The translations under genes were made by a program, and so were the position numbers. Below are positions 1 to 64,000 of a DNA stretch of 64,000 bases, piece by piece. Position 1 is the stretch's first letter; each line of letters opens with the position of its first letter. Location of the stretch: assembly GCA_029194535.1 (NCBI GenBank), contig JARFXR010000001.1, positions 1,558,721 through 1,622,720 on the forward strand. The letters are read 5' to 3'. The notes beneath the pieces were generated by a model. It was not told the origin of the DNA, did no database searches, and was given only the letters and a program-made list of their open reading frames with translations. Source of the stretch: Nitrospira sp. Its GTDB lineage: Bacteria > Nitrospirota > Nitrospiria > Nitrospirales > Nitrospiraceae.

Positions 1-217
1 GTTGTCTCCACCCATCTCCTGCACAAGTAGAATGGTCGGTGGAGTGGTTCATACGGACTGCTATTGATCCGAGATCAGATTCTTGCCCGATTCTGCACAA
101 CCCTTGTCGACTGAATAGGGTCGCGACGATCGAACGCGCTGTGCGGGAACCGGCAAAGCCGCGCCGGGGGACCAAATCGAACGGTCGGCACCAGCCTTCG
201 TATTTCGCTATTCCACG
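1..217. other. Leader-distal flank of the CRISPR array; no gene recognised
   Basis: No convincing gene and no copy of the CRISPR repeat is visible here. An open frame that starts at 39 runs into the array, but its C-terminal half is translated repeat, so it is not treated as real. This is the old, trailer-side end of the array, because the cas genes and leader lie at the other end. Confidence 0.6.
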
Positions 218-771
218 CTTTCAGTTCCCTCTTCATAGGGAAGGGTGCTTCAACGCTCGGCGAGCGCGGACACGAGATCGCTTGCCAGGTCGGCTTTCAG
301 TTCCCTCTTCATAGGGAAGGGTGCTTCAACCGACGATCAAGTGGACGCATGGAGTCAAGCCATGAACCTTTCAGTTCCCTCTTCATAGGGAAGGGTGCTT
401 CAACGGGCCGCGCTGGAGGCGCAGGCCGCTCGGGTCGCGCCTTTCAGTTCCCTCTTCATAGGGAAGGGTGCTTCAACAGATCGATGTCAGGAAGGCGAAT
501 GCGATGAAACGATTACTTTCAGTTCCCTCTTCATAGGGAAGGGTGCTTCAACGCGGATGGCGACATAATCGAGCACGATGAGGCCGTCCTTTCAGTTCCC
601 TCTTCATAGGGAAGGGTGCTTCAACTGGGGATGAGGCAGTGCTCTGTACGCCGCTTCCGCACTTTCAGTTCCCTCTTCATAGGGAAGGGTGCTTCAACTG
701 GGCGAGGCCGACCTGCGCGGGGCCGACCTGCGCGCTTTCAGTTCCCTCTTCATAGGGAAGGGTGCTTCAAC

Positions 772-880
772 GATCTGGGTCGTCGAGGACGCCGCGAAAA
801 TCGTCACGCTTTCAGTTCCCTCTTCATAGGGAAGGGTGCTTCAACCGTCGGGCCCTGCGGGGCGAGGGAGGCGCGCTCCA
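772..880. repeat. Two-spacer block duplicated within the array (first copy)
   Basis: The spacer at 772-808, the following repeat and the spacer at 846-880 recur exactly at 1137-1245, five repeat units (365 bp) away. This is best explained by unequal recombination between repeats in the old part of the array, not by two independent acquisitions of the same two spacers in the same order. Confidence 0.95.
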
Positions 881-1136
881 CTTTCAGTTCCCTCTTCATA
901 GGGAAGGGTGCTTCAACCCTTGGGTCCGCCTGCGCCTCGTCGCAATCCCCTGACTTTCAGTTCCCTCTTCATAGGGAAGGGTGCTTCAACCGGCCTTTCC
1001 CGATGCTCCCGAACGACCACCATACTGCTTTCAGTTCCCTCTTCATAGGGAAGGGTGCTTCAACTCCTGCCCCCACTTGATTCAGTTTGTCTTGTGCAAC
1101 TTTCAGTTCCCTCTTCATAGGGAAGGGTGCTTCAAC

Positions 1137-1245
1137 GATCTGGGTCGTCGAGGACGCCGCGAAAATCGTCACGCTTTCAGTTCCCTCTTCATAGGGAAGG
1201 GTGCTTCAACCGTCGGGCCCTGCGGGGCGAGGGAGGCGCGCTCCA
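1137..1245. repeat. Two-spacer block duplicated within the array (second copy)
   Basis: Second copy of the block at 772-880; spacers 1137-1173 and 1211-1245 are identical to those at 772-808 and 846-880. The neighbouring spacers differ (954 onward versus 1283-1317), so the visible duplication is two spacers long. Confidence 0.95.
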
Positions 1246-1596
1246 CTTTCAGTTCCCTCTTCATAGGGAAGGGTGCTTCAACCGTCGGGAATGTCCGTCA
1301 GCTCCGTGAAGCCCAGCCTTTCAGTTCCCTCTTCATAGGGAAGGGTGCTTCAACACGGACTCGTCTGAAACGGTGCGGACAGCTTCACGTACTTTCAGTT
1401 CCCTCTTCATAGGGAAGGGTGCTTCAACTCAAACGTTTCGTTTCTGCCCGCCACCATTCTTCAACTTTCAGTTCCCTCTTCATAGGGAAGGGTGCTTCAA
1501 CATCGTCGGCAACGTCGCCCCGTTCGGCCACATCTTCCTTTCAGTTCCCTCTTCATAGGGAAGGGTGCTTCAACCGCGTACTGCACGACGCACCCT

Positions 1597-1623
1597 TGAG
1601 CTAGCCCCACTTTCGTGGACACC
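1597..1623 (+). repeat. Left terminal inverted repeat of the IS3 element
   Basis: It begins TGAGCTAGCCCC and ends GTGGACACC, matching the reverse complement of 2813-2839 at about 22 of 27 positions by eye. TGA...TCA termini are typical of IS3-family elements. Confidence 0.85.
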
Positions 1624-1658
1624 TCAAAAAGGGGACAATAGGTTCCGGGAGGTGTCCG

Positions 1659-1952
1659 ATGGGGAAGCGACAGCAATACACGAAAGAGTTCAAGCTGGAG
1701 GCCGTCCGACTGTGGAAGTCATCGGGACGACCGGCAGCAGCCGTCGCGCGAGAATTGGACCTGCGACGCAATCACCTCTATAAATGGCAGCACGAGATTG
1801 AGAACTTTGGGGAGGCGGCGTTCCCTGGCAAAGGCGGCCGCGCGCACAGCGCCGATGAACTCACGCGCTTGCGACGCGAGAATGCCCGGCTGCGTGAGGA
1901 GCGCGACATTTTAAAAAAAGCCGCGATGTTCTTTGCGCGGGAGTCGCCATGA
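1659..1952 (+). CDS. IS3-family transposase OrfA (helix-turn-helix protein)
   Basis: This 97-residue protein begins MGKRQQYTKEFKLEAVRLW, the usual start of an IS3 OrfA. It has an N-terminal helix-turn-helix (about residues 8-45, including VARELDLRRNHLYKW) and a leucine-zipper-like C-terminal helix (about 65-90, LTRLRRENARLREERDILKKA). OrfA binds the inverted repeats and, when fused to OrfB by frameshifting, forms the active transposase. The final bases overlap the orfB start (ATGA-type overlap at 1949-1952). Confidence 0.95.
   Translation: MGKRQQYTKEFKLEAVRLWKSSGRPAAAVARELDLRRNHLYKWQHEIENFGEAAFPGKGGRAHSADELTRLRRENARLREERDILKKAAMFFARESP
1913..1920 (+). promoter_or_regulatory. A7G slippery site for -1 ribosomal frameshifting
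   Basis: A run of seven A residues followed by G lies near the end of orfA. IS3 elements commonly make an OrfAB fusion by -1 frameshifting on such a run. The relative frames agree: orfB is in the -1 frame relative to orfA. Frameshifting itself is inferred. Confidence 0.7.
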
Positions 1953-2809
1953 GATATCGCTTCATTCAGGCGCATCGCACGGAATACCGGCTCACCGGGT
2001 TGTGTCGCACGCTGGGCGTCAGCCGAAGCGGCTACTATGCCTGGCGCCAGCGCCCCGCCAGTGCGCGGGCGACGGCCAACGCGCGTTTGCTCGAGCAGAT
2101 CCAAGAACTCCATCGACAGACGAAGGCGCGCTACGGTGCTGTGAAGGTATGGCGGGCGTTGCGGCTGGCCGGCGTGCGGTGTGGCCGACATCGCGTGGCG
2201 CGCTTGCGGCGGCAACACGGTCTTCTGGCGCAACGCATTCGGCGCTTTCGCATGACGATCGAACGGCATGAGTTTGCCCCGCCCGCGCCGAACCGACTCC
2301 GGCAGGTCTTTGTGGCCCCGGCCAGCAATCGCATTTGGGCGGGCGATCTCACCGCGATCGCGACCCGCGCCGGCTGGCTATATCTCGCCGTGATCTTAGA
2401 TCTGTATTCTCGGCGAGTGATCGGTTGGGCGATGAGTGCCAAGCCCGATCAGCACGTCGCGCTCCAGGCGATGCACATGGCGCTGGCACAGCGGTGTCCG
2501 CCACCCGGGCTCATTCATCACTCCGATCAGGGGGCGCTCTATACCAGTGTGGCCTACCAACGCCTGTTGGCTCAGCGTGGCGTGATCGCCAGCATGAGTC
2601 GCAAGGGCAACTGTTTCGATAACGCAGTGGTCGAAAGCTTCTTCAGCACGCTCAAGAATGAACTGGTGCATGAGCAGCGGTTTCATACCCGTGAAGACGC
2701 GCAAGCGGCCGTGTTTGAATTCATCGAGGTGTTCTACAACCGACGGCGCCTCCATCAGACGCTGGGCTATGTCAGTCCCATGCAGTTTGAGGCGAGGCGT
2801 CTACCTTAA
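1949..2809 (+). CDS. IS3-family transposase OrfB (DDE integrase)
   Basis: This 286-residue protein has the IS3/retroviral-type integrase core. It has an N-terminal HTH_21-like region with YGAVKVWRAL and a GLLAQRIRRFR segment. The catalytic DDE triad is seen in WAGDLTAI (first Asp), HHSDQGALYTS (second Asp) and NAVVESFFSTLKNEL (Glu). The C-terminal YNRRRLHQTLGYVSP motif is typical of the family. It appears full-length and uninterrupted, so the element could still be active. The start overlaps orfA by 4 nt, and expression as an OrfAB fusion through the upstream A7G site is likely. Confidence 0.96.
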   Translation: MRYRFIQAHRTEYRLTGLCRTLGVSRSGYYAWRQRPASARATANARLLEQIQELHRQTKARYGAVKVWRALRLAGVRCGRHRVARLRRQHGLLAQRIRRFRMTIERHEFAPPAPNRLRQVFVAPASNRIWAGDLTAIATRAGWLYLAVILDLYSRRVIGWAMSAKPDQHVALQAMHMALAQRCPPPGLIHHSDQGALYTSVAYQRLLAQRGVIASMSRKGNCFDNAVVESFFSTLKNELVHEQRFHTREDAQAAVFEFIEVFYNRRRLHQTLGYVSPMQFEARRLP

Positions 2810-2812
2810 CTC

Positions 2813-2839
2813 GGTGTCCATGAAATCGGGGTCAGCTCA
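2813..2839 (-). repeat. Right terminal inverted repeat of the IS3 element
   Basis: Its reverse complement starts TGAGCTGACCCC and ends ATGGACACC, pairing with 1597-1623. It is followed directly by the second CCCT target duplication at 2840-2843. Confidence 0.85.
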
Positions 2840-5800
2840 CCCTTGCGTCGTTTGCACTTTCAGTTCCCTCTTCATAGGGAAGGGTGCTTCAACGGTCTGG
2901 CTTTCACGCCGCGCTCGCCGTGCTGAACCTTTCAGTTCCCTCTTCATAGGGAAGGGTGCTTCAACCAGCGTCGCAAACTGGCGCAAGCCGGGAATTTGCG
3001 CTTTCAGTTCCCTCTTCATAGGGAAGGGTGCTTCAACAGCCGTCCTGATTGTTGACGCGGTAGCAGCGTGTAGCTTTCAGTTCCCTCTTCATAGGGAAGG
3101 GTGCTTCAACCACTGCCCGAGCACGCTATACGGTTCCCGCCGTGAGCTTTCAGTTCCCTCTTCATAGGGAAGGGTGCTTCAACTGATTTCAGGCCAGGCG
3201 ACGACATTGAGGGTGACCCCGCTTTCAGTTCCCTCTTCATAGGGAAGGGTGCTTCAACCGATGCGTGAAATGCGGCGGCTTGATGATAGCGGATGCTTTC
3301 AGTTCCCTCTTCATAGGGAAGGGTGCTTCAACGCTAGCCGTGGCATCAGCCTGTGTGTATATATGCGTGCTTTCAGTTCCCTCTTCATAGGGAAGGGTGC
3401 TTCAACAATCTCATCGACCGGCGTATGATAGAGCTTGTAGCCTTTCAGTTCCCTCTTCATAGGGAAGGGTGCTTCAACCGTCCGGTATGCGACGCACTGG
3501 TTGCCGCATGATGCGCTTTCAGTTCCCTCTTCATAGGGAAGGGTGCTTCAACTTCAAGCAAATGGTCGTCTGGGACAAGGGGCCCATTCTTTCAGTTCCC
3601 TCTTCATAGGGAAGGGTGCTTCAACGCAGGAGGGGATTCAGGCGGCGCGGGCGACGTTTCGGCCTTTCAGTTCCCTCTTCATAGGGAAGGGTGCTTCAAC
3701 ATCCAGAGAATCGGCATCACTTCCCCGTCTTGATTAATCTTTCAGTTCCCTCTTCATAGGGAAGGGTGCTTCAACTACACTGCCCGAGCACGCTATACGG
3801 TTCCCGCCGTGACTTTCAGTTCCCTCTTCATAGGGAAGGGTGCTTCAACGCTGCAGCGCCGGACGATGGAATGCTCGAGCACTGTCACTTTCAGTTCCCT
3901 CTTCATAGGGAAGGGTGCTTCAACGGGTTGACCGCTGCCGTCGAGTCCTTCACTTGCTGCACTTTCAGTTCCCTCTTCATAGGGAAGGGTGCTTCAACAT
4001 CGATCGCCGTGGTCAATGGCGTGCCGTCCATTTATCTTTCAGTTCCCTCTTCATAGGGAAGGGTGCTTCAACGTCTCGATCGGCTCGAACACGGGTGTCC
4101 CGCCTCCATCTTTCAGTTCCCTCTTCATAGGGAAGGGTGCTTCAACGAGGGACGATGAAATTTGAACTCACATCACGATGGACCTTTCAGTTCCCTCTTC
4201 ATAGGGAAGGGTGCTTCAACCTTCAGCTCATGCAGCTCTGGCAGGGCGGCGCGATTACGCCTTTCAGTTCCCTCTTCATAGGGAAGGGTGCTTCAACCCT
4301 CCATACCCGGCCAGGCGAGGTCGTCCTTGATCCATTCTTTCAGTTCCCTCTTCATAGGGAAGGGTGCTTCAACCCATTGCCGTGGTCAATGGCGTGCCGT
4401 CCATCTTCTTTCAGTTCCCTCTTCATAGGGAAGGGTGCTTCAACGACGATGCCGCCCGTGTGGGACTTTCAATCCATTCCTTTCAGTTCCCTCTTCATAG
4501 GGAAGGGTGCTTCAACGCAGCGGGCGGGGCGCTGTCCAGCTTTGATCTGTCCTTTCAGTTCCCTCTTCATAGGGAAGGGTGCTTCAACTCTGGGACGGGA
4601 CCAACACGGCAAGTGTGAATGCGTCTTTCAGTTCCCTCTTCATAGGGAAGGGTGCTTCAACTGCCGAAGCTGTCGAGCCTGTCGGGAGGACTCTTCCTTT
4701 CAGTTCCCTCTTCATAGGGAAGGGTGCTTCAACAAACACCAGAGCGGAGGCGGCGTGATCTTTGTCTGTCTTTCAGTTCCCTCTTCATAGGGAAGGGTGC
4801 TTCAACCGCGGACCCTGCTTGACGGCAGCAAGGCGACCAGTCTTTCAGTTCCCTCTTCATAGGGAAGGGTGCTTCAACCACGCAACGTGAAACGATCGTG
4901 ACGCAGCTTTGCACTTTCAGTTCCCTCTTCATAGGGAAGGGTGCTTCAACATTTGACCTCCGCGTCGTGCGCGGATTTTTGATTCGCTTTCAGTTCCCTC
5001 TTCATAGGGAAGGGTGCTTCAACGCATGACCGTGGCTTCTAACGAGCTGACCGTATTCCTTTCAGTTCCCTCTTCATAGGGAAGGGTGCTTCAACAGGAG
5101 AGGCTAAGCGTATGGATCAATACTTGTTCGCTTTCAGTTCCCTCTTCATAGGGAAGGGTGCTTCAACTGGCGCAGCAAATCGCCGGGGCCGGGGTCTATT
5201 GCACTTTCAGTTCCCTCTTCATAGGGAAGGGTGCTTCAACCGTCCGCCGTTTGCCCGTTGATGGTGTGAGACGAAACTTTCAGTTCCCTCTTCATAGGGA
5301 AGGGTGCTTCAACCGGAGTTACGAGGCGGTGCTTGTGGGTCAGAAGCTCTTTCAGTTCCCTCTTCATAGGGAAGGGTGCTTCAACCTCCATGCGGATCTG
5401 GTGTGAACGCCCCGGCGTCCTTTCAGTTCCCTCTTCATAGGGAAGGGTGCTTCAACAGCGACCGGTCCTCTCGCCAACGGAACAATGGTTCTCTTTCAGT
5501 TCCCTCTTCATAGGGAAGGGTGCTTCAACTGCGCGTGGTCCGGCTCGATACGAACGAGATGGTGGCTTTCAGTTCCCTCTTCATAGGGAAGGGTGCTTCA
5601 ACAAAAGGTCCGCGACTCCCGACTGAAAGCCCAACTCCTTTCAGTTCCCTCTTCATAGGGAAGGGTGCTTCAACTGAAATAGCGGAAGATGGTTTCCGCC
5701 AATGAGGCGACTTTCAGTTCCCTCTTCATAGGGAAGGGTGCTTCAACCGGGAACACCTCGCGCGTCCAGGGTCCTGGACTATCTTTCAGTTCCCTCTTCA

Positions 5801-7133
5801 TAGGGAAGGGTGCTTCAACCACGCAACGCGAGACGATCGTGACGCAGTTTTGCACTTTCAGTTCCCTCTTCATAGGGAAGGGTGCTTCAACCAACGGCGA
5901 TGTGACGGAACTCACCGGCGCAACACTCTTTCAGTTCCCTCTTCATAGGGAAGGGTGCTTCAACCGGCGCGCGATCCTGCACGTTCGCCGCTTTCGCCTC
6001 TTTCAGTTCCCTCTTCATAGGGAAGGGTGCTTCAACAGAGGTGCAGCGCATGAAGGCGCAGGCCGCATCGGCTTTCAGTTCCCTCTTCATAGGGAAGGGT
6101 GCTTCAACAATATCATGAATGATTGGGCGACCGTGCCGCACACGCTCTTTCAGTTCCCTCTTCATAGGGAAGGGTGCTTCAACCGTCTTCAATGGCTCGA
6201 ACGAGGACGGCTTCGAGCTTTCAGTTCCCTCTTCATAGGGAAGGGTGCTTCAACGATTGACGATCTCGGCTCGAAAGGTGGTCAGCCACTCTTTCAGTTC
6301 CCTCTTCATAGGGAAGGGTGCTTCAACGGGCGATCGCTTGCTCCTCACTGAGGGCATTGCGACTTTCAGTTCCCTCTTCATAGGGAAGGGTGCTTCAACG
6401 GGACCTGAGCCCAGGACGTGGCATAGCCGTGCAACCTTTCAGTTCCCTCTTCATAGGGAAGGGTGCTTCAACCGTCGCAATCCCCTGACGGCGGTGCCGA
6501 TCACGGGCACTTTCAGTTCCCTCTTCATAGGGAAGGGTGCTTCAACAACACCCCGTCACGCATCAGCCACCCATATTGCCCCGCTTTCAGTTCCCTCTTC
6601 ATAGGGAAGGGTGCTTCAACGGCTATTGGCATTCGTTTGAAAATAGGGACCAATCACTTTCAGTTCCCTCTTCATAGGGAAGGGTGCTTCAACTCGATTT
6701 CGGAGGCGGCATAGAGCGGCTTCGACAACGCTTTCAGTTCCCTCTTCATAGGGAAGGGTGCTTCAACGCAAATCCACCCCGGTCTTAATCATCGAATCCT
6801 CTTCCTTTCAGTTCCCTCTTCATAGGGAAGGGTGCTTCAACAGCTTAGCGGCTCGTGCCTTCCCACCCTTCTTTCCCACTTTCAGTTCCCTCTTCATAGG
6901 GAAGGGTGCTTCAACGACTGAGCATGCCAGCGGCACGTTCCCGCCGTCCTACTTTCAGTTCCCTCTTCATAGGGAAGGGTGCTTCAACGGTTTGCGCGGA
7001 TCGTCTCATCCGTCCGATCGCCGCCTTTCAGTTCCCTCTTCATAGGGAAGGGTGCTTCAACCACCTGCACCACGCGCACACCGATTAGCTTTGTCGCTTT
7101 CAGTTCCCTCTTCATAGGGAAGGGTGCTTCAAC

Positions 7134-7292
7134 CGCTCACGAAGGGCTCAATAAACCTAGCCAATTTAACAGCCCCTGAAGCCAATTCCTCGAAAACCTC
7201 ATTCTTGCCACAAACCCTGGGTGGTTTGCGATCCCCGCACCACTCGCCAGCGCGGAAAGCGGGTGACTGGTAGCGAATCGCGGTCAGAGCGC
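7134..7292 (-). promoter_or_regulatory. CRISPR leader region
   Basis: This 159-bp segment separates the leader-proximal repeat (7097-7133) from the cas4 stop codon. It contains no repeat and no plausible gene. On the minus strand it runs directly into the repeat whose 3' end carries the crRNA handle, so it should hold the array promoter and the Cas1-Cas2 integration signals. The stretch nearest the array (about 7140-7175) is AT-richer than its surroundings. I could not pick a confident -35/-10 pair. Confidence 0.6.
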
Positions 7293-7910
7293 TCAAAACA
7301 CATCCCCACAAAAGTTGCGATACTCGCAGTCTGTGCAGCGGGCTCGAACCTCGGTCGCCGCCGGCACGCGCTGCGACAGGATCATTTCTCGAATACCATC
7401 CAGCGCCGCGAATATTTCTGACCTGAGTTCGCCGGTCAAGTCAACTGGTTCAACGCGATCGCCGGGAATCAAGTAAATGAATCCACGCGAGACCGGACCC
7501 GCATATGCTTCCTCGACAAGCAAGGCGTACCCGCACAGCTGCAAGAAATGATTTGATCGTGCGGGACCTGTCGTCTCCTTGAAATCGACCGGATACCGGC
7601 CGGTTGACGATTCGATCAGCAAATCCAGCTTGCCGGACAGTCCAAGGATGTCAGAAGTCAGCCATACGTGAAAGTGACGCCGGCCATCCGGCAGCCCGTA
7701 CCGACGTACCCCTCGCCGCCGCTCCAATTCATCCAGCCGTTCCTCAGCCGACTTGCCATGCTCCATCTTGAACGTTGCCTTCCGCTCGACCGGCATGACG
7801 TATTGGTAATAGACGACGCGCGGGCAGTAGTCAAACTGCTTCAGATCGTTCACCCGGAGCATCAGCTTGGGGTGCGTCACGTTCGGTGTCGGCATCTTCA
7901 TTGTCGACAT
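7293..7910 (-). CDS. cas4: Cas4 exonuclease (CRISPR adaptation)
   Basis: Cas4 is an iron-sulfur RecB-like nuclease that trims prespacers and helps set PAM and orientation with Cas1-Cas2. The 205-residue product shows the N-terminal cysteine (FDYCPRVVYY), a RecB-like core (GKLDLLIE, YPVDFKETTG, LQLCGYALL) and a C-terminal cluster C-x2-C-x5-C (RCTDCEYRNFCGD). The longest frame starts at 7910 and overlaps cas2 by 80 nt. An internal ATG at 7862 (MLRVNDLKQFDYCPR) is a reasonable alternative start with a shorter overlap. It is the last cas gene before the leader. Confidence 0.95.
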   Translation of the reverse strand: MSTMKMPTPNVTHPKLMLRVNDLKQFDYCPRVVYYQYVMPVERKATFKMEHGKSAEERLDELERRRGVRRYGLPDGRRHFHVWLTSDILGLSGKLDLLIESSTGRYPVDFKETTGPARSNHFLQLCGYALLVEEAYAGPVSRGFIYLIPGDRVEPVDLTGELRSEIFAALDGIREMILSQRVPAATEVRARCTDCEYRNFCGDVF

Positions 7911-8169
7911 GTAGGCCTTGCCGGATATCTTTTTCGCAGACCGGCTGAAGAAGGATCTTGCCCGGCCGCTTGCTCAACACGTCACCCAGCCGAAGGAAGA
8001 GTTCTTCCCGTTTGTTACGCGTCAGCGAACCGCAAAACGCGCTGAATTGGATACGCTCGAGGCCATAATCCTTACAGACATCGGCAATCTTTGTGCGAAC
8101 ACCATCGTCCGGAATGTCATACAAGACGTAGGTGGTGACTTCCTCAACAGACACCGATACCGCTACCAC
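7831..8169 (-). CDS. cas2: Cas2 (CRISPR adaptation)
   Basis: This 112-residue protein has the Cas2 ferredoxin-like fold signature: beta-1 with YVLYDIPDDGVRTKIADVC, then GLERIQFSAFCG and the LRLGDVL helix. Cas2 dimers bridge two Cas1 dimers in the spacer integrase. The last roughly 30 residues (acidic, with DNEDADTERDAPQADAP) extend beyond the usual fold and are encoded by the stretch that overlaps cas4. The start overlaps the end of cas1 by 7 nt, so cas1-cas2-cas4 look translationally coupled. Confidence 0.96.
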   Translation of the reverse strand: MVAVSVSVEEVTTYVLYDIPDDGVRTKIADVCKDYGLERIQFSAFCGSLTRNKREELFLRLGDVLSKRPGKILLQPVCEKDIRQGLHVDNEDADTERDAPQADAPGERSEAV

Positions 8170-9380
8170 TTAAAGGTGAACGGGCTATATCTGCCTTCTC
8201 GACGCAAGAACGTACACAGGCTCCGTGCCTGCATCTGGATAATAGATTTGATCTGATATTTCTTGCCCTTCACTGTCTCGGTGGATTCCAGCCGTTCCAG
8301 GATTTTGGCCGCATAGCGCGAGCGGGTCTCTTCGTCCAACATCCCGGCCTTAAGGGTGACGGCCTCGCCGAGATTGATGTGCGCGATCACGGTGCGGTCC
8401 ACGACCGGCTGGCGGAATTCTTCAACGAGATCCAGCACCAACGACGGTTTGCCTGGACGATCGACATGCAGGAAGCCGGCAAACGGCTCAAGGCCTGCAT
8501 TGAGTACAGCGCCCCAGATTTGAGAATAGAGAATCCCGTAGCCGTAGTTCAGCAAGCTGTTCACCACGTCCGTCGCGCCGCGATGCTCGCGTCCCATGAA
8601 CTCAGCGCGCTGGCCGATGATCTCCTTCACACCATCCCAGTAGAGACGTCCTGCTGTTCCCTCGTAGCCCATTAATGAATCTCGCACATCGTCAAGATGC
8701 GCGCCCACGATTCGCTCAATGGCTGGATGAAGGTCCGCGATCTGATCTGCGACTCGGTCCACGTGTTCAAACCGGGGCGGGTCAGCTTGCTTCAAATACT
8801 TGCCGAAATAGCGGAGCAGCCGCTCTTGATTGGTCAACTTTCCGGCCACAATCAGCTTGGCGAATTCTATGCCACGCGTGTCTCCCATCGCGGCCAACTG
8901 CTCCCGTCGCGAGATCACCGTGGCAGTGAGCATAGGGGAGGACAGCATCGCATAGGGCTTGCCTCCGTGCGTGAGGAAGCTCAGCCGAATACCGCGCTGA
9001 CACAGCTCTTCGACGACATCGGACGAAAGCGTCACGCCGCGCGACGCCACGACCACCTCGCTCAACCGGAAGAAGGGGAATTCATAGATGACCGTCTTGT
9101 TCTGACGGACCAGCAACCGCTCGCTCTTTTTCGAGAGAAACATGCCGAAGCCGGAGAGCACCACCTGGGATGTGTCGCCGGTCTTCACCATCCGGATGCC
9201 CTCGTCGATCACGCGTTCCTCACCGTCCGGCGGCTCGGTTTCGATCGGCACGACCACCGCTTCCGGCTCGCCGGTGAAGAGATTGATTTGGGCAGGCGGC
9301 AGTTCGCGAATACGCTGAGGCGCTGAGACTTCGGGATGAATGCGGGTGAGGAGATCGGGTTCTGCAGACTGGGCGCTCAT
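8163..9380 (-). CDS. cas1: Cas1 spacer integrase
   Basis: Cas1 catalyses insertion of new spacers at the leader-proximal repeat. The 405-residue product contains the N-terminal beta-domain (residues about 75-150, SRGVTLSSDVVEELCQRGI) and the alpha-helical catalytic domain with GYEGTAGRLYW (Glu), NYGYGILYSQIWGAVLNAG, PFAGFLH (His) and LVLDLVEEFR (Asp). It is longer than a typical 320-340-residue Cas1, because about 70 residues precede the usual start and contain an INLFTGEPEAVVVP segment. Its function is not obvious. A VapBC-like module lies 60 nt upstream. Confidence 0.97.
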   Translation of the reverse strand: MSAQSAEPDLLTRIHPEVSAPQRIRELPPAQINLFTGEPEAVVVPIETEPPDGEERVIDEGIRMVKTGDTSQVVLSGFGMFLSKKSERLLVRQNKTVIYEFPFFRLSEVVVASRGVTLSSDVVEELCQRGIRLSFLTHGGKPYAMLSSPMLTATVISRREQLAAMGDTRGIEFAKLIVAGKLTNQERLLRYFGKYLKQADPPRFEHVDRVADQIADLHPAIERIVGAHLDDVRDSLMGYEGTAGRLYWDGVKEIIGQRAEFMGREHRGATDVVNSLLNYGYGILYSQIWGAVLNAGLEPFAGFLHVDRPGKPSLVLDLVEEFRQPVVDRTVIAHINLGEAVTLKAGMLDEETRSRYAAKILERLESTETVKGKKYQIKSIIQMQARSLCTFLRREGRYSPFTFKW

Positions 9381-9440
9381 AAAACAGTCGCCTCGTTTGG
9401 AGTTGGCATCAAGTGATTGGCCCAGGCCTTTATGCCTCTC

Positions 9441-9887
9441 TCAGCGTTTCGATGACGGCTTAAAGGGATTGATCACAGTAAGCCCTGGGATTCTCCGAAA
9501 ATCACGTTCGTTCTCAGTCACGATAGTGCTGACCCCATGCTCAAGCATGCAGGCTGCGATCAGGGCATCCCAGATAGAAGCTCGGTGGAGCGTCACCAGT
9601 TCAATGGCTTTTAACAGCGTGTCGGCATTGCGGTCGAGCACGTGCCACTGCGATCCGGTAAGGATTCCAGACACAACGGCTTCTGCCTGATCCAGTGCGA
9701 GCGGTTTAACGACCTTGCGCGTCACGACAAAGAAGAACTCAGAGAGGTTCTGTAAGGTTGTAGCTGCTCTCTCACCCTCCCAAATCCGTGTTAACCAGGA
9801 TGACGCCTGTTCATGCTTCCGTTGATCAATAACGGAGTAGGCGTGGACCAGCACATTGGTATCAATGAGGGAGGGTTCACCGTTCAT
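9441..9887 (-). CDS. VapC-like PIN-domain toxin embedded in the cas operon
   Basis: PIN-domain toxins are Mg-dependent ribonucleases that act on RNA. This frame shows the acidic residues expected: Asp in LIDTNVLVHAY, Glu in LQNLSEFFFVV, Asp in SIWDALIAACM, and a final ENERDF. I chose the start at 9887 (MNGEPSLIDTNVLV), which overlaps the antitoxin stop by 11 nt; the longer frame to 9923 adds an unlikely N-terminus. It forms a two-gene operon with the upstream antitoxin. The pair sits between cas3 and cas1 on the same strand, so it probably shares transcription with the cas genes. Its cellular target cannot be told from the sequence. Confidence 0.88.
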   Translation of the reverse strand: MNGEPSLIDTNVLVHAYSVIDQRKHEQASSWLTRIWEGERAATTLQNLSEFFFVVTRKVVKPLALDQAEAVVSGILTGSQWHVLDRNADTLLKAIELVTLHRASIWDALIAACMLEHGVSTIVTENERDFRRIPGLTVINPFKPSSKR

Positions 9888-10092
9888 AGAGCTCTTCCCG
9901 CTTCTTATAGAGCAGTTTCCCAACCCGCGGAGCGTGCCTCATCAAGTCCTTCTGACGCCTTGCGATCTCCTGGTCTTTCGCGGCCTGATCAAGCGGTTTG
10001 ATCTCCACGAGGGCCGGGCATTCATCGGGAAGATCCGGCCTCTCGTCAAGCACGATCGTGTTGCCTTTCACAATTCCCTTATAGGTCTTCAT
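9877..10092 (-). CDS. Putative VapB-type antitoxin (AF2212-like)
   Basis: This 71-residue protein starts MKTYKGIVKGNTIVLDERP and continues LPDECPALVEIKPL, which resembles the small beta-rich AF2212-like antitoxins that pair with PIN toxins. The C-terminal half is a charged helix (about 40-71, KDLMRHAPRVGKLLYKKREEL) likely to bind the toxin. The ATG at 10092 is chosen over the longer frame because the family normally begins at this point. It precedes and overlaps the PIN gene, the usual antitoxin-toxin order. Confidence 0.75.
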   Translation of the reverse strand: MKTYKGIVKGNTIVLDERPDLPDECPALVEIKPLDQAAKDQEIARRQKDLMRHAPRVGKLLYKKREELYER

Positions 10093-10211
10093 GACCTGTT
10101 CTCCCTTCCCTGCCACAGAGCCTGGTACGCATTATCGCCGAAGTATACCGGTCCGTCATCTTATTCCGCTCGACACGAATTCAGCCGCCGCCAGAGTTCC
10201 AAGAGCAGCAG

Positions 10212-10235
10212 CGCCTGCCCGCGCTCGGGCAGGCG
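10212..10235 (-). terminator. 10-bp GC-rich hairpin downstream of cas3
   Basis: A perfect inverted repeat (10212-10221 pairing with 10226-10235, 4-nt loop CGCT) lies about 50 nt beyond the cas3 stop, in the 191-bp gap before the antitoxin gene. It has no U-tract, so it may be a Rho-assisted terminator, an mRNA-stabilising hairpin or a REP-like palindrome. It could weaken read-through from the effector genes into the toxin and adaptation genes. Confidence 0.4.
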
Positions 10236-10283
10236 GGCCGCGCCGGAGAAGGCGAGGCGGGTTGAATTCGCCTTCTTCTCACT

Positions 10284-11963
10284 TCATCTATTACCTGACT
10301 CCCAGAAGCATCGTCGATGCTCTTTGTCTTTCTTGCCCTCGTATCGTTGATGGTACTCGCGTTTCTCTAGCGGAGCAGCCACTCGCCACTCTGAGTAACC
10401 CATTTCATGCCAGAACGGCAGGTCGGTCAGATCCGCAACAGACTCCAACTGGTAACGATTGGCAATGGGAACCCAGTCGTAGGCAAACCGGGTGCCGTGC
10501 CAATTGAACACAGCTTGCGAGTTCGGCGGACGGAAATGAAAGCGTAACTTTCGGACCTCTGGAGGAACCTGCCAGAAGCGGCGCAGCGCTCGCACCTTGT
10601 CCTCGTCCCAGAGGTAGTAGCTGACGTAGTCTTCAGGCCGAAAAGCTAGCTCACCGAACGTCTTTAGCAGGAGTTCACCGAATTCTCCCTTCGTCAGTGT
10701 AGATTTGTTGTTGAGTAGTGAAAAGAGGAGCCCGGGCTCTCGGCCAGTGATCCAGATATGGGCCTGCGATCTCCCGGCTTCGTCAGAGCGCCCAACTCTA
10801 CCGATACGCTGAATGATGGAAGAAACCTCCCAGTTATTCCCCCAGAACTCGGTGTGGACCTCTCGGAATGGTAGGTCAAGACCAACTTCGGCAGCGGACG
10901 TCGCGACAACTAGCCGTGCTTCGTCGTTGTGTGTCTTCTGGATTCCAGTCCATTCAATCAGTCGTGTCCCCGCTGATCGAAGTGCCTCCGCCGTTTCGTG
11001 GACGGCAATCACCGAATGATAAAAGTAAATCACGCGATGCTGCGGCGACCTGTCGACAATCCGAATATCGTCACGGTGTAGGTACAGCTCAATTGGATGC
11101 GAGGCGATCCTCTCCTCTGCCGGCGATGCTGCCGTGGATCCGCCTGGATCGAAAGTATCTGCGTCGGAGAAATAATCGGATCTGCCAGTCGCTGACAGGC
11201 AGAGCCATCTCACCGTCCCCAGCTTCTCCAGCGCTCCTGACAAGTTCAGATAGGTGTACGGATCGTAGAAATGGTACTCGTCAATTACGACTTGGTGCTC
11301 AGCGAGCTTTAGTTCGAGTTCGTCTCGCCAACGAGTGTTGTAGAAGTTTCCTGTGACGGAGTAACAGCGTTGCGCGACATAGCCCAGGAGGTCTGGCGAG
11401 CAAAGAATGATGTGGTCGCGCTGATTGAGGACGTCCAGGACCGCGAGAAGAAAGGTTCCCTTCCGGCGCCCAAGCTCAACAATGTTCTCCTCTGAGAACA
11501 AGTGCTGCAGACCTTCGCCAGTAAGCACCGTCACGTAGAGGTCTCGCCCGCGAAGATGCTGGGGAAGCTTGAAGACATACGTCGGGGCTCCTCGCCTCAC
11601 CACTTGCTCGAAGCTCGCTGTATCACGAACGAAGCACCGCTGAATGGGATCAATCGCTCCCACCGCGACGCACTTTGCGCCGACCCACTCGACCAAGGCG
11701 CGAACAACGGAACGCTCGAACTGATCGCGCGACAACAGATTCGTTGGGTAAGTCAGGATCGTTCTGACCAGTGTGTCTGGTCGTTCGAACGTGTCTCGAA
11801 GAGCAAAGAGTACGGCGCCGAGAGTCTTGCCACCGGCGGTTGGGACATGTACCTTCAGCTTTTGGAAGCCTGCCTCATGCAGAAGGAAGTGTTGGTGCGC
11901 ATAGATAGGACGCAAGAGCCGTTTGTCACGAAAAACCGGCAGTCGCTCCGCAGCTAGTTCCAC
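10284..11963 (-). CDS. cas3: Cas3 helicase of type I-D (Cas3')
   Basis: This 559-residue protein is a superfamily 2 helicase without a fused HD nuclease, as in type I-D where the HD domain sits on Cas10d. Walker A is HVPTAGGKT (residues about 39-47), motif II is DEYH at 228-231, motif III is LSATG at 256-260, and the C-terminal motif VI is SIIQRIGRVGRSDE. It unwinds target DNA after interference-complex binding. The start overlaps csc1 by 10 nt, so it is translationally coupled to the Cascade genes. Confidence 0.93.
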   Translation of the reverse strand: MELAAERLPVFRDKRLLRPIYAHQHFLLHEAGFQKLKVHVPTAGGKTLGAVLFALRDTFERPDTLVRTILTYPTNLLSRDQFERSVVRALVEWVGAKCVAVGAIDPIQRCFVRDTASFEQVVRRGAPTYVFKLPQHLRGRDLYVTVLTGEGLQHLFSEENIVELGRRKGTFLLAVLDVLNQRDHIILCSPDLLGYVAQRCYSVTGNFYNTRWRDELELKLAEHQVVIDEYHFYDPYTYLNLSGALEKLGTVRWLCLSATGRSDYFSDADTFDPGGSTAASPAEERIASHPIELYLHRDDIRIVDRSPQHRVIYFYHSVIAVHETAEALRSAGTRLIEWTGIQKTHNDEARLVVATSAAEVGLDLPFREVHTEFWGNNWEVSSIIQRIGRVGRSDEAGRSQAHIWITGREPGLLFSLLNNKSTLTKGEFGELLLKTFGELAFRPEDYVSYYLWDEDKVRALRRFWQVPPEVRKLRFHFRPPNSQAVFNWHGTRFAYDWVPIANRYQLESVADLTDLPFWHEMGYSEWRVAAPLEKREYHQRYEGKKDKEHRRCFWESGNR

Positions 11964-12604
11964 TGATGCGCTTCCTCAATGTTCGGAACAACAACTTTCA
12001 TGCGGTCAGCCACCAGGACTTTCGAGAAGATGCCGGAAAGGTAGTAGAGCGGTGATGGTTTCATTGGTACCTTCCGCGCATAGGTCACCGACGATATCTC
12101 CTCGTAGTCGATTGGGTTCACCACGTGACCCGGCCGCACCAGGATCCGGCCATGCGACCGAAACGGAATCTCAGCGGCCTTCCAAGCGACGGATGGATCT
12201 GGCGGCAACAGCGCACAGGGGGTTCGCTTCTTGCCGAAGTGGATGATCTCTGGTGGCTCAAAATCGTCTCGAGACAGGATATAGAACTCGAAGGTAGAGC
12301 CGGGAATGTAGTACTCGATTTCCATCAGTCCCATCTTGCCGGCCCCAGTGTCTTCCGGAACCGGGTTCCGCTTGTAGATGCGTCGCTCGGCAATCAGCGG
12401 AATCGCAGGGGTGCAATAGAACCTCATGCCGCGCAAATCACAAATGTGATCGGGCTCGACCCTCGGCGTCGGTCTGATATCATTCACCGCGAACATCAAC
12501 GCCCAGTTGTGAAGGACGTCCGAGACGCGGGTAACCTTTAGATACTCGGAGGCATAGAAATGAAGATATCCCTTCGCCTCCAGTTTCGCGCGGAAAAGCC
12601 TCAT
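11954..12604 (-). CDS. csc1: Csc1 (Cas5d-type subunit of I-D Cascade)
   Basis: Csc1 is the Cas5-family RAMP that caps the 5' handle of crRNA in type I-D. The 216-residue product begins MRLFRAKLEAKGYLHFYAS and contains SDVLHNWALMFAVND, the region typical of Csc1, then a beta-rich body. Position supports the call: it lies between csc2 (4-nt overlap) and cas3 (10-nt overlap). The sequence alone is divergent, so the family assignment leans partly on context. Confidence 0.88.
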   Translation of the reverse strand: MRLFRAKLEAKGYLHFYASEYLKVTRVSDVLHNWALMFAVNDIRPTPRVEPDHICDLRGMRFYCTPAIPLIAERRIYKRNPVPEDTGAGKMGLMEIEYYIPGSTFEFYILSRDDFEPPEIIHFGKKRTPCALLPPDPSVAWKAAEIPFRSHGRILVRPGHVVNPIDYEEISSVTYARKVPMKPSPLYYLSGIFSKVLVADRMKVVVPNIEEAHQWN

Positions 12605-13734
12605 GCGGCCGCCTCTTCGTCCTCTTCCTGTTCTCCACCGACCACAGACTCAATTAACCGGGCCATCCCATACTCCGTACTCAGGAACCTTGCAATTTTG
12701 TCATCAGGCGGCTCTTCCTTTTTCGGCCCGTCCAGGGCTTTTAGGAGAGTATTTGCCGCATTCTTCAGATCTTGTGATGTTTTCACTTCCTCACAGATTT
12801 GTGTGCGTCTTGTCGCTACGTCCCACTTCTTCCACTCCAGGTCCTTGTTGCTAGCATCTTTGATTTTCTTCTTCAGAAGCTCGGGTGCTAACCGTCTCGA
12901 CACCTCCTCGAAATAGTCTGGGATGGAGAGATCGACCAGGTTCCTACGTCTAGCAAGTTCGCTTACCTCTGCCGATTGAGCGAGTTTGCGAATCAACTCA
13001 TCTACCTCGGTGTCGGTGCAGGTGATGGTGGTCAAGGTTAGACCATTTTCCCTGATGTGATCTTGAATCTTGTCTTTAGATTTGAGACGGGCTAAGTCAA
13101 TCGCCGCGATGCGCAGGCGTGTATCTTCGACTACTCCCAAAATCGAATTGTGCACCTCGCCATAGATCCTCGTGTTTGCACCGTACCGGTCGCTATGCTC
13201 GATCCCCCAAATCAGAAGCTTCACCCATTTGTCGTCGTTCGCCTCTACCGTCACGACATCGATAAAGTCACGCGGTTCGATGATCTGATTAGTAAAGAGC
13301 GATGTGCCCGTCTGACCGGTTCGTTCATCCACGGCGTTGGATGTGACGTCTCGAATGCCGCCGCCCACGAACGGAAAGGCTGCGGTGTAAAAAGCTCGAC
13401 GCATTTCGATGGCGTTCTTCTGGCCGCTACCGCCACCTTTCTTTGGGGCATAGGTTCCACCAAACAAGGCGCATGCCGGACAAGACATACACAGGCCAGA
13501 GATTCCTGCATCTCCGCCCTTTTTCGCCGTGGTTAGCCAGCAGCGGACACTCAGGACCTCTCGCACCTTGCGCATGATCGTTCGGCGTTCGACTGCCTTA
13601 AGTTTCTCGCCGAAGATGATTGGCCGCTCGTCATCATCCCCAAACTCATACGTGTTCGTCTCGTCACGCGACTCCGTCACGAATTGCCCAAACCCTTTCA
13701 GGCTTCTGAGAACAACCACCTGATACTTTTTCAT
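12601..13734 (-). CDS. csc2: Csc2 (Cas7 backbone subunit of I-D Cascade)
   Basis: Csc2 is the Cas7-family RAMP that polymerises along the crRNA spacer. The 377-residue product shows RTIMRKVREVLSVRCWLTT, a Zn-binding-like segment ISGLCMSCPACALFGG (three Cys), and SDRYGANTRIYGEVHNSILGV, all consistent with Csc2. The C-terminal tail is acidic (GGEQEEDEEAAA). It overlaps cas10d upstream and csc1 downstream by 4 nt each, indicating one co-translated effector block. Confidence 0.94.
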   Translation of the reverse strand: MKKYQVVVLRSLKGFGQFVTESRDETNTYEFGDDDERPIIFGEKLKAVERRTIMRKVREVLSVRCWLTTAKKGGDAGISGLCMSCPACALFGGTYAPKKGGGSGQKNAIEMRRAFYTAAFPFVGGGIRDVTSNAVDERTGQTGTSLFTNQIIEPRDFIDVVTVEANDDKWVKLLIWGIEHSDRYGANTRIYGEVHNSILGVVEDTRLRIAAIDLARLKSKDKIQDHIRENGLTLTTITCTDTEVDELIRKLAQSAEVSELARRRNLVDLSIPDYFEEVSRRLAPELLKKKIKDASNKDLEWKKWDVATRRTQICEEVKTSQDLKNAANTLLKALDGPKKEEPPDDKIARFLSTEYGMARLIESVVGGEQEEDEEAAA

Positions 13735-14165
13735 TGTCCCCCTCCTTGCTGACTAGCGTCCGCACGTATGGTCTGGGCCACTTCTGCATTCGGTGTTTGC
13801 GGGTTGGTCTCTGGCTTGCTGAAATAGGCAAGTGTATAGATCATTGCGCGGACAACCTCTGTGCGGCGGTATGTCTGGTCTTTGTACCGCAGCAGTTTTT
13901 CCGCTGCCTTCTTCAACGCCGCCTCCTCTTTTGGCTGGTTCTCACGCGACCGCCATTTGCCATCTCGTGTCGAGATGGCAAGATGCAGTCCTTTTGCCAC
14001 CATTGCATCAACGAGGCTTGCATCGTCCTCTTTACCCTTCAGTCGCCGCAGGGTTTCGTTCATTCCACGGATGACCTTGCCCGCACCATCTTCGCGATCT
14101 CTCCCGCTTATCCAGATGTCGGCCAGGAACGTAAGCCCCGTCTTTTCCGCAATTTCTTGTACCAT
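13731..14165 (-). CDS. cas11d: Probable Cas11d small subunit, internal translation product of cas10d
   Basis: Inside cas10d an in-frame ATG at 14163-14165 is preceded by GGAGG with an 8-nt spacer (the minus strand reads CGGAGGTTGAGCGA then ATG). This would give a 144-residue protein starting MVQEIAEKTGLTFLADIW and sharing the cas10d stop. Published work on type I-D systems shows that the small subunit Cas11d is made by independent translation from within cas10d. The size and the helical, charged composition here fit that role. Expression is an inference from the ribosome-binding site and the family precedent. Confidence 0.72.
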   Translation of the reverse strand: MVQEIAEKTGLTFLADIWISGRDREDGAGKVIRGMNETLRRLKGKEDDASLVDAMVAKGLHLAISTRDGKWRSRENQPKEEAALKKAAEKLLRYKDQTYRRTEVVRAMIYTLAYFSKPETNPQTPNAEVAQTIRADASQQGGGQ

Positions 14166-16187
14166 TCGCTCAACCTCCGGTTTTGATTCCCGCGTAACGC
14201 GAATTGAACCGTCCGCAAGGAGAGTTCCGAACGCGTAAGGGCTCTGCTGCAGGACTCTGATCGTGCTCGTGTATGGCCGCTTGGAGCTTAGGAGCCGCAA
14301 TGCTCGCCTGAGAATAGGCCATGCTTCAGTGCCAACGCTGATGCTTCCACACGTGAGGAGACTTCGAGAGTTGGTGGGTGTCGTGACTATCACTGCACCC
14401 TTGAGCCCGTAGCGATAGAGCCGATCCAGAATCTGCTCTTCCCCCCGGTTGGGATCAGCCGTCAGCTCTTGCAGCAGCGTTTCCCGGTCGCGTCCTTTTA
14501 AGGAGAGCACGGCTATGTGAGGGTACACTCCACTTCCCAATATCGTGCCCGGCGCACCAAGTTCGACGAGAGGACTTCCTGAATCAGGTTGAAGAATTTC
14601 CCCCCAGTCAAGTCGTGCGAAAAGGTGATGCGGCATTACGCACACGTGATACAGGTGGCGCTTGCCTTCGGCGTCCACTGAAATGAGATCCCACCATTTC
14701 GCACACCAATCGCAGAAGGATACACCGCGCCTTGCCATACCCTCCTTTTTGATCAAGCGCATATGGGTCGTGTAAAAGACCTCCACGGTTCCTCCCAGCG
14801 GTGAGTTCTGCGGGAACGCCGCTGCGGTCACGTTTCCCTGTGCAAACTGATGGCACGCGGGGCACACGTCCAGCGGTTCCTTCCTCTTGTATCGCTCGTA
14901 ATCAGCAAGCGCGTCCGCCTTAGGGTCTAACGGGGACTGCAGTGGGTATGTGGCGGTGTCGGGTACGAGAAGAGTCCGCACATCATACCGAAGCGATCGG
15001 GCGTCAGCGCCGGGATTATCCGATCGGGACGCCCCTAACATTTTTTGCACGGAGGACTGTAAAGCCTGGAGGATCTCATCCAATGTCCGTTCATAGGTGG
15101 CTGGTGGCTTCAAGAACCCAAAGACCTTCAGGGACTCCACTGTAACCCTGCCATGGCGTCCACCTGCCATAAGGCAAGCCCGGTGCCGTTCCTTCTCAGG
15201 GATGTTACACAAGTCCAGGATGGTGTTGTACGTGATTCCACAGACACGGCCATAGAGGTACACCTCCTCCCGTTCGTCAGACCACTGTGCAGGATTCTTC
15301 TCGGCCACCTTGCGCTTGCGAGCACAGTAACTGTTGGCAATGGAAGTGGCCTGTTCGACGAACTTGGCTGGATCCGATGCCAGCTTCAGAAAGCTGCACT
15401 CATCTGTGTAGATTCGTGCGTTGCCGTCATCGTATCGAAGGACCCCTTTACTGCCGCCGAGCTGCTCATTAAGAAATGCGTTCGCCTCATCGAGCGACGG
15501 CAATGTGGCATCGACCTCTGCGAGGTATAGAGTTGAGGTTGCCGAGTAGAGCAGCGGCCAGATCCTTCCGGTTTCTGCGAAGATGTAGTCGAAGGCTCCG
15601 ATGGCGAGCGCCGACATCGGATGATCGATGAGTTCAACGGTGAACAGGCGGTAGCGAACTGTATCGATGATTGCGTTGAGGGTTCGGATTAGGCCTTCGG
15701 AAATCCGCGTCTGTGAGATCGCACGATCACATTCGCTGACCACATCCTTCATCCGGTTTCGTGCTGGAGTTGAAGCGGCCCGACCGGAACCGTGGTGGTG
15801 TTCAATAATGAAGAGAATGTCGTCAATATCAGCGGAGGTGAGAAGATCCCGCGAGTACCTCTGGATTCCGCTGCCAACAATGGCGTTCAGTTCCCCATAC
15901 TTCACATCCTCAAGCGTCACCTTGTGTGGCCCTCGCAGAGACTTCTGCCAGTTTGCAGAAGTCTTCCCGTAGTCATGAAGAAGCGCTGCCCAGCGCATCA
16001 GTTCCTTGTCCGACTCAGAGTACACCTGCATAAACGGCAGCACACCATCGACGAGCGCGTACGCGCTGAAGCTGTGGATGAAAAGACTCTCGTTCCAGGA
16101 CTTCGCATGGTACAGGTGGAAGCCACATTCGCGCAGAACTTGAAGGGCACGTTGCCGCGTCAGGCCTGTGTGGTTCCCGTGCGTCAT
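13731..16187 (-). CDS. cas10d: Cas10d (Csc3) large subunit with HD nuclease domain
   Basis: Cas10d is the large subunit of type I-D Cascade and carries the HD nuclease that other type I systems place on Cas3. The N-terminal HD domain is visible: FIHSF (His38), LLHDYGK (His71, Asp72) and IIEHHHG. A Zn-binding pair follows in the middle, VCPACHQF and FCDWCAKWW. The C-terminal quarter is helical and contains the Cas11d internal start. I chose ATG 16187 (818 residues), preceded by GGGG; a longer frame to 16256 adds 23 residues that overlap the cas6-tail remnant. That remnant's stop codon lies one base before this ATG (TAGCATG). Confidence 0.93.
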   Translation of the reverse strand: MTHGNHTGLTRQRALQVLRECGFHLYHAKSWNESLFIHSFSAYALVDGVLPFMQVYSESDKELMRWAALLHDYGKTSANWQKSLRGPHKVTLEDVKYGELNAIVGSGIQRYSRDLLTSADIDDILFIIEHHHGSGRAASTPARNRMKDVVSECDRAISQTRISEGLIRTLNAIIDTVRYRLFTVELIDHPMSALAIGAFDYIFAETGRIWPLLYSATSTLYLAEVDATLPSLDEANAFLNEQLGGSKGVLRYDDGNARIYTDECSFLKLASDPAKFVEQATSIANSYCARKRKVAEKNPAQWSDEREEVYLYGRVCGITYNTILDLCNIPEKERHRACLMAGGRHGRVTVESLKVFGFLKPPATYERTLDEILQALQSSVQKMLGASRSDNPGADARSLRYDVRTLLVPDTATYPLQSPLDPKADALADYERYKRKEPLDVCPACHQFAQGNVTAAAFPQNSPLGGTVEVFYTTHMRLIKKEGMARRGVSFCDWCAKWWDLISVDAEGKRHLYHVCVMPHHLFARLDWGEILQPDSGSPLVELGAPGTILGSGVYPHIAVLSLKGRDRETLLQELTADPNRGEEQILDRLYRYGLKGAVIVTTPTNSRSLLTCGSISVGTEAWPILRRALRLLSSKRPYTSTIRVLQQSPYAFGTLLADGSIRVTRESKPEVERMVQEIAEKTGLTFLADIWISGRDREDGAGKVIRGMNETLRRLKGKEDDASLVDAMVAKGLHLAISTRDGKWRSRENQPKEEAALKKAAEKLLRYKDQTYRRTEVVRAMIYTLAYFSKPETNPQTPNAEVAQTIRADASQQGGGQ

Positions 16188-16188
16188 G

Positions 16189-16500
16189 CTAACCCCAGCT
16201 ACTCGAACAGGCTCTACTCGTAGTCCCACTCTTTGGTGGGCTTGCTTTCCGGACACGTATCTGCATCCACACTGCGGTCCTTTCCATAACTCCTGATCGG
16301 TCCATTAACCGTACAACCTCATACTGCCCGTTTCCCCACACGGCATACTTCCCCACATGCGTGTACTGCCCCAGGATCAGGAGCGGCAGAAATTCTTCGA
16401 GGTCCCCTTGATACGTCGCCTCGCCGATGAAGCCGCCCATCTCGTGGGCAAGGCTGGTTTTCCATGACCGGGCCTTCGCTAGACTCCCTTCGCCCAGCAC
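16189..16500 (-). pseudogene. cas6 3'-end remnant A, directly upstream of cas10d
   Basis: The segment 16316-16471 matches the 3' end of the intact cas6 (18448-18603) without gaps, with about 10 differences in 156 bp by eye. It encodes MGGFIGEATYQGDLEEFL and HVGKYAVWGNGQYE in frame. The reading frame is open and continues about 30 codons past the point where the intact cas6 stops, ending in TAG one base before the cas10d ATG. It is probably what remains of the ancestral cas6 terminus after toxin-antitoxin genes were inserted upstream. It might be translated and so couple translation into cas10d; this is not shown. Confidence 0.85.
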
Positions 16501-16509
16501 TTATGCCGG

Positions 16510-16905
16510 TCATGGTTCACTGTCCACACTCTGCTCAAGTCGGCGACTGACCGCTTCCACGAATTCATGGGCTGCCGCGATCCCGGCCTGCGCTTGTTCG
16601 TCTGTGATCACCGCCAGGCCGTAGTCGCTTTCGGCCCTGTCTTCAAAGCCATCTCGGAGCAGAGCAAAGAGCTTCGCGGGAACCTCTCCGCTTTTGACGA
16701 AGTGCTCGTTGAATGCCGCAATGACGGCGGAGTGTTTAGAGCGACGAATATCGCGCGACAACAGGAGGGCCTGTGCGGTGTAGAACATGGCGTAGTAGGC
16801 CCGAGAGACCGAAAAGTCACTGTCGCCATCACGAAACAGCCGTTGTGCCGCAAGGAGACTCCGCCGGGCTTTGTCTATGAGTTCGTGGATTTCCTTCCTG
16901 CTCAA
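16510..16905 (-). CDS. HEPN-domain toxin of an MNT-HEPN pair
   Basis: The 131-residue helical protein resembles small HEPN proteins (IHELIDKARRSLLAAQRL, SVSRAYYAMFYTAQALLLS, HSAVIAAFNEHFVKSG). HEPN proteins of this kind act as RNases or ATP-dependent toxins and are neutralised by a minimal nucleotidyltransferase, in some cases by AMPylation. A conserved RAYYAMFY segment and RRSKH lie where catalytic Arg/His residues are usually found, but I cannot assign a definite R-x4-6-H motif. It overlaps the MNT gene by 4 nt and follows it in the same operon. The pair sits between cas10d and cas6, bounded on both sides by partial cas6 tails. Confidence 0.85.
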   Translation of the reverse strand: MSRKEIHELIDKARRSLLAAQRLFRDGDSDFSVSRAYYAMFYTAQALLLSRDIRRSKHSAVIAAFNEHFVKSGEVPAKLFALLRDGFEDRAESDYGLAVITDEQAQAGIAAAHEFVEAVSRRLEQSVDSEP

Positions 16906-17243
16906 AGCGGGACTCCCTCTTCACGGATATTCTGAAAAACAGAGAAGTCACCGCGTTCCTTGCGCATATGCTGGTCCACAATCAGGAGGGAGAGAACAAT
17001 TTCAGTCTCGATCGAGACTTCTCCGGCAGCCCGGCGGATTCGCTGCTTTTCCGCAAACGAGATATGTTCTTGCTCAATCTCTAGGAGGACGTCCATATCC
17101 GAGTCCGGCTCGGCGTCTCCCCTGGCCCGCGACCCGAAGAGGGTCATCTGAAATGCCCGGTCGGGGAACTCCCGACGGATTCGCACTCGGAGGCCTTCAA
17201 GAACGGCGCGCTCTGCTTGCGACAGCTCCTCAACCGTTTTCAT
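16902..17243 (-). CDS. MNT-type nucleotidyltransferase antitoxin
   Basis: This 113-residue protein is a minimal nucleotidyltransferase. It shows the core signature MTLFGSRARGDAEPDSDMDVLLEIE (GSRARG followed by D-x-D at about residues 38-54) and a further acidic strand VSIETEIVLSLL. MNT proteins pair with HEPN toxins and can detoxify them by adenylylation. It precedes the HEPN gene with a 4-nt overlap, the expected order. Its upstream side is a diverged cas6 tail (remnant B). Confidence 0.88.
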   Translation of the reverse strand: MKTVEELSQAERAVLEGLRVRIRREFPDRAFQMTLFGSRARGDAEPDSDMDVLLEIEQEHISFAEKQRIRRAAGEVSIETEIVLSLLIVDQHMRKERGDFSVFQNIREEGVPL

Positions 17244-17302
17244 GTTTGGCTTTTATCCCTGTACTAATTTGAGTATCGTGGTCGCCATTATAAGACACAA
17301 TC

Positions 17303-17465
17303 TTATCCTGTCCATTCCCCCACACCGCGTACTTGCCCACATGCGTGTACTGCCCAGGATCAAAAGCGGCACAAATTCTTCGATTTCTCCTTCGTACGTC
17401 GCCTCGCCGATGAAGCCGCCCATGTCGTGAGGGAGGCCGGTTTTCCAGGAGCGGCGGTCGCAGTT
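17303..17465 (-). pseudogene. cas6 3'-end remnant B, diverged and frameshifted
   Basis: A second partial copy of the cas6 3' end lies between the MNT gene and the AbiEii-like gene. It encodes MGGFIGEATYEGEIEEFVPL in one frame and GQYTHVGKYAVWGNGQ in the next, because one C is missing in the run near 17350 (GTACTGCCCAGG here, GTACTGCCCCAGG in copies A and C). It is clearly less similar to the intact cas6 than copy A is, with both silent and conservative changes, so it is either older or came from a different cas6 lineage. Confidence 0.83.
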
Positions 17466-17507
17466 TCATGGCAATCAGATGATGGCAGCTCCTCCTCGGG
17501 GAGATCC

Positions 17508-18128
17508 TCATGGCTCCTCCAATGACCGCGCGATCAGATCTCTCGCCAGCGACTTGTAGAAGGATGCCATTGCCGCCGGTTCAGCGGGCTTGAGCATCGG
17601 CAACTCTCCTTGCGGAGGAAGAGCTTCGAGGAATCTTCCTTTGAGGATATGGTCGATGCCTTTCACGCCGAATTTCGCTTGAGTCTGCTGGATCGCCTCC
17701 CACAGGCGAAGTGCCGGAAACTCGAGAAGCAGGAAATACACATCGAGATAATCCTTGAAATCTTTTCGATCCGTGAGCGCCATGAGTTTGTTGACCAGGA
17801 TGTCTCGACAACTGTCTACCTGGACGTCTTCAACGACCATATGCCGCTCAAGCGGGAGAAATGGATACTTTGTGAATTCCACTTTCATGGTCCGCCGATC
17901 GTGATAGTGAAGCAGAAACAACCGGCGATCGTATTTGCGCTCATGCTGGATGTTGACCACGTGTGGAATCGTTCGGAGGAAACCGAGGACAGACTCAAGC
18001 TCGACCTCCTGCTCGGTAAAGAAGTCGAGGTCTTCAGAATATCGATGCCGAAGGTAGAATGCTGAGAGGGCCGTTCCACCGGTCAGGTAAAAGTGCTCCC
18101 GAAGCGGTGAGGTTCGGAAGCGTGACAA
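17508..18128 (-). CDS. AbiEii/AbiGii-type nucleotidyltransferase toxin
   Basis: The protein has the AbiEii signature FYLTGGTALSAFYLRHRYSED followed by DLDFF, which carries the nucleotide-binding GG-T/S and D-x-D residues. Further family features are KVEFTKYPFL and ILVNKLMALTDRKDFKDYLDVYFLL. AbiEii toxins are GTP-binding nucleotidyltransferases that act in phage defence and as type IV toxins. The start shown is a TTG. The frame is open upstream to about 18181 (ADNPILTEPQKILLSRFRTS), so the true N-terminus may lie some 17 codons earlier, with a non-ATG start overlapping the partner gene's stop. It lacks a normal wHTH-type AbiEi partner. Confidence 0.85.
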   Translation of the reverse strand: MSRFRTSPLREHFYLTGGTALSAFYLRHRYSEDLDFFTEQEVELESVLGFLRTIPHVVNIQHERKYDRRLFLLHYHDRRTMKVEFTKYPFLPLERHMVVEDVQVDSCRDILVNKLMALTDRKDFKDYLDVYFLLLEFPALRLWEAIQQTQAKFGVKGIDHILKGRFLEALPPQGELPMLKPAEPAAMASFYKSLARDLIARSLEEP

Positions 18129-18175
18129 GAGAATCTTTTGCGGTTCCGTCAGAATCGGGTTGTCAGCGATCGAGT

Positions 18176-18391
18176 TCAGAGCCGGCTCCCCCAGATGCGG
18201 TGATACTCTTCAATGAGCGCTTTGGTAGCTTCGTCCACCCTCAGTTGATTGCGGTAGGCATAGAGCAAAGCCACCGTGTCGCGGTCTTTCCCGTAGAGCG
18301 GGAAGAAGTCCGCGATCCGCTGTAAGCGCCACACGAGATCTTGGGGAGGGTCGCGATAATCCCACAGCAGCTCTTTGGGGACAGCAATCAT
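18176..18391 (-). CDS. Small protein partner of the AbiEii-like toxin
   Basis: This 71-residue protein (MIAVPKELLWDYRDPPQDLVWRL start) has no domain I recognise. It is predicted mainly helical with many charged residues. It lies immediately upstream of the AbiEii-like gene with no gap, so it is the likely cognate antitoxin or partner. It is much shorter than AbiEi antitoxins, which are about 200 residues with a winged-helix domain. The first gene after cas6 in the operon, it begins 44 nt beyond the cas6 stop. Confidence 0.65.
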   Translation of the reverse strand: MIAVPKELLWDYRDPPQDLVWRLQRIADFFPLYGKDRDTVALLYAYRNQLRVDEATKALIEEYHRIWGSRL

Positions 18392-18434
18392 TTCGTTTCG
18401 GTCTTTCGATCATCTGGGGTTCAACGCGCGACCA

Positions 18435-19439
18435 TTATATAACGCTCACCTCATATTGCCCATTCCCCCACACCGCATACTTCCCCACATGCGTGTACTG
18501 CCCCAGGATCAAGAGCGGCAGAAATTCTTCGAGGTCCCCTTGATACGTCGCCTCACCGATGAAGCCGCCCATGTCGTGGGTGAGGCTGGTTTTCCGTGAC
18601 CGGCGATCGCGGTCTTCCCATCTGATGTTGCAGTGCACTGTTCGGACCGCTTCTGCTCGTTGTCCGAACGCTTTGAAATCCATCGCCAGTGTGTCGTCGC
18701 AGTAGAAATGGGCGACGGCGTTGATCCGGTCGCGCAGGCGCTTGATGAGATGGTGGAAGTCGGGGCGTGTGACGATCTTGCCGTCGGCTTTAAGGAGAGT
18801 TGGGGTGAGAAAGCGGATTGTCACGCGCTGGGCCTGTGTGAGAAATCGCTCTGTCGCGAGACGGCAACAGTCCTTATAGGTAATCCTGAGGGGCGACGGG
18901 TGAACGACGTTGTCGCGGCCCGAATAGATCTCTGCGACTTCGTTCCCATCTTCGCTGAGCAGAGACACCTGAACAATCCTGTAGCGCCCTCGGCCAAGTC
19001 CGATGCCTTGGGTTCCCAACTCTCGGAACGTGACCAAAAAATATGAGAAGTGCTCGAGGGCTTTGCCGATCAGGATGAGATCGAAGTGGAGAGCCTCGCC
19101 GGGCCGGGCCATCGTCTCGATGCCGTTCGGTGGACGGAACACGAAAGGGCGGGGAATGTCTTGATTCAAGCTCAGCCGGTCGCTGTCCGGCGGAGGGCTC
19201 GGCTCAAAGATCTGTCCGTACGGACAGGTGGCTTTCATCCGGCAGGTCTCGCGGCAGTCTGCCGGCGTGGGACAGACCAGTCTCTGGAATGTGGACCCGA
19301 AGGCGCCACGCAGCGTGTTGCCGGGATTGCGAGGGTGGAGTGCCAGTCGGTCCTCGGCCTCCAGCGCGAACCGGAATTGTGCAAGGGAGAAGGAGTGCAG
19401 CATGCTGCTCGTCGGAAGAACACTTACTGACTTGGACAT
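18435..19439 (-). CDS. cas6: Cas6 crRNA endoribonuclease (intact copy)
   Basis: Cas6 cuts the repeat hairpin to release crRNAs with an 8-nt 5' handle. The 334-residue product shows the features of the COG5551-like Cas6 group: RNPGNTLRGAFG near residue 40, a cysteine-rich segment (CPTPADCRETCRMKATCPYG), YFLVTFRELG, and the glycine-rich C-terminal end MGGFIGEATYQGDLEEFLPL with HVGKYAVWGNGQYE. It is the only intact copy; partial 3' copies lie at 16316-16471 and 17303-17465. Starts at 19439 or 19403 (MLHSFSLAQ) are both possible. It is the first cas gene in transcription order, unlike the usual I-D layout where it follows csc1. Confidence 0.9.
   Translation of the reverse strand: MSKSVSVLPTSSMLHSFSLAQFRFALEAEDRLALHPRNPGNTLRGAFGSTFQRLVCPTPADCRETCRMKATCPYGQIFEPSPPPDSDRLSLNQDIPRPFVFRPPNGIETMARPGEALHFDLILIGKALEHFSYFLVTFRELGTQGIGLGRGRYRIVQVSLLSEDGNEVAEIYSGRDNVVHPSPLRITYKDCCRLATERFLTQAQRVTIRFLTPTLLKADGKIVTRPDFHHLIKRLRDRINAVAHFYCDDTLAMDFKAFGQRAEAVRTVHCNIRWEDRDRRSRKTSLTHDMGGFIGEATYQGDLEEFLPLLILGQYTHVGKYAVWGNGQYEVSVI
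18448..18603 (-). repeat. cas6 3'-end direct repeat, copy C (within intact cas6)
   Basis: Reference copy for the direct repeats at 16316-16471 (A, same length and about 94 percent identical by eye) and 17303-17465 (B, more diverged). All three copies have the same orientation. The repeats separate two toxin-antitoxin modules, so the locus reads cas6 body, tail C, TA, tail B, TA, tail A, cas10d. Confidence 0.9.
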
Positions 19440-19522
19440 GCGGTGAGAGGGTAGAGAGGGTCTTGATGCTTGTCAAGATTCGTGCAAGGTGTATTCCGAC
19501 GCACTTTCCGGGAGGGCGGTTG

Positions 19523-19768
19523 TTATCTTGTTTTGTCTTTTGTCCGGCTCGTCGAAGCCGGTATCAGCGTGAGCGCTGTCCCTTTGTGGATCGCCACATG
19601 GTCGGTCTTGTCGCTCTGGATGAAATATTGGGGCTCGTCCTTCGATGCATGATGGACATACCCCTTGAATGAGACGTCAGCAACAACTTTCTTGATGATC
19701 ACACCCCGTACCAGACCGGCTTCAGAATTCCATTCGACATGATCGCCTCGCTTGAAGATTTTGGCCAT
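19523..19768 (-). CDS. DUF2945 / HVA1-TUDOR-like small protein
   Basis: This 81-residue protein begins MAKIFKRGDHVEWNSEAG and continues VRGVIIKKVVADVSFKGYVHHAS and IQSDKTDHVAIHKGTAL, matching the DUF2945 (hypervirulence-associated TUDOR) family, small beta-barrel proteins of unknown role. The plus strand shows AGGAGTATC-like bases (minus: AAGGAGTATCTT) just upstream of the ATG, a good ribosome-binding site. It lies 83 nt upstream of cas6 on the same strand and may be co-transcribed with it, though it is not a known Cas protein. Confidence 0.85.
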   Translation of the reverse strand: MAKIFKRGDHVEWNSEAGLVRGVIIKKVVADVSFKGYVHHASKDEPQYFIQSDKTDHVAIHKGTALTLIPASTSRTKDKTR

Positions 19769-20261
19769 AAGATACTCCTTACTTAGGCTTTAATTCGTGG
19801 CCTGGTCCCGATCGATGCTCGCCAAGATCATCTCGGATCACGGGATAGGCCGGAGTCCTGCTGTGCCCGGCTGACAGCTCAGCAAATGGTGCTCCGCCCA
19901 TCTTCTCTCACCACGTCGAGACGGTCTGTCCTTTTTTATAGGACAAGAGAATTGTGGCAACTTCGACCTCAGAATGAGTCTTCCGCCAGTACCGGCCTTC
20001 AGAGCCTTCCTATAAAAGTGAGTCCAGCATAACAACCGTCGATCCCTGGCACGTATGCCACGGCGCGGCGGATGTGCGTTGCCACTATCATCAAGCCTCT
20101 CAGGGATCGCCAACCCGGAGAACTACTGGCGAACGACTGGAGCGATTGTCGAACAATTTCGATCGAATAGGACAGGCCGTAGGCCTTGGTGTGATCGAGT
20201 CTAAAGGCCGATTCGAGGAGATCCTGAGGCGTGTTCCCGTTCCATTCCGTGGGAGTCAGAT
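19769..20261. promoter_or_regulatory. Divergent intergenic region between the cas side and narG
   Basis: This 493-bp gap separates the minus-strand DUF2945/cas genes from plus-strand narG, so it should hold promoters in both directions. Two inverted repeats stand out: TGTCCT/AGGACA around a T-rich loop at 19927-19945, and CGATCCCTG at 20040-20048 matched by CAGGGATCG at 20101-20109. I see no clear FNR box (TTGAT-N4-ATCAA) and no credible gene; a 91-codon frame on the minus strand (19838-20113) has no recognisable features. A GTGGGAG ribosome-binding site precedes narG. Confidence 0.5.
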
Positions 20262-23200
20262 ATGAGCCATTTTTTGGACCGTCTCTTGTTCTTTCGTGAA
20301 AACCTCGAGACGTTCGCGGGGAAACACGGGGTGGTCAGGCAGGAGGATCGCGCCTGGGAGAATGCCTATCGTGATCGCTGGAATCACGACAAGGTGGTGC
20401 GGTCCACGCACGGGGTCAACTGTACCGGTTCATGCAGCTGGAAAATCTACGTGAAGAACGGACTGATCACATGGGAGACGCAAGAGACGGACTATCCGCA
20501 GACGCGCCCGGATCTGCCGAACCATGAACCTCGCGGATGTCCCAGGGGTGCGAGCTATTCCTGGTATGTCTACAGCGCGCAACGCGTCAAGTATCCGTTG
20601 GTGCGCGGACGCTTGATGGCGTTGTGGCGCGAGGCTCGCGAGTCGCTGGCGCCGGTGGAGGCCTGGGCGTCGATTGTCGAAGATAAGCTCACACGCGAGC
20701 GTTATACGTCGGTACGGGGACAGGGAGGCTTCGTGCGTGCCACGTGGGACGAGGTCACGGAATTGATCGCGGCCGCCAATGTCTACACGATCCGACGGTA
20801 CGGTCCGGACCGCATCGCGGGATTTTCTCCCATCCCGGCGATGTCGATGGTGAGTTTCGCGGCGGGCAGTCGCTATCTGTCGTTGATCGGCGGCGCCATC
20901 CCGTCGTTTTACGACTGGTACGCCGACTTGCCCCCCTCGTCGCCGCAGGTTTGGGGAGAACAGACCGACGTGTGCGAGGCCGCCGACTGGTACAACTCCT
21001 CGTACATCGTCGTCTGGGGATCGAACATTCCGCAGACGCGGACCCCCGATGCCCATTTCTATACGGCTGCGCGGTACAAAGGCGCCAAGACCGTCGCCGT
21101 GGCTCCGGACTTTGCCGAATACGTCAAGTTCGCGGATCTCTGGCTGGCCCCGCGCCGGGGCACCGATGCCGCGTTGGCCTTGGCGCTCGGCCATGTCATC
21201 CTGAAAGAGTTTCATCTGACCGCCCGCAGTCCTTACTTCCTGGACTACTGCCGCCAATACAGCGACATGCCCATGTTGGTCTTCCTGCGCCCCGCCGCAG
21301 ACGGCTATGAGCCTGGCCGCTTCGTACGGGCGTCGGACTTCGAGGACCAACTGGGCGAATCCAATAATCAGGACTGGAAGACGGTGATCGTGGATGAGGC
21401 CACCGGGCGCCTGTGCGTTCCTCACGGCAGCATCGGCTTTCGGTGGCGCGAGAAAGGACGCTGGAATCTCGATCTGATCGACGCGACGACCGGGCGTAGG
21501 ATCACGCCCGCCTTGAGCATGCTGCCGCAGGCCGAGGAGATCGTGCCCGTCGCCTTTCCCTACTTTGGGGACGATCACCCATCGATCATGCGCCGTTTGG
21601 TTCCGGCCCGGCGGCTCAGCACCGTTCACGGCGACAGGCTCGTCGTCACCGCCTATGACCTTCTACTGGCCGGCTACGGTCTCGATCGAGGGCTTGGGGA
21701 TGATCAGACGGCACAGAACTACGATCAGGACGCGCCCTATACGCCGGCATGGGCCGAAAAACATACGGGCGTCTGCCGCCGTCAGATCATCCGCCTTGCC
21801 CGTGAGTTCGCGGAGAACGCCGACAAGACCCGAGGCCGTTCGCTGGTCATTCTCGGGAACGGGATCAACCAGTGGTACCACACCGACATGGTCTACCGCG
21901 CGATCATCAACATGCTGGTCATGTGCGGGTGCGTCGGGCGATCGGGCGGCGGGTGGGCTCATTATGTCGGACAGGAAAAGGTGCGGCCGCTCGCCGGTTG
22001 GACCACCGTGGCGTTCGCGCTGGATTGGATCCGGCCGCCTCGGCACATGAACGGCACGTCCTTTTTTTATGCCCATACCGACCAGTGGCGGTATGAGACC
22101 CTGCGACCGGCGGATGTCCTCTCGCCCACGGCCAAGGACGATCCGGATGCGGATGCCGCCCATATCATCGATTGGAACATACGAGCTGAACGCAGAGGCT
22201 GGCTTCCTTCCGCGCCTCAGCTCAACAGAAATCCGCTCGATGTCGTAAAGGAAGCGGAAGCGGCTGGAACGCACCCGATCGCCTACACCGTCGAGCAGCT
22301 CAGAAGCGGCAAGCTCGCGATCGCGTCGGAAGATCCCGATCACCCCCAAAACTTTATTCGGAATCTGTTTGTCTGGCGTTCCAACTTGGTCGGCTCAAGC
22401 GCCAAGGGTCATGAATATTTTCTCAAGCATCTGCTCGGTGCTCCCCACGGCGTCCTGGCGCCCGATCTCAAGGAACAAGGCGCGCCGCTTCCGCGCGAAG
22501 CGACGTGGCGCGATGAGGCCCCCGCCGGAAAACTCGATCTGCTTGTGACGCTCGATTTTCGCATGTCCTCGACCTGTCTGTATTCCGATGTCGTGCTGCC
22601 CAGCGCCACCTGGTATGAAAAGGACGATCTGAACACCTCGGACATGCACCCCTTCATCCATCCGTTGTGCGAAGCCGTGAATCCCCTCTGGGAGAGCAAG
22701 TCCGATTGGGACATCTTTAAAGAAATCGCCCGGAAATTCTCCACGCTCGCCGGGCCCATCTTGGGGACGCGCAAGGATCTGGTGTTGACGCCGCTGTTGC
22801 ACGATACCCCGAGCGAACTCGGTCAGCCGATGGGGGCGGATGACTGGAAGCGCGGGGATTGCGACGCCGTCCCAGGGAAGACGATGCCCACCATGACGGT
22901 GGTGACGCGACCCTACGGCGAGACCTACGAGCGATTCATCATGCTCGGGCCGCTGACGCGCGATCTGGGGACCGGAGCGAAAGGCATCGTGTGGGACAGT
23001 AAGGAAGAGGTCGAAGCGCTGCGCCGGGTCAACGGAGAGGCGAGCCCGGACGAGCGAGAGCCCTATCCGAAACTGGACACGGCGCGGCAGGCCGCGCAGG
23101 CCATTCTGACGTTGGCGCCGGAGACGAACGGCCACGTCGCGGTCAAAGCCTGGGACGCCCTCTCACAGCGGACCGGTCGATCGCACAGACATCTGGCCGA

Positions 23201-23963
23201 GGGGCGGGCCGAGGAGTCACTCACATTCGATGATTTGGTGGCCCAGCCCAGGAGGGTCATCCCCTCTCCCACCTGGAGCGGTATCGAGTCGGAACACATC
23301 ACCTATACCGGGAGCTATACCAACGTCCAGGAACTCATCCCTTGGCGTACCCTGACCGGACGCCAGCAGCTCTACCAGGACCATCCCTGGATGCGCCTCT
23401 TCGGCGAGCAGGTCTGCGCGTACAAGCCGCCCGTGGATACCCGATCCGTTGACGCGCTGCGCCGTCGCCTGGGAGATGAAGAGAGAAACTACCTCGTCGT
23501 CAGTTGGATCACGCCCCACCAGAAGTGGGGAATCCATACGACCTACAGCGAGACGAGTCCGATGCTTACCTTGTCACGAGGCGGTCCCATCGTCTGGTTA
23601 TCGGAGACGGAAGCCATGGAAGCGGGCATCCGAGACAACGATTGGATCGAAGTCGTCAATGTCAACGGCGCACTGGTGGCGCGGGCGATCCTCAGCCAGC
23701 GGATTCCGCGCGGAGTGGCGATGATGTATCACGCGCAAGACAAGATCATCAACATGCCGCTGGCTCCGGCCACGGGCCGGCGAGGAGGCATCCACAACAG
23801 CCTGACGAGGATCGTGCTGAAGCCGACTCACATGATCGGGGGGTATGCCCACTTGGCCTATGGCTATAACTACTACGGAACGGTCGGCACGAATCGGGAC
23901 GAGATGGTCGTGGTGCGGAAGCTCGAACATGTCACATGGGACGCCGGTCCGACGCCGGGCTAG
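20262..23963 (+). CDS. narG: Nitrate reductase alpha subunit NarG
   Basis: NarG is the Mo-bisPGD catalytic subunit that reduces nitrate to nitrite in the cytoplasm. The 1233-residue length matches the E. coli family. The FS0 [4Fe-4S] ligands fall at the E. coli positions His50, Cys54, Cys58 (STHGVNCTGSC) and Cys93 (RGCPRG). The Mo-ligand aspartate is Asp222 in FYDWYADLPPSSPQ, followed by WGEQTDVCEAADWYNSSYI. The N-terminus has no twin-arginine signal, so this is the cytoplasm-facing Nar type, not the periplasmic NXR type of nitrifiers. It is the first gene of narGHJI. Confidence 0.98.
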   Translation: MSHFLDRLLFFRENLETFAGKHGVVRQEDRAWENAYRDRWNHDKVVRSTHGVNCTGSCSWKIYVKNGLITWETQETDYPQTRPDLPNHEPRGCPRGASYSWYVYSAQRVKYPLVRGRLMALWREARESLAPVEAWASIVEDKLTRERYTSVRGQGGFVRATWDEVTELIAAANVYTIRRYGPDRIAGFSPIPAMSMVSFAAGSRYLSLIGGAIPSFYDWYADLPPSSPQVWGEQTDVCEAADWYNSSYIVVWGSNIPQTRTPDAHFYTAARYKGAKTVAVAPDFAEYVKFADLWLAPRRGTDAALALALGHVILKEFHLTARSPYFLDYCRQYSDMPMLVFLRPAADGYEPGRFVRASDFEDQLGESNNQDWKTVIVDEATGRLCVPHGSIGFRWREKGRWNLDLIDATTGRRITPALSMLPQAEEIVPVAFPYFGDDHPSIMRRLVPARRLSTVHGDRLVVTAYDLLLAGYGLDRGLGDDQTAQNYDQDAPYTPAWAEKHTGVCRRQIIRLAREFAENADKTRGRSLVILGNGINQWYHTDMVYRAIINMLVMCGCVGRSGGGWAHYVGQEKVRPLAGWTTVAFALDWIRPPRHMNGTSFFYAHTDQWRYETLRPADVLSPTAKDDPDADAAHIIDWNIRAERRGWLPSAPQLNRNPLDVVKEAEAAGTHPIAYTVEQLRSGKLAIASEDPDHPQNFIRNLFVWRSNLVGSSAKGHEYFLKHLLGAPHGVLAPDLKEQGAPLPREATWRDEAPAGKLDLLVTLDFRMSSTCLYSDVVLPSATWYEKDDLNTSDMHPFIHPLCEAVNPLWESKSDWDIFKEIARKFSTLAGPILGTRKDLVLTPLLHDTPSELGQPMGADDWKRGDCDAVPGKTMPTMTVVTRPYGETYERFIMLGPLTRDLGTGAKGIVWDSKEEVEALRRVNGEASPDEREPYPKLDTARQAAQAILTLAPETNGHVAVKAWDALSQRTGRSHRHLAEGRAEESLTFDDLVAQPRRVIPSPTWSGIESEHITYTGSYTNVQELIPWRTLTGRQQLYQDHPWMRLFGEQVCAYKPPVDTRSVDALRRRLGDEERNYLVVSWITPHQKWGIHTTYSETSPMLTLSRGGPIVWLSETEAMEAGIRDNDWIEVVNVNGALVARAILSQRIPRGVAMMYHAQDKIINMPLAPATGRRGGIHNSLTRIVLKPTHMIGGYAHLAYGYNYYGTVGTNRDEMVVVRKLEHVTWDAGPTPG

Positions 23964-23985
23964 GCCGGTCACGAATGGAGGGCCT

Positions 23986-25533
23986 ATGAAAGTCCGCGCG
24001 CAGGTGGCCATGGTCATGAATCTCGACAAATGTATCGGGTGCCACACCTGCTCCGTCACTTGCAAGAACGTCTGGACCTCGCGCGAAGGCGTGGAATACG
24101 CCTGGTTCAACAATGTCGAGACCAAACCGGGCGTCGGGTATCCGCGCGAGTGGGAAAACCAGGAACGCTGGAAGGGCGGGTGGGAGCGAAAACAGAACGG
24201 CGCGATCCAGCCGAAACAGGGCGCGCGCTGGCGAATCCTGACCAACATTTTTTCAAATCCACACCTGCCGCAGCTTGACGATTATTACGAGCCGTTCACG
24301 TTCGACTACGACCGGCTCCAGCGCGCGCCGGAGGGACCGACGACGCCCACCGCGCGACCTCTGTCCGTCATCACCGGTGACGTCAAGGACAAGATCGAGT
24401 GGGGGCCGAATTGGGAGGACGATCTCGGCGGCGAGTCGGCGGAACGCCTCAAAGACGTGAACTGCGATGGAATCGACCCGGATCTCCTGGCTTCATTTGA
24501 AAATACCTTCCTGTTCTACCTGCCGCGGCTTTGCGAACATTGTTTGAATCCCACCTGCGTCGCGGCCTGTCCCTCCGGTTCGATCTATAAGCGCGAAGAA
24601 GACGGCATTGTGCTCGTGGACCAGGATAAGTGTCGCGGCTGGCGGATGTGCGTGAGCGGGTGCCCATATAAAAAAATCTACTTTAACTGGAGCACCGGGA
24701 AGGCGGAGAAATGCACCTTCTGCTATCCGCGCATCGAATCGGGCCAGCCCACGATTTGCTCGGAGACCTGCGTCGGCCGCCTCCGCTACCTGGGCGTGAT
24801 CCTCTACGATGCGGATCGTATCGAACAGGCGGCGAGCGTCGAGCACGAACCGGATCTCTATGAGGCCCAGGTTGGCCTGTTTCTGGACCCCCACGATCCG
24901 GCTGTGCTGGCTCAGGCAAGACAGGACGGGATCCCCGACAATTGGCTGGAAGCGGCCACGCGCTCTCCCGTCTATAAGCTGGCGGTCGAGTGGCGTCTGG
25001 CATTTCCACTCCATCCCGAATACCGGACGTTGCCTATGGTGTGGTACATTCCGCCGCTCTCACCGGCCGCCAATTCCGTCGAGACCGATCCTCCGGGATC
25101 CGAGCCGTTTCCGGACACCTCTTCCCTCCGGATTCCGGTGCGGTATCTCGCCAGTCTCCTCACCGCTGGAAAAGAAGAGCCGATCGTGCGCGCCATCGAT
25201 CGATTGCTCGCCATGCGCCGGTACATGCGGAAGAAAGATCTGGAGCGCCAAGCCGACGCGTCCTTGATCCGGCAGACAGGACTGACCGAGGCTCAGGTCG
25301 TGGAGATGTACCGGTACCTCGCAATCGGCGATTATCACGACCGGTATGTCATTCCAACCAGTCATCAGGAGGCCGTGTCGCACAGCTTCGAGGGCCAGGG
25401 CTCCTGCGGTTTCTCCGCCGACACCAGATTTTCCGAAGGAGTCACGGGCGCCAGTCTGTTCGCCGGTAAGGAGCGGACGGGCGCCCAATTCATCAGTGTG
25501 AACGACATCCGGAGAGTGAACCGCAGACCATGA
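23986..25533 (+). CDS. narH: Nitrate reductase beta subunit NarH
   Basis: NarH passes electrons from NarI to NarG through four Fe-S clusters. The start at 23986 is supported by GGAGG seven bases upstream and places the first cluster at Cys16, 19, 22 and 26 (DKCIGCHTCSVTCKNVW), exactly as in E. coli. A second cluster is CEHCLNPTCVAACPSG. The family's [3Fe-4S] site with tryptophan in place of a cysteine is seen in CRGWRMCVSGCPYKK. CTFCYPRIESG and ICSETCVGRLRYLG follow. The 515-residue length is normal. A longer frame to 23845 would overlap narG and is rejected. Confidence 0.98.
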   Translation: MKVRAQVAMVMNLDKCIGCHTCSVTCKNVWTSREGVEYAWFNNVETKPGVGYPREWENQERWKGGWERKQNGAIQPKQGARWRILTNIFSNPHLPQLDDYYEPFTFDYDRLQRAPEGPTTPTARPLSVITGDVKDKIEWGPNWEDDLGGESAERLKDVNCDGIDPDLLASFENTFLFYLPRLCEHCLNPTCVAACPSGSIYKREEDGIVLVDQDKCRGWRMCVSGCPYKKIYFNWSTGKAEKCTFCYPRIESGQPTICSETCVGRLRYLGVILYDADRIEQAASVEHEPDLYEAQVGLFLDPHDPAVLAQARQDGIPDNWLEAATRSPVYKLAVEWRLAFPLHPEYRTLPMVWYIPPLSPAANSVETDPPGSEPFPDTSSLRIPVRYLASLLTAGKEEPIVRAIDRLLAMRRYMRKKDLERQADASLIRQTGLTEAQVVEMYRYLAIGDYHDRYVIPTSHQEAVSHSFEGQGSCGFSADTRFSEGVTGASLFAGKERTGAQFISVNDIRRVNRRP

Positions 25534-26135
25534 GACTCTGTAAGGTCATCGCCGTGCTCTTGACCTATCCCGAACAGGATTGGCTGCGATCGATCGGGGA
25601 GTTGCGGACGACCGTCTCCGCCGAGACGGGACGCAGCCGGCGCGCGGGGCGCCGGCTTGGCGGGCTGTTCACGTATCTTGAACGCGGGCCGTTGATCGAG
25701 TTACAGGAGGCCTACGTCGAGACTTTCGATCGAAATCCCGCCCTTTCCCTGTCGATGTTCGAACACCGACTGGGAGAATCCCGGGATCGCGGTGACGCGA
25801 TGGTTCGCTTGGTTGAGGAGTACCGCCGGTCCGGGTTGGAAGTGACGAGTCAGGAGTTGCCTGATTTTCTTCCGGTGTTCCTCGAATTCCTGTCGCTGAT
25901 TCCCCCCGAGGACTCGCGACGACGACTCGCCGAGATCGACGATATCGTGCAGCTCCTGCGCCGCCGGCTTGGAGATGCCGGCTCTCCTTATGCCGGCGCG
26001 TTTGAGGCTCTTCTGGCGCTGATCCCCGGCGCGGTGCTGGCCCCGGTCTTCCCCACAATGCGCCACAAACGCGATCGGAACCTCAAGAGGGTGGGCTTTG
26101 GCGAGAGACTCGGTCGGCCTTGGCGGATCTGGTGA
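25530..26135 (+). CDS. narJ: Nitrate reductase assembly chaperone NarJ
   Basis: NarJ is a dedicated cytoplasmic chaperone that binds apo-NarG and allows cofactor insertion before membrane docking. The 201-residue product has the helical TorD/NarJ pattern, with LTYPEQDWLRSIGEL near the start, AYVETFDRNPALSLSMFEH (about residues 64-82) and LPDFLPVFLEFLSLIPP (about 111-127), which is the typical family core. The ATG overlaps the narH stop by 4 nt, suggesting translational coupling. Confidence 0.95.
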   Translation: MRLCKVIAVLLTYPEQDWLRSIGELRTTVSAETGRSRRAGRRLGGLFTYLERGPLIELQEAYVETFDRNPALSLSMFEHRLGESRDRGDAMVRLVEEYRRSGLEVTSQELPDFLPVFLEFLSLIPPEDSRRRLAEIDDIVQLLRRRLGDAGSPYAGAFEALLALIPGAVLAPVFPTMRHKRDRNLKRVGFGERLGRPWRIW

Positions 26136-26169
26136 GCCCCGGCACGATGCGAGGGGATGAGGATACGCG

Positions 26170-26862
26170 ATGAGCGATGTCCACGAGTTCTTCTTTCAGA
26201 TTTATCCCTATATAGCCGGCTCCGTGTTTCTCCTGGGGAGTTTACTGCGTTTCGAGCGGGGCCAGTATACCTGGACGAGCAATTCGAGCGAGCTGCTCAA
26301 GCGCGGCACGCTCCGGCTCGGCAGCAATCTCTTTCATGTCGGCGTGCTGTTTCTTTTTCTGGGACACCTTGTCGGCCTCCTCATGCCGGAGGTGTTCGGA
26401 ATGGCGGGGATCGGTCTGCGCGGGCATCAGTTGGTGGCCATGATCAGCGGCGGGCTCTTCGGATCCGCCTGCTTGGTCGGGCTCCTCCTGCTCATTCATC
26501 GCCGGGTCACGGATTCGAGAATCCGGGCGACGACGCATGTGATGGATCTGGTCGTGCTGGTCTGGATTCTCCTCACCCTGTCCTTCGGCCTGTCCACTCT
26601 GTATTTTTCCGCCCGCGAGCTCTCGGGAGGGTACCTGATCCCCTTGTCACAATGGGCCCGTCATATCGTCACATTGCGGGGCGGCGCCGCGTCCTTGGCG
26701 GTAGAGGTGCCGTTGGTCTATCAGGTTCATCTGGTCTTGGGGATGACGCTGTTCGCGCTCGTTCCCTTTACCAGATTGGTCCACATCTGGAGCGGATTTG
26801 CGTTACTGGGCTACCTCCTGCGGCCGTATCAGGTGGTGCGTGCGGGGTCGCGCCGGCGGTAG
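26170..26862 (+). CDS. narI: Nitrate reductase gamma subunit NarI (cytochrome b)
   Basis: NarI is the membrane subunit that oxidises quinol and carries two b haems. The 230-residue product has five predicted transmembrane helices. The four haem-ligand histidines fall at the E. coli positions: His56 (SNLFHVGVL), His66 (FLGHLVG), His187 (YQVHLVLGM) and His205 (RLVHIWSG). Quinol electrons pass from here through NarH to NarG, moving charge across the membrane. The next gene starts 35 nt downstream on the same strand. Confidence 0.97.
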   Translation: MSDVHEFFFQIYPYIAGSVFLLGSLLRFERGQYTWTSNSSELLKRGTLRLGSNLFHVGVLFLFLGHLVGLLMPEVFGMAGIGLRGHQLVAMISGGLFGSACLVGLLLLIHRRVTDSRIRATTHVMDLVVLVWILLTLSFGLSTLYFSARELSGGYLIPLSQWARHIVTLRGGAASLAVEVPLVYQVHLVLGMTLFALVPFTRLVHIWSGFALLGYLLRPYQVVRAGSRRR

Positions 26863-26897
26863 CGAGGTGAGAGCGGGATCAGAATCGGAGGGAAGTC

Positions 26898-28418
26898 ATG
26901 CCGGACATCATCGTGATCGGCGCCGGTATCGCCGGGGTGCCGGCCGCCTATGAACTGAAACGGCGCCTTGGCGTCGAGGCCCGCGTCACCGTGATCGCGG
27001 ACCGGGAGTATTTTCATTTCGTCCCGTCCAATCCGGCGCTGGCGGTCGGCTGGCGCGTTGAGTCCGACATCGCCATCCCTATCGGACCTTACTTGGAGGG
27101 GCGCGGGATAGGCTTCGTGCACGGATCGGTGACCGCCATTGACGCTGATCGCAGTCGCATCGTGGTCGGTACGTCCCAGGAACTCTCGTACGATTACGTC
27201 CTGATCGCCTGCGGCGCGGTTCCGCGGTGGCAGGAGGTTCCAGGGCTGACGAAGCTCCATACCGTACTTGATCTCGAACAGGCGCTGGCGACTCGGCACG
27301 CCTACGAACGGTTCCTGAGTCGGCCCGGATCCATTGCGATCGGGGCCGCGCCTGGCGCGGCGATTCTGGGCTCCGTCTATGAGTACGCGTTTCTGGTCGA
27401 TGCCGATCTTCGGAGGCGAGGGATCAGGCGCCGGACCTCGATCACCGTCATCACTCCCGAGCCGTACGCGGGGCATTTGGGCCTCGGCGGTTCGGCTCTC
27501 CGAGAACCGCTGACCCGAGCCTTGGCGGCCCATGACATTCGGTGGATCGGAAACGCGGAAATCGTCGGCGCGACAGAGGAGAACATCCGTCTCGCCAGGC
27601 ACATGGACGATGGGGTCGCGAAACAAGCAGACATCCCATACGGCTTCGGTGTCTGCTGGCCGCGGTTCGGCGGCATCCCGGCCGTCGCCGCCGGCGCGCT
27701 CCCGACCGATGCCCGTGGGTTGCTCAAGGTCGATCACTACTTGCGAAGCGAGCGATACGAGAACGTCTTCGCGGCGGGGATCTGCATCGCGCCCAGCCAG
27801 GCTTCCCCGACCTCGGTGGAGGTCGGTCTCCCCCAAACGGTGGATGCGATTCAGGAGGAGGTGCGCATCGCCTGCCATAACCTCGTTGCCAGCCTACACG
27901 GCTGGCCTCTCCACAGCGCGGCTAGAGAACGCATGAAGCGGGTGATGGAGAACGGACAGGACGATGCCGCCTATATGGCTGCGCTCCGGGTACCGGTGGG
28001 AGATGTCACCGGGCTCAAGCAGGGGCACTGGGTGTATGAAGCGAAAAAGGAGTTCGAAAGTCGTTTTCTAAACCTGGTGATGTTTGGGCTCGAACAGAGC
28101 CACTCTGTGGCGGCCGTGATCCGAACGATCCGGTCCGGTTCCGGAATCGGGCCGGAGGCCACCCGGCTCCGGGGAAGACAACTCGTCTTGGATCTTGACC
28201 AGAGCATCTACGCCGACGTCGCCGCGATGGCTTCTGTCCTCTCTCAGAGTCCCTCGTCCTTTGCCTCGGCGTTGCTGGCGGCGGCCGTCCACGACGCCAA
28301 GAGCTGCCTGACGGCGGCGGAGCGGGCAGAGGCGCAACGACTGGTGCAGGAATCGATGATCACAGCGCTGTGGAAGGAGGAAGAAGAACGATTGCAGTTT
28401 GAGGGCGGAGCGTCCTGA
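26898..28418 (+). CDS. SQR/NDH-2-like FAD-dependent oxidoreductase, catalytic Cys absent
   Basis: This 506-residue flavoprotein has an N-terminal FAD site IVIGAGIAGVPAAYEL, a second dinucleotide-fold region near IAIGAAPGAAILGSVYEY, and the C-terminal FAD contact YENVFAAGICIAPSQ. The layout matches sulfide:quinone oxidoreductases and related flavocytochrome c or NDH-2 proteins. In SQRs the GA-x-G-x-x segment carries a redox cysteine; here it reads GAAPGAAILG, with no Cys. A sulfide-oxidising role is therefore doubtful. About 100 residues at the C-terminus (after HSVAAVIRTIRSG) have no counterpart I recognise. GGAGG precedes the ATG, and the 35-nt gap to narI suggests the same transcript. Confidence 0.8.
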   Translation: MPDIIVIGAGIAGVPAAYELKRRLGVEARVTVIADREYFHFVPSNPALAVGWRVESDIAIPIGPYLEGRGIGFVHGSVTAIDADRSRIVVGTSQELSYDYVLIACGAVPRWQEVPGLTKLHTVLDLEQALATRHAYERFLSRPGSIAIGAAPGAAILGSVYEYAFLVDADLRRRGIRRRTSITVITPEPYAGHLGLGGSALREPLTRALAAHDIRWIGNAEIVGATEENIRLARHMDDGVAKQADIPYGFGVCWPRFGGIPAVAAGALPTDARGLLKVDHYLRSERYENVFAAGICIAPSQASPTSVEVGLPQTVDAIQEEVRIACHNLVASLHGWPLHSAARERMKRVMENGQDDAAYMAALRVPVGDVTGLKQGHWVYEAKKEFESRFLNLVMFGLEQSHSVAAVIRTIRSGSGIGPEATRLRGRQLVLDLDQSIYADVAAMASVLSQSPSSFASALLAAAVHDAKSCLTAAERAEAQRLVQESMITALWKEEEERLQFEGGAS

Positions 28419-28807
28419 TGAACGCCCACCCCCCCCCCATAAGCGATCGCCTGGTACGCAGGTTTGGAAATCAGCGGGCAAGTCGTTCCTTGTCCTCAAT
28501 GGGAGGACGTTCGGAGGGTTTGAATTTCGACGTGAGCGATAAGAGCTTTGACGATGTCCGGCGAGCTGAGTCCCGTATATATCAATTCCGTGGTTGCGGC
28601 GGACGAAAGGAGTGACATCCCTGGAAGGGCGCCGTCACCTTGCTGTACGGCGTGCTTCCTTACGTCGCTTCGAGGCCAGGGTGTTTCTCTGGAAAGCGGA
28701 GTTCCGGGCGTCGTGCGGCGAACGATCAGTCAACGCGTCGGTCGGATCCGCAGCGCGCGAATGCCCCGGCTCTTCTCTCGGAAGATTTCTAACGCGGGAA
28801 GGACGCC
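28419..28807. other. Intergenic region before the sugar-metabolism cluster; no gene seen
   Basis: This 389-bp gap separates the nar-associated flavoprotein gene from tal-pgi. Open frames here (for example from 28418 and 28594) are short and have no family resemblance. It probably contains the tal-pgi promoter. A GGAAGG-type ribosome-binding site lies just before the tal-pgi ATG. Confidence 0.5.
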
Positions 28808-31657
28808 ATGAGAAATCCATTGTTTCATCTTCAGACGTTCGGACAGAGCATCTGGTTGGATTTCATTCGACGAGGCATGCTGACCTCCGGAGAAATGCAG
28901 CGCCTGATCCATGAATGTGATGTGCGGGGAGTCACATCCAACCCGTCTATATTTGAGAAGGCCATACTAGGCAGTCACGATTACGACGACAGAATTCGCG
29001 CCCTCGCGCTGGAGGGCAGGTCGCCCAGGGACACGTATGAAGACCTGACGCTGAACGATGTGCAACGAACCGCCGACCTGTTTCGGCGCGTGTACGAGCA
29101 GACGGAGGGAAGAGACGGTTTCGTAAGCCTGGAGGTCTCGCCGCAACTGGCGCACGATGCCGCCAAGACCGTCGAAGACGCGCGCCGGCTTTGGCATGCG
29201 CTGGATCGGCCGAACGTCATGATCAAAGTGCCCGGCACTCGCGAAGGAGTCAGGGCGATCCGCCAACTCATCGCGGAAGGCATCAATGTCAATGTCACCC
29301 TGTTGTTCGGGCTTTCCCGCTATCGCGAGGTCGTCGAAGCCTATCTCGAGGGGCTGGCGGCGCGCATGGCGAAAGGGCTGACGCTGGGCAAGGTGGCCTC
29401 GGTCGCAAGCTTTTTCCTGAGCCGGATCGACCTCCTCGTGGACTCCTTGCTGGACCGGCGCCGGCAGGAGGAGAACAGCGACAAGTCTCACGGCGGCCTT
29501 CGCGGACAAACGGCCATCGCTTGCGCGAAGGCCGCGTACGCGATCTACCAAGAGAGCTTCAACGGAGAGGGCTTCCGCGCCCTGGCCGGTCAAGGCGCGA
29601 GATCGCAACGCCTGCTCTGGGCCAGCACGAGCACGAAGAATCCGAGCGAGAGCGACGTCAAGTATGTGGAGGCGCTGATCGGTCCCGATACGGTGAACAC
29701 GCTCACGCTGGAGACATTGCAGGCCTATCGCGATCACGGCCGGCCGATCGATCGACTGACGGAGGGAACGGCGGAAGCGCGTGAGGCGCTCGATCGCCTC
29801 TCGAAGATCGGGATCGATCTGGAGAGGGTGAGCGAGCAACTCGAGGGCGACGGCATCAAGAAATTCATCGCGGCGTTCGACGGTGTCGGGGAGAGTATCG
29901 AACGAAAGCGAGCGGCGGCGTTGAAGGAGCCGCTGGATCAGCAAGCCGAGGATCTGCCCGGATATGGCCCGGCCGTTCAGGACCGGCTGAACGATCTGGA
30001 GCATATTCGGTTCCTTTCGCGCTGCTGGCAGAAGGAGACGAGCCTGTGGAAGGCGGAGGCACGGCATCAGGAAGTCATCCGCAACTCCCTGGGATGGTTG
30101 CACGTGGCGGACAAAATGGAAGACCATCTCGATGCGCTCTTAGGATTCAGGGAGGAAGTGCGCCGCGCCGGCTTTCGGCGCGTCGTTCATATGGGGATGG
30201 GCGGCAGCAGTTTGGCTCCGCTGGTCTTCCAGCGAATGTGTTCCTCGGAGACAAACGGACTCCCGTTGACGGTGCTGGATACGACCGATCCGGCGACAAT
30301 CTTAAAGATCGAGCGGGACGAATCCTTAGCCGATACGTTGTTTATCGTGGCGACGAAATCCGGAACGACGGCCGAACCCTTGGCCTTCGGAGACTATTTC
30401 TTCGCCAAGCTCAAGAAGCTCAAGGGCCTTCAGGCGGGAGGTCATTTTGTCGCGATCACCGATCCGGGCACGCTGTTGGCCAGGCAGGCTCAAGAGCGGA
30501 AGTTCAGGCGGATCTTTCTGAACTTCCCCGATATCGGCGGGCGATATTCGGCTCTGTCGTATTTCGGTCTCGTGCCGGCGGCGCTGATGGGCGTCAACGT
30601 ATCTGAATTGCTGGTGAGGGCCCTCCGGATGGCGCATGCCCATGCGACCTGCGTACCGGCCAAGGAAGCTCCCGGAATCGTCTTAGGAGCGGTGATGGGA
30701 GAACTGGCCTTGCGCCGGCGCGACAAGGTCACGCTCCTCACGTCGGCCTCGCTACGGGCAGTGGGACTCTGGCTCGAACAATTGCTGGCGGAAAGCACGG
30801 GCAAGGAAGGTCTCGGACTGCTCCCGGTCGCAGGCGAAGGGCTCGGCGATCCATCCGTCTACGGGAAAGATCGGCTGTTTGTCTCCATCCGCGCGCGCGG
30901 TGAGCAGGACGAGTCGATGGATCGAGGCCTTGCCGCGCTCCGAGCGGCCGGGGAACCGGTCGTGAGCATCCTACTGGAAGACCCGCTCGATCTTGGACAG
31001 GAGTTCTTCCGATGGGAAATGGCCACGGCAGCGGCCGGGGCGATCCTGGGGATCAACCCCTTCGATCAGCCGAGTGTCCAAGAGAGCAAAGATAACACCG
31101 AGCGGCTGCTCGCAAGCGTCGGTCAGGGGGGGCGATTGCCTGAAGAATCCCCGACGCTCGTCGAAGGACCATTGGCGGTCTACGCGCCGGAGCCCGGGGG
31201 CTCCGCGTCCGACCTGTTGCGGCGATTTTTTCAGCGCGCACGCGCGGGGGACTATGTGGCGCTCCTGGCCTATCTCACCGAACGGCCGGACATCGAGCAA
31301 CAGCTTCACATGATCCGGGAACTGCTGCGGGATCGGCTGCGTATCGCCACGACGGTCGGCTACGGGCCGCGCTACCTCCATTCCACCGGACAATTCCACA
31401 AAGGCGGCTCGAATACCGGCCTCTTCCTGCACATCACCGCAGAGGAGGCGAGCGACATCTCGATTCCCGACCGGCCGTATACCTTCGGCCAGTTGAAACG
31501 CGCCCAGGCGCTCGGTGATCTCGAATCGCTGCGCAAGCACGGGAGACGAGTGCTGCGGGTCCACATGCGCGAGGATGTCTCCGGCGGATTGGCGGCGCTG
31601 TTTCAGACGATTGAATCGGCTCTTGAGACCACCACCCGTGAGTCCGTTGTCCGTTGA
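28808..31657 (+). CDS. tal-pgi: Bifunctional transaldolase / glucose-6-phosphate isomerase
   Basis: This 949-residue fusion joins two enzymes. Residues about 1-370 are a transaldolase, with GVTSNPSIFEKAI, the Schiff-base lysine Lys140 in NVMIKVPGT, and NVNVTLLFGLSRY. It interconverts sedoheptulose-7-P plus glyceraldehyde-3-P with erythrose-4-P plus fructose-6-P. The remainder is a phosphoglucose isomerase, with HMGMGGSSLAP, ATKSGTTAEPL, FGIAs replaced by FPDIGGRYSALSYFG, and GYGPRYLHSTGQFHKGG, which links fructose-6-P to glucose-6-P. The fusion is known in several bacteria. It leads a cluster with tkt, zwf and glgP. Confidence 0.96.
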   Translation: MRNPLFHLQTFGQSIWLDFIRRGMLTSGEMQRLIHECDVRGVTSNPSIFEKAILGSHDYDDRIRALALEGRSPRDTYEDLTLNDVQRTADLFRRVYEQTEGRDGFVSLEVSPQLAHDAAKTVEDARRLWHALDRPNVMIKVPGTREGVRAIRQLIAEGINVNVTLLFGLSRYREVVEAYLEGLAARMAKGLTLGKVASVASFFLSRIDLLVDSLLDRRRQEENSDKSHGGLRGQTAIACAKAAYAIYQESFNGEGFRALAGQGARSQRLLWASTSTKNPSESDVKYVEALIGPDTVNTLTLETLQAYRDHGRPIDRLTEGTAEAREALDRLSKIGIDLERVSEQLEGDGIKKFIAAFDGVGESIERKRAAALKEPLDQQAEDLPGYGPAVQDRLNDLEHIRFLSRCWQKETSLWKAEARHQEVIRNSLGWLHVADKMEDHLDALLGFREEVRRAGFRRVVHMGMGGSSLAPLVFQRMCSSETNGLPLTVLDTTDPATILKIERDESLADTLFIVATKSGTTAEPLAFGDYFFAKLKKLKGLQAGGHFVAITDPGTLLARQAQERKFRRIFLNFPDIGGRYSALSYFGLVPAALMGVNVSELLVRALRMAHAHATCVPAKEAPGIVLGAVMGELALRRRDKVTLLTSASLRAVGLWLEQLLAESTGKEGLGLLPVAGEGLGDPSVYGKDRLFVSIRARGEQDESMDRGLAALRAAGEPVVSILLEDPLDLGQEFFRWEMATAAAGAILGINPFDQPSVQESKDNTERLLASVGQGGRLPEESPTLVEGPLAVYAPEPGGSASDLLRRFFQRARAGDYVALLAYLTERPDIEQQLHMIRELLRDRLRIATTVGYGPRYLHSTGQFHKGGSNTGLFLHITAEEASDISIPDRPYTFGQLKRAQALGDLESLRKHGRRVLRVHMREDVSGGLAALFQTIESALETTTRESVVR

Positions 31658-31766
31658 AGGAAGGAGGGGGCGTCATGCCGTCTCATCCGGCGCGCCGGAG
31701 CTCGTTCCGTCGAAGTAGGACCGTCTCGGCGTGAAGCGGCCGCCGGATGAAACAAGAGAGGACACC

Positions 31767-33857
31767 ATGACTCCAGACCACAACCGCCTCGACATGCTGT
31801 GTATCAACACTATCCGCACGTTATCAATGGACGCCGTGCAGGCGGCCAATTCGGGCCATCCCGGCACGCCGATGGCGCTGGCGCCGGTGGCCTACTGTCT
31901 GTGGCAACGGCTCTTGCGGTTCGATCCCGGCGATCCGATCTGGCCGAACCGCGACCGGTTCGTGCTGTCGAACGGGCATGCCTCGATGCTGCTGTATGCG
32001 CTGCTCCACCTCTGCGGCGTCAAAGCAGTGAATCCCCAGTACGAGACGCTCGGACGGCTCTCGGTCACGCTCGACGACATCAAGCGGTTCCGCCAACTCG
32101 ACAGCAAGTGTCCCGGCCATCCGGAATACCGCTGGACCTCCGGCGTCGAGACCACGACCGGTCCATTGGGCCAAGGCGTCGCGACCAGCGTCGGCATGGC
32201 GATCGCGAGCCGGTGGATGGCGGAGTATTTCAATCGCCCGGACTTCACGATGTTCGACTACGATGTCTACGCCCTTTGCGGCGACGGCTGCCTGATGGAG
32301 GGTGTGTCGGGCGAGGCCGCCTCGCTGGCGGGCCATCTGAAACTCTCAAACCTCTGCTGGATCTACGACAACAACAAAATCACGATCGAAGGCCACACCG
32401 ATTGGGCCTTCAGCGAGGATGTCGCGACGCGCTTCATCGGCTACGGGTGGAACGTTACCCGCGTCGGCGACGCCAACGATCTGGAGATGCTCGACCGAGC
32501 GTTCCATACATTCAAGCACACGAACGATCGCCCGACCTTGATGATCGTGGACAGCCACATCGCCTACGGCTCGCCCAACAAGCAGGACACGCATGCGGCG
32601 CACGGCGAGCCCCTAGGGGAGGAAGAAATCCGGCTCACGAAGCGCAACTACGGTTGGCCGGAGGACGCCAAGTTTCTGGTGCCGGAGGGGGTCCGGGAGC
32701 ACTTTCACGCGTTGATTGGCCGGCGGGGACAGCAGGCGCGCGAAGCCTGGATGGCGAAGTACGGCGACTACAAGAGGCACCATCCGGAACTTGCCGACCA
32801 ACTCTATCGGATGCAACACCGCCGCCTGCCGGACGGGTGGGACCAGGACCTGACGAGCTTTCCCGCGGACGCCAAAGGGCTCGCCTCGCGGGATTCCTCC
32901 GGCAAGGTGCTGAACGCCATCGCCCAGCTGGTCCCTTGGTTGATCGGCGGCTCGGCGGATCTGGCCCCTTCGACCAAGACGAGGCTCACGTTCGATGGGG
33001 CGGGAGATTTCGAGGCTGAATCCTACGGCGGTCGGAATTTCCACTTCGGCATCCGCGAGCATGCGATGGCCGCTGTGCTCAACGGACTCTCGCTATCCAA
33101 GGTGCGGCCGTATGGGTCCAGCTTCCTGATTTTCAGCGATTACGCCAAGCCCGGGATCCGCCTCTCCGCCCTCATGGAGATTCCGGTCGTCTACATCTTC
33201 ACCCACGATTCGATCGGGCTGGGTGAAGATGGTCCGACTCATCAACCGGTCGAACAACTCGCGTCGCTGCGGGCCGTCCCCAACCTCATCGTGCTCCGGC
33301 CGGCGGATGCCAACGAAGTGGTCGAGGCCTGGCGGGTCATCATGGAGTTGCGACATGAGCCGGCGGCCTTGATCCTGTCGCGGCAGGCGATGCCGACGCT
33401 GGATCGCACGACCTATGCGGCGGCCTCCGGTGTGGCCAAGGGCGCCTATGCGCTCACCGACGCCGGCGTCGCGCCGGACGTGCTGTTGCTGGCCAGCGGG
33501 AGCGAGGTCGCGCTCTGTGTCGCGGCCTACGAGCAGTTGAAGGCCGAAGGCATCAAGGCTCGGGTCGTGAGCATGCCGTCCTGGGAACTCTTCGAACGGC
33601 AAAGCCAGGATTACCGCGACAGCGTGCTCCCGCCGGAGGTCGGCGCGCGCGTTGCCGTGGAACAGGCTTCGGTCTTTGGATGGGCGCAATACATCGGACG
33701 CGAGGGAGTCACCATCGGCATGAAGACCTTCGGCGCCTCGGCGCCGCTCAAGGAATTGCAACGCAAGTTCGGCTTTACGCCCGAGCAAATCGTCGCCGCC
33801 GCCAAGGCTCAGATGCTTCGTGGTCAAGGACTGGCGGCCGGCCTTGGAACACAATGA
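31767..33857 (+). CDS. tkt: Transketolase
   Basis: Transketolase moves two-carbon ketol units between sugar phosphates and uses thiamine diphosphate. The 696-residue product has SGHPGTPMALAPVAY, the substrate and cofactor loops FVLSNGHASMLLYALL and TGPLGQGVATSVGMAIA, the ThDP/Mg motif CGDGCLMEG to IYDNNKITIEGHTD, and the pyrimidine-domain motif FGIREHAMAAVLNGL followed by HDSIGLGEDGPTHQPVEQL. The start at 31767 follows AGAGAGG; an in-frame GTG at 31731 would add 12 residues and is less likely. Confidence 0.97.
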   Translation: MTPDHNRLDMLCINTIRTLSMDAVQAANSGHPGTPMALAPVAYCLWQRLLRFDPGDPIWPNRDRFVLSNGHASMLLYALLHLCGVKAVNPQYETLGRLSVTLDDIKRFRQLDSKCPGHPEYRWTSGVETTTGPLGQGVATSVGMAIASRWMAEYFNRPDFTMFDYDVYALCGDGCLMEGVSGEAASLAGHLKLSNLCWIYDNNKITIEGHTDWAFSEDVATRFIGYGWNVTRVGDANDLEMLDRAFHTFKHTNDRPTLMIVDSHIAYGSPNKQDTHAAHGEPLGEEEIRLTKRNYGWPEDAKFLVPEGVREHFHALIGRRGQQAREAWMAKYGDYKRHHPELADQLYRMQHRRLPDGWDQDLTSFPADAKGLASRDSSGKVLNAIAQLVPWLIGGSADLAPSTKTRLTFDGAGDFEAESYGGRNFHFGIREHAMAAVLNGLSLSKVRPYGSSFLIFSDYAKPGIRLSALMEIPVVYIFTHDSIGLGEDGPTHQPVEQLASLRAVPNLIVLRPADANEVVEAWRVIMELRHEPAALILSRQAMPTLDRTTYAAASGVAKGAYALTDAGVAPDVLLLASGSEVALCVAAYEQLKAEGIKARVVSMPSWELFERQSQDYRDSVLPPEVGARVAVEQASVFGWAQYIGREGVTIGMKTFGASAPLKELQRKFGFTPEQIVAAAKAQMLRGQGLAAGLGTQ

Positions 33858-33932
33858 CCGAGGACTGTCGGTCATGAGACACACGTGTGGGGGACACTGG
33901 GATAGGGGAGTCTGCCCACGGGGAGCCTGATC

Positions 33933-35354
33933 ATGCCAGTCTCACAATCGGATGCGCTCGTCATCTTCGGAGCCAGTGGAGACCTCGCATACAAGAAGAT
34001 CTTTCCCGCCTTACAGGCCATGGTCCGGCGCGGTCGCCTCGACGCGAAGGTCATCGGGGTGGCGAAGACCGATTGGAGTCTCGAGCAATTCAGGGCCAGG
34101 GTCGGCGACAGTTTGGCAAAACAGGCGGGCATGGATGTTCAGTCCTTTACCAAGCTCTCCGAATCGCTCCGATACGTCAGGGGAGACTACGGCGAGCCGA
34201 CGACCTTCGAGGCGTTGCGGAAGGAACTCGGCGCTGCCGCGCACCCGCTGTACTATTTAGCGGTTCCTCCCAGCGTCTTCGTGACGGTGATCGAAGGATT
34301 GGCGAAGGCCGGCTGCGTGAGGGATGCCCGCGTGGTTGTCGAAAAGCCGTTCGGTCGGGACCTGGCTTCGGCGCAAGCGCTCAACCGCGCACTGCGCGCC
34401 TCGTTTCCAGAGCAGTCGATCTTTCGCATCGACCACTATCTGGGAAAGGAACCAGTCCAGAACCTCCTCCACTTCCGCTTCGCCAATCCGATCTTTGAAG
34501 GGGTCTGGAACTCCCGTCACATTGAGCGTGTGCAGATCACGATGGCGGAACGCTTCGGGGTGGCCGGCCGCGGCCGTTTCTACGAGGAGGCGGGAGCGAT
34601 CCGCGACGTGGTGCAAAACCACATGTTGATGGTGATCGCTTGCCTGACCATGCCGGAGCCGGCCGGGAACGATCATGAGTCGATACGAGGGGCGCGGGTG
34701 AACGCGCTGAACACGATCCGGCCGCTCAATCCTTCCGATATCGTGCGCGGGCAGTTCCGCGGCTATCGCCGGGAACAGGGCGTGGCTCCCGACTCGGCGG
34801 TTGAAACCTTCGCTGCGCTTCGTTTTTTCCTCGACAGCGACAGATGGACCGATGTGCCGTTCTATGTGCGCGTCGGCAAGTGTCTTCCCGTGACCGCGAC
34901 CGAGCTGCTGATCGAGTTCAAACGACCGTGTTGCCCCATATTGGATGAGCACGAGCCGCCGCTCGCCGACTATGTTCGGTTTCAGCTCAGCCCTGAGGTA
35001 TCAATCGCGCTGGGCACCAACGTCAAGGTTCCGGGAGAGGCGATGGTGGGGAAACGAACGGAACTCGTCGCGCATCATGGCTCCGGCGACGACATGGATC
35101 CCTACGAGCGCCTTCTCGGAGACGCCATGAAAGGCGATGCCTGGCTCTTCGCGCGCGAAGACGGAGTGGAAGCGGCCTGGCGCGCCGTGGATCCGATCCT
35201 CACATCCGCGTCGCCGCTGTACGAATACGACCCGAACACCTGGGGGCCTCAAGAGGCGGATCGGCTCATTGGAGGCGACGGCTGGCATAACCCTCTGGGT
35301 AAGCACAGCGGCGCAGATCGAGATGAAACGGCGGTTCGGACTCGGACCGGTTGA
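33933..35354 (+). CDS. zwf: Glucose-6-phosphate 1-dehydrogenase
   Basis: Zwf oxidises glucose-6-phosphate to 6-phosphogluconolactone, the first step of the oxidative pentose phosphate pathway. The 473-residue product has the nucleotide-binding GASGDLAYKKIFPAL near the N-terminus, the substrate and catalytic motif FRIDHYLGKEPVQNLL, VVVEKPFGRDL, and the C-terminal DPYERLLGDAMKGDAWLFAREDGVEAAW. GGGGAGCC precedes the ATG. No gnd or pgl gene is in the window, so downstream steps must be encoded elsewhere. Confidence 0.97.
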   Translation: MPVSQSDALVIFGASGDLAYKKIFPALQAMVRRGRLDAKVIGVAKTDWSLEQFRARVGDSLAKQAGMDVQSFTKLSESLRYVRGDYGEPTTFEALRKELGAAAHPLYYLAVPPSVFVTVIEGLAKAGCVRDARVVVEKPFGRDLASAQALNRALRASFPEQSIFRIDHYLGKEPVQNLLHFRFANPIFEGVWNSRHIERVQITMAERFGVAGRGRFYEEAGAIRDVVQNHMLMVIACLTMPEPAGNDHESIRGARVNALNTIRPLNPSDIVRGQFRGYRREQGVAPDSAVETFAALRFFLDSDRWTDVPFYVRVGKCLPVTATELLIEFKRPCCPILDEHEPPLADYVRFQLSPEVSIALGTNVKVPGEAMVGKRTELVAHHGSGDDMDPYERLLGDAMKGDAWLFAREDGVEAAWRAVDPILTSASPLYEYDPNTWGPQEADRLIGGDGWHNPLGKHSGADRDETAVRTRTG

Positions 35355-35456
35355 CCGTCTCTCGGAGACCAGAGTGAAGCATCGGCGCGACAGACGGAGG
35401 TACGCCGTTGGAGAGAATGTCGGTGACCACCTTTCACATGAGATAGGGGACATGCC

Positions 35457-37979
35457 ATGACTGAGCACCTACCCATGATGCTTCGCGCACTGCCTGAAGA
35501 ATTGAAGTCCCTCGCGGAACTGGCGCTCGATGTCAGATGGACGTGGGTTCATAGCAGCGACAAGCTGTGGGCCATGCTCGATCCCGAGGTCTGGGAGCAG
35601 ACGCGTAATCCTCGTTCAGTGCTTCAGTATGTCCGGCACGAACGGTTGGCACAGGCGGCGCACGATCCGGAGTTCAGAGAGGAACTGCAACAGGTTGTCG
35701 CAGCGAGGCGCAACTATTTAGCCGAACGCGGCTGGTGTCGCGAGCGCTATCCCGGGCAGGCGCTCAAGACGATCGCCTATTTCAGCATGGAGTTCGGGCT
35801 GGGCGAGACGCTGCCGCTCTATGCGGGGGGGCTGGGAATGCTGGCAGGGGACGTGCTCAAAATCGCGAGCGATCTGGACGTGCCGCTCGTCGGCATCGGT
35901 CTGCTCTATCAAGAAGGCTACTTCCGCCAAATTCTGGATTCGAACGGCTGGCAAGTCGAAGCCTTTCCATATAATGATCCTCTGAGTCTGCCGGTTCAAC
36001 CGGTCGTGCTGTCCACCGGCGAATGGCTTCGTGTGCCGCTCGAACTGCCGGGACGCACCGTATTTCTTCGTGTCTGGTCCGCGCAGGTCGGGCGGGTGAA
36101 GTTGTATTTGCTGGACAGTAACGATCCGCTCAACAGCGCCGCCGACCGGGGCATCACGAGTAAGCTGTACGATGCCCGGCCGGAGCTTCGCCTCGTTCAG
36201 GAAATGGTGTTGGGTATCGGCGGGTGGCGCGTGCTCGTCGCCCTGGAGATCGAGGTGGAGATCTGTCATCTGAACGAAGGACATCCGGCGTTTGCCGTGT
36301 TGGAGCGAGCCCGGGCCGCCATGGAGCGAACCGGACAGTCCTTCGCCGAAGCCTTGTGCGCCACGCGGGCCGGCAACGTGTTCACCACGCATACTCCAAT
36401 CGCCGCTGGATTCGATGTCTTCTCGGCGGGCTTGATGCAACGCTACTTCCGCGAGTATGTCGCGCAGTTGGGAATAACGATGGACGCGCTGCTTCGCTTG
36501 GGACAGACGCATCCGCAGAATGCGGAGGAACCCTTCACGATGGCGGCGCTGGCCATGCGAGGAAGCCTGTTGGTGAACGGGGTCAGCAAACTGCACGGGG
36601 CGGTCAGCCGCCGACTGTTCCAACCGCTCTACCCACAGTGGCCCGAGCACGAGGTGCCGGTTGTGTCCGTGACCAACGGGGTGCATGTGCCGTCGTGGGA
36701 TTCGGAGGGGGCGGAACGACTCTGGACAGAGGCGTGCGGCAGGGAGTGGTGGCAAGGTGTGTTGGACGATCTTCCCAAAGCGATCCGCAGGCGGTCGGAC
36801 GAGGATCTCTGGAGATTGCGCGCGCAAGGTCGCCAGGCGCTCGTGGACTATGCGCGCCAGCGGCTGGTGCACCAATATCAGTTGCTCGGCGCCGATCCCG
36901 AGGCGGTCTCGGCGATCCGGCAGGCCCTCGACCCCCAGACCCTGACCCTCGGATTCGCCCGGCGGTTCACCGCCTACAAACGTCCCACGTTGCTGCTCCA
37001 TGATCCCGAGCGGTTGACCCGGCTTCTGAATCATTCCGAGCGACCGGTCCAACTCGTCGTGGCGGGAAAGGCTCATCCGCAGGATGAAGAAGGCAAGCGG
37101 CTCGTTCAACAGTTCGTGCGGTTCGCGCGTTCGGCGGTGGTCCGTCAGCGGGTCATTTTTCTTGCGGATTACGACATGGTCTTGGCTCAGCATCTGGTGG
37201 AGGGCGTGGACGTGTGGATCAACACGCCGAGGCGTCCGTGGGAAGCGTGCGGGACGAGCGGGATGAAGGTGCTGGTCAACGGCGGACTCAACCTTTCCGA
37301 ACTCGATGGTTGGTGGGCCGAGGCCTATTCGCCGGAGGTGGGCTGGGCGCTCGGAGACGGCCGGGAACACGATGATCCCGCGTGGGATGCGGTCGAGGCA
37401 GGGCAGCTCTATGATCTGCTGGAACGAGAGATTGTGCCGGAGTTCTATGCCCGAGACGCACGAGGCATCCCCGTCGGCTGGGTCGCCAGGATCAGGGAAA
37501 GCATGGGCAGGCTCACGACCTTGTTCAGCAGCAGTCGCATGTTGCGCGAGTATGTGGAGACCCTCTACCTTCCGGCGACCCGGAACTATCGGAAGCGGAT
37601 CGAGGACGGCGGGAGCCTGGTGAAGGATCTACTGACGTGGCAAGCGACGCTGGATCAACACTGGTCTCGCATCCGGTTCGGAGAAGCGCGGATCACGCGT
37701 GATGGAAGCTCGTGGCGCTTCATCGTGCCGGTTTACTTCGACGGGATGGACCCTGCCTCTGTTCGGGTCGAAATCTATGCGGATCCGGACGAAGACCAAG
37801 ATCGTCTATGTCAACCGCTGGTCAGGGATGAAACGACATCAACCGCACCGGGCTGGCATCTATATTATGGAAGCGTCCAGTCTGAGCGGCCGCCCGATCA
37901 CTTCACTCCTCGCGTCGTAGCGGCCCACCCGGAGGCGGCGGTCCCGCTTGAAGATCACCATATCCTTTGGGCCAGGTAG
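35457..37979 (+). CDS. glgP: Alpha-glucan phosphorylase
   Basis: GlgP releases glucose-1-phosphate from glycogen-like glucans and uses pyridoxal phosphate. The 840-residue product begins with the DUF3417-type N-terminal region (LPEELKSLAELALDVRWTW) seen in the bacterial/archaeal alpha-glucan phosphorylase family. It then shows YFSMEFGLGETLPLYAGGLG, NEGHPAFAVLERAR, FARRFTAYKRPTLLLHD and the PLP-region motif PWEACGTSGMKVLVNGGLNL. Its product enters the pathway through Pgi/Zwf, encoded just upstream. It faces the response-regulator gene convergently. Confidence 0.95.
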   Translation: MTEHLPMMLRALPEELKSLAELALDVRWTWVHSSDKLWAMLDPEVWEQTRNPRSVLQYVRHERLAQAAHDPEFREELQQVVAARRNYLAERGWCRERYPGQALKTIAYFSMEFGLGETLPLYAGGLGMLAGDVLKIASDLDVPLVGIGLLYQEGYFRQILDSNGWQVEAFPYNDPLSLPVQPVVLSTGEWLRVPLELPGRTVFLRVWSAQVGRVKLYLLDSNDPLNSAADRGITSKLYDARPELRLVQEMVLGIGGWRVLVALEIEVEICHLNEGHPAFAVLERARAAMERTGQSFAEALCATRAGNVFTTHTPIAAGFDVFSAGLMQRYFREYVAQLGITMDALLRLGQTHPQNAEEPFTMAALAMRGSLLVNGVSKLHGAVSRRLFQPLYPQWPEHEVPVVSVTNGVHVPSWDSEGAERLWTEACGREWWQGVLDDLPKAIRRRSDEDLWRLRAQGRQALVDYARQRLVHQYQLLGADPEAVSAIRQALDPQTLTLGFARRFTAYKRPTLLLHDPERLTRLLNHSERPVQLVVAGKAHPQDEEGKRLVQQFVRFARSAVVRQRVIFLADYDMVLAQHLVEGVDVWINTPRRPWEACGTSGMKVLVNGGLNLSELDGWWAEAYSPEVGWALGDGREHDDPAWDAVEAGQLYDLLEREIVPEFYARDARGIPVGWVARIRESMGRLTTLFSSSRMLREYVETLYLPATRNYRKRIEDGGSLVKDLLTWQATLDQHWSRIRFGEARITRDGSSWRFIVPVYFDGMDPASVRVEIYADPDEDQDRLCQPLVRDETTSTAPGWHLYYGSVQSERPPDHFTPRVVAAHPEAAVPLEDHHILWAR

Positions 37980-38068
37980 CCGATGGAACCTATCGGCCGC
38001 TTGCTGAGGCGTCACATCAGCCGAAACGCCGCTGGGTCATCCGTCCCCGTGAAGATGATCGTGCTCTC

Positions 38069-38094
38069 TGACCGATGAACCGGCCGATCGGTCA
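38069..38094. terminator. 8-bp inverted repeat between convergent glgP and the response regulator
   Basis: TGACCGAT (38069-38076) pairs perfectly with ATCGGTCA (38087-38094) around a 10-nt loop. The right arm includes the stop codon of the minus-strand response regulator. It lies between two convergent genes, where a bidirectional terminator is expected. There is no U-tract on either strand, so the assignment is tentative. Confidence 0.35.
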
Positions 38095-38715
38095 CATGAC
38101 CAATTTCTGTTCCAACGCGTACCGCGTGAGTTCCATGTTGTTTTTCAGGTGAAGTTTCTCGAGGATGCGGGCTCGGTAGGTGATGATCGTGGTCACGCTC
38201 AACGAGAATTGGGCGGCGATCTCCGAGCACGGCTTACCGGACGCGATCAGCCGCAAGACCTCCAACTCGCGGTTGCTGAGTTGGTCGCGGCGCGGAGTGG
38301 GAAATCCGACGGCCATGGCCAGTTGCTCGCCGACGTGAGGGGTGACATATCGTCCGCCTCCAAGGACTTTCTTGATGGCCTGTACCAATTCACCGGGGAT
38401 GGCCGTTTTCGTCAGATAGCCATTGGCGCCGGCTTTGAACATCCTCAGCGCATACTGCTCCTCCGGGTACATGCTCAACACCAAGACCGGAAGGTTGGGA
38501 TAGTCGCGTCTGACCTCCCGGAGGGCGTCGATGGAGCTTCCTCCCGGAAAATTGATATCCAGGACAAGGATGTCCCAGGGCTGAGTCCGGACGAGTCGGA
38601 GCATTTCGGGGATGTCACTGGCTTCCCCGATCGTGACGGGCATGACTTTGCTCAGAACCTCTTTGACGCCTTCCCGTAAGATGGGAAAGTCATCCGCCAC
38701 CAGGATCTTAAACAT
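38092..38715 (-). CDS. NarL/FixJ-family response regulator
   Basis: The 207-residue protein has an N-terminal receiver domain with the acidic pair in VADDFP (Asp8/9), the phospho-acceptor Asp53 in ILVLDINFPGG, and LTKTAIPG carrying the conserved lysine. It is followed by a LuxR-type helix-turn-helix (about 140-205, LSNRELEVLRLIASGKPCSEIA). It would bind DNA when phosphorylated by the kinase encoded 70 nt upstream on the same strand. Target genes are unknown. Confidence 0.95.
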   Translation of the reverse strand: MFKILVADDFPILREGVKEVLSKVMPVTIGEASDIPEMLRLVRTQPWDILVLDINFPGGSSIDALREVRRDYPNLPVLVLSMYPEEQYALRMFKAGANGYLTKTAIPGELVQAIKKVLGGGRYVTPHVGEQLAMAVGFPTPRRDQLSNRELEVLRLIASGKPCSEIAAQFSLSVTTIITYRARILEKLHLKNNMELTRYALEQKLVM

Positions 38716-38785
38716 GAGCCTCTCGTCGGTTCATGGCGTCAAACGCCGGGGACAGTCGCCTCGAAGGATCTGCCGAGTCAACGGC

Positions 38786-40981
38786 TCACAGAGTCTGGAC
38801 CGCCTCATCCCGTTGCGCGCGAGCGGTCGGCATTCGAATCGTGATGATCGTCCCCTGGCCGTGGTTTCCCGAAACATGGAATTCTCCTCCGAGGATTTCC
38901 GCCCGCTCGCGCATGCCGAGCAGTCCGAGCGAGGCGCGGTCAGAGAGTTTCTCGGGGGGAATGCCTCGACCGTCGTCCTCTATCTCAAGCAGCATCTGTC
39001 CTAGGGTCTCGCCGATTCGAACAATGACATGGGTCGCCTGAGCATGTCGAGCGATATTCGTGAGGGCTTCTTGGCAGATACGAAACAACGCCGTGGCTTT
39101 TTTGGGATCAATCTGCGGATCGTCCGTGTCGGTGATCACCTCGCAATGAATTCCGGTTCGAGACGTGAACGTTTTGGCCTGCCACTCGATCGCGGCTAAA
39201 AGACCGAGGTCGTCCAGCACGCCGGGGCGAAGATCGGCGGTGACACGTTGGACGATCGCAATGGTCTGATCCAGCGTTTTATCCATCGCGTCGATCTTGC
39301 CGCGTAAGGCGGTCGCCGCCGTTCGGACATCCGGGCCGGCGAGCAAATCACCCATTCCTGCGAGGTCCAGCTTCAACATGGTCATCTGGACCCCCAATTG
39401 ATCGTGGATCTCTCGAGCAAGCCTGGCTTGCTCTTCTTCCTTCACCTCCTGGATGCGCCTGGAGAGCATACGCAATTGCTTGATCGACTGCTGTAATTGG
39501 TCTTCTGCTTCTTTTCGATTGGTAATGTCTTCGATGAAGGCGTGGAAGGTATATGTTCCGTTCTCGCTAAACGCGGCGAGGATGAGTTCCACGGGGAACT
39601 CCTTGCCGTCACGGTTCAACGCGGTCGTCTCGATGCGTTGGTTCAGAAACGGGCCATGGCCGGTCGCGAGAAAATGCCGCAGGCCGCGCTGATGCCTCTC
39701 CCGGTAGCGGGTCGGAATGATCAACTCGGAGAGTCGGCGGCCGACGGCCTCGTGGCAGGTCCAGCCGAAGATCACTTCGGCGCGCGAGTTCCAATAGGTG
39801 ATCGCTCCCCGCTCGTCCATTCCGATGACGGCGTCCAACGTGTGATTCAGAATGGCCCTTGTCCGCGCCTCGCTCTCTTTCAACGCTTCTTCGGTTCGCT
39901 TGAGTTCAGTGACGTCAAGCAGGCAATTGAGCGCGCCCGTGACTTGTCCATCCTTGTCCTTGATCGGAATCGGATTGGCGAGCACGAAGACACGCGATCC
40001 ATCAGGTCGCTCGACGATCAATTCGCGGCTCTGCTGAGGGAGTCCGGTGCGCAGAGCCTCCGCGATGGGAGCGCGATCGTGGGAGAGCAGGCTCCCATCC
40101 GGAAGGTAAAGTTTGGCCGCCCCGCAAAACCGCTCGACAGGGTCGCCGCATCGAGGCTCACGGCCCCAGAACTGCGCGGCGCGCCGGTTGTAGTGGATGA
40201 TGACTCCATCCGCATCACAGACGTAGACGGCGACCGGGAGCAAATCGATCAACTCGCGGCAGGCCGGCTCTTTACTCATGAAGGCCGCCCCGGTCCAGGA
40301 GCAGTTCGTCAGTTGCCGTTCCAGTCTCGCGCGCTGGTCTCGGATGCGCCGGATGACCTCCTTGCTGCGGCCGACTGAGGCCGCCTCCTGCTCGATCGCG
40401 GCGGCGAATTGAACGACGAGTTGCAGACGATCCGGCGCCGCGTCCGTTGCGGAGGTGGCGACCGTGAGCGCTCCGATGACGGCTCCGGACGCATCATGAA
40501 CGGGTGCGGCGGCGGACGCGCAATCGTGCAGGCAACGCATGAAGTGTTCGGCGCCGATCACCGCAACGGGCCGGCCCGTCGCCAACGCCGTCCCTGGGCC
40601 GTTGGTTCCCATCGCGCGTTCCGACCAGTCATAGCCAGGAAGGAGTCCAACGTTACGACTGAGATCCGGAGCGTTCCCGCAGCTCTCCAAGACAATGCCT
40701 TGACGATCGACAAGATAGGCCGCGTGCTTGATCGGTTCGAGGGCCGTTGAGATCAGGCGGAGGTATCGTCGGGTGGTCTCAACCAGCTCGTCGTTGTTTT
40801 GCAGGCGCTGGGCAAGCTCGTCGTCGGCGACTCGCTGCGGGTTGATCGATTGAGGTTCGGCGGACATTCCAAATCGAACGCAACGAGTCCATGAATCCAG
40901 GATGACCGGACGCACCGCGATGTCGGTCGGCGAGCCGGAGAGAAATCGCTTCCATTCCACAAAAACTTGGGTGTCTTGCAT
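38786..40981 (-). CDS. GAF-PAS-PAS sensor histidine kinase (HisKA_3 type)
   Basis: The 731-residue protein has no obvious membrane segment. The first part resembles the GAF sensor region of AcoR-like regulators (SWTRCVRFGMS, AMGTNGPGTALATGRPV). Two PAS domains follow (LLPVAVYVCDADGVIIHYNR; HTLDAVIGMDERGAITYWNS). The kinase core has the H-box LAREIHDQLGVQMTML, the N-box ICQEALTNIARHAQ and EDDGRGIPPEKL, as in NarX/DegS-type kinases. The ATG at 40981 follows AAGGGA; a longer frame to 41023 adds 14 residues. It is probably the partner of the response regulator just downstream. Confidence 0.93.
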   Translation of the reverse strand: MQDTQVFVEWKRFLSGSPTDIAVRPVILDSWTRCVRFGMSAEPQSINPQRVADDELAQRLQNNDELVETTRRYLRLISTALEPIKHAAYLVDRQGIVLESCGNAPDLSRNVGLLPGYDWSERAMGTNGPGTALATGRPVAVIGAEHFMRCLHDCASAAAPVHDASGAVIGALTVATSATDAAPDRLQLVVQFAAAIEQEAASVGRSKEVIRRIRDQRARLERQLTNCSWTGAAFMSKEPACRELIDLLPVAVYVCDADGVIIHYNRRAAQFWGREPRCGDPVERFCGAAKLYLPDGSLLSHDRAPIAEALRTGLPQQSRELIVERPDGSRVFVLANPIPIKDKDGQVTGALNCLLDVTELKRTEEALKESEARTRAILNHTLDAVIGMDERGAITYWNSRAEVIFGWTCHEAVGRRLSELIIPTRYRERHQRGLRHFLATGHGPFLNQRIETTALNRDGKEFPVELILAAFSENGTYTFHAFIEDITNRKEAEDQLQQSIKQLRMLSRRIQEVKEEEQARLAREIHDQLGVQMTMLKLDLAGMGDLLAGPDVRTAATALRGKIDAMDKTLDQTIAIVQRVTADLRPGVLDDLGLLAAIEWQAKTFTSRTGIHCEVITDTDDPQIDPKKATALFRICQEALTNIARHAQATHVIVRIGETLGQMLLEIEDDGRGIPPEKLSDRASLGLLGMRERAEILGGEFHVSGNHGQGTIITIRMPTARAQRDEAVQTL

Positions 40982-41094
40982 AGGATCGTCCCTTCGACGA
41001 TTATGAGGGAGCCATCCCGTCATACTCCGTCGGCTCGGAGATCTTATCTTCGATCATCTCCGACCCAGTGTCCGCTCCGGACGATCCGCCTCGC

Positions 41095-41391
41095 TCAATT
41101 GACGACTTCCAGGCGATGTGCCGGCGTCGGCCGGATGACGTTGCCCGTCGGGGCATGAAGTTGCGAATCGGGTTCTCCATCTTGCGCGTGGGTCACCACC
41201 AGCGTGGCGCGAGCTTTTCCCATTGTGTCGTGAACGCTCACGGTGGGTTGTCCTTCCAGGAGTCTGAGGTCGAGACGGATGGTTTTGCGTTCGTCGAAAA
41301 GTCTCAGCCTCGGAGGTCCATCGGATCGACATAGAATTAGGCTAAAACGTTCAAGCTGACAATCTAGGACAATCCCTAGACCCCATCTCAA
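41095..41391 (-). CDS. Small conserved-looking protein, function unknown
   Basis: This 98-codon frame includes PPRLRLFDERKTIRLDLRL followed by EGQPTVSVHDTMGKARATLV. The alternating beta pattern resembles C-terminal repeats of some secreted proteins of unknown function. No domain can be named and no clear ribosome-binding site is seen. It runs towards the histidine kinase gene. It may be a gene, a truncated gene or chance coding. Confidence 0.4.
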   Translation of the reverse strand: MRWGLGIVLDCQLERFSLILCRSDGPPRLRLFDERKTIRLDLRLLEGQPTVSVHDTMGKARATLVVTHAQDGEPDSQLHAPTGNVIRPTPAHRLEVVN

Positions 41392-41423
41392 AAGTCGTTC
41401 ATGACGGGATGGAGTCTGTTGTC

Positions 41424-41492
41424 GTCATTCCCGCGCAGGCGGGAATCCAGACTTCTTAGGTCACTCTGAACGCCCGCTTTCGCGGGCATGAC
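41424..41492. repeat. MITE/REP-like palindromic element
   Basis: A 69-bp element has inverted ends GTCAT (41424-41428) and ATGAC (41488-41492). It contains two hairpins: ATTCCCGC/GCGGGAAT (41427-41434 with 41439-41446, loop GCAG) and GCCCGC/GCGGGC (41472-41477 with 41482-41487, loop TTTC). The GTCATTCCCGC...GCGGGAATCCAG form is a palindrome widely dispersed in many bacterial genomes. It is non-coding and lies in the gap between two small minus-strand genes. Confidence 0.7.
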
Positions 41493-41633
41493 CGGTTCTC
41501 ACCGGAACACCCATTCTGAGATAGCTTCTCGTGTCCTGAGTCTGAAGCTCACATGATAATTCTTGGAGCCAACTGTTTGACTGATGACAACTTTATGCCC
41601 CTGACTTATTCCGCGCATTGCAGACTCAGGACA

Positions 41634-41837
41634 TTAGGGAAGGCGCAGGGTGGTCGTAAACAATAAGCTATGATGGGTCAGCCTCAATCGGCTCAATCGA
41701 CCCAGACGTTCCACTTCGAGAAACACGTCGGACCAGTGAACTTCAGGCAACCGATGCGTGACCTCCTCCAACGTACAGTCAGGATTTGCTCTCACCATGT
41801 CAAGAATCCGATCGCCGGTGGTGGCTTCTTGTAGCAT
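41634..41837 (-). CDS. Small winged-helix-like protein
   Basis: The 67-residue product begins MLQEATTGDRILDMVRANPD and continues TLEEVTHRLPEVHWSDVFLEVERLGRLSRL. The helix-turn-helix plus beta-hairpin pattern fits a minimal winged helix that could bind DNA. GGGAGGAG lies just upstream of the ATG on the minus strand, a strong ribosome-binding site. Nothing nearby points to a target. Confidence 0.65.
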   Translation of the reverse strand: MLQEATTGDRILDMVRANPDCTLEEVTHRLPEVHWSDVFLEVERLGRLSRLRLTHHSLLFTTTLRLP

Positions 41838-42674
41838 TGACTCCTCCCTTGCTCAGACAGGATCCTTCGAACCGCAGATTGAGTGGTGTATCCTTCTCTT
41901 CTCTTAGAGAGTGCGAGAACAAGGCAAGTCTTGGTCCCGGTTGACTGGGCGACAGAGGCGTTCCGAACTTGTTCGAAAAGAGGCTCAAAAGCAACAGGAT
42001 GGCGAGCATACGAGCGATCGATGTTGATGGGGTCGATCATTATTTGAAGCGTTGTTCCTCTTTCACACTGTGCGAGTTGAGCGAAAATGCTCGGATCAGA
42101 TACCTTTCTCACTTACATGAGCGTCATCCAGCATAAGGTGACCTCTCGGCAGAGAGGATGGTTCGATCGCCACTCCTCTCATGTCCTGTCGATGTGACAG
42201 GTGAATTGATCAAGCCCACCTCAAACCCTCAACCCATCGCTCTCATTTCAGGCCGTGATGGCTTTTCATACGATCGACGTCCATGAGGACCTGTGATGTT
42301 TGCAAGATAACGTCTTCAGCCACCTGAAACGAATTCAGATCCTTTATTACAAGGTCGCGGCAGTCATGGTCACGGTGTCTTCTCATTTTCTGCTCCCGGA
42401 GTGCTGGATCGGACAGGATCAGTCGACTCCCGGCAGGTCGAATCAGATCAGACTCGTCGCAACGCTTCCTGCCACAAGGACACTGAAAATCCAAGAATTC
42501 ACGACAGGCGCGAATCCAAAACTCGCGATGGCGCAATGACGCGAGAGCCTCTAACATCCCTGCGTAAGACATGCACAAGAGCCAAGCTCAATTTCGCTTC
42601 ACGTCTATGAGGACGACGCCCCTCGGACCGGAACTCCCGTTCCGTTTGAGAGAGGGCGAGGAGAGAGGTTCACC
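41838..42674. other. 837-bp stretch without a convincing gene
   Basis: Several 80-110-codon frames exist on both strands (for example 41792-42112 minus and 42243-42578 minus), but they overlap one another and show no family motif or good ribosome-binding site. The region probably holds the promoter for the small winged-helix gene (leftward) and the universal stress protein gene (rightward). It may also contain decayed coding sequence. I see no tRNA, repeat or mobile-element end in it. Confidence 0.45.
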
Positions 42675-43283
42675 ATGAAACCGAAGTTCCTTGTCTCGCC
42701 TTCCGCCCCTCAACGTCTGTTGCGGAAGCGAGCCGACCGGAGCACATTCAACAGCAAAGTCGAGGGGCGGTCCTCAACCGATCTGAGCGACCTTCCGATG
42801 CGGATTCTGGTTGCGGTTGACGGCTCCAAGGATTCAACGCGAGCCGTGAAATATGTGGGACGGCTCCTGCGCTCCACTCCCGGCGTGAGCGTGACGCTCT
42901 TTCATGTGCTGAACCCGCTGCCACCGATTTTGCGTGAGCACGGAGGGTCCGAAGATCCTGTTCGTGAGGAACAGTTGGGCAGGCAACTCAGGAGAGAGCG
43001 AAAGGACTGGTACCGGAAGGAGCAGAGACTGGAATCTCCTATTCTGTCGAAAGCTCGCCGGGCGATCGAGACCACGGGGTTTCGCGGCTCCCGGATTCAC
43101 CTGAAGTTCGGATATGAAGACGATGTGGCCGGAGCTATTCTCGAAGAGGCTCGAACGGGCCGTTACGGTACGCTGGTGGTCGGCCGGCGCGGCGTTTCCG
43201 GCCTGAAAAAACTCTTTTTCGGTGGTATCACGCGGCGGCTCTTGCAACAGGCGAGCGGATGCGCCGTCTGGGTCGTCGAGTGA
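42675..43283 (+). CDS. Universal stress protein (UspA family)
   Basis: The 202-residue product has one Usp domain starting at about residue 40 (MRILVAVDGSKDSTRAVKYV) and ending with the ATP-binding-type motif LVVGRRGVSGLKKLFFGGITRRLL followed by GCAVWVVE. The first 40 residues are a basic extension absent from most Usp proteins. The start at 42675 follows GGAGAGAGG, a strong ribosome-binding site, so the extension is probably real. These proteins help survival under energy or oxygen stress. Confidence 0.93.
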   Translation: MKPKFLVSPSAPQRLLRKRADRSTFNSKVEGRSSTDLSDLPMRILVAVDGSKDSTRAVKYVGRLLRSTPGVSVTLFHVLNPLPPILREHGGSEDPVREEQLGRQLRRERKDWYRKEQRLESPILSKARRAIETTGFRGSRIHLKFGYEDDVAGAILEEARTGRYGTLVVGRRGVSGLKKLFFGGITRRLLQQASGCAVWVVE

Positions 43284-43411
43284 TGAGCCTGGCTCACGCA
43301 CGATCGTGGAAGCGCGCGGCGACCACGCTGTCCGATGATCGGCTCTCCAGTGTGGCGCGTTCGGCGGGTACGGGAAGTGTCGAACCTCCATCGCGCCGGC
43401 CGCAGCCTATC

Positions 43412-43753
43412 ATGGCGCGCACACACAAACCCGGACTATGGAAGTATCGAAGCGTCGAATTCGTCGCGTATCTGTCGATCGTGCTGGCTGGGTGCGTGTT
43501 ATTTGAAGAAGAGGAGGTGATCTATCTCAACAAGGCCATGGAGATTCACGCCACCCAAGCCGAAGTCAAACGACGGTTGGGAGTTCCCAAGGATACCCAA
43601 TCTCTACCCAACGGCGAGACCCTGTGGAAGTATCAAGTCTGGACCAACACCGGTGGAGATCTTAACGGTCCGGGCGAAAGTTACTGCGACGAATACAGCC
43701 TGCGTTTCGATCGGCAGGCGGCCCTCCGTGAGTGGACTCATCACGACTGCTGA
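43412..43753 (+). CDS. Putative outer-membrane lipoprotein, BamE/SmpA-like
   Basis: The frame from ATG 43412 gives 113 residues with a short hydrophobic N-terminus (FVAYLSIVLAGC) ending in a LAGC lipobox, so the mature protein would begin with a lipidated Cys. The rest (MEIHATQAEVKRRLGVPKDTQ, GETLWKYQVW, LRFDRQAALREWTHHDC) resembles the small BamE/SmpA fold used in envelope assembly. The frame is open upstream to 43259, overlapping the stress-protein gene, but that part looks non-coding. No strong ribosome-binding site is seen. Confidence 0.7.
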   Translation: MARTHKPGLWKYRSVEFVAYLSIVLAGCVLFEEEEVIYLNKAMEIHATQAEVKRRLGVPKDTQSLPNGETLWKYQVWTNTGGDLNGPGESYCDEYSLRFDRQAALREWTHHDC

Positions 43754-44136
43754 AGCTTGTTGGACAGGAATTGTCCGGCGAGATGGTAACAGACGAACCG
43801 GCGGCGGGGTTGTCTTTCCAGAGGAAAGGATCGCGCGTCTTCTCTAGTTTTCCCTGTATCTCCCTCCTGTTCTCTGCCTTTGTCCTGAACAGAATGACAG
43901 AGCTCTTGCTGCGTTATTCGACAAAAGTAACCTGTTTTTCATGATGGTACAACGGGCCCAAATCTGCAAAATGGAATACACAGAGCCATACAGTGGGCAG
44001 TTCGATCGCAGGAGCTCGTGTAATGGCAGAGACGGATGGGCGTATCAATGTCGGCTCCGGAATTCTTATGGATCGAGACGGATCAATAAGACGCCAGAGC
44101 TTGTTGCGGTTAACTTCCGGATCAAGGGGGGAGAAG
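43754..44136. other. Intergenic region; no gene seen
   Basis: This 383-bp gap contains only the upstream extension of the frame that becomes the secreted protein at 44137. Base composition is less GC-rich than the neighbours (runs such as TTGCTGCGTTATTCGAC), as expected for a promoter region. Confidence 0.5.
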
Positions 44137-44601
44137 ATGACGACACGTTTATTCAGCATAGTGGGCGGTTGCACCTTACTCGTGATGTCGGCCTTTTGGC
44201 TGCGTCCCGTCGTGGCTGAGGCCTGGGTTCCTCCGCAGTGGATCGACAAAGTGTCCATGGAAGTCATGGTTCAAAAGAATCTGGACCCGAAAGGCAACTT
44301 CGCCCCTTACTTCAAACAATTGGAAGTGATCAGCGAAGCGGCGGTCCAGGGGGATTTTACCGGTAAACGGAAAGGCATCAACCGCTTCCTCGAAATGTTG
44401 GAGACCAAAGAAGGTGGGATCAGCACCGAGTCGGCGCACGTGATTTTCGCGACCGTCGTCAAATGGGCGCCGTACGCCGTCTTGGTGCCGATGAAGGACA
44501 AGAGCAAGATGGATCCTGAGGAGAAGGCGTTGATCGCGCGGGTCGAAAAATTTGCCGCAGCGGTGAAGGACCAGGATGAGCGGGCGGCGCTCTCCTTCTA
44601 G
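44137..44601 (+). CDS. Secreted protein of unknown function
   Basis: The ATG at 44137 follows GGGGGGAGAAG, a good ribosome-binding site. The 154-residue product has a signal peptide (MTTRLFSIVGGCTLLVMSAF to VVAEA) with likely cleavage after AEA, leaving a helical protein of about 125 residues (WVPPQWIDKVSMEVMVQKN, AVQGDFTGKRKGINRFLEML, VVKWAPYAVLVPMKDKS). No family is recognised. A long hairpin follows the stop codon. A longer frame from 43993 lacks a ribosome-binding site. Confidence 0.75.
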   Translation: MTTRLFSIVGGCTLLVMSAFWLRPVVAEAWVPPQWIDKVSMEVMVQKNLDPKGNFAPYFKQLEVISEAAVQGDFTGKRKGINRFLEMLETKEGGISTESAHVIFATVVKWAPYAVLVPMKDKSKMDPEEKALIARVEKFAAAVKDQDERAALSF

Positions 44602-44614
44602 GGCTCAACATGAG

Positions 44615-44652
44615 TCAGGACCTTCTTCCTCGGAAAAGGAAGAAGGTCCTGG
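44615..44652 (+). terminator. Long hairpin downstream of the secreted-protein gene
   Basis: AGGACCTTCTTCCT (44617-44630) pairs perfectly with AGGAAGAAGGTCCT (44637-44650) around a 6-nt loop. A further C-G and T-G pair extend the stem to 16 bp. It begins 14 nt after the stop codon at 44601. It lacks a U-tract, so it is a strong mRNA hairpin and a likely but not classical terminator. Confidence 0.6.
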
Positions 44653-44772
44653 CGTCCGGGAAGAATCACACGACGCCCGCGCGAGGACCGTGGAGGAAGG
44701 AGTGTTCGGCCAAGTCCCCTATTGATTCGTCTGAGGGATGCCCTCGGTCGAGTCAGGCGAGGAGTCTTTGCG

Positions 44773-45420
44773 TTGAATCTCAAAGGCCTCATCTATAGGG
44801 AATTGGGTGAAGGGTTGACTGAAAGAGGATTGGCCGAGGCAGTCGGCGTCCCTCTGCGAACAATTACGAATATCCTTGCCGATAGAAGCCCGAACGACCC
44901 TGCGGTCTGGGAACACTTTGCGAAATATTTTCGAATGGATGCGGACTTCCTGCGCACCGGGGTGTCTGCGCGCGAGAGAACGACGGTTGAACTATCGGCC
45001 AAGACACATGATTCCGCGACAGGTCAAATCCGAAAGGTTCCCCTGCTGCACTGGGATCACATGGGTCAGATCTTGACAAGCAACAGACTCCCCGAGGTGC
45101 TCCATGCCGAGGCGATGATCGAGGCGACGGATGTATCGGGCACGCGCACGTTCGCTCTGAAAGTCCAGGACGACTCGATGGAGCCTCTGTTCAGCAAAGG
45201 AGAGATGATATTCGTCAATCCCGACCTCGAGTGGAAGCCCGGCGACTATGTCATCGCCCGTTACCGGGAGGGAAATTCTGACGCCATGCTCCTTCGTCAA
45301 GTCAAACGCATCGGCAGTCAATGTATTCTCCATCCGCAGAACCGGAGGTATGACGATCTTCCGGTGACGAACCGGGACGCCGTGCGTGGAAAGGTCGTCC
45401 GGCTGAGAAAGAATCTGTGA
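44773..45420 (+). CDS. LexA/CI-like transcriptional regulator with S24 peptidase domain
   Basis: The 215-residue protein has an N-terminal helix-turn-helix (about 15-50, LTERGLAEAVGVPLRTITNIL) and a C-terminal S24 domain. The catalytic serine is Ser135 (LKVQDDSMEPLF) and the lysine is Lys178 (LLRQVKRI). I see no clear Ala-Gly cleavage site between the domains, so self-cleavage is uncertain. The TTG start at 44773 is supported by GAGGAG 10 bases upstream; another TTG at 44722 would add 17 residues. It looks like a chromosomal phage-repressor-type regulator; no prophage genes surround it. Confidence 0.85.
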   Translation: MNLKGLIYRELGEGLTERGLAEAVGVPLRTITNILADRSPNDPAVWEHFAKYFRMDADFLRTGVSARERTTVELSAKTHDSATGQIRKVPLLHWDHMGQILTSNRLPEVLHAEAMIEATDVSGTRTFALKVQDDSMEPLFSKGEMIFVNPDLEWKPGDYVIARYREGNSDAMLLRQVKRIGSQCILHPQNRRYDDLPVTNRDAVRGKVVRLRKNL

Positions 45421-45472
45421 ACCTGCGCGGATCCGTCGGCGTGCGCGGATCCGTCAGAAGGAGGGCATCAAG

Positions 45473-46300
45473 ATGTGGGCTCATCAGCTTGTCGAAATGA
45501 AACGGTTCACCGCAGGCAACAGGTTGACGCGACTCGTGATCCTAGCCCTGTGGTGGCTCGCAACAGCATCATTCAGCGTCGCGGGGACTCAGGCGGAGCC
45601 GGCGCATCCGCAGCTGCTTCCCGGCGACAGGGTCCTGTTGGGCACCGTGGAGGAAATCAGAGGCGATCAGGCGCGAATTGATACCGGCGAGCTGCAAGCG
45701 CGATTTATTCCCATGGGGGTCAGAAAGGCCAAGGGGCTACCGGAATTGAAAGTGGGAGATCGGATCGAGCTCACCGTCAACGACCAGAATCTTCTTGTCG
45801 ATGCGCATGTGATGGGCGAGTCGAGCCGGCATGCCGTCGTTCGAGGTCAGCTTGCCGAGGCCTTGGTGACCGGGCATGACAAGGCCGTGCTGCGCACGGC
45901 CGGCGGCAGAGAAGAGTCCTATTTCATCCGGCCGGTCGCGCGAAGCAAGGTGGCCTCCGTTCCCGTCGGCGTGGAGGCCGTCTTCCTCATCGATGAAATG
46001 GACAGAATCGTTGATGTCACGTTTGACAGCAGGGATGGGGTCCATCGTGCGGCGGAACTCTGGCAGAAGAAGTCTCCTCTGAAGGGCAACCTCGCCCAAG
46101 TTCCTGGAAGAATCGTGAGGCCCTTGAAGGACAATACCATCGTCATTCGCACCGGGGATGGCAGAGAGCGATCGTACGAGGTGCGGCCGCTCATTCAGCC
46201 GAGGGTGGCGGAACTCTCCACAGGGGATGTCGCCGTGCTTCTGGTGGACGATGAACACAAAGTGACCGATGTCGCCTTTGAACCGGGGAAGCAGCAGTAA
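45473..46300 (+). CDS. Secreted protein with repeated beta domains, function unknown
   Basis: AAGGAGGGCATCAAG precedes the ATG. The 275-residue product has a signal peptide (RLTRLVILALWWLATASFSVAG). The mature part contains three similar units, each with a beta segment of the form GDRVLLGTVEEIRGDQARIDT, GHDKAVLRTAGGREESYFIRP or LKDNTIVIRTGDGRERSYEVR, the last two followed by VAS/ELxxGxxAVxLxDxxxxVxDVxF. The repeated units suggest an OB- or SH3-like barrel repeat. It could be periplasmic; no partner is evident. Confidence 0.75.
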   Translation: MWAHQLVEMKRFTAGNRLTRLVILALWWLATASFSVAGTQAEPAHPQLLPGDRVLLGTVEEIRGDQARIDTGELQARFIPMGVRKAKGLPELKVGDRIELTVNDQNLLVDAHVMGESSRHAVVRGQLAEALVTGHDKAVLRTAGGREESYFIRPVARSKVASVPVGVEAVFLIDEMDRIVDVTFDSRDGVHRAAELWQKKSPLKGNLAQVPGRIVRPLKDNTIVIRTGDGRERSYEVRPLIQPRVAELSTGDVAVLLVDDEHKVTDVAFEPGKQQ

Positions 46301-46321
46301 AGAGGCGGAGACGTCAACCGC

Positions 46322-46351
46322 AGCCGCCGTCCCTGATGCGGGGCGGCGGCT
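46322..46351 (+). terminator. GC-rich hairpin after the secreted repeat protein
   Basis: AGCCGCCGTCCC (46322-46333) pairs with GGGGCGGCGGCT (46340-46351) around a 6-nt loop, with one T-G pair. It starts 22 nt after the stop codon. No U-tract follows, so termination is likely only in the broad sense. Confidence 0.5.
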
Positions 46352-46417
46352 GAATCGGCGAGACAACCGAGGCAAACGATCAACGAGGTCATTCTACAAC
46401 CAGTAAAGGAGGAACTC

Positions 46418-46849
46418 ATGAACAAGCCAGGCGTCCCAGTCGGCGGGCTCAAGACCGTGGGTCAGATTGATGCCACCAATCCGTTGGTGTTTCATGCCGG
46501 GCAGGACGGCATGGAGGTCGCGCTGGCGTTGTTATCGACCCACACGGCCGGCGCCCCGGTGGTGGATGCCCATGGCAAGTATCTCGGGTTCATCAATGAA
46601 TTCGATGTCATGAAATCGCTCGATGCGGGCCATGATCTGAACAAGCTGTCGGCGGAGCAGATCATGCGCAAGGATCGACTGGTGATCTCCCTCTCGACGG
46701 CAATTACCCACGCGGCGAAGGTGATGCAGGAGCATCGGGTGGTAAGCCTGCCGGTCGAGCGTGACGGAGTAGTCGCGTACTCCGTCACCCGGCACGATCT
46801 CCTACGGGCGCGAATCGGTCTAGGGGTGGGTATGGGCCTTGAACCCTAA
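46418..46849 (+). CDS. CBS-domain protein
   Basis: The 143-residue protein is a tandem CBS (Bateman) module: unit one around VGQIDATNPLVFHAGQDGME to GKYLGFINEFDVMKSLDAG, unit two around SAEQIMRKDRLVISLSTAIT to VERDGVVAYSVTRHDLLRA. Such modules bind adenosine nucleotides and usually regulate a partner protein. Here no catalytic domain is fused. AAAGGAGG precedes the ATG, so the start is firm. Confidence 0.92.
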   Translation: MNKPGVPVGGLKTVGQIDATNPLVFHAGQDGMEVALALLSTHTAGAPVVDAHGKYLGFINEFDVMKSLDAGHDLNKLSAEQIMRKDRLVISLSTAITHAAKVMQEHRVVSLPVERDGVVAYSVTRHDLLRARIGLGVGMGLEP

Positions 46850-47194
46850 TCTGAGAAGGTAAGTCGCGTCGTCTGACATGCCAAAATCACGGAAGAAAGC
46901 CATGAGGAGAAAGACGTGCTCGTGGTCAGATCAGATGGGACTGTGCCGACAAGCCGGGACCGATCGCGATCCGTTGCCGATTTGACGATGCGCCGGCCTC
47001 TCTAAAGGAGGCCGATCAGAGCGTGTGTCTGCGGTATAACGATCTCAATCTCAAGCATATCGGTAGCCCGCTGTACATCAAGGGTTGACCGGCACCGGCA
47101 CACAACGGGCGCTGCTTCCCTTGAACGCATTGAGGCAAACCACCGACGCATCCGAGTCCTGGAAAGGCGGCCGATTGCGGATCAGGAGAGACGG
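46850..47194. other. Intergenic region with a possible gene remnant
   Basis: This 345-bp stretch has no complete gene. One frame is open without a normal start and ends at TGA 47086-47088 with SVCLRYNDLNLKHIGSPLYI just before the stop, which looks protein-like. It may be the end of a decayed gene or a chance frame. GAGAGACGG precedes the next gene. Confidence 0.4.
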
Positions 47195-47935
47195 ATGAGC
47201 GTTGAAGCGTGGTCCACCACGTACCGGGTGAAACTGATTGATCGCTACGAGGTGGCCGAGAACACCATGGCCTTTCGCTTCGAGAAGCCGGCGCATTTTA
47301 CGTTCACGCCGGGTCAGTTCATCGACATGACCCTGGTGGATTCTCCAGAAACGGACGCAAAGGGCAATAAAAGAACCTTCTCGATCGCAAGCAGTCCCGA
47401 AGACGACATCCTGATGGTGGCGACAAGGTTGCGCAACACGGCGTTCAAGCGCGTGTTACGAACCATGTCTCTTGGTACTCAGGTCTCCATCGAAGGTCCG
47501 TTCGGCGACTTGATCCTCCATACTGATGCGACGCGGCCTGCGGTGTTCCTGGCCGGGGGTATCGGCATTACGCCGTTTCGGAGCATCCTCTTGCATGCGG
47601 CGAAAGCGGAACTCTCTCATCACCTGGTCCTCATTTACTCGAATCGGCGGCCTGAAGACGCAGCATTCTTTGATGAGCTTGAAGCCCTGCAACGAGACAA
47701 TCCGCGGTACACGTTCGTCGGAACCATGACCCAGGCGGAGCACTCGTATCGTTCCTGGCAGGGTGAACGGGGCAAGGTGAGTCGGCACATGTTGGACAAA
47801 CTCCTGAAGGACCTCGTCGGTCCCATTTACTACGTGGCCGGACCTCCGAGAATGGTCGGCAGCCTGCAGAGCATGCTCACAGAGGCCGGCGTCAAGAACG
47901 AAGACATCCGAGCCGAGGAATTCTTCGGCTATTGA
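47195..47935 (+). CDS. Ferredoxin/flavodoxin-NADP reductase-like FAD oxidoreductase
   Basis: This 246-residue protein has the FNR-family fold: FAD-binding part with FTPGQFIDMTL, RTFSIASSP and GPFGDLILH, then the NAD(P)-binding part with VFLAGGIGITPFRSIL, VLIYSNRRPEDAAF, YYVAGPPRMVGSL and the terminal EEFFGY. No [2Fe-2S] domain is fused, so electrons probably go to or come from a separate carrier. The terminal aromatic residue fits the FNR type. The partner is not identifiable from the neighbours. Confidence 0.9.
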   Translation: MSVEAWSTTYRVKLIDRYEVAENTMAFRFEKPAHFTFTPGQFIDMTLVDSPETDAKGNKRTFSIASSPEDDILMVATRLRNTAFKRVLRTMSLGTQVSIEGPFGDLILHTDATRPAVFLAGGIGITPFRSILLHAAKAELSHHLVLIYSNRRPEDAAFFDELEALQRDNPRYTFVGTMTQAEHSYRSWQGERGKVSRHMLDKLLKDLVGPIYYVAGPPRMVGSLQSMLTEAGVKNEDIRAEEFFGY

Positions 47936-47974
47936 GCCGTTCACATTCCGGCTGCAATCTCATAAAGAGCCACG

Positions 47975-48307
47975 ATGCCGTCTCTCCAGGCTAAGAGGAC
48001 AAGACCCGTATTGTCCCGTGAGTTTCAGACGGTGAGCGTGACCGTTGTCCGGCTTCTGAGTGGTGTCCTGCTCTGCGCCGGCTGTGTCGTTGGGTTGCCG
48101 ATAGGCTGCGCCAAGACGGTGTGGGAACATCCGGTGAAAGGGACATCGAGCTTGCCACAAGATCGGGCCGGGTGCGAGGAGCGGGCCGGGCATCTGGCGC
48201 AGGAAGGAGACCCGCATACCGGCAATGTGCAATCCATGCAGGACCACATCGACGAATGTCTTCGAGCCCTTGGATATGTCGAGCGATCCGGCGGCCGTGG
48301 ATATTGA
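47975..48307 (+). CDS. Putative small lipoprotein
   Basis: The 110-codon frame from ATG 47975 contains a hydrophobic segment (VVRLLSGVLLCAGCVVGLPIG) with an LCAGC-type lipobox, preceded by a basic region. The mature part has four cysteines including CEERAGHLAQ and MQDHIDECLRALGYV, the last part resembling small lipoproteins that end in an 'ECLRALGY' motif. A GTG at 48032 could be the true start. Function is unknown. About 290 bp of apparently non-coding DNA follow. Confidence 0.6.
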   Translation: MPSLQAKRTRPVLSREFQTVSVTVVRLLSGVLLCAGCVVGLPIGCAKTVWEHPVKGTSSLPQDRAGCEERAGHLAQEGDPHTGNVQSMQDHIDECLRALGYVERSGGRGY

Positions 48308-48601
48308 ATCGCACCGCCTTCCTGTTTCCTCTCTCCTCGTCCCTCTGTCCTCGTGATGACGACAGGGTCATGCTTCTGAAGTTGGACAAACAATTCCAGC
48401 TTTGTCGGATGGTCGGCGCCGCTTCAATCTCGTACAGATGACACTATGGCCGCGGCGAGAAGCGTCTTTCACGTCTCAAGCGGCCGGCGATGGATCCGGA
48501 TAAGCGGCCTGTCGAAGCTCGGCACGCCCGACGGCATGCAGGTCGTCGTGAGCAGGCAGGACAGCGCGACCCGCTGAACGAAGAGGTGAGACGAGGAACC
48601 C

Positions 48602-48877
48602 ATGCTCGAGCTGTATCAGTTTGAAGAATGCGAGTACAGCGCGCAGGTTCGCCTGAAGATGTCCGAATGGGTGATCGACTGCATCTTGAGAAACGTCTCG
48701 AAGGACAAATCCAAGCGCGAGCGCCTGAAGCGAATATCCGGACACAACGAGACGCCGACGCTGGTGGATTCGTCCTGCGGCGTCATCATTGCGGGCGACG
48801 AAAAGAAGATCATCGAGCACCTGCGGAGATTTCACCGTCGCAAGAACACGAAGAGCGGATCAACGAGAAGAGCATGA
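48602..48877 (+). CDS. Glutaredoxin/GST-N-like protein
   Basis: The 91-residue protein has a thioredoxin-fold pattern: LELYQFEECEYSAQVRLKM at the start, a cis-proline-like NETPTLVDSSCGVIIAGDEK, then a C-terminal helix IIEHLRRFHRRK. The active-site position reads CEYS, where glutaredoxins have CPYC or CPYS. It could be a monothiol form or a glutathione/Fe-S binding variant. AAGAGGTGAGACGAGG lies upstream of the ATG. Confidence 0.75.
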   Translation: MLELYQFEECEYSAQVRLKMSEWVIDCILRNVSKDKSKRERLKRISGHNETPTLVDSSCGVIIAGDEKKIIEHLRRFHRRKNTKSGSTRRA

Positions 48878-49155
48878 GGCGAAGCACGGCTCATGGTCGA
48901 TTCGTCGGCGAGCGGTCGCGCACTCGACGCCCTGTGCGTAACTGCTCGAACGGCACGATACGGAACGCGCGTCGTAGAGCGTCGAGAGGGTTGCGCCGGC
49001 AGTTCCGTCCCTTCGTGGCGCGACTCGAGCGGAGCGTGATGGGATCGTGAGTTGCATCTCTCATTGCACTTACGGGCCGATGTATCCGATCGTACGAGGC
49101 GCCGGAGCCAAGCAGGCGGCGCTGTTCGCAACACGTCTTCTCAAGGAGGTCTGCA
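48878..49155. promoter_or_regulatory. Region upstream of the nuo operon
   Basis: These 278 bp contain no recognisable gene. As the only sizeable gap before nuoA, they should hold the nuo promoter. AAGGAGG lies 6 nt before the nuoA GTG start. I could not pick a confident -35/-10 pair. Confidence 0.5.
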
Positions 49156-49599
49156 GTGACCGAACAGCTCTGGCCCTTCGCCGTCTACGGCCTCGCGGTC
49201 CTGGCGATTGCGGCGGGAATGATCGGGATCTCCGCTGTGCTGGGCGAGCGGCATCGCGAGCAGGCGACGGACGAACCCTATGAATCCGGCATCGCCGTCA
49301 CGGGCTCGGCGCAGATCCGCTTGCCCGTGCAGTTCTACCTGATCGCGATGTTGTTCGTCATCTTCGATCTGGAGGCGGTCTATCTTTTCGCCTGGGCCGT
49401 GGCGGTGCCCGAGACCGGCTGGCTCGGGTTTGGAGAAATGCTCGTCTTTATCGCGGTGCTGTTCATCGCGCTGGCCTATTTGTGGCGGGTCGGCGCGCTC
49501 GATTGGGGAACCTCCCTCCAACGGGTACCGGTACGGAGGCGCAAAGGTCGCGATGCGTTGGTGGCTCAGCAAGCCGGCGGACGATCACCGATCGGCTGA
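49156..49599 (+). CDS. nuoA: NADH-quinone oxidoreductase subunit A
   Basis: NuoA is a small membrane subunit at the junction of the peripheral and membrane arms. The 147-residue protein has three predicted transmembrane helices and the family motif [21 protein letters not shown] with [17 protein letters not shown]. It starts with GTG, supported by AAGGAGG. The C-terminal 25 residues are basic and extend past the usual end of the subunit. It is the first gene of a 13-gene operon. Confidence 0.96.
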
Positions 49600-50239
49600 C
49601 GGAATGGGCAGAATCGGCGACGGCACGCCGGCGGACGCGGTGCGTCGGAGCGTCGTCCTGGGACGGTTGGAAGACCTGATCGCCTGGGGGCGGAAAAATT
49701 CGCTCTGGCCGTTCAACTTCGGCTTGTCCTGTTGCTACGTCGAGATGGCGACCAGCCTCACGAGCCGGTACGACATCGCGCGCTTCGGCGCCGAAGTGGT
49801 CCGGGGCAGTCCGCGCGAAGCGGATGTGATGGTGGTCGCCGGCACCGTGTTCGTCAAGATGGCGCCGATCATCAAGCGCCTGTACGAACAGATGATGGAG
49901 CCTCGCTGGGTGATTTCTATGGGATCCTGCGCCAATTCCGGCGGGATGTACGACATCTATTCCGTGGTGCAAGGCGTCGATTCTTTCCTGCCGGTGGACG
50001 TCTATCTTCCCGGTTGCCCGCCGCCGCCCCATACCTTCATGGAAGGCCTGTTGCTGTTGCAGGAGCAGGTCGGTCGGGAACGGCGGCCGCTGAGCTGGGT
50101 GATCGGCGACCGACAGGTATCGAAGCCGCTGATGCCTTCGCAGCGCGATCACAAACGAGTCGAACGAGAACGAGCGACGGACCTCCCGGGGGTCGATCGC
50201 CTGCCGATGACCGAGCTGAAACGTGAAAAATGGACATGA
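49553..50239 (+). CDS. nuoB: NADH-quinone oxidoreductase subunit B
   Basis: NuoB holds cluster N2, the last Fe-S cluster before quinone. The four ligand cysteines are visible: the tandem pair in [23 protein letters not shown] and [11 protein letters not shown]. The ATG at 49553 overlaps nuoA by 47 nt with AAAGG upstream; ATG 49604, just after the nuoA stop, is an alternative and fits the shorter N-terminus of many NuoB proteins. The 3' end overlaps nuoCD by 10 nt. Confidence 0.95.
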
Positions 50240-51981
50240 GCCGGACCACGATCGTCGATGAACTCCGGGGACGATTCGGCCGGGACGCATTCTCGGTTCA
50301 ACCGACGTGCGATGCGCTTCCCACTGTCTGGACGTCGACAGGTCGGGTGCGTGAGATGCTCCGGTATCTCAAAGATGAGGCGGATCGACCCTATAAGATG
50401 CTGTATGACCTCACCGCGATCGACGAGCGGGTCCGGCGGGTGAGACAGGATCAGCCTCCGGGCGAATTCACGGTGGTCTATCACCTGCTCTCGTTCGAGC
50501 GGAACGAAGACATCCGCCTCAAGGTGCCGCTGGCGGGAACGACTCCCGGCATCGCAACCGTCACCGATCTCTGGCCCGCCGCCGACTGGTACGAGCGGGA
50601 AGTCTGGGACCTGTTCGGCATCACCTTCGGCGGGCATCCGCATCTCCGCCGGATTCTGATGCCGCCGACCTGGCAAGGCCATCCGCTCAGGAAGGATCAT
50701 CCTGCCCGCGCGACCGAAATGGGCCCGTTTTCGTTGCCGGAGGACAAGCAGGAAGCAGAAGAAGAGGCGCTGAAGTTTCACCCAGAGGAATGGGGGATGA
50801 CGCGCTCGCGCGAGGCATCGGACTTCATGTTCCTCAATCTGGGCCCGGCGCACACCGGTACCCATGGAATTCTGCGTCTCGTGCTCCAACTGGACCAGGA
50901 GGAGATCGTCGATGTGGTGCCGGACATCGGCTATCACCACCGCGGAGCGGAGAAGATGGGCGAGCGCCAGACCTGGCACACATTCATTCCTTATACAGAC
51001 CGGATCGATTATCTGGGCGGCGTCATGAACGAGTTGCCCTATGTGCTGGCGGTGGAACGGCTCGCCGGCATCAAGATTCCCGATCGGGCTCAGGTCATCC
51101 GGGTCATGATGGCGGAATTCTTCCGCATCGCGAGCCATCTCGTCTGGTACGGAACGTTTGCGCAGGATGTCGGGCAGCTGTCTCCGGTCTTCTACATGTT
51201 CACCGATCGGGAGCGCATCTTTCACATCGTGGAGGCGATCTGCGGTGGGCGGATGCATCCGGAATGGTTCCGCATCGGCGGCGTGGCTCAGGATCTTCCG
51301 GACGGCTGGGACAGACTGGTCCGTGAATTTCTGGACTATTTTCCGCCTCGCCTCGCGGAATACGACGACCTGGTGATGCGCAATGCGATCTTCAAAGCCC
51401 GCACACGGGGTGTGGGCGTCTATACGAGGGAAGAAGCGATCGAATGGGGAGTGACCGGCCCCGGTTTGCGCGCGACCGGATTCGAGTGGGACTTTCGGAA
51501 ACGGCGGCCCTATTCGGGGTACGAGCGGTTCGAATTCGATGTTCCGATCGCGATGCACGGCGACTGTTACGACCGTGCGGTCGTGCGCGTCGAGGAGATG
51601 CGGCAGAGTCTCCGGATCATCGAGCAGTGTCTCGACCACATGCCGGAAGGCCCGTACAAGGCGGAGCATCCGTTGGCCGCGCCCCCGATCAAGGAACGGA
51701 CGATGCACGACATCGAAACGCTGATCACGCACTTTCTGAGCGTCAGTTGGGGTCCGGTGATTCCGCCCGGCGAGGCGTTCGTCGGGATCGAGGCCACCAA
51801 GGGCAACAACGGCTATTACCTGATCAGCGACGGCACGCCCTGGCCCTACCGCGTGCGTATCAGGACGCCGTCCTTTCCCCACATGCAGATGGTCCCATTG
51901 ATCTCGCGCGGCCTTTTGCTCGCGGACCTTGTGGCCATCCTCGGCAGCGTGGATTTCGTACTCGCGGACGTGGACCGGTGA
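50230..51981 (+). CDS. nuoCD: NADH-quinone oxidoreductase fused subunits C and D
   Basis: The 583-residue protein fuses NuoC (residues about 1-175, with [21 protein letters not shown]) to NuoD (about 190-583, with [41 protein letters not shown] cut by normal spacing, and a C-terminal [17 protein letters not shown]). NuoD lines the quinone pocket: the His in THG and the Tyr in IPYTDR are the residues usually involved. The fusion occurs in E. coli and several other groups. Confidence 0.96.
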
Positions 51982-52003
51982 AACGACCCTGAACGGTTTG
52001 CCT

Positions 52004-52468
52004 ATGCTGACTGACATCGAACGTCGCGAAATCGAGGAAGAGCTCTCGCACTATCCGGATAGACAGGCAGGCTGTGTCGAGGCGTTGAAGGTCGTCCAGC
52101 GACATCGAGGCTGGGTCTCCGACGAGAGTCTCAAGACTGTCGCTGCCCTGCTCGGCATGACGCCCGATGAGCTGGACGGCGTCGCGACGTTTTATAACTT
52201 GATCTTTCGGAAGCCCGTCGGGCGGCATGTGATCTTTCTGTGCGACAGCATCAGCTGCTGGGTCTGCGGGTGCGACGCCCTGCGCAAGGGTCTCCAAACC
52301 CGGTTGGGGATCTCGATGGGCGAGACGACGGGCGACCGTCGATTCACGCTGCTCCCGATCGTCTGCCTCGGAACCTGCGACCGAGCCCCCGCGATGATGA
52401 TCGACGACGATCTCCACGGAGACCTGACCGCCGCGAGCATCGATCGCATTCTTGAACGGTATCCATAA
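52004..52468 (+). CDS. nuoE: NADH-quinone oxidoreductase subunit E
   Basis: NuoE carries the off-path [2Fe-2S] cluster N1a. The 154-residue product starts MLTDIERREIEEELSHYPD, contains VASFY replaced by GVATFYNLIFRKPVG, and has the ligand cysteines in LCDSISCWVCGC and CLGTCDRAPAMM. An extra Cys or two in the first motif is unusual. The ATG at 52004 fits the family; a longer frame to 51929 overlaps nuoCD. Confidence 0.94.
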   Translation: MLTDIERREIEEELSHYPDRQAGCVEALKVVQRHRGWVSDESLKTVAALLGMTPDELDGVATFYNLIFRKPVGRHVIFLCDSISCWVCGCDALRKGLQTRLGISMGETTGDRRFTLLPIVCLGTCDRAPAMMIDDDLHGDLTAASIDRILERYP

Positions 52469-52480
52469 GAGGACCGGCCG

Positions 52481-53773
52481 ATGGGAGAACAGCCGCTGAC
52501 CCGCAACATCAGGCCGAACGCCGAGCCGCTGTGGCTGGCCGAGTACGAGAAGGCCGGGGGGTATGAGTCCGTGCGCAAGGCGTTGCGCACGATGGCTCCC
52601 CAAGAGGTGCAGAAGCTCGTCACCGACTCCGGCCTGCGCGGGCGCGGCGGCGCCGGGTTTCCGACCGGCAGGAAGTGGAGCTTCGTGCCGATGGGGCCGG
52701 ACGCGCCTCGTCCCAAATATCTGGTGGTCAACGCCGATGAAATGGAACCGGGCACATTCAAGGATCGGCTTCTGCTGGAAGGGGACCCCCACCAGATGAT
52801 CGAGGGCATGATCGTAAGCGCCTATGCGATCCAGGCGAACGTCGGCTACATCTTTCTGCGGTGGGAATACCGTCTGGCGGCCGAGCGTTTACGCAAAGCC
52901 ATCGCCGAGGCTCGTTCCCACGTCTATTTGGGACGGCACATCCTCGGATCTGATTTCTGCTTCGAGCTGTACCTCCACACGAGCGCGGGACGGTACATTT
53001 GCGGTGAAGAAACCGCCCTGCTCAATGCGCTGGAAGGGAAGCGCGCAATCCCCCGCTCCAAGCCGCCTTTTCCTCAAGTCGTCGGGCTCTGGGGCAAACC
53101 CACGATCGTCCAGAACGTCGAGACCCTCTGCAACATCCCGCACATTATCGTTCACGGCGCCGAGTGGTATCGCGGCCTGGCCCGTGGAAAAGACGGCGGG
53201 ACCAAAATCTACGGCGTGAGCGGCAAGGTGAAACGGCCCGGAGCCTGGGAGCTTCCCATGGGCACGCCGATCCGTGAAATTTTGGAGGAGCATGCGGGAG
53301 GCATGCGGGACGGCTTCGCCTTCCGCGGCCTGTTGCCGGGGGGCGCCTCGACGGCGTTGCTCGTGGACGAGCACCTGGATCTGCCGATGGACTTCGAATC
53401 GATCCCGCGAGGAGGCAGCCGCATGGGTACCGGGACGATGATCGTACTGGACGATCGGGCCTGCCCGGTCGGTTTCGCGCAAAACCTGGAACACTTCTTC
53501 GCGCAGGAATCCTGCGGGTGGTGCACGCCATGCTGGGAAGGATTGTCCTGGACGGAGCGAATCCTCCAGAACCTGGAGGACGGACAGGGGCGGATGGAGG
53601 ACATTGATCTCCTCGCAGCGCACACGAAGCTGATCGGTCCCGGGCGAACCTTTTGCGCCTTGGCGCCTGGAGCGATGGACCCGCTGCAGAGCATCTTGAA
53701 ATATTGTCGAGCCGATTTCGAGCGGCACATCCACGAGAAACGCTGCCCGCGCGTGGCGGGCGCGCCGGCGTAG
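52481..53773 (+). CDS. nuoF: NADH-quinone oxidoreductase subunit F
   Basis: NuoF binds NADH, FMN and cluster N3. The 430-residue product shows the NADH/FMN glycine-rich loops SGLRGRGGAGFPTGRKW and NADEMEPGTFKDR, the SLBB-region GGTKIYGVSGKVKRPG, and the [4Fe-4S] ligands ESCGWCTPCWEG with a fourth Cys at TFCALA. It lies 12 nt after nuoE, the usual functional partner. The C-terminus is normal in length. Confidence 0.97.
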   Translation: MGEQPLTRNIRPNAEPLWLAEYEKAGGYESVRKALRTMAPQEVQKLVTDSGLRGRGGAGFPTGRKWSFVPMGPDAPRPKYLVVNADEMEPGTFKDRLLLEGDPHQMIEGMIVSAYAIQANVGYIFLRWEYRLAAERLRKAIAEARSHVYLGRHILGSDFCFELYLHTSAGRYICGEETALLNALEGKRAIPRSKPPFPQVVGLWGKPTIVQNVETLCNIPHIIVHGAEWYRGLARGKDGGTKIYGVSGKVKRPGAWELPMGTPIREILEEHAGGMRDGFAFRGLLPGGASTALLVDEHLDLPMDFESIPRGGSRMGTGTMIVLDDRACPVGFAQNLEHFFAQESCGWCTPCWEGLSWTERILQNLEDGQGRMEDIDLLAAHTKLIGPGRTFCALAPGAMDPLQSILKYCRADFERHIHEKRCPRVAGAPA

Positions 53774-53786
53774 CCGGAGCGAGGAC

Positions 53787-56516
53787 ATGGCCACCATCAT
53801 CGTCGATGATCGCCCCTACCAGGTGGACGAGCGCGAGAATCTCCTGCACGCCTGCCTCTCGCTCGGCCTGAATCTGCCGTACTTCTGTTGGCATCCGGCG
53901 TTGGGCTCGGTCGGCGCCTGCCGCCAGTGCGCGGTGAAGCAGTTCAGGGACGAGCGCGACCGCGAAGGGCACCTGGTCATGGCCTGCATGACGCCCGCCG
54001 CCGATGCCACGCGCATCTCGATCGAGGATCCCGAAGCGAAGACGTTTCGCGCGAGCGTCATCGAATGGATGATGGCGAACCATCCTCACGATTGTCCGGT
54101 TTGCGACGAAGGCGGCGAGTGCCACCTCCAGGATATGACCGTGATGACCGGCCATGCCTACCGCCGGTATCGGTTCACCAAGCGCACCTTCCGCAATCAG
54201 AACTTGGGGCCGTTCATCACCCATGAAATGAATCGCTGCATTCAATGTTATCGCTGCGTGCGTTTTTACCGAGGTTATGCAGGCGGGCGGGATTTCGACG
54301 CGTTCGGCTCGCGCAACCATGTCTACTTCGGCCGGCACGAAGACGGCACGTTGGAAAACGAATTCAGCGGCAACCTCGTCGAGGTCTGTCCGACCGGGGT
54401 GTTCGACGACAAGACGTTGATGCGGCACTATACCCGCAAGTGGGACCTGCAGACCGCGCCGTCCCTGTGCGCCCACTGCAGCCTAGGGTGCAACACGATC
54501 GCCGGCGAGCGTTACGGGAGCCTCCGGCGCATCCTCAACCGGTATCACAGCGAGATCAACGGGTATTTTCTCTGCGATCGGGGACGGTTCGGATACGACT
54601 TCGTGAATAGCGAGCGGCGGATCCGCCGTCCGAGGGTCCGTCAGAACCGCCGCGACCGGACGCTCCCGATGGAAAAGGATCTGATCCTTCGCGAGTTGGG
54701 AGCGCTGCTGGCCGAGAAGCGCTCCCGCATCATCGGCATCGGTTCTCCACGCGCCTCGCTCGAATCCAATTTTGCGCTTCGCGAGTTGGTCGGACCGGAA
54801 CGGTTTTCTCATGGACTTTCCGCGCGCGATGCCGGCTTGGCTTCCCTCATCGGAGATATTCTGAGACGGGGGCCGGCCTGTTCGGCCTCGATCCGTGATG
54901 TCGAGCAGGCGGACGCGGTGCTGGTCCTGGGCGAGGACCTGATCAACACCGCTCCACGATTGGCCTTGGCGGTGCGGCAGTCGGTCCGCCAGGAACCGAT
55001 GGAGCTCGTCGACAAGCTGGGCATTCCCCGTTGGCATGACGCCGCCGTGCGGGAGGCGACCCAGGCGCGGCTGGGTCCGGTATTCATTGCCGCTCCATAC
55101 GGGGCCTGGTTTGCCGACATCGCGGCGGAAACTTATCACGGCGCACCGGATGATCTGGCGACTCTCGGATTCGCGGTCGCACATGAACTGGATCAGGCGG
55201 CGCCGCCGGCTCAGGCTCCCTCTTCTCGGATCAAGTCCCTGTCGGAGTCCATCGCCGCCGCTCTGCGACGGGCGACCCGTCCCGTCGTCATCTCGGGGAC
55301 GGGTTGCCGGAGCGATGCGGTGATCCGCGCAGCCGCGAATGTGGCCTGGGCGCTGTGCGACGGCGGCGCTGCTGCGAAGCTCTGCTATGCCCTTCCGGAG
55401 GCGAACAGCCTGGGTCTCGTCCTGCTGGGGGGCACGAGCCTCGAGGAGGTGTTCGGCGCCGTAAAGGATCGAGCGGCAGACGCGATTCTCATCCTGGAGA
55501 ACGATCTGTACCGCCGAGCCGATGTTGCGCCGGTGGACGGCTGTCTGAATGCCGCCGAGAAGGTCATCATCCTCGATCACCTGGAACACGACACCACGGC
55601 CAAAGCCGATGTGTGGCTCCCGGCCGGCACGTTCGCCGAATCGGACGGCACGCTGGTGAACAACGAAGGGCGAGCCCAACGTTTCTACCAGGTCTTTCCT
55701 CCCGAGGGGGAGATTCAGGAAAGCTGGCGCTGGATCCGAGATGTGGCGGCCGCGTCCGGTCATCCCGCCGAGCCGGACATGGCGGCCTGGAACCGGCTGG
55801 ATGACGTCGTATCGGCTCTTGCGCAGGCGATCCCGGCATTTCAGCGTCTCACTGAGGCGGCGCCGCCGGAGGATCTCCGCCTGGTCGGCCAGAAGGTCCC
55901 TCGGCAGACGCATCGGTTCACGGGACGAACCGCCATGCACGCTCCTTTGACGATGCATGAACCCAAACCGGCGGATGATCCGGACTCGCCGTTGGCGTTT
56001 TCGATGGAAGGCTATCTTGAGCAACCGCCGTCTCCACTGATCAATCGTTACTGGGCTCCCGGCTGGAATTCGGTCCAAGCGTTGAACAAATTCCAGAGTG
56101 AAGTCGGGGGTTCCCTGCGACAGGAGATGCCGGGCCTCCGTCTGATCGAACCGTCGGGCGCGAAGGTGGCGACATATTTTGGCGACGCACCGAAGCCCTT
56201 CGAGGCTCGCGACCACGGCTGGCTGATCCTGCCCCGGTATCAGATTTTTGGGAGCGAGGAACTGAGCGCGCGCGCCTCAGCCGTCGAAGAACGGATTCCG
56301 GAAGCGGCCCTGATGCTGAACCCCGACGATGCGGCGAGACTTCAAGTGAAGTCCGGCGAGCGGGTGGAATTCGCGCTCGGCGGTCAATCGTATCGTGTGC
56401 CTGTGAAGCTCGGCTCCGATGTTCCTCGCGGAACCGCGGGGCTCGCAATCGTTCCCGGCTTCACCGATGCGGCCCTCCCGATCTGGAGTCCGATCATGCG
56501 GGTTGTGGAGCCATGA
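53787..56516 (+). CDS. nuoG: NADH-quinone oxidoreductase subunit G
   Basis: NuoG is the large Fe-S subunit of the peripheral arm. The 909-residue product begins with a [2Fe-2S] ferredoxin domain ([19 protein letters not shown]), then the His-ligated and 4Cys clusters ([37 protein letters not shown]). A molybdopterin-fold region with [10 protein letters not shown] (about residues 230-240) and a MopB-like C-terminal half follow. It overlaps nuoH by 4 nt. Confidence 0.96.
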
Positions 56517-57475
56517 ACGGAGTCGCGTCTCAGTTCCTGATTATCGCGGGCGTGCTGGTCACGGTGCTGACCCTCAGCGCGCTCTTGATCTGGCTGGAGC
56601 GGCGGCTATTGGGATTCTGGCAGGACCGGTTCGGCCCGAACCGCGTCGGCCCGTTCGGCCTGCTGCAGGTCGTGGCGGACATGATCAAGATCTTCATGAA
56701 AGAAGACTGGGTGCCGCCGTTCGCCGACAAGGCGGTGTTCGTGATCGCGCCGGCCGTCATCATCGTCACGATCCTCATGTCGTTTGCGGTCGTGCCGTTC
56801 ACGCCGTCGATCGTCGTGGCCGACCTGAACGTCGGCCTCCTGTTCGTGCTGGCCATGTCGTCGTTGTCCGCCTACAGCGTCGTGCTCGCTGGTTGGGCCT
56901 CCAACAACAAGTACTCGCTGCTGGGCGGGCTCCGCGCCTCGGCGCAGATGCTGAGCTATGAGGTCTTCATGGGGCTGTCGCTCATGGGGGTCGTCATGCT
57001 GGCGGGGTCCTTCAATCTCAGAGACATCGTGGAGGCCCAGCGAGACCTCTGGTTCTGCATCCCTCAGGTTTTAGGATTTGTCCTCTTCTTGATCGCCGGT
57101 CTGGCCGAAACGAAACGCGTTCCGTTCGACATCCCCGAGGCCGAAGCCGAACTGGTCGCAGGCTTTCATACGGAATATTCCGGCATGAAGTTCGGCATGT
57201 TCTTCGTGGGGGAATACCTCGGCATCATTCTGATATCGGCCATGATCACGGTGTTGTTCTTTGGAGGTTGGCAGGGTCCTTGGCTGCCGCCCGCGGTGTG
57301 GTTCTGGATGAAGACCTTCCTGTTCATCTGTCTGTTTATCCTGCTCCGGGCCACGCTTCCGCGACTGCGGTTCGATCAACTCATGGCGTTCGGATGGAAG
57401 GCCATGCTGCCGCTGGCGTTGGTCAACCTGGTGATCACCGGAGGTCTGGTCGTCGCCGGCCGGTCCGGCCTGTAA
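56513..57475 (+). CDS. nuoH: NADH-quinone oxidoreductase subunit H
   Basis: NuoH forms the heel of the membrane arm and part of the quinone-access channel. The 320-residue product has about eight transmembrane helices and conserved loops [19 protein letters not shown] and [20 protein letters not shown], including the acidic residues thought to link quinone reduction to proton movement. Its ATG overlaps the nuoG stop by 4 nt. Confidence 0.97.
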
Positions 57476-57487
57476 ACGAGGCTTGGG

Positions 57488-58003
57488 ATGCTGAAGCTGC
57501 TCAAGGGAATCTGGTTGGTCTTCCTCCATCTGTTCAAGCGGCCGGTCACCGTGCAGTATCCGGACGAGAAACCCTATCTGCCGCCTCGCTGGCGGGGCCG
57601 GATCATTTTATCGCGCGATCCGGACGGGGAGGAGCGCTGCGTCGGCTGTTATCTCTGCTCGGTCGCCTGCCCGGTGGCCTGCATCGCGCTCCAGGCGACG
57701 GAAGACGAGCACGGCCGTCGCTATCCGGCGTGGTTCCGGATCAATTTTTCACGCTGCATTTTCTGCGGATATTGCGAAGAGGCCTGCCCGACCTATGCGA
57801 TCCAGCTCACCAACGACTTCGAGATGAGCGAGCACGACCGGCGAAACCTCGTCTACGAGAAGGAGGATCTTCTGATCAGCGGCACGGGCAAATACCCCGG
57901 CTATAACTTTTATCGGGTGTCCGGGATTCAGATCGGCGGGAAAGACAAGGGCGAGGCGGAGCGTGAATCCGCGCCCGTCGATGTACGGAGCCTGTTGCCA
58001 TGA
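57488..58003 (+). CDS. nuoI: NADH-quinone oxidoreductase subunit I
   Basis: NuoI carries the two [4Fe-4S] clusters N6a and N6b. The 171-residue product has both ferredoxin motifs, [18 protein letters not shown] and [16 protein letters not shown], with all eight cysteines present. It precedes nuoJ with a 4-nt overlap. Confidence 0.97.
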
Positions 58004-58506
58004 CGGGCGCATGGTACCTGGCGGGGGTGGTGGCGGTGGTGGCGACCGCCTTGGTCATCACCAGCCTGAACGCGGTGCATGCGTTGCTCTACTTGATCGT
58101 CTCCTTCCTGGCCGTGGCCGTGGTCTTCTTCATCCTCGGCGCGCCGTTCATCGCCATGTTGGAAATGATTATTTACGCCGGCGCCATTATGGTTCTCTTC
58201 GTCTTCGTGGTCATGATGCTGAACCTCGGACGCAGGGCGATCGAGCAGGAAGCGGGGTGGCTCACGCCGGGGGTATGGATCGGGCCTTCAATTCTGTCGG
58301 CGATCCTGGTCGGCGAATGGCTCTATCTGTTCGGCGCCGGTGCCCTGAACCAGGCCGGCGGCATCGCGGTTCAGAATCCCAAACAGGTGGGCGTCGTGCT
58401 TCTCGGCCCCTATTTGATCGGGGTGGAGTTGGCCTCCATGCTCCTTCTGCCGGGCCTCGTCGGCGCCTATCATCTGGGTCGACGCTTGAAGTGCGAGAAA
58501 TCTTGA
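58000..58506 (+). CDS. nuoJ: NADH-quinone oxidoreductase subunit J
   Basis: NuoJ is a membrane subunit with five predicted helices. The 168-residue product has [20 protein letters not shown] and the pi-bulge helix motif [20 protein letters not shown], conserved in the family. It starts four bases before the nuoI stop. Confidence 0.95.
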
Positions 58507-58516
58507 GGTGAATACC

Positions 58517-58828
58517 GTGTCTCTGTCGATGCCCCTCGCGCACGGCATGGCGCTCGCCGGGCTGTTGTTCGCGCTCGGACTGATCGGGCTCCTGGTTCGA
58601 CGGAACCTCATCTTCATGTTGATGTCGGTGGAAATCATGTTGAACGCGGCCGGATTGGCCTTCATCGTGGCGGGGGCCAATTGGGGACAGGCGGACGGGC
58701 AGGTCATGTTTCTCTTTATCCTGACCTTGGCGGCGGCGGAGGTGTCGGTCGGTCTGGCGCTGGTGCTGCAACTGTACCGCCACGTCGGCACGCTCGACGC
58801 CGATGCGATGTCTCGCCTGCGGGGATGA
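58517..58828 (+). CDS. nuoK: NADH-quinone oxidoreductase subunit K
   Basis: NuoK is a small MrpC-like proton-path subunit with three transmembrane helices. I prefer the GTG at 58517, which has GAGG eight bases upstream; a GTG at 58508 and an ATG at 58529 are possible. The product is about 103 residues. Family residues are seen in [20 protein letters not shown], including the intramembrane Glu, and in [20 protein letters not shown], with a second Glu. Confidence 0.94.
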
Positions 58829-58829
58829 C

Positions 58830-60767
58830 ATGCTTGATCTTCTCTGGTTGATCCCGGCGCTTCCTCTTATCGGCTTCCTCGTCTTGGCCGTGGCCGGCGG
58901 ATGGCTCTCACGCAGAATGATCGCGTCGGTCGGAGTCGGGTCGGTGGGCCTCTCGATGGCCCTGACCGGATTCGTCGGGGTCGCATTCATCGGTTCGAGC
59001 CCCTCAGTGCGGGCGTACAGCCAAACCCTGTGGACTTGGTTGGACGTGCCCGGCTTCGCGCCGGCCATCGGCTTCTATCTGGACCCGCTGTCGCTCGTGA
59101 TGACGGCGGTCATCACTGTGGTCGGGTTTCTCATTCACGTCTATTCGGCCGAGTTCATGATCGACCACGGGACGCAGCCGGTCTCGGCCGGCTTGGGGCG
59201 GGCGGGTGAAGCCGACAGTGGGTACCGCCGCTTCTTCGCCTACATGAACCTGTTTGTCGCAGCCATGCTGACGCTGGTGCTCGCGGACAATTTGTTGTTC
59301 TTGTATCTCGGGTGGGAAGGGGTCGGACTCTGCAGCTACCTATTGATTGGATTCTGGTATCGCGAGCCGGCCAACGGAGCGGCGGCGCAAAAGGCCTTCA
59401 TCGTGACGCGACTCGGCGACGTGGCGCTCGCGATCGGACTCTTCCTGCTGTTCACGCATCTGGGCACGCTGAACATTCAAGACCTCATGGTCCGCGCGGC
59501 CGGAGAATGGCCGGTCGGGTCCGGGCTCGCCGTCGCCGCCGCGGCCTTGCTCCTTGGCGGCGCGGTCGGCAAGTCGGCGCAGCTTCCGTTACAGACCTGG
59601 CTCCCGGACGCCATGGCCGGTCCGACTCCGGTGAGCGCGCTCATCCATGCGGCCACGATGGTGACGGCGGGCGTGTATCTGATCGCGCGCACCCATGTCT
59701 TGTACAGCCTCGCGCCCTCCATACAGGCTCTCGTCGCCGCCATCGGGGCGCTCACGCTGCTCCTGGCCGCCTCCAGTGCGCTGGTGCAACGCGACCTCAA
59801 ACGCGCGCTGGCCTACTCGACGATCAGCCAGATCGGCTACATGTTCCTCGCGCTGGGAGTGGGAGCCTGGGCGGCGGCGCTCTTTCACTTCACCACGCAC
59901 GCGTTCTTCAAGGCCCTGTTGTTCCTGGCCGCCGGCGCCGTGATCCAGAGCCTTCACGAGGAGCACGACATCTTCAGAATGGGCGGCTTGCGAAAGACGC
60001 TTCCCGTGCCCTTCTGGACCTTCCTCATCGGGGCGGCCTCGCTGGCCGGGTTTCCGCTGGTGACCGCCGGCTTTTACAGCAAGGACTGGATTCTGTGGGA
60101 AGCCTGGGCTTCGCCGATCGGCGGTCCTTGGCTCTGGGGCGCCGGAATAATCGGCGCCTTGCTGACGGCGTTGTACAGCTTTCGCCTCGTGTTCCGGGTC
60201 TTCTTCGGGGAGGCGAAATCGGCGGTCGGGCCGAGGCCCGGCTGGGTGATGACGCTCCCGCTGGTTGCGCTCGCGGGAGGTTCTCTGCTTGTGGGATTCA
60301 TGCAGATGCCCAACACGCTCGGCAATGTTTCTCTGTTCGGCGAATTCGTCGGGACGGCCCTGCCGGCTGTTGAGGGGACGGCTTCCGTCACCACGGAGCT
60401 GACCTTCCAGGTTCTCACCATGCTCGTCGCGCTGTTTGGGATTGCCGCCGCATACCTGCTGTTCCTGCGTCGTACCGGCCTGGTCGATGCGCTGGCCGAG
60501 ACGCTGTGGGGAGGTACCGTCTCGTGTGTGTGGTTTGCCGGGTGGGGCTTCGATCGGCTGTATGACCTATTGTTCGTGCGTCCGTTCTTGTGGGTCACAG
60601 GCGCAAACAAGGACGACCTGATCGATCGAGGCTATGAAGGCCTGGCTTTGCTCAATCGGGAGTGTTATGGCGCGTTGCATCGAACGCAAACAGGGCAGGT
60701 CCGTTGGTATGCCGCGGTCCTTGCCGTAGGCTCGGTCGTGATCGTTGCCTTGGTGGTGGTCTCATGA
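58830..60767 (+). CDS. nuoL: NADH-quinone oxidoreductase subunit L
   Basis: NuoL is the distal antiporter-like subunit with the long lateral helix. The 645-residue product has LFLYLGWEGVGLCSYLLIGF with the key Glu, the Lys region GGAVGKSAQLPLQTWLPDAM, and ALIHAATMVTAGVYLIAR and TISQIGYMFLALG in the broken-helix core. The ATG at 58830, one base after the nuoK stop, is chosen over a frame beginning at 58803 inside nuoK. Confidence 0.97.
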   Translation: MLDLLWLIPALPLIGFLVLAVAGGWLSRRMIASVGVGSVGLSMALTGFVGVAFIGSSPSVRAYSQTLWTWLDVPGFAPAIGFYLDPLSLVMTAVITVVGFLIHVYSAEFMIDHGTQPVSAGLGRAGEADSGYRRFFAYMNLFVAAMLTLVLADNLLFLYLGWEGVGLCSYLLIGFWYREPANGAAAQKAFIVTRLGDVALAIGLFLLFTHLGTLNIQDLMVRAAGEWPVGSGLAVAAAALLLGGAVGKSAQLPLQTWLPDAMAGPTPVSALIHAATMVTAGVYLIARTHVLYSLAPSIQALVAAIGALTLLLAASSALVQRDLKRALAYSTISQIGYMFLALGVGAWAAALFHFTTHAFFKALLFLAAGAVIQSLHEEHDIFRMGGLRKTLPVPFWTFLIGAASLAGFPLVTAGFYSKDWILWEAWASPIGGPWLWGAGIIGALLTALYSFRLVFRVFFGEAKSAVGPRPGWVMTLPLVALAGGSLLVGFMQMPNTLGNVSLFGEFVGTALPAVEGTASVTTELTFQVLTMLVALFGIAAAYLLFLRRTGLVDALAETLWGGTVSCVWFAGWGFDRLYDLLFVRPFLWVTGANKDDLIDRGYEGLALLNRECYGALHRTQTGQVRWYAAVLAVGSVVIVALVVVS

Positions 60768-62266
60768 TCCTCGGATGGCTGATTCTGCTCTTGCTCGCGG
60801 CTGGTCCGGCGGCCTGGCTGCTCGATCGGCGTGGATCGCAGTGGCCGCGCTGGATTGCGCTGGGTGCGCTGACGATCGATCTTGTCTTGACGCTCATCCT
60901 CTGGGTCGAGCGAGCAGCCAGGGTCTCGCTCTCGAGTCAAGACGTCTGGCTCGCCGAACTGAGCCTGCCCTGGATTCCTCGCTTCGGCATCACGGTTCAT
61001 CTGGCCCTCGACGGTCTCAGTGTGGTTCTTGTCTTCCTGACCCTCTTTCTCGGCCTCACGGCGGTCGTAGCCTCCTGGACCGAAATCCGAGAGCGCGTCG
61101 GATTCTTTCACTGCAACCTGCTATGGGTCCTGGCCGGCGTGCTGGGAGTCTTCCTGACCATGGACCTGTTTCTGTTTTTCATCTTCTGGGAAGTGATGCT
61201 GGTGCCCATGTATTTTCTGATTAGTCTCTGGGGGCATGAGCACCGCGTCTATGCGGCCGTCAAATTTTTTCTCTTTACGCAGGCCGGCAGCCTGCTGATG
61301 CTGATCGCGATCCTCGGCCTGACGTTCGTCCACGCTCGGCAGACCGGTAGCCTGACGTTCGACTACCCGCAATTGCTGGGGACTCCGATGGACCGGACCG
61401 TGGCTCTGTGGTTGATGTTGGGATTCTTCGCCGCCTTCGCGGTGAAACTCCCGGCCGTGCCGTTTCACGCCTGGCTCCCTGACGCCCATACCGAAGCCCC
61501 GACCGGCGGGAGCGTGATTCTCGCGGGACTCCTGCTCAAAACCGGCGCCTATGGCCTGATCCGGTTCGCGGTGCCGCTCTTTCCGGATGCCGCGCAGACG
61601 TTCGCGCCGATCGGCATGACGTTGGGCGTGAGCGGCATTCTCTACGGAGCGTTGCTGGCCTTCGCTCAGACCGATCTCAAGCGGCTCGTGGCCTATAGCA
61701 GCATCAGCCACTTGGGATTCGTGCTCCTCGGCATCTATTCTAGAAATGCGATCGCGCTTGAAGGAGCGGTGATGCAGATGATCGCCCACGGGATCACGAC
61801 CAGCGCCCTGTTTATCCTGGCGGGCGCGCTGCAGGAGCGGCTGGGCACCCGTGACATGCGCCGTATGGGGGGGCTGTGGGCGACCCTCCCTCGTTTCGGC
61901 GCCGTCACACTCGTGTTTGCGATTGCTTCGCTGGGACTTCCCGGCACGGGGAACTTCATCGGCGAGTTTCTGGTGCTGCTCGGGAGCTATCGAGTCGATG
62001 TGCCGATGACGGCTCTCGCCGCCCTGGGCCTGGTGGCGGCCGTCGTGTACTCCCTGGCGCTGATCCAACGGACGTTTCACGGCTTGGTCGGTGAAAGCCG
62101 GACGGTGCCGGATCTGCCGGCGCGTTATCTGGTCACCTTGGGCGCCATGATCGCCATTCAGGTCTGGCTGGGCCTCAATCCCCAACCGGTGCTGGAGACG
62201 GCGGGACAGGCGCTGGAGAGTCTGCGCGGCTTCGGCGACAGGACCGCCGTCCTCTCGAGGAGATAA
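60764..62266 (+). CDS. nuoM: NADH-quinone oxidoreductase subunit M
   Basis: NuoM is the middle antiporter-like subunit. The 500-residue product shows LFFIFWEVMLVPMYFLISLWG (Glu), the Lys site AVKLPAVPFHAWLPDAHTEA, and SSISHLGFVLLGIY. Its ATG overlaps the nuoL stop by 4 nt; an upstream frame to 60662 lies inside nuoL. Only one NuoM is present, so this is a standard complex I, not the double-M variant described in some nitrifiers. Confidence 0.97.
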   Translation: MILGWLILLLLAAGPAAWLLDRRGSQWPRWIALGALTIDLVLTLILWVERAARVSLSSQDVWLAELSLPWIPRFGITVHLALDGLSVVLVFLTLFLGLTAVVASWTEIRERVGFFHCNLLWVLAGVLGVFLTMDLFLFFIFWEVMLVPMYFLISLWGHEHRVYAAVKFFLFTQAGSLLMLIAILGLTFVHARQTGSLTFDYPQLLGTPMDRTVALWLMLGFFAAFAVKLPAVPFHAWLPDAHTEAPTGGSVILAGLLLKTGAYGLIRFAVPLFPDAAQTFAPIGMTLGVSGILYGALLAFAQTDLKRLVAYSSISHLGFVLLGIYSRNAIALEGAVMQMIAHGITTSALFILAGALQERLGTRDMRRMGGLWATLPRFGAVTLVFAIASLGLPGTGNFIGEFLVLLGSYRVDVPMTALAALGLVAAVVYSLALIQRTFHGLVGESRTVPDLPARYLVTLGAMIAIQVWLGLNPQPVLETAGQALESLRGFGDRTAVLSRR

Positions 62267-62269
62267 GGC

Positions 62270-63721
62270 ATGGTCGAGGCGGATTTCATCGCGCTGCTGC
62301 CGCTGCTCGTCACGGCCGTCTCGTCGTTGGTCGTGCTCCTGCTCGCGGCGTTTCATCGGGATCACGCAGTCGTCGCGATCGTGACATCGCTGGGATTGAC
62401 GATCTCATTGCTGACACTCCCGGTCGCAGCCGGGGTCGCGCCGCGTCCCGTGACGGGGTTGCTGATGATCGACAGGTACGCGTTGTTCTATGCCGGGCTC
62501 ATCATGGGCGCGAGCCTCGCCGTGACGATGCTGTCCTACGGATACCTGAAGAAGCAGGATGGCGAGCGCGAGGAATTCTACGCGCTTCTGCAGTTCGCAA
62601 CCTTGGGGGCCATGACACTGGCCGCCGCGTCGCATTTCGCTTCCTTCTTTCTCGGGCTGGAATTGCTCAGCCTGTCCCTCTACGTGCTCATCGCCTATCT
62701 GCGCGCCGATCCTCGTCCGCTCGAAGCCGGTATCAAGTATTTAATCCTGTCGGGCGCCTCGTCGGCGTTCCTCTTGTTCGGCATGGCCGTGATCTACTTC
62801 CAATCCGGCACGATGGAGTTTGTCCGCACTGCGGCTTGGTTGGCCGGCGCGAGTGAGTTTTCGTCCACCTTTCTTGTCGGGTTGGTGCTCATCCTGACCG
62901 GCGTCGGCTTCAAGTTGGCGGTGGTGCCGTTCCACATGTGGGCGCCCGATATCTATCAAGGCGCGCCGGCTCCGGTAACCGCCTTCGTCGCGACCGTTTC
63001 GAAAGGCGCTATGGTCGCGTTGCTGCTCCGCTATTTCGTGGAGATCGCGGCCTTTCGTTCCGAGATCCTTTGGTGGGCCTTGGCGGGAATTGCGACCCTG
63101 TCCATGTTCGCCGGCAATCTGCTGGCCTTGTTGCAGGACAATGTGAAGCGCCTGCTCGCTTATTCGTCGATCGCTCACATGGGGTATCTGCTGGTCGCGT
63201 TTCTGGCCGGCGGGGCGTTGGCGATCGAAGCCGTGACGTTCTATCTCGTCGCCTACGTCATCACGACCCTGGGCGCCTTCGGTGTCGTCTGCGTCTTGTC
63301 CAAACCGGGAGCCGAAGCCGAGGCCATGGACGACTACCGCGCTCTCCTCTGGAATCGGCCATGGATCGCCACGGTCTTCACCATTATGTTGTTGTCGCTC
63401 GCCGGCATCCCGCTCACGGCCGGCTTCATCGGAAAGTTTTACGTCATTGCCGCAGGGGTGGACTCTTCGCTCTGGCTGCTTATCTTGCTTCTTGTGGTCA
63501 ACAGCGTCATCGGCCTCTTCTACTATTTGCGGGTGATCGTCGCGATGGCCGCCGACGAGCCTCGCAGCGCTCGCGCAGCGGATCACGCTCAGGCCCCGCG
63601 CGTGACATACGCCGACGGTCTGGTGCTCGCTATGCTTAGCGGGCTCTTGTTCTGGCTCGGCCTCTATCCGGCCCCGCTGATCGGCCTCGTCCGTGCTGTG
63701 GAGCGGAGTCTCACGGGATGA
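62270..63721 (+). CDS. nuoN: NADH-quinone oxidoreductase subunit N
   Basis: NuoN is the proximal antiporter-like subunit and closes the operon. The 483-residue product has FFLGLELLSLSLYVLIAYLR (Glu), FKLAVVPFHMWAPDIYQGAP (Lys), and SSIAHMGYLLVAFLAGG. It starts three bases after the nuoM stop. No terminator hairpin is obvious in the 80 bp that follow. Confidence 0.97.
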   Translation: MVEADFIALLPLLVTAVSSLVVLLLAAFHRDHAVVAIVTSLGLTISLLTLPVAAGVAPRPVTGLLMIDRYALFYAGLIMGASLAVTMLSYGYLKKQDGEREEFYALLQFATLGAMTLAAASHFASFFLGLELLSLSLYVLIAYLRADPRPLEAGIKYLILSGASSAFLLFGMAVIYFQSGTMEFVRTAAWLAGASEFSSTFLVGLVLILTGVGFKLAVVPFHMWAPDIYQGAPAPVTAFVATVSKGAMVALLLRYFVEIAAFRSEILWWALAGIATLSMFAGNLLALLQDNVKRLLAYSSIAHMGYLLVAFLAGGALAIEAVTFYLVAYVITTLGAFGVVCVLSKPGAEAEAMDDYRALLWNRPWIATVFTIMLLSLAGIPLTAGFIGKFYVIAAGVDSSLWLLILLLVVNSVIGLFYYLRVIVAMAADEPRSARAADHAQAPRVTYADGLVLAMLSGLLFWLGLYPAPLIGLVRAVERSLTG

Positions 63722-64000
63722 AGAACCCGAGCAGGCCGGCACTGTCGGCAGAGGCAGCAGAGATGGGGTCGTTCCAGAGCGGAAGCACATGAGGGAGCCG
63801 TCATGCAACTGGGCATAACACCGCGATATCTGGATCCTCGTTGCCAGGAGGCGTTCTATGAGGTCGACGTGGGGGTCAACGAGATGTCTGACGGGCTGGC
63901 GAGCGCCGTCGCAAGTCAAGCAGGCGCAGGAGATCGCAGGGCGGCGGCGAACAGCGCAAGCCGATCGCCGCAAGAAACACGGGCCGTGCGTCGATAGGAT
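63722..64000 (+). other. Right edge: possible start of a gene cut by the window
   Basis: Beyond nuoN there is no clear gene. A frame from ATG 63858, preceded by AGGAGGCGTTCT (a strong ribosome-binding site), is open to the window edge and encodes a basic peptide starting MRSTWGSTRCLTGWR and including RRTAQADRRKKHGPCVD. Another frame, 63803-63997, follows GGGAGCCGTC and is complete at 64 codons, but is compositionally poor. They overlap in different frames, so at most one is real. Confidence 0.3.

Follow-up and report, generated by a model that had tools for sequence, protein, structure and literature searches.

The type I-D-like CRISPR array described here very probably took up spacers from a phage DNA-methyltransferase (MTase) gene (phrog_67; tailed phages with relatives in IMG/VR) on at least three occasions, and its crRNAs should direct cutting. 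The spacers (29, 39, and 53) and the gene family that they match were identified directly. At the mechanistic level, at least three separate uptakes of a spacer from the DNA-methyltransferase gene of tailed phages would have taken place. The crRNAs, probably read from the minus strand, would pair with the coding strand of the MTase gene, so that Cascade and Cas3' would cut the phage DNA at that site. This is a well-supported case of ordinary CRISPR immunity, in which the MTase is no more than a widespread phage gene containing conserved sites.

The array and its type I-D-like cas genes

The array lies at the start of the window (the whole stretch of DNA analyzed, 64,000 nt) and is the only one in the genome with this repeat. 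The locus comprises:

218..7133, minus strand: CRISPR array of 78 identical 37-nt repeats (crRNA strand GTTGAAGCACCCTTCCCTATGAAGAGGGAACTGAAAG) and 77 spacers of 34-40 nt
7134..7292, minus strand: putative leader between the array and cas4, on the same strand as the repeat GTTGAA..ACTGAAAG, as in L105
7293..9380, minus strand: adaptation genes cas4 (7293-7910), cas2 (7831-8169), and cas1 (8163-9380)
9441-9923, minus strand: gene for a PIN-domain protein, between cas1 and cas3'
10284..16256, minus strand: type I-D-like effector genes, given individually in the next four lines
10284-11963, minus strand: cas3' helicase
11954-12604, minus strand: csc1/cas5d, a weak match under the NCBIfam cut-off
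12601-13734, minus strand: csc2/cas7d
13731-16256, minus strand: divergent HD large subunit of 841 aa, matching HD models only
18435..19439, minus strand: cas6

Read on the minus strand, the repeat has ACTGAAAG as its ending, and the array-cas4 gap is upstream of the array; therefore, the crRNAs are probably read from this strand. The repeat of the Synechocystis type I-D system has the same ending. Most spacers are 35-37 nt long and 75 are distinct, with spacers 8-9 (772-880) being exact copies of spacers 13-14 (1137-1245) through a duplication internal to the array. Spacer 19 is interrupted by an IS3-family insertion (1597-2839) with CCCT at each side; before the insertion, this spacer would have measured 35 nt. 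The idea that the spacers as a whole favor one strand was rejected: 38 of the 77 are plus-coding, which is balanced, according to a strand classifier that is only 71% accurate.

The cas gene set is type I-D-like, with the Cas3', Cas5d (Csc1; weak), and Cas7d (Csc2) genes that type I-D requires. It resembles the type I-D systems of Synechocystis, Microcystis, and Sulfolobus (PMC10212523) in the Cas3' helicase being apart from an HD-bearing large subunit, in the Csc1/Cas5d, Csc2/Cas7d, Cas6, and Cas4-Cas1-Cas2 components, and in the predominant spacer length. It differs from them in the large subunit, which gave no match to Cas10d models, whereas two of its distant homologues within the phylum (L144 and L146; homologues at 25-29% identity) match these models weakly, and L144 has a Cas3d gene alongside. 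No homologue of this subunit was found elsewhere in the order (235 further genomes), and the phylum yielded distant HD-region homologues only.

Judging from its likeness to that of a Gaiellales MAG (L105), the adaptation module has apparently been transferred between distant hosts. There, Cas1, Cas4, and Cas2 are 87, 78, and 78% identical, the repeat is nearly identical, and the array, leader, and cas4 are arranged in the same way. No large subunit like the one at 13731-16256 was found in that genome. Regarding cas6, a second copy of a 156-nt stretch from its 3' end (94% identical) is found within ~16189-16500, and HEPN/nucleotidyltransferase and AbiEii-type toxin-antitoxin genes lie between this copy and the full cas6 (16189-19439).

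Three spacers and a phage DNA methyltransferase

Three spacers translate into MTase peptides:

3553..3588, plus strand: spacer 29, FKQMVVWDKGPI of the phage MTase, with 2 mismatches to L065 and L007, and 3 to L050
4298..4336, plus strand: spacer 39, LHTRPGEVVLDP(F), MTase motif I, one residue off L047
5314..5348, plus strand: spacer 53, RSYEAVLVGQK of the MTase, one residue off L050, with 7 mismatches in its best DNA match (L068)

The sequence-only reading had placed the three spacers at these positions, with these plus-strand translations, and had likened them to conserved methyltransferase stretches read in one direction; our analyses confirmed all of this. Since the peptides are merely 11-12 residues long, they might resemble methyltransferase motifs by chance, an explanation that retains practically no weight. 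Against 50 distinct phage MTases, spacers 29, 39, and 53 reached best ungapped BLOSUM62 scores of 68, 62, and 49, above those of all 462 shuffled spacers (maximum 41); none of the other array spacers matched (next-best score 34). Moreover, three independent spacers fall in one protein on one strand, and spacer 29 –whose peptide is identical to that of L019– has only 2 nt mismatches to L065 over 36 nt, both in the final four bases (one in the third base of a codon and the other changing Ile to Met). A degenerate DNA pattern for MVVWDKGPI/M retrieved 33 IMG/VR stretches, and the matched frame was the same MTase in 33/33; the pattern has ~21 fixed bases, for which we estimate far fewer than one chance match.

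Along the MTase gene, the order is spacer 29, then 53, then 39, with a gap of 21 nt between the first two sites. The alignment reads FKQMVVWDKGPMGMGWHYRRSYETVLVAQK, followed ~50-60 residues further by LHTxPGDxVLDPF, and its conserved blocks in order are FKQMVVWDKGP-GMGWHYR-RSYE...LHxxPG..VLDPF. It is well supported that a single family of phage DNA methyltransferases supplied all three spacers.

The assignment of spacer 39 to the phrog_67 family is the weakest of the three because motif I is common to other methyltransferases. Thus, the spacers could derive from two or three methyltransferase kinds, with spacer 39 coming, for example, from a plasmid or a restriction-modification enzyme. Its motif-I peptide is indeed widespread, stretches of 30-33 nt match Ruegeria phage, Cedecea, and Eleftheria plasmid methylases at ~85%, and its flank departs from the CC pattern described below. 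However, spacer 39 shows the LH[T/S]xPG context that typifies phrog_67, those other enzymes have NSTLPG, SFTRPG, or NSSRPG instead, and L047 is a single residue away from its peptide. We consider this mixed origin unlikely, and a single family remains the preferred reading.

The targeted MTases match phrog_67 and PF01555, and they resemble DpnA (PDB 5hek) and CcrM (PDB 6pbd). Motif IV (DPPY) precedes motif I (LDPFxG), as in known beta-class MTases of phrog_67/PF01555, with which they share full-length sequence homology; therefore, the enzyme is assigned to the beta-class DNA methyltransferases (N6-adenine/N4-cytosine type). A protein search for relatives retrieved 62 loci, more than 50 of them in the same MTase family. 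More than 50 IMG/VR contigs carry this family, and they are phage contigs by the neighboring genes seen in some of them: the MTase of L068 lies near terminase and portal genes, that of L063 near RecT and HNH genes, and L061 is a carrier phage with three methyltransferases. The relatives in cultured phages (Gordonia, Mycobacterium, and Natrialba PhiCh1 phages) are at most ~33% identical to the targeted subfamily among the proteins found.

The targeted subfamily also differs from known phrog_67/PF01555 members by a run of consecutive cysteines. At least three of them stand directly ahead of the GGGPDPQFARW block in 48/50 MTase genes (L047-L099), with longest runs of 4-12. In most of the listed genes the cysteine codons are uniformly TGC or uniformly TGT, resembling a trinucleotide repeat. 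A literature search on this cysteine run found no paper with the terms tried.

Repeated sampling of phage sites and the flanking bases

Other spacers also return to previously sampled sites:

3999..4035, plus strand: spacer 35, (S)IAVVNGVPSIY of a phage RecT-like annealing protein, with 4 mismatches to L106
4374..4407, plus strand: spacer 40, IAVVNGVPSI, the RecT-like site shared with spacer 35, with synonymous codon differences and 4 mismatches to L106
918..953, plus strand: spacer 10, with a 16-nt overlap with spacer 69 that exposes its flank CGG (CCG on the crRNA side)
6473..6509, plus strand: spacer 69, carrying on the target of spacer 10

Spacers 47 and 60 have one common site (differing at two synonymous positions and by one Leu/Phe substitution), and so do spacers 23 and 32. 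With the pairs 35/40, 47/60, 23/32, and 10/69, phage sites were visited more than once. Spacers 29, 39, and 53 lie apart in the array; given polarized addition, they were therefore probably taken up at different times.

Methylase spacers might be preferentially selected or retained, since disabling the methylase would re-expose the phage to restriction, and one gene of ~0.75 kb is indeed matched by 3/75 distinct spacers. Nevertheless, if every invader is a 40-50 kb phage carrying a 0.75-kb methylase gene, we estimate that 1.2-1.4 methylase spacers are expected, with three or more at p ~0.12-0.17; therefore, three represent no clear excess, and preferential targeting finds no support in the expected count. 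Besides, detection is biased toward conserved motifs, the RecT-like gene is also matched twice (spacers 35 and 40), and the spacer strands are balanced (38/77). This preference is thus very unlikely, and repeated uptake from a common phage gene suffices as our reading.

Regarding the flanks, the three crRNA-side bases are NCC for spacer 29 in 50/50 MTase genes and CCN for spacer 53 in 44/50. In L106 they are CCC for spacer 35 and CCA for spacer 40. The flank of spacer 39 in homologues is mostly ATG or ATA. The PAM predicted to be shared by the three sites thus holds in part: CC adjoins sites 29 and 53, but not site 39. Over all, a CC-type flank is seen at 4/5 sites, for which we estimate a chance of ~0.0015 (the background of GG within three bases being 0.137, and the motif having been picked post hoc), and GTN is absent at the four CC-flanked sites (29, 53, 35/40, and 10; homologous or overlapping sequence). 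The type I-D PAM has been reported as GTN or GTH (PMC10212523), whereas the flanks here suggest a CCN-type PAM (5'-CCN); it is only suggested because homologues replace the true protospacers. A divergent type I-D system with a CCN-type PAM in place of GTN, repeatedly sampling core phage genes (methyltransferase and RecT), is a tentative possibility that we hold with rather low confidence.

The source phage and its significance

A perfect protospacer was found for none of the three spacers. The best DNA matches are L065 for spacer 29 (2 mismatches), L068 for spacer 53 (7 mismatches), and L082 for spacer 39 (9 mismatches), and sites 39 and 53 are at least 9 and at least 7 nt away from every sampled phage. 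These matches lie in different contigs, so the expectation of a single gene holding two or three protospacers was not borne out. Since none of the sampled contigs closely matches all three spacers, the source phage is unsampled. The earlier proposal of an array repeatedly targeting the anti-restriction methylase of a recurring phage can be kept as to one gene family and separate acquisitions; one recurring phage, a methylase preference, and an anti-restriction role all go beyond the evidence.

DNA searches gave no convincing protospacer for any spacer in phage records, nor for spacers 29, 39, and 53 in plasmid records; a match of spacer 7 was discarded as merely generic pentapeptide repeats. 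In IMG/VR, neither the patterns built on the exact peptides of spacers 39 and 53 nor the pattern for the 47/60 site had a match. The MTase-block pattern and all the spacers, run against 236 genomes of the host's order, revealed no prophage source and no self-target. An MTase protein search gave two distant matches only in the order and, with a stricter cut-off, none in 396 genomes of the phylum. Methyltransferases of the host itself match the spacers weakly and only in the motif-I half; therefore, self is not the spacer source.

Spacers against phage methyltransferases are already known from Streptococcus pyogenes SF370 (PMC6546361), where the type I-C array holds one and the type II-A array another. 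That case differs in the CRISPR subtypes and in having one methyltransferase spacer per array, compared with three here. Carrying three separately acquired MTase fragments, this bacterium would therefore have met phages with that gene several times. Its phages appear to be unsampled, and the kind met repeatedly are carriers of a distinctive cysteine-rich DNA methyltransferase. The three spacers are concrete probes for locating those phages, and the CC-type flanks hint that PAM usage may differ in this divergent I-D branch.

Follow-up and report, generated by a model that had tools for sequence, protein, structure and literature searches.

Behind an intact cas6 gene in a Nitrospira type I-D CRISPR operon, we find two toxin modules that are each followed by a partial copy, or tail, of the cas6 3′ end. 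Such tails recur in related loci, where one cassette forms a block of high identity that is stepped at the tail positions and where the effector genes behind the tails have been replaced. We consider it likely that repeated homologous recombination, with the cas6 3′ end or the tails themselves as anchor, left the tails as its footprints, and that a one-sided illegitimate join sometimes completed it.

Copies of the cas6 3′ end in a type I-D operon

The window, i.e., the whole 64,000-nt stretch of DNA analyzed here, contains an operon on the minus strand and a CRISPR array region (Table 1). The operon shows the features of a type I-D system: an HD domain in the large protein, csc2, csc1, and a separate cas3 helicase. 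The Csc2 match to TIGR03157 lies above the cut-off, Csc1 and Cas3d are significant but under their NCBIfam cut-offs, PADLOC models for Cas5d, Cas7d and Cas3d match, and the large subunit (cas10d) matched none of the Cas10d models. The window cas1 is shared with relatives that carry other effectors. With regard to known toxin families, the predicted AbiEii toxin matches Pfam and PADLOC models; in type IV AbiE systems an AbiEi antitoxin is encoded upstream of AbiEii, and the gene upstream of it here, p71, has no match among Pfam, PADLOC and NCBIfam models. The MNT-HEPN pair is a candidate type VII toxin-antitoxin module, with an NCBIfam MntA score of 28 bits that is under the cut-off of 60 and with a PADLOC match to PDC-S09.

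Table 1. Features of the CRISPR locus in the window (positions in nt of the window).
Feature	Position	Strand	Evidence and remarks
CRISPR array region, 78 repeats	218..7122	+	gap of about 1.3 kb inside
cas1	8163..9380	-	TIGR00287 E 3.1e-72; 87% identical in L026
cas3d helicase	10284..11963	-	PADLOC Cas3d E 6.6e-15
cas5d/csc1	11954..12604	-	PADLOC Cas5d E 2.3e-06
cas7d/csc2	12601..13734	-	TIGR03157 E 6.4e-16
Current cas10d, 818 aa from ATG at 16187	13731..16187	-	HD domain
Decayed 5′ stub of L026-type cas10d	16203..16307	-	frame breaks, TAG codons; joined directly to tail A
Tail A	16316..16471	-	copy of the cas6 3′ end without frame breaks in the cas6 frame; 93.6% identity to C
HEPN protein, 131 aa	16510..16905	-	PF05168 E 1.1e-17
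MNT nucleotidyltransferase, 113 aa	16902..17243	-	PF01909 (NTP_transf_2) E 3e-08; PADLOC PDC-S09 E 1.3e-18
Tail B	17309..17464	-	cas6 3′ end copy with 1-nt deletion; directly upstream of MNT
AbiEii-like nucleotidyltransferase toxin (predicted), 206 aa	17508..18128	-	PF08843 E 4.5e-22; 83% identical in G017
p71, 71-aa partner of AbiEii	18176..18391	-	no family match; 85.5% identical in G017, same place
Tail C	18448..18603	-	repeated stretch within intact cas6; ends 10 nt before stop codon
cas6, intact, 334 aa	18435..19439	-	PF10040 E 9.1e-20; PADLOC Cas6 E 2.7e-91

A direct-repeat search of positions 15500–19800 detected a single long repeat family, to which A, C (94% identity) and, at 63% without gaps, the B region belong. 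The cas6 3′-end stretch common to the three is 156 nt long, and one copy follows each toxin module. Between tails A and C we count exactly 10 differences in 156 ungapped positions, in agreement with the approximately 10 that the sequence-only reading had counted by eye. That reading also recognized the greater divergence of tail B and its 1-nt deletion, while the extent it gave (17303–17465) is slightly off, since gapped alignment places B at 17309–17464; with the gap allowed (157 columns), B is 87.3% identical to C. In the whole 3.98-Mb genome, tail DNA matches only three places, namely cas6 (E 8.5e-104), A (3.7e-63) and B (5.2e-49), so that a chance origin of the tails is excluded. In the tail tree, all three window tails fall into one clade (support 73 and 80). 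Each of them is closest to the local cas6, and A and C have changes in common that are absent from B. None of the 10 and 21 differences affects a second codon position; this signal weakens when the intact cas6, which is under constraint, is allowed half of the change, and we take it as only suggestive and do not rely on it.

Tails accompany toxin cassettes in related loci

Comparison of five Nitrospiraceae genomes with this cas6 showed that all inserted toxin modules (8/8) have a cas6 tail after them, either intact or decayed. These modules are of the p71-AbiEii, MNT-HEPN, ParE-type and HEPN-MNT kinds, so that the cassettes represent differing families, and they occur in both orientations. L026 and G454, which belong to the same cas6 clade, have neither cassette nor tail; loci with zero, one and two cassettes all exist. 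The association of tails with cassettes in relatives supports the earlier suggestion that toxin modules land at the 3′ end of cas6, and shows that they do so repeatedly. Two observations that would speak for simple duplication and decay, whole cas6 paralogues decaying in place and toxin-containing loci devoid of tails, were not made in this cas6 clade; G007 and G017 do carry a second cas6 gene, but in both it is a 33–34% relative without tails. Inserted genes without a cas6 tail are found in L123 and L135.

The tails of G017, G151 and G139 and the second tail of G007 are mere pieces of about 35–60 bp. The one in G139 escaped the window cas6 query; it was detected when the G139 cas6 served as query (E 1e-4) and when the locus was aligned to that of G151. 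We discounted shorter matches of 20–29 bp in L112, L114, L117, L123 and L135, which we attribute to simple repeats or chance; a minus-strand control yielded 24 matches that are nearly all such repeats. Apart from A, most tails are interrupted by repeat elements or contain frame breaks, many are decaying, and a decay mark common to several of them indicates that these are related by descent. The left ends of A, B, the G151 tail and the second G007 tail fall within 27 nt of each other (cas6 nt 810–837), and the first G007 tail starts at cas6 nt 700, about 110–140 nt further upstream.

Every joint of the window is also seen directly behind an intact cas6 in some relative: the cas6|p71-AbiEii joint in G017, the cas6|MNT-HEPN joint in G139 and G151, where unbroken homology of ~79% runs from tail B through HEPN (window 17464–16504), and the cas6|cas10d joint in L026. 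As the window tails form one clade, the donor of the AbiEii cassette would be a close relative outside the collection rather than G017.

Exchange of a cassette between species and replacement of effectors

The MNT-HEPN cassettes of G139 and G151 are 97.6% identical at the DNA level, compared with 87% for their cas6 genes, and the effectors are of differing type. The two genomes differ at 125/969 sites in cas6 and at 19/776 in the MNT-HEPN block (Fisher P = 7.5e-17), and at four-fold sites at 38/149 in cas6 and 3/56 in MNT (P = 0.0008). Identity steps occur just past the cas6 stop and at the start of the post-HEPN tail; for this tail itself, either 9 substitutions or 19/128 differences are obtained depending on the alignment end, and neither value is counted as evidence. 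The effector operons beyond the tail have no DNA match, and among the proteins compared only a 28% cas3 match was detected. This identity block is strong evidence that the cassette was exchanged as a unit between species, in line with the earlier proposal of a mobile cassette.

A stub of a second cas10d, which the sequence-only reading did not report, lies between tail A and the current cas10d. Local alignment of 16203–16307 to the L026-type cas10d gives a score of 63.5, compared with a maximum of 48.5 in 2000 shuffles. Because this dead stub of another cas10d adjoins tail A, the effector has been replaced behind the tail. The current cas10d has one weak match in 15 comparison loci (L026 cas10d, 30% over 64 aa), and a search of 394 other genomes of the phylum for its donor returned weak matches only (best E 1.7e-10). 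Retention of cas1/cas6 with effectors of differing subtypes behind them is seen in the window, G139, G151, G017 and L026.

A similar footprint at a glyoxalase-like gene

In G108, an intact glyoxalase-like gene, which is unrelated to cas6, is followed by HEPN-MNT and then by a 231-bp copy of the gene's 3′ end at 81% identity; of 70 codons, 24 differ synonymously and 11 non-synonymously, one of the latter being a stop. Moreover, islands of ~13 kb behind the glyoxalase-like gene in G108 and G143 carry 48–61 bp of its 3′ end at their far ends, suggesting that other gene islands in Nitrospira bear a comparable footprint. The glyoxalase-like gene of G140 was rejected as a further case: its 3′ end is divergent, but other genes follow and no cassette is seen. 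Among four loci with MNT-HEPN relatives elsewhere (L145–L148), only L146 has a gene-end copy; L148 has a ~100-bp repeat, L147 shows only CRISPR repeats and two similar MNT-HEPN pairs, and no gene-end copy was found in L145.

Searches for an integrase and a mobile form

No integrase had been visible in the sequence, and a search of the contig for tyrosine integrases (PF00589) places the nearest one >500 kb from the window. A tail search of 175 genomes of the family returned the five cas6-clade genomes and four marginal 27–37 bp matches away from these cas loci; it scored at most 4 candidates per genome and misses strongly decayed tails, such as those of G139 and G151 and the second of G007. A scan of viral contigs for a mobile form of the tail cassette detected no relative of this cas6.

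Origin of the tails

According to the recombination model, incoming DNA from a related locus carrying cas6 plus something behind it would pair with either the resident cas6 or a tail already present, and through a crossover there the new module would come to lie behind an intact cas6. To close the other end, either a second crossover would take place in a tail or the DNA would be joined illegitimately within the end of the resident cas6, and the resident 3′ end would thereby be left as a tail before whatever stood there earlier. Tails could then serve as new homology anchors, through which toxin cassettes would be gained or swapped and effector operons replaced behind while upstream cassettes are retained. 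The crossovers are deduced from the joints and identity steps, and the order of events and the combination of homologous and illegitimate recombination are likewise our interpretation of these. Addictive toxins may be the reason why the inserted genes persist, and by inference they would lock the modules into the operon.

Integrative elements of the tRNA type leave an intact gene, then the insert, then a copy of the gene's 3′ end. The loci described here share this layout, an intact gene with a copy of its 3′ end on the far side, and one could therefore imagine modules that end in a cas6 3′ end and are inserted at a fixed cas6 point by an integrase acting in trans, which restores the gene. The clustered left ends favor such a preferred site and count against recombination, and the glyoxalase-linked islands would fit as well. 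However, we regard site-specific integration as improbable: on the contig, the nearest tyrosine integrase is >500 kb away, the small toxin modules inserted come from differing families and lie in both orientations, the tail search of 175 family genomes, which misses strongly decayed tails, found nothing away from these cas loci beyond the four marginal matches, and the first G007 tail starts well upstream of the others. Shared decay marks indicate that some tails are one lineage, so that the clustering partly reflects common descent. The analogy to tRNA genes drawn in the sequence-only reading, taken as an element inserted by a site-specific enzyme, is thus not supported.

It is also unlikely that toxin insertion copied the local cas6 end in place, by a long target duplication or a template switch, with the copies now decaying. 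The decay of many tails and the closeness of each window tail to the local cas6 agree with this, but serial copying does not predict that B, which is beside the outermost and presumably newest cassette and should be closest to C, is less cas6-like than A (86.5% versus 93.6%), nor does it predict the changes common to A and C but missing from B. Moreover, the gene-end copy in G108 diverged mainly by synonymous changes, and a 97.6% cassette between 87% cas6 genes would be left unexplained. Least probable, and in our view very much so, is that the tail is kept because it provides the gene behind it with an RNA or translation signal. In tail A the cas6 frame stays open and ends 1 nt before the cas10d ATG, and by eye the tails of the window, G139 and G017 end near the start of a gene; however, most other tails are broken, and B carries its deletion.

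Recombination at cas6 ends and tails remains our preferred reading, although the inserts without a tail in L123 and L135 and the small size of several tails count against it. More tentatively, and with less than even confidence, tail-flanked toxin-antitoxin cassettes might constitute an integrase-free mobile system, in which any once-copied gene 3′ end (cas6, glyoxalase-like) would be a portable homology anchor through which species collect and trade addictive cassettes as well as CRISPR effector modules, while the toxins penalize loss of the acquired array. In any case, the loci suggest a route by which toxin-antitoxin genes enter CRISPR operons.

Comparison with known systems

In the open-licence PMC literature searched, we came across no description of cas6 3′-end remnants beside toxin modules. 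In haloarchaea, CreTA is described as an RNA toxin-antitoxin between cas6 and cas8 (PMC9458426, PMC8501985). As in the window, an addiction module, here a predicted one, lies between cas6 and the effector genes; CreTA consists of RNAs under Cascade control via repeat-like sequences, whereas the modules described here encode proteins. A search for CreTA-type control, in which 26 nt from the start of the CRISPR repeat were used with ≤3 mismatches allowed, gave no match in the operon or elsewhere outside the array region; strongly degenerate repeats could escape this threshold.

For T6SS effector-immunity genes of Vibrio cholerae, sequential displacement arrays have been described and homology-facilitated illegitimate recombination proposed (PMC5361080). 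The two systems share a conserved upstream anchor, the shift of the old gene 3′ end downstream, and stepwise growth. In V. cholerae, immunity genes and effector ends of secreted toxins are displaced, whereas in our loci it is toxin-antitoxin modules and CRISPR effectors that accumulate behind cas6. The structural elements of such an array are present in our loci, i.e., a homologous anchor on one side, a foreign non-homologous module, and a remnant of the old 3′ end downstream.

CRISPR effector modules are reported to be exchanged in situ near "attractor" genes including cas6 (PMC6452270; in situ replacement, PMC5704561). In line with this, cas1 and cas6 are kept in our loci and effectors of other subtypes are swapped behind them. 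The passages concerned describe such swaps near cas6 without a mechanism and do not mention cas6 3′-end remnants or toxin cassettes between cas6 and the effectors. The loci studied here preserve the joints as cas6 tails, as cas10 stubs and as sharp steps in identity around a cassette. This makes it possible to date, count and test the exchange, and these scars reveal where and how CRISPR operons of this kind trade parts.

Tails and joints in the window

In the window, two toxin-antitoxin-like cassettes separate cas6 from the I-D effector genes: p71-AbiEii (p71 is a 71-aa AbiEii partner without family match) and MNT-HEPN, a nucleotidyltransferase with its putative toxin partner. Tail A, a copy of the cas6 3′ end, differs from tail C at 10 of 156 aligned positions, which bears out the estimate of about 10 in the sequence-only reading, and tail B, there called more diverged with a 1-base deletion, indeed aligns to C with 87% identity and one base deleted. 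A whole-genome search found no copies of tail DNA in the host besides A, B and C. The tail A reading frame stops 1 nt ahead of the cas10d ATG (16187-16191), compatible with translational coupling.

Features of the cas6 region, in window coordinates
Feature	Position	Strand	Remark
cas6	18435-19439	minus	contains tail C
p71 + AbiEii		minus	read 5′ to 3′, between cas6 and tail B
Tail B	17309-17464	minus	between AbiEii and MNT
MNT + HEPN		minus	between tails B and A
Tail A	16316-16471	minus	behind HEPN
Dead stub	16203-16307	minus	short, between tail A and cas10d
cas10d, csc2, csc1, cas3		minus	in that order behind stub
cas1, then CRISPR array region with 78 repeats			farther along past cas3

Each module appears to carry its own tail. 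In alignments, joint C/p71 matches the cas6/p71 joint of genome G017, joint B/MNT the cas6/MNT joints of G139 and G151, and tail A with the next ~105 nt the cas6/cas10d joint of L026, a locus on a contig filed under Gaiellales and possibly misbinned. The ~105-nt stretch is a pseudogene: its alignment with the opening codons of L026 cas10d scores 63.5 (shuffle maximum 48.5, n=2000), and frame changes and TAG codons disrupt it. The current cas10d begins directly behind this stub and is a different protein, with 30% identity to L026 cas10d over 64 aa; in the remaining 394 phylum genomes its matches are only weak (best E 1.7e-10, 27% identity). Behind tail A there was thus once an older I-D effector, which has since been replaced.

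Comparable cas10 5′ stubs of 23-26 codons precede another effector gene in loci L123 (1879-1947) and L135 (1724-1792); upstream of them lie inserted genes, by eye helix-bundle-like and DUF559-like.

If cassettes join next to cas6, tail B would be the youngest. Tail A is nearer to C than B is, and at nt 817 and 862 A and C have common states absent from B and from 5/5 outgroups; C and A thus seem to derive from one allele, and B from a second allele of that lineage. On a simple reading, a cas6/AbiEii/tail/cas10d locus would have acquired the MNT-HEPN cassette via crossovers in the tails. The support values in the short tail tree, 73 and 80, are moderate.

Cassettes in related loci

Cas6 searches gave matches in 6 of 61 genomes, 12 of 175 family genomes and 88 of 395 phylum genomes, and a single scan of a genome contig collection gave 3 loci. 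Most of the relatives are draft assemblies. Protein identity to the window cas6 is highest in G151 (81%), G139 (80%), G007 (80-81% in two blocks) and G017 (77%), followed by L026 (75%), G454 (62%), G385 (59%; left out of counts, as its contig stops behind cas6) and L027 (51%; no tail within 2955 bp of sequence).

Arrangements behind cas6
Genome	Order
Window	p71-AbiEii / tail / MNT-HEPN / tail
G017	p71-AbiEii / 37-bp tail remnant / ParE-type toxin + small partner, antisense / 52-bp tail remnant / type I-B effectors
G007	ParE-type pair, antisense / cas6 piece (172 bp, 89%) / HEPN-MNT / 46-bp tail remnant / transposase-like genes (by eye) / cas3 (64% identical to G139 cas3)
G139	MNT-HEPN / decayed tail / cas3 (best NCBIfam match type I-G, below cut-off) + DevR-type cas7
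G151	MNT-HEPN / tail remnant / Cst2-type I-B effectors

The partial cas6 3′ end that the sequence-only reading saw after each toxin module recurs, intact or decayed, behind 8/8 cassettes in these five genomes, and the comparison of relatives that it had in view yielded loci with no cassette (L026, G454), one (G139, G151) and two (window, G017, G007). In the two loci without a cassette, no tail follows cas6, and the effectors start 16 nt (L026) or 393 nt (G454) behind it; the G454 effector type is that of G151 (cas8 60%, cas7 76%). The weakest tail, that of G139, is matched by its own cas6 (E 1.4e-4 and 3.8e-4) and not by the window cas6 as query. The eight cassettes are not eight independent events, since by eye the window, G139 and G151 look to have one HEPN/tail joint in common, and since four decayed tails, of which G007 has two and G139 and G151 one apiece, are interrupted alike after GACATGGCGG, at the identical base, by the same repeat-rich element (L022 9408 and 10877, L025 11843, L036 10708). 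By eye, similar repeats seem to be present within cas6 in G007 and G017.

G017 has a cas6 5′ fragment (L020 18904-18674; aa 13-89, 86% identical in DNA to the intact gene) 10 kb upstream of that gene. The interval (L020 8894-18614) holds a TIGR02710 CARF gene and, by eye, a CARF-like gene and a Cmr-like type III-B operon. The arrangement resembles a mirrored cassette, the module lying upstream and the remnant being of the cas6 5′ end.

Movement of cassettes

There is strong evidence that cassettes move between loci. Between G139 and G151, cas6 differs at 125 of 969 sites and the MNT-HEPN block at 19 of 776; the figures for four-fold degenerate sites are 38/149 in cas6 and 3/56 in MNT (HEPN was left out, being frameshifted in G139). 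The identity steps coincide with the end of cas6 and the beginning of the tail; past the tail the two loci have no DNA match until 17437 in L036. A weaker hint that p71-AbiEii may have moved as a cassette comes from the window and G017, with 84.2% identity in p71-AbiEii versus 75.2% in the cas6 5′ part. Between the window and G151/G139, cassette and cas6 are about equally diverged (80-81% and 79-80%).

Footprints elsewhere

Elsewhere in the family, the MNT-HEPN pair has relatives that are not accompanied by cas6 tails. In G108 (L171 2511-4463), such a pair is flanked by an intact glyoxalase-like gene on one side and, on the other, by a copy of the last 231 bp of that gene at 81% identity. The gene, whose G143 orthologue matches PF13669, was found in 70/77 genomes of the genus. 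A further 48 bp of its 3′ end follow type I restriction genes in G108 (L171 16133-16180), and 61 bp close a ~13-kb island in G143 (L170 2735-2795). The footprint is thus not confined to cas6. The ~13-kb islands of both genomes, with the copies at their far end, adjoin nuo-like genes (by eye).

Next to a second cas1-like gene of G151 stand two successive nucleotidyltransferase/HEPN-like cassettes, each with a ~100-bp direct repeat ahead of it (L148, reverse complement, 1330-1429 and 2227-2332). A cas1-containing gene and a repeat array in G139 have two additional MNT-HEPN pairs around them (L147), so that this putative toxin family recurs in CRISPR loci.

Of 58 further phylum cas6 loci (52 of which extend 1 kb or more past cas6), two show an inserted gene followed by a convincing cas6 tail: L111, with an antisense ParE + Phd/YefM pair, and L116, where a 23S_rRNA_IVP helix-bundle gene is followed by the tail and cas10. 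L123 and L135 have inserted genes and no cas6 tail; G385 C267 and G227 C3 were dropped, their contigs ending behind cas6.

Mechanism

A gene end, here that of cas6, serving as anchor for recombination would account for the intact gene with an insert and a leftover end behind it, for the donor-like joints, for the sharp steps in identity and for the absence of a nearby tyrosine integrase. By family match, 8/8 cassettes of the cas6 clade are toxin-antitoxin-like, and addiction by the putative toxins would hinder cassette loss, although the G139 HEPN is already broken by a frameshift. PMC6452270 calls cas6 an "attractor" where effectors are exchanged in situ; our analysis adds to this the joints and the toxin cassettes.
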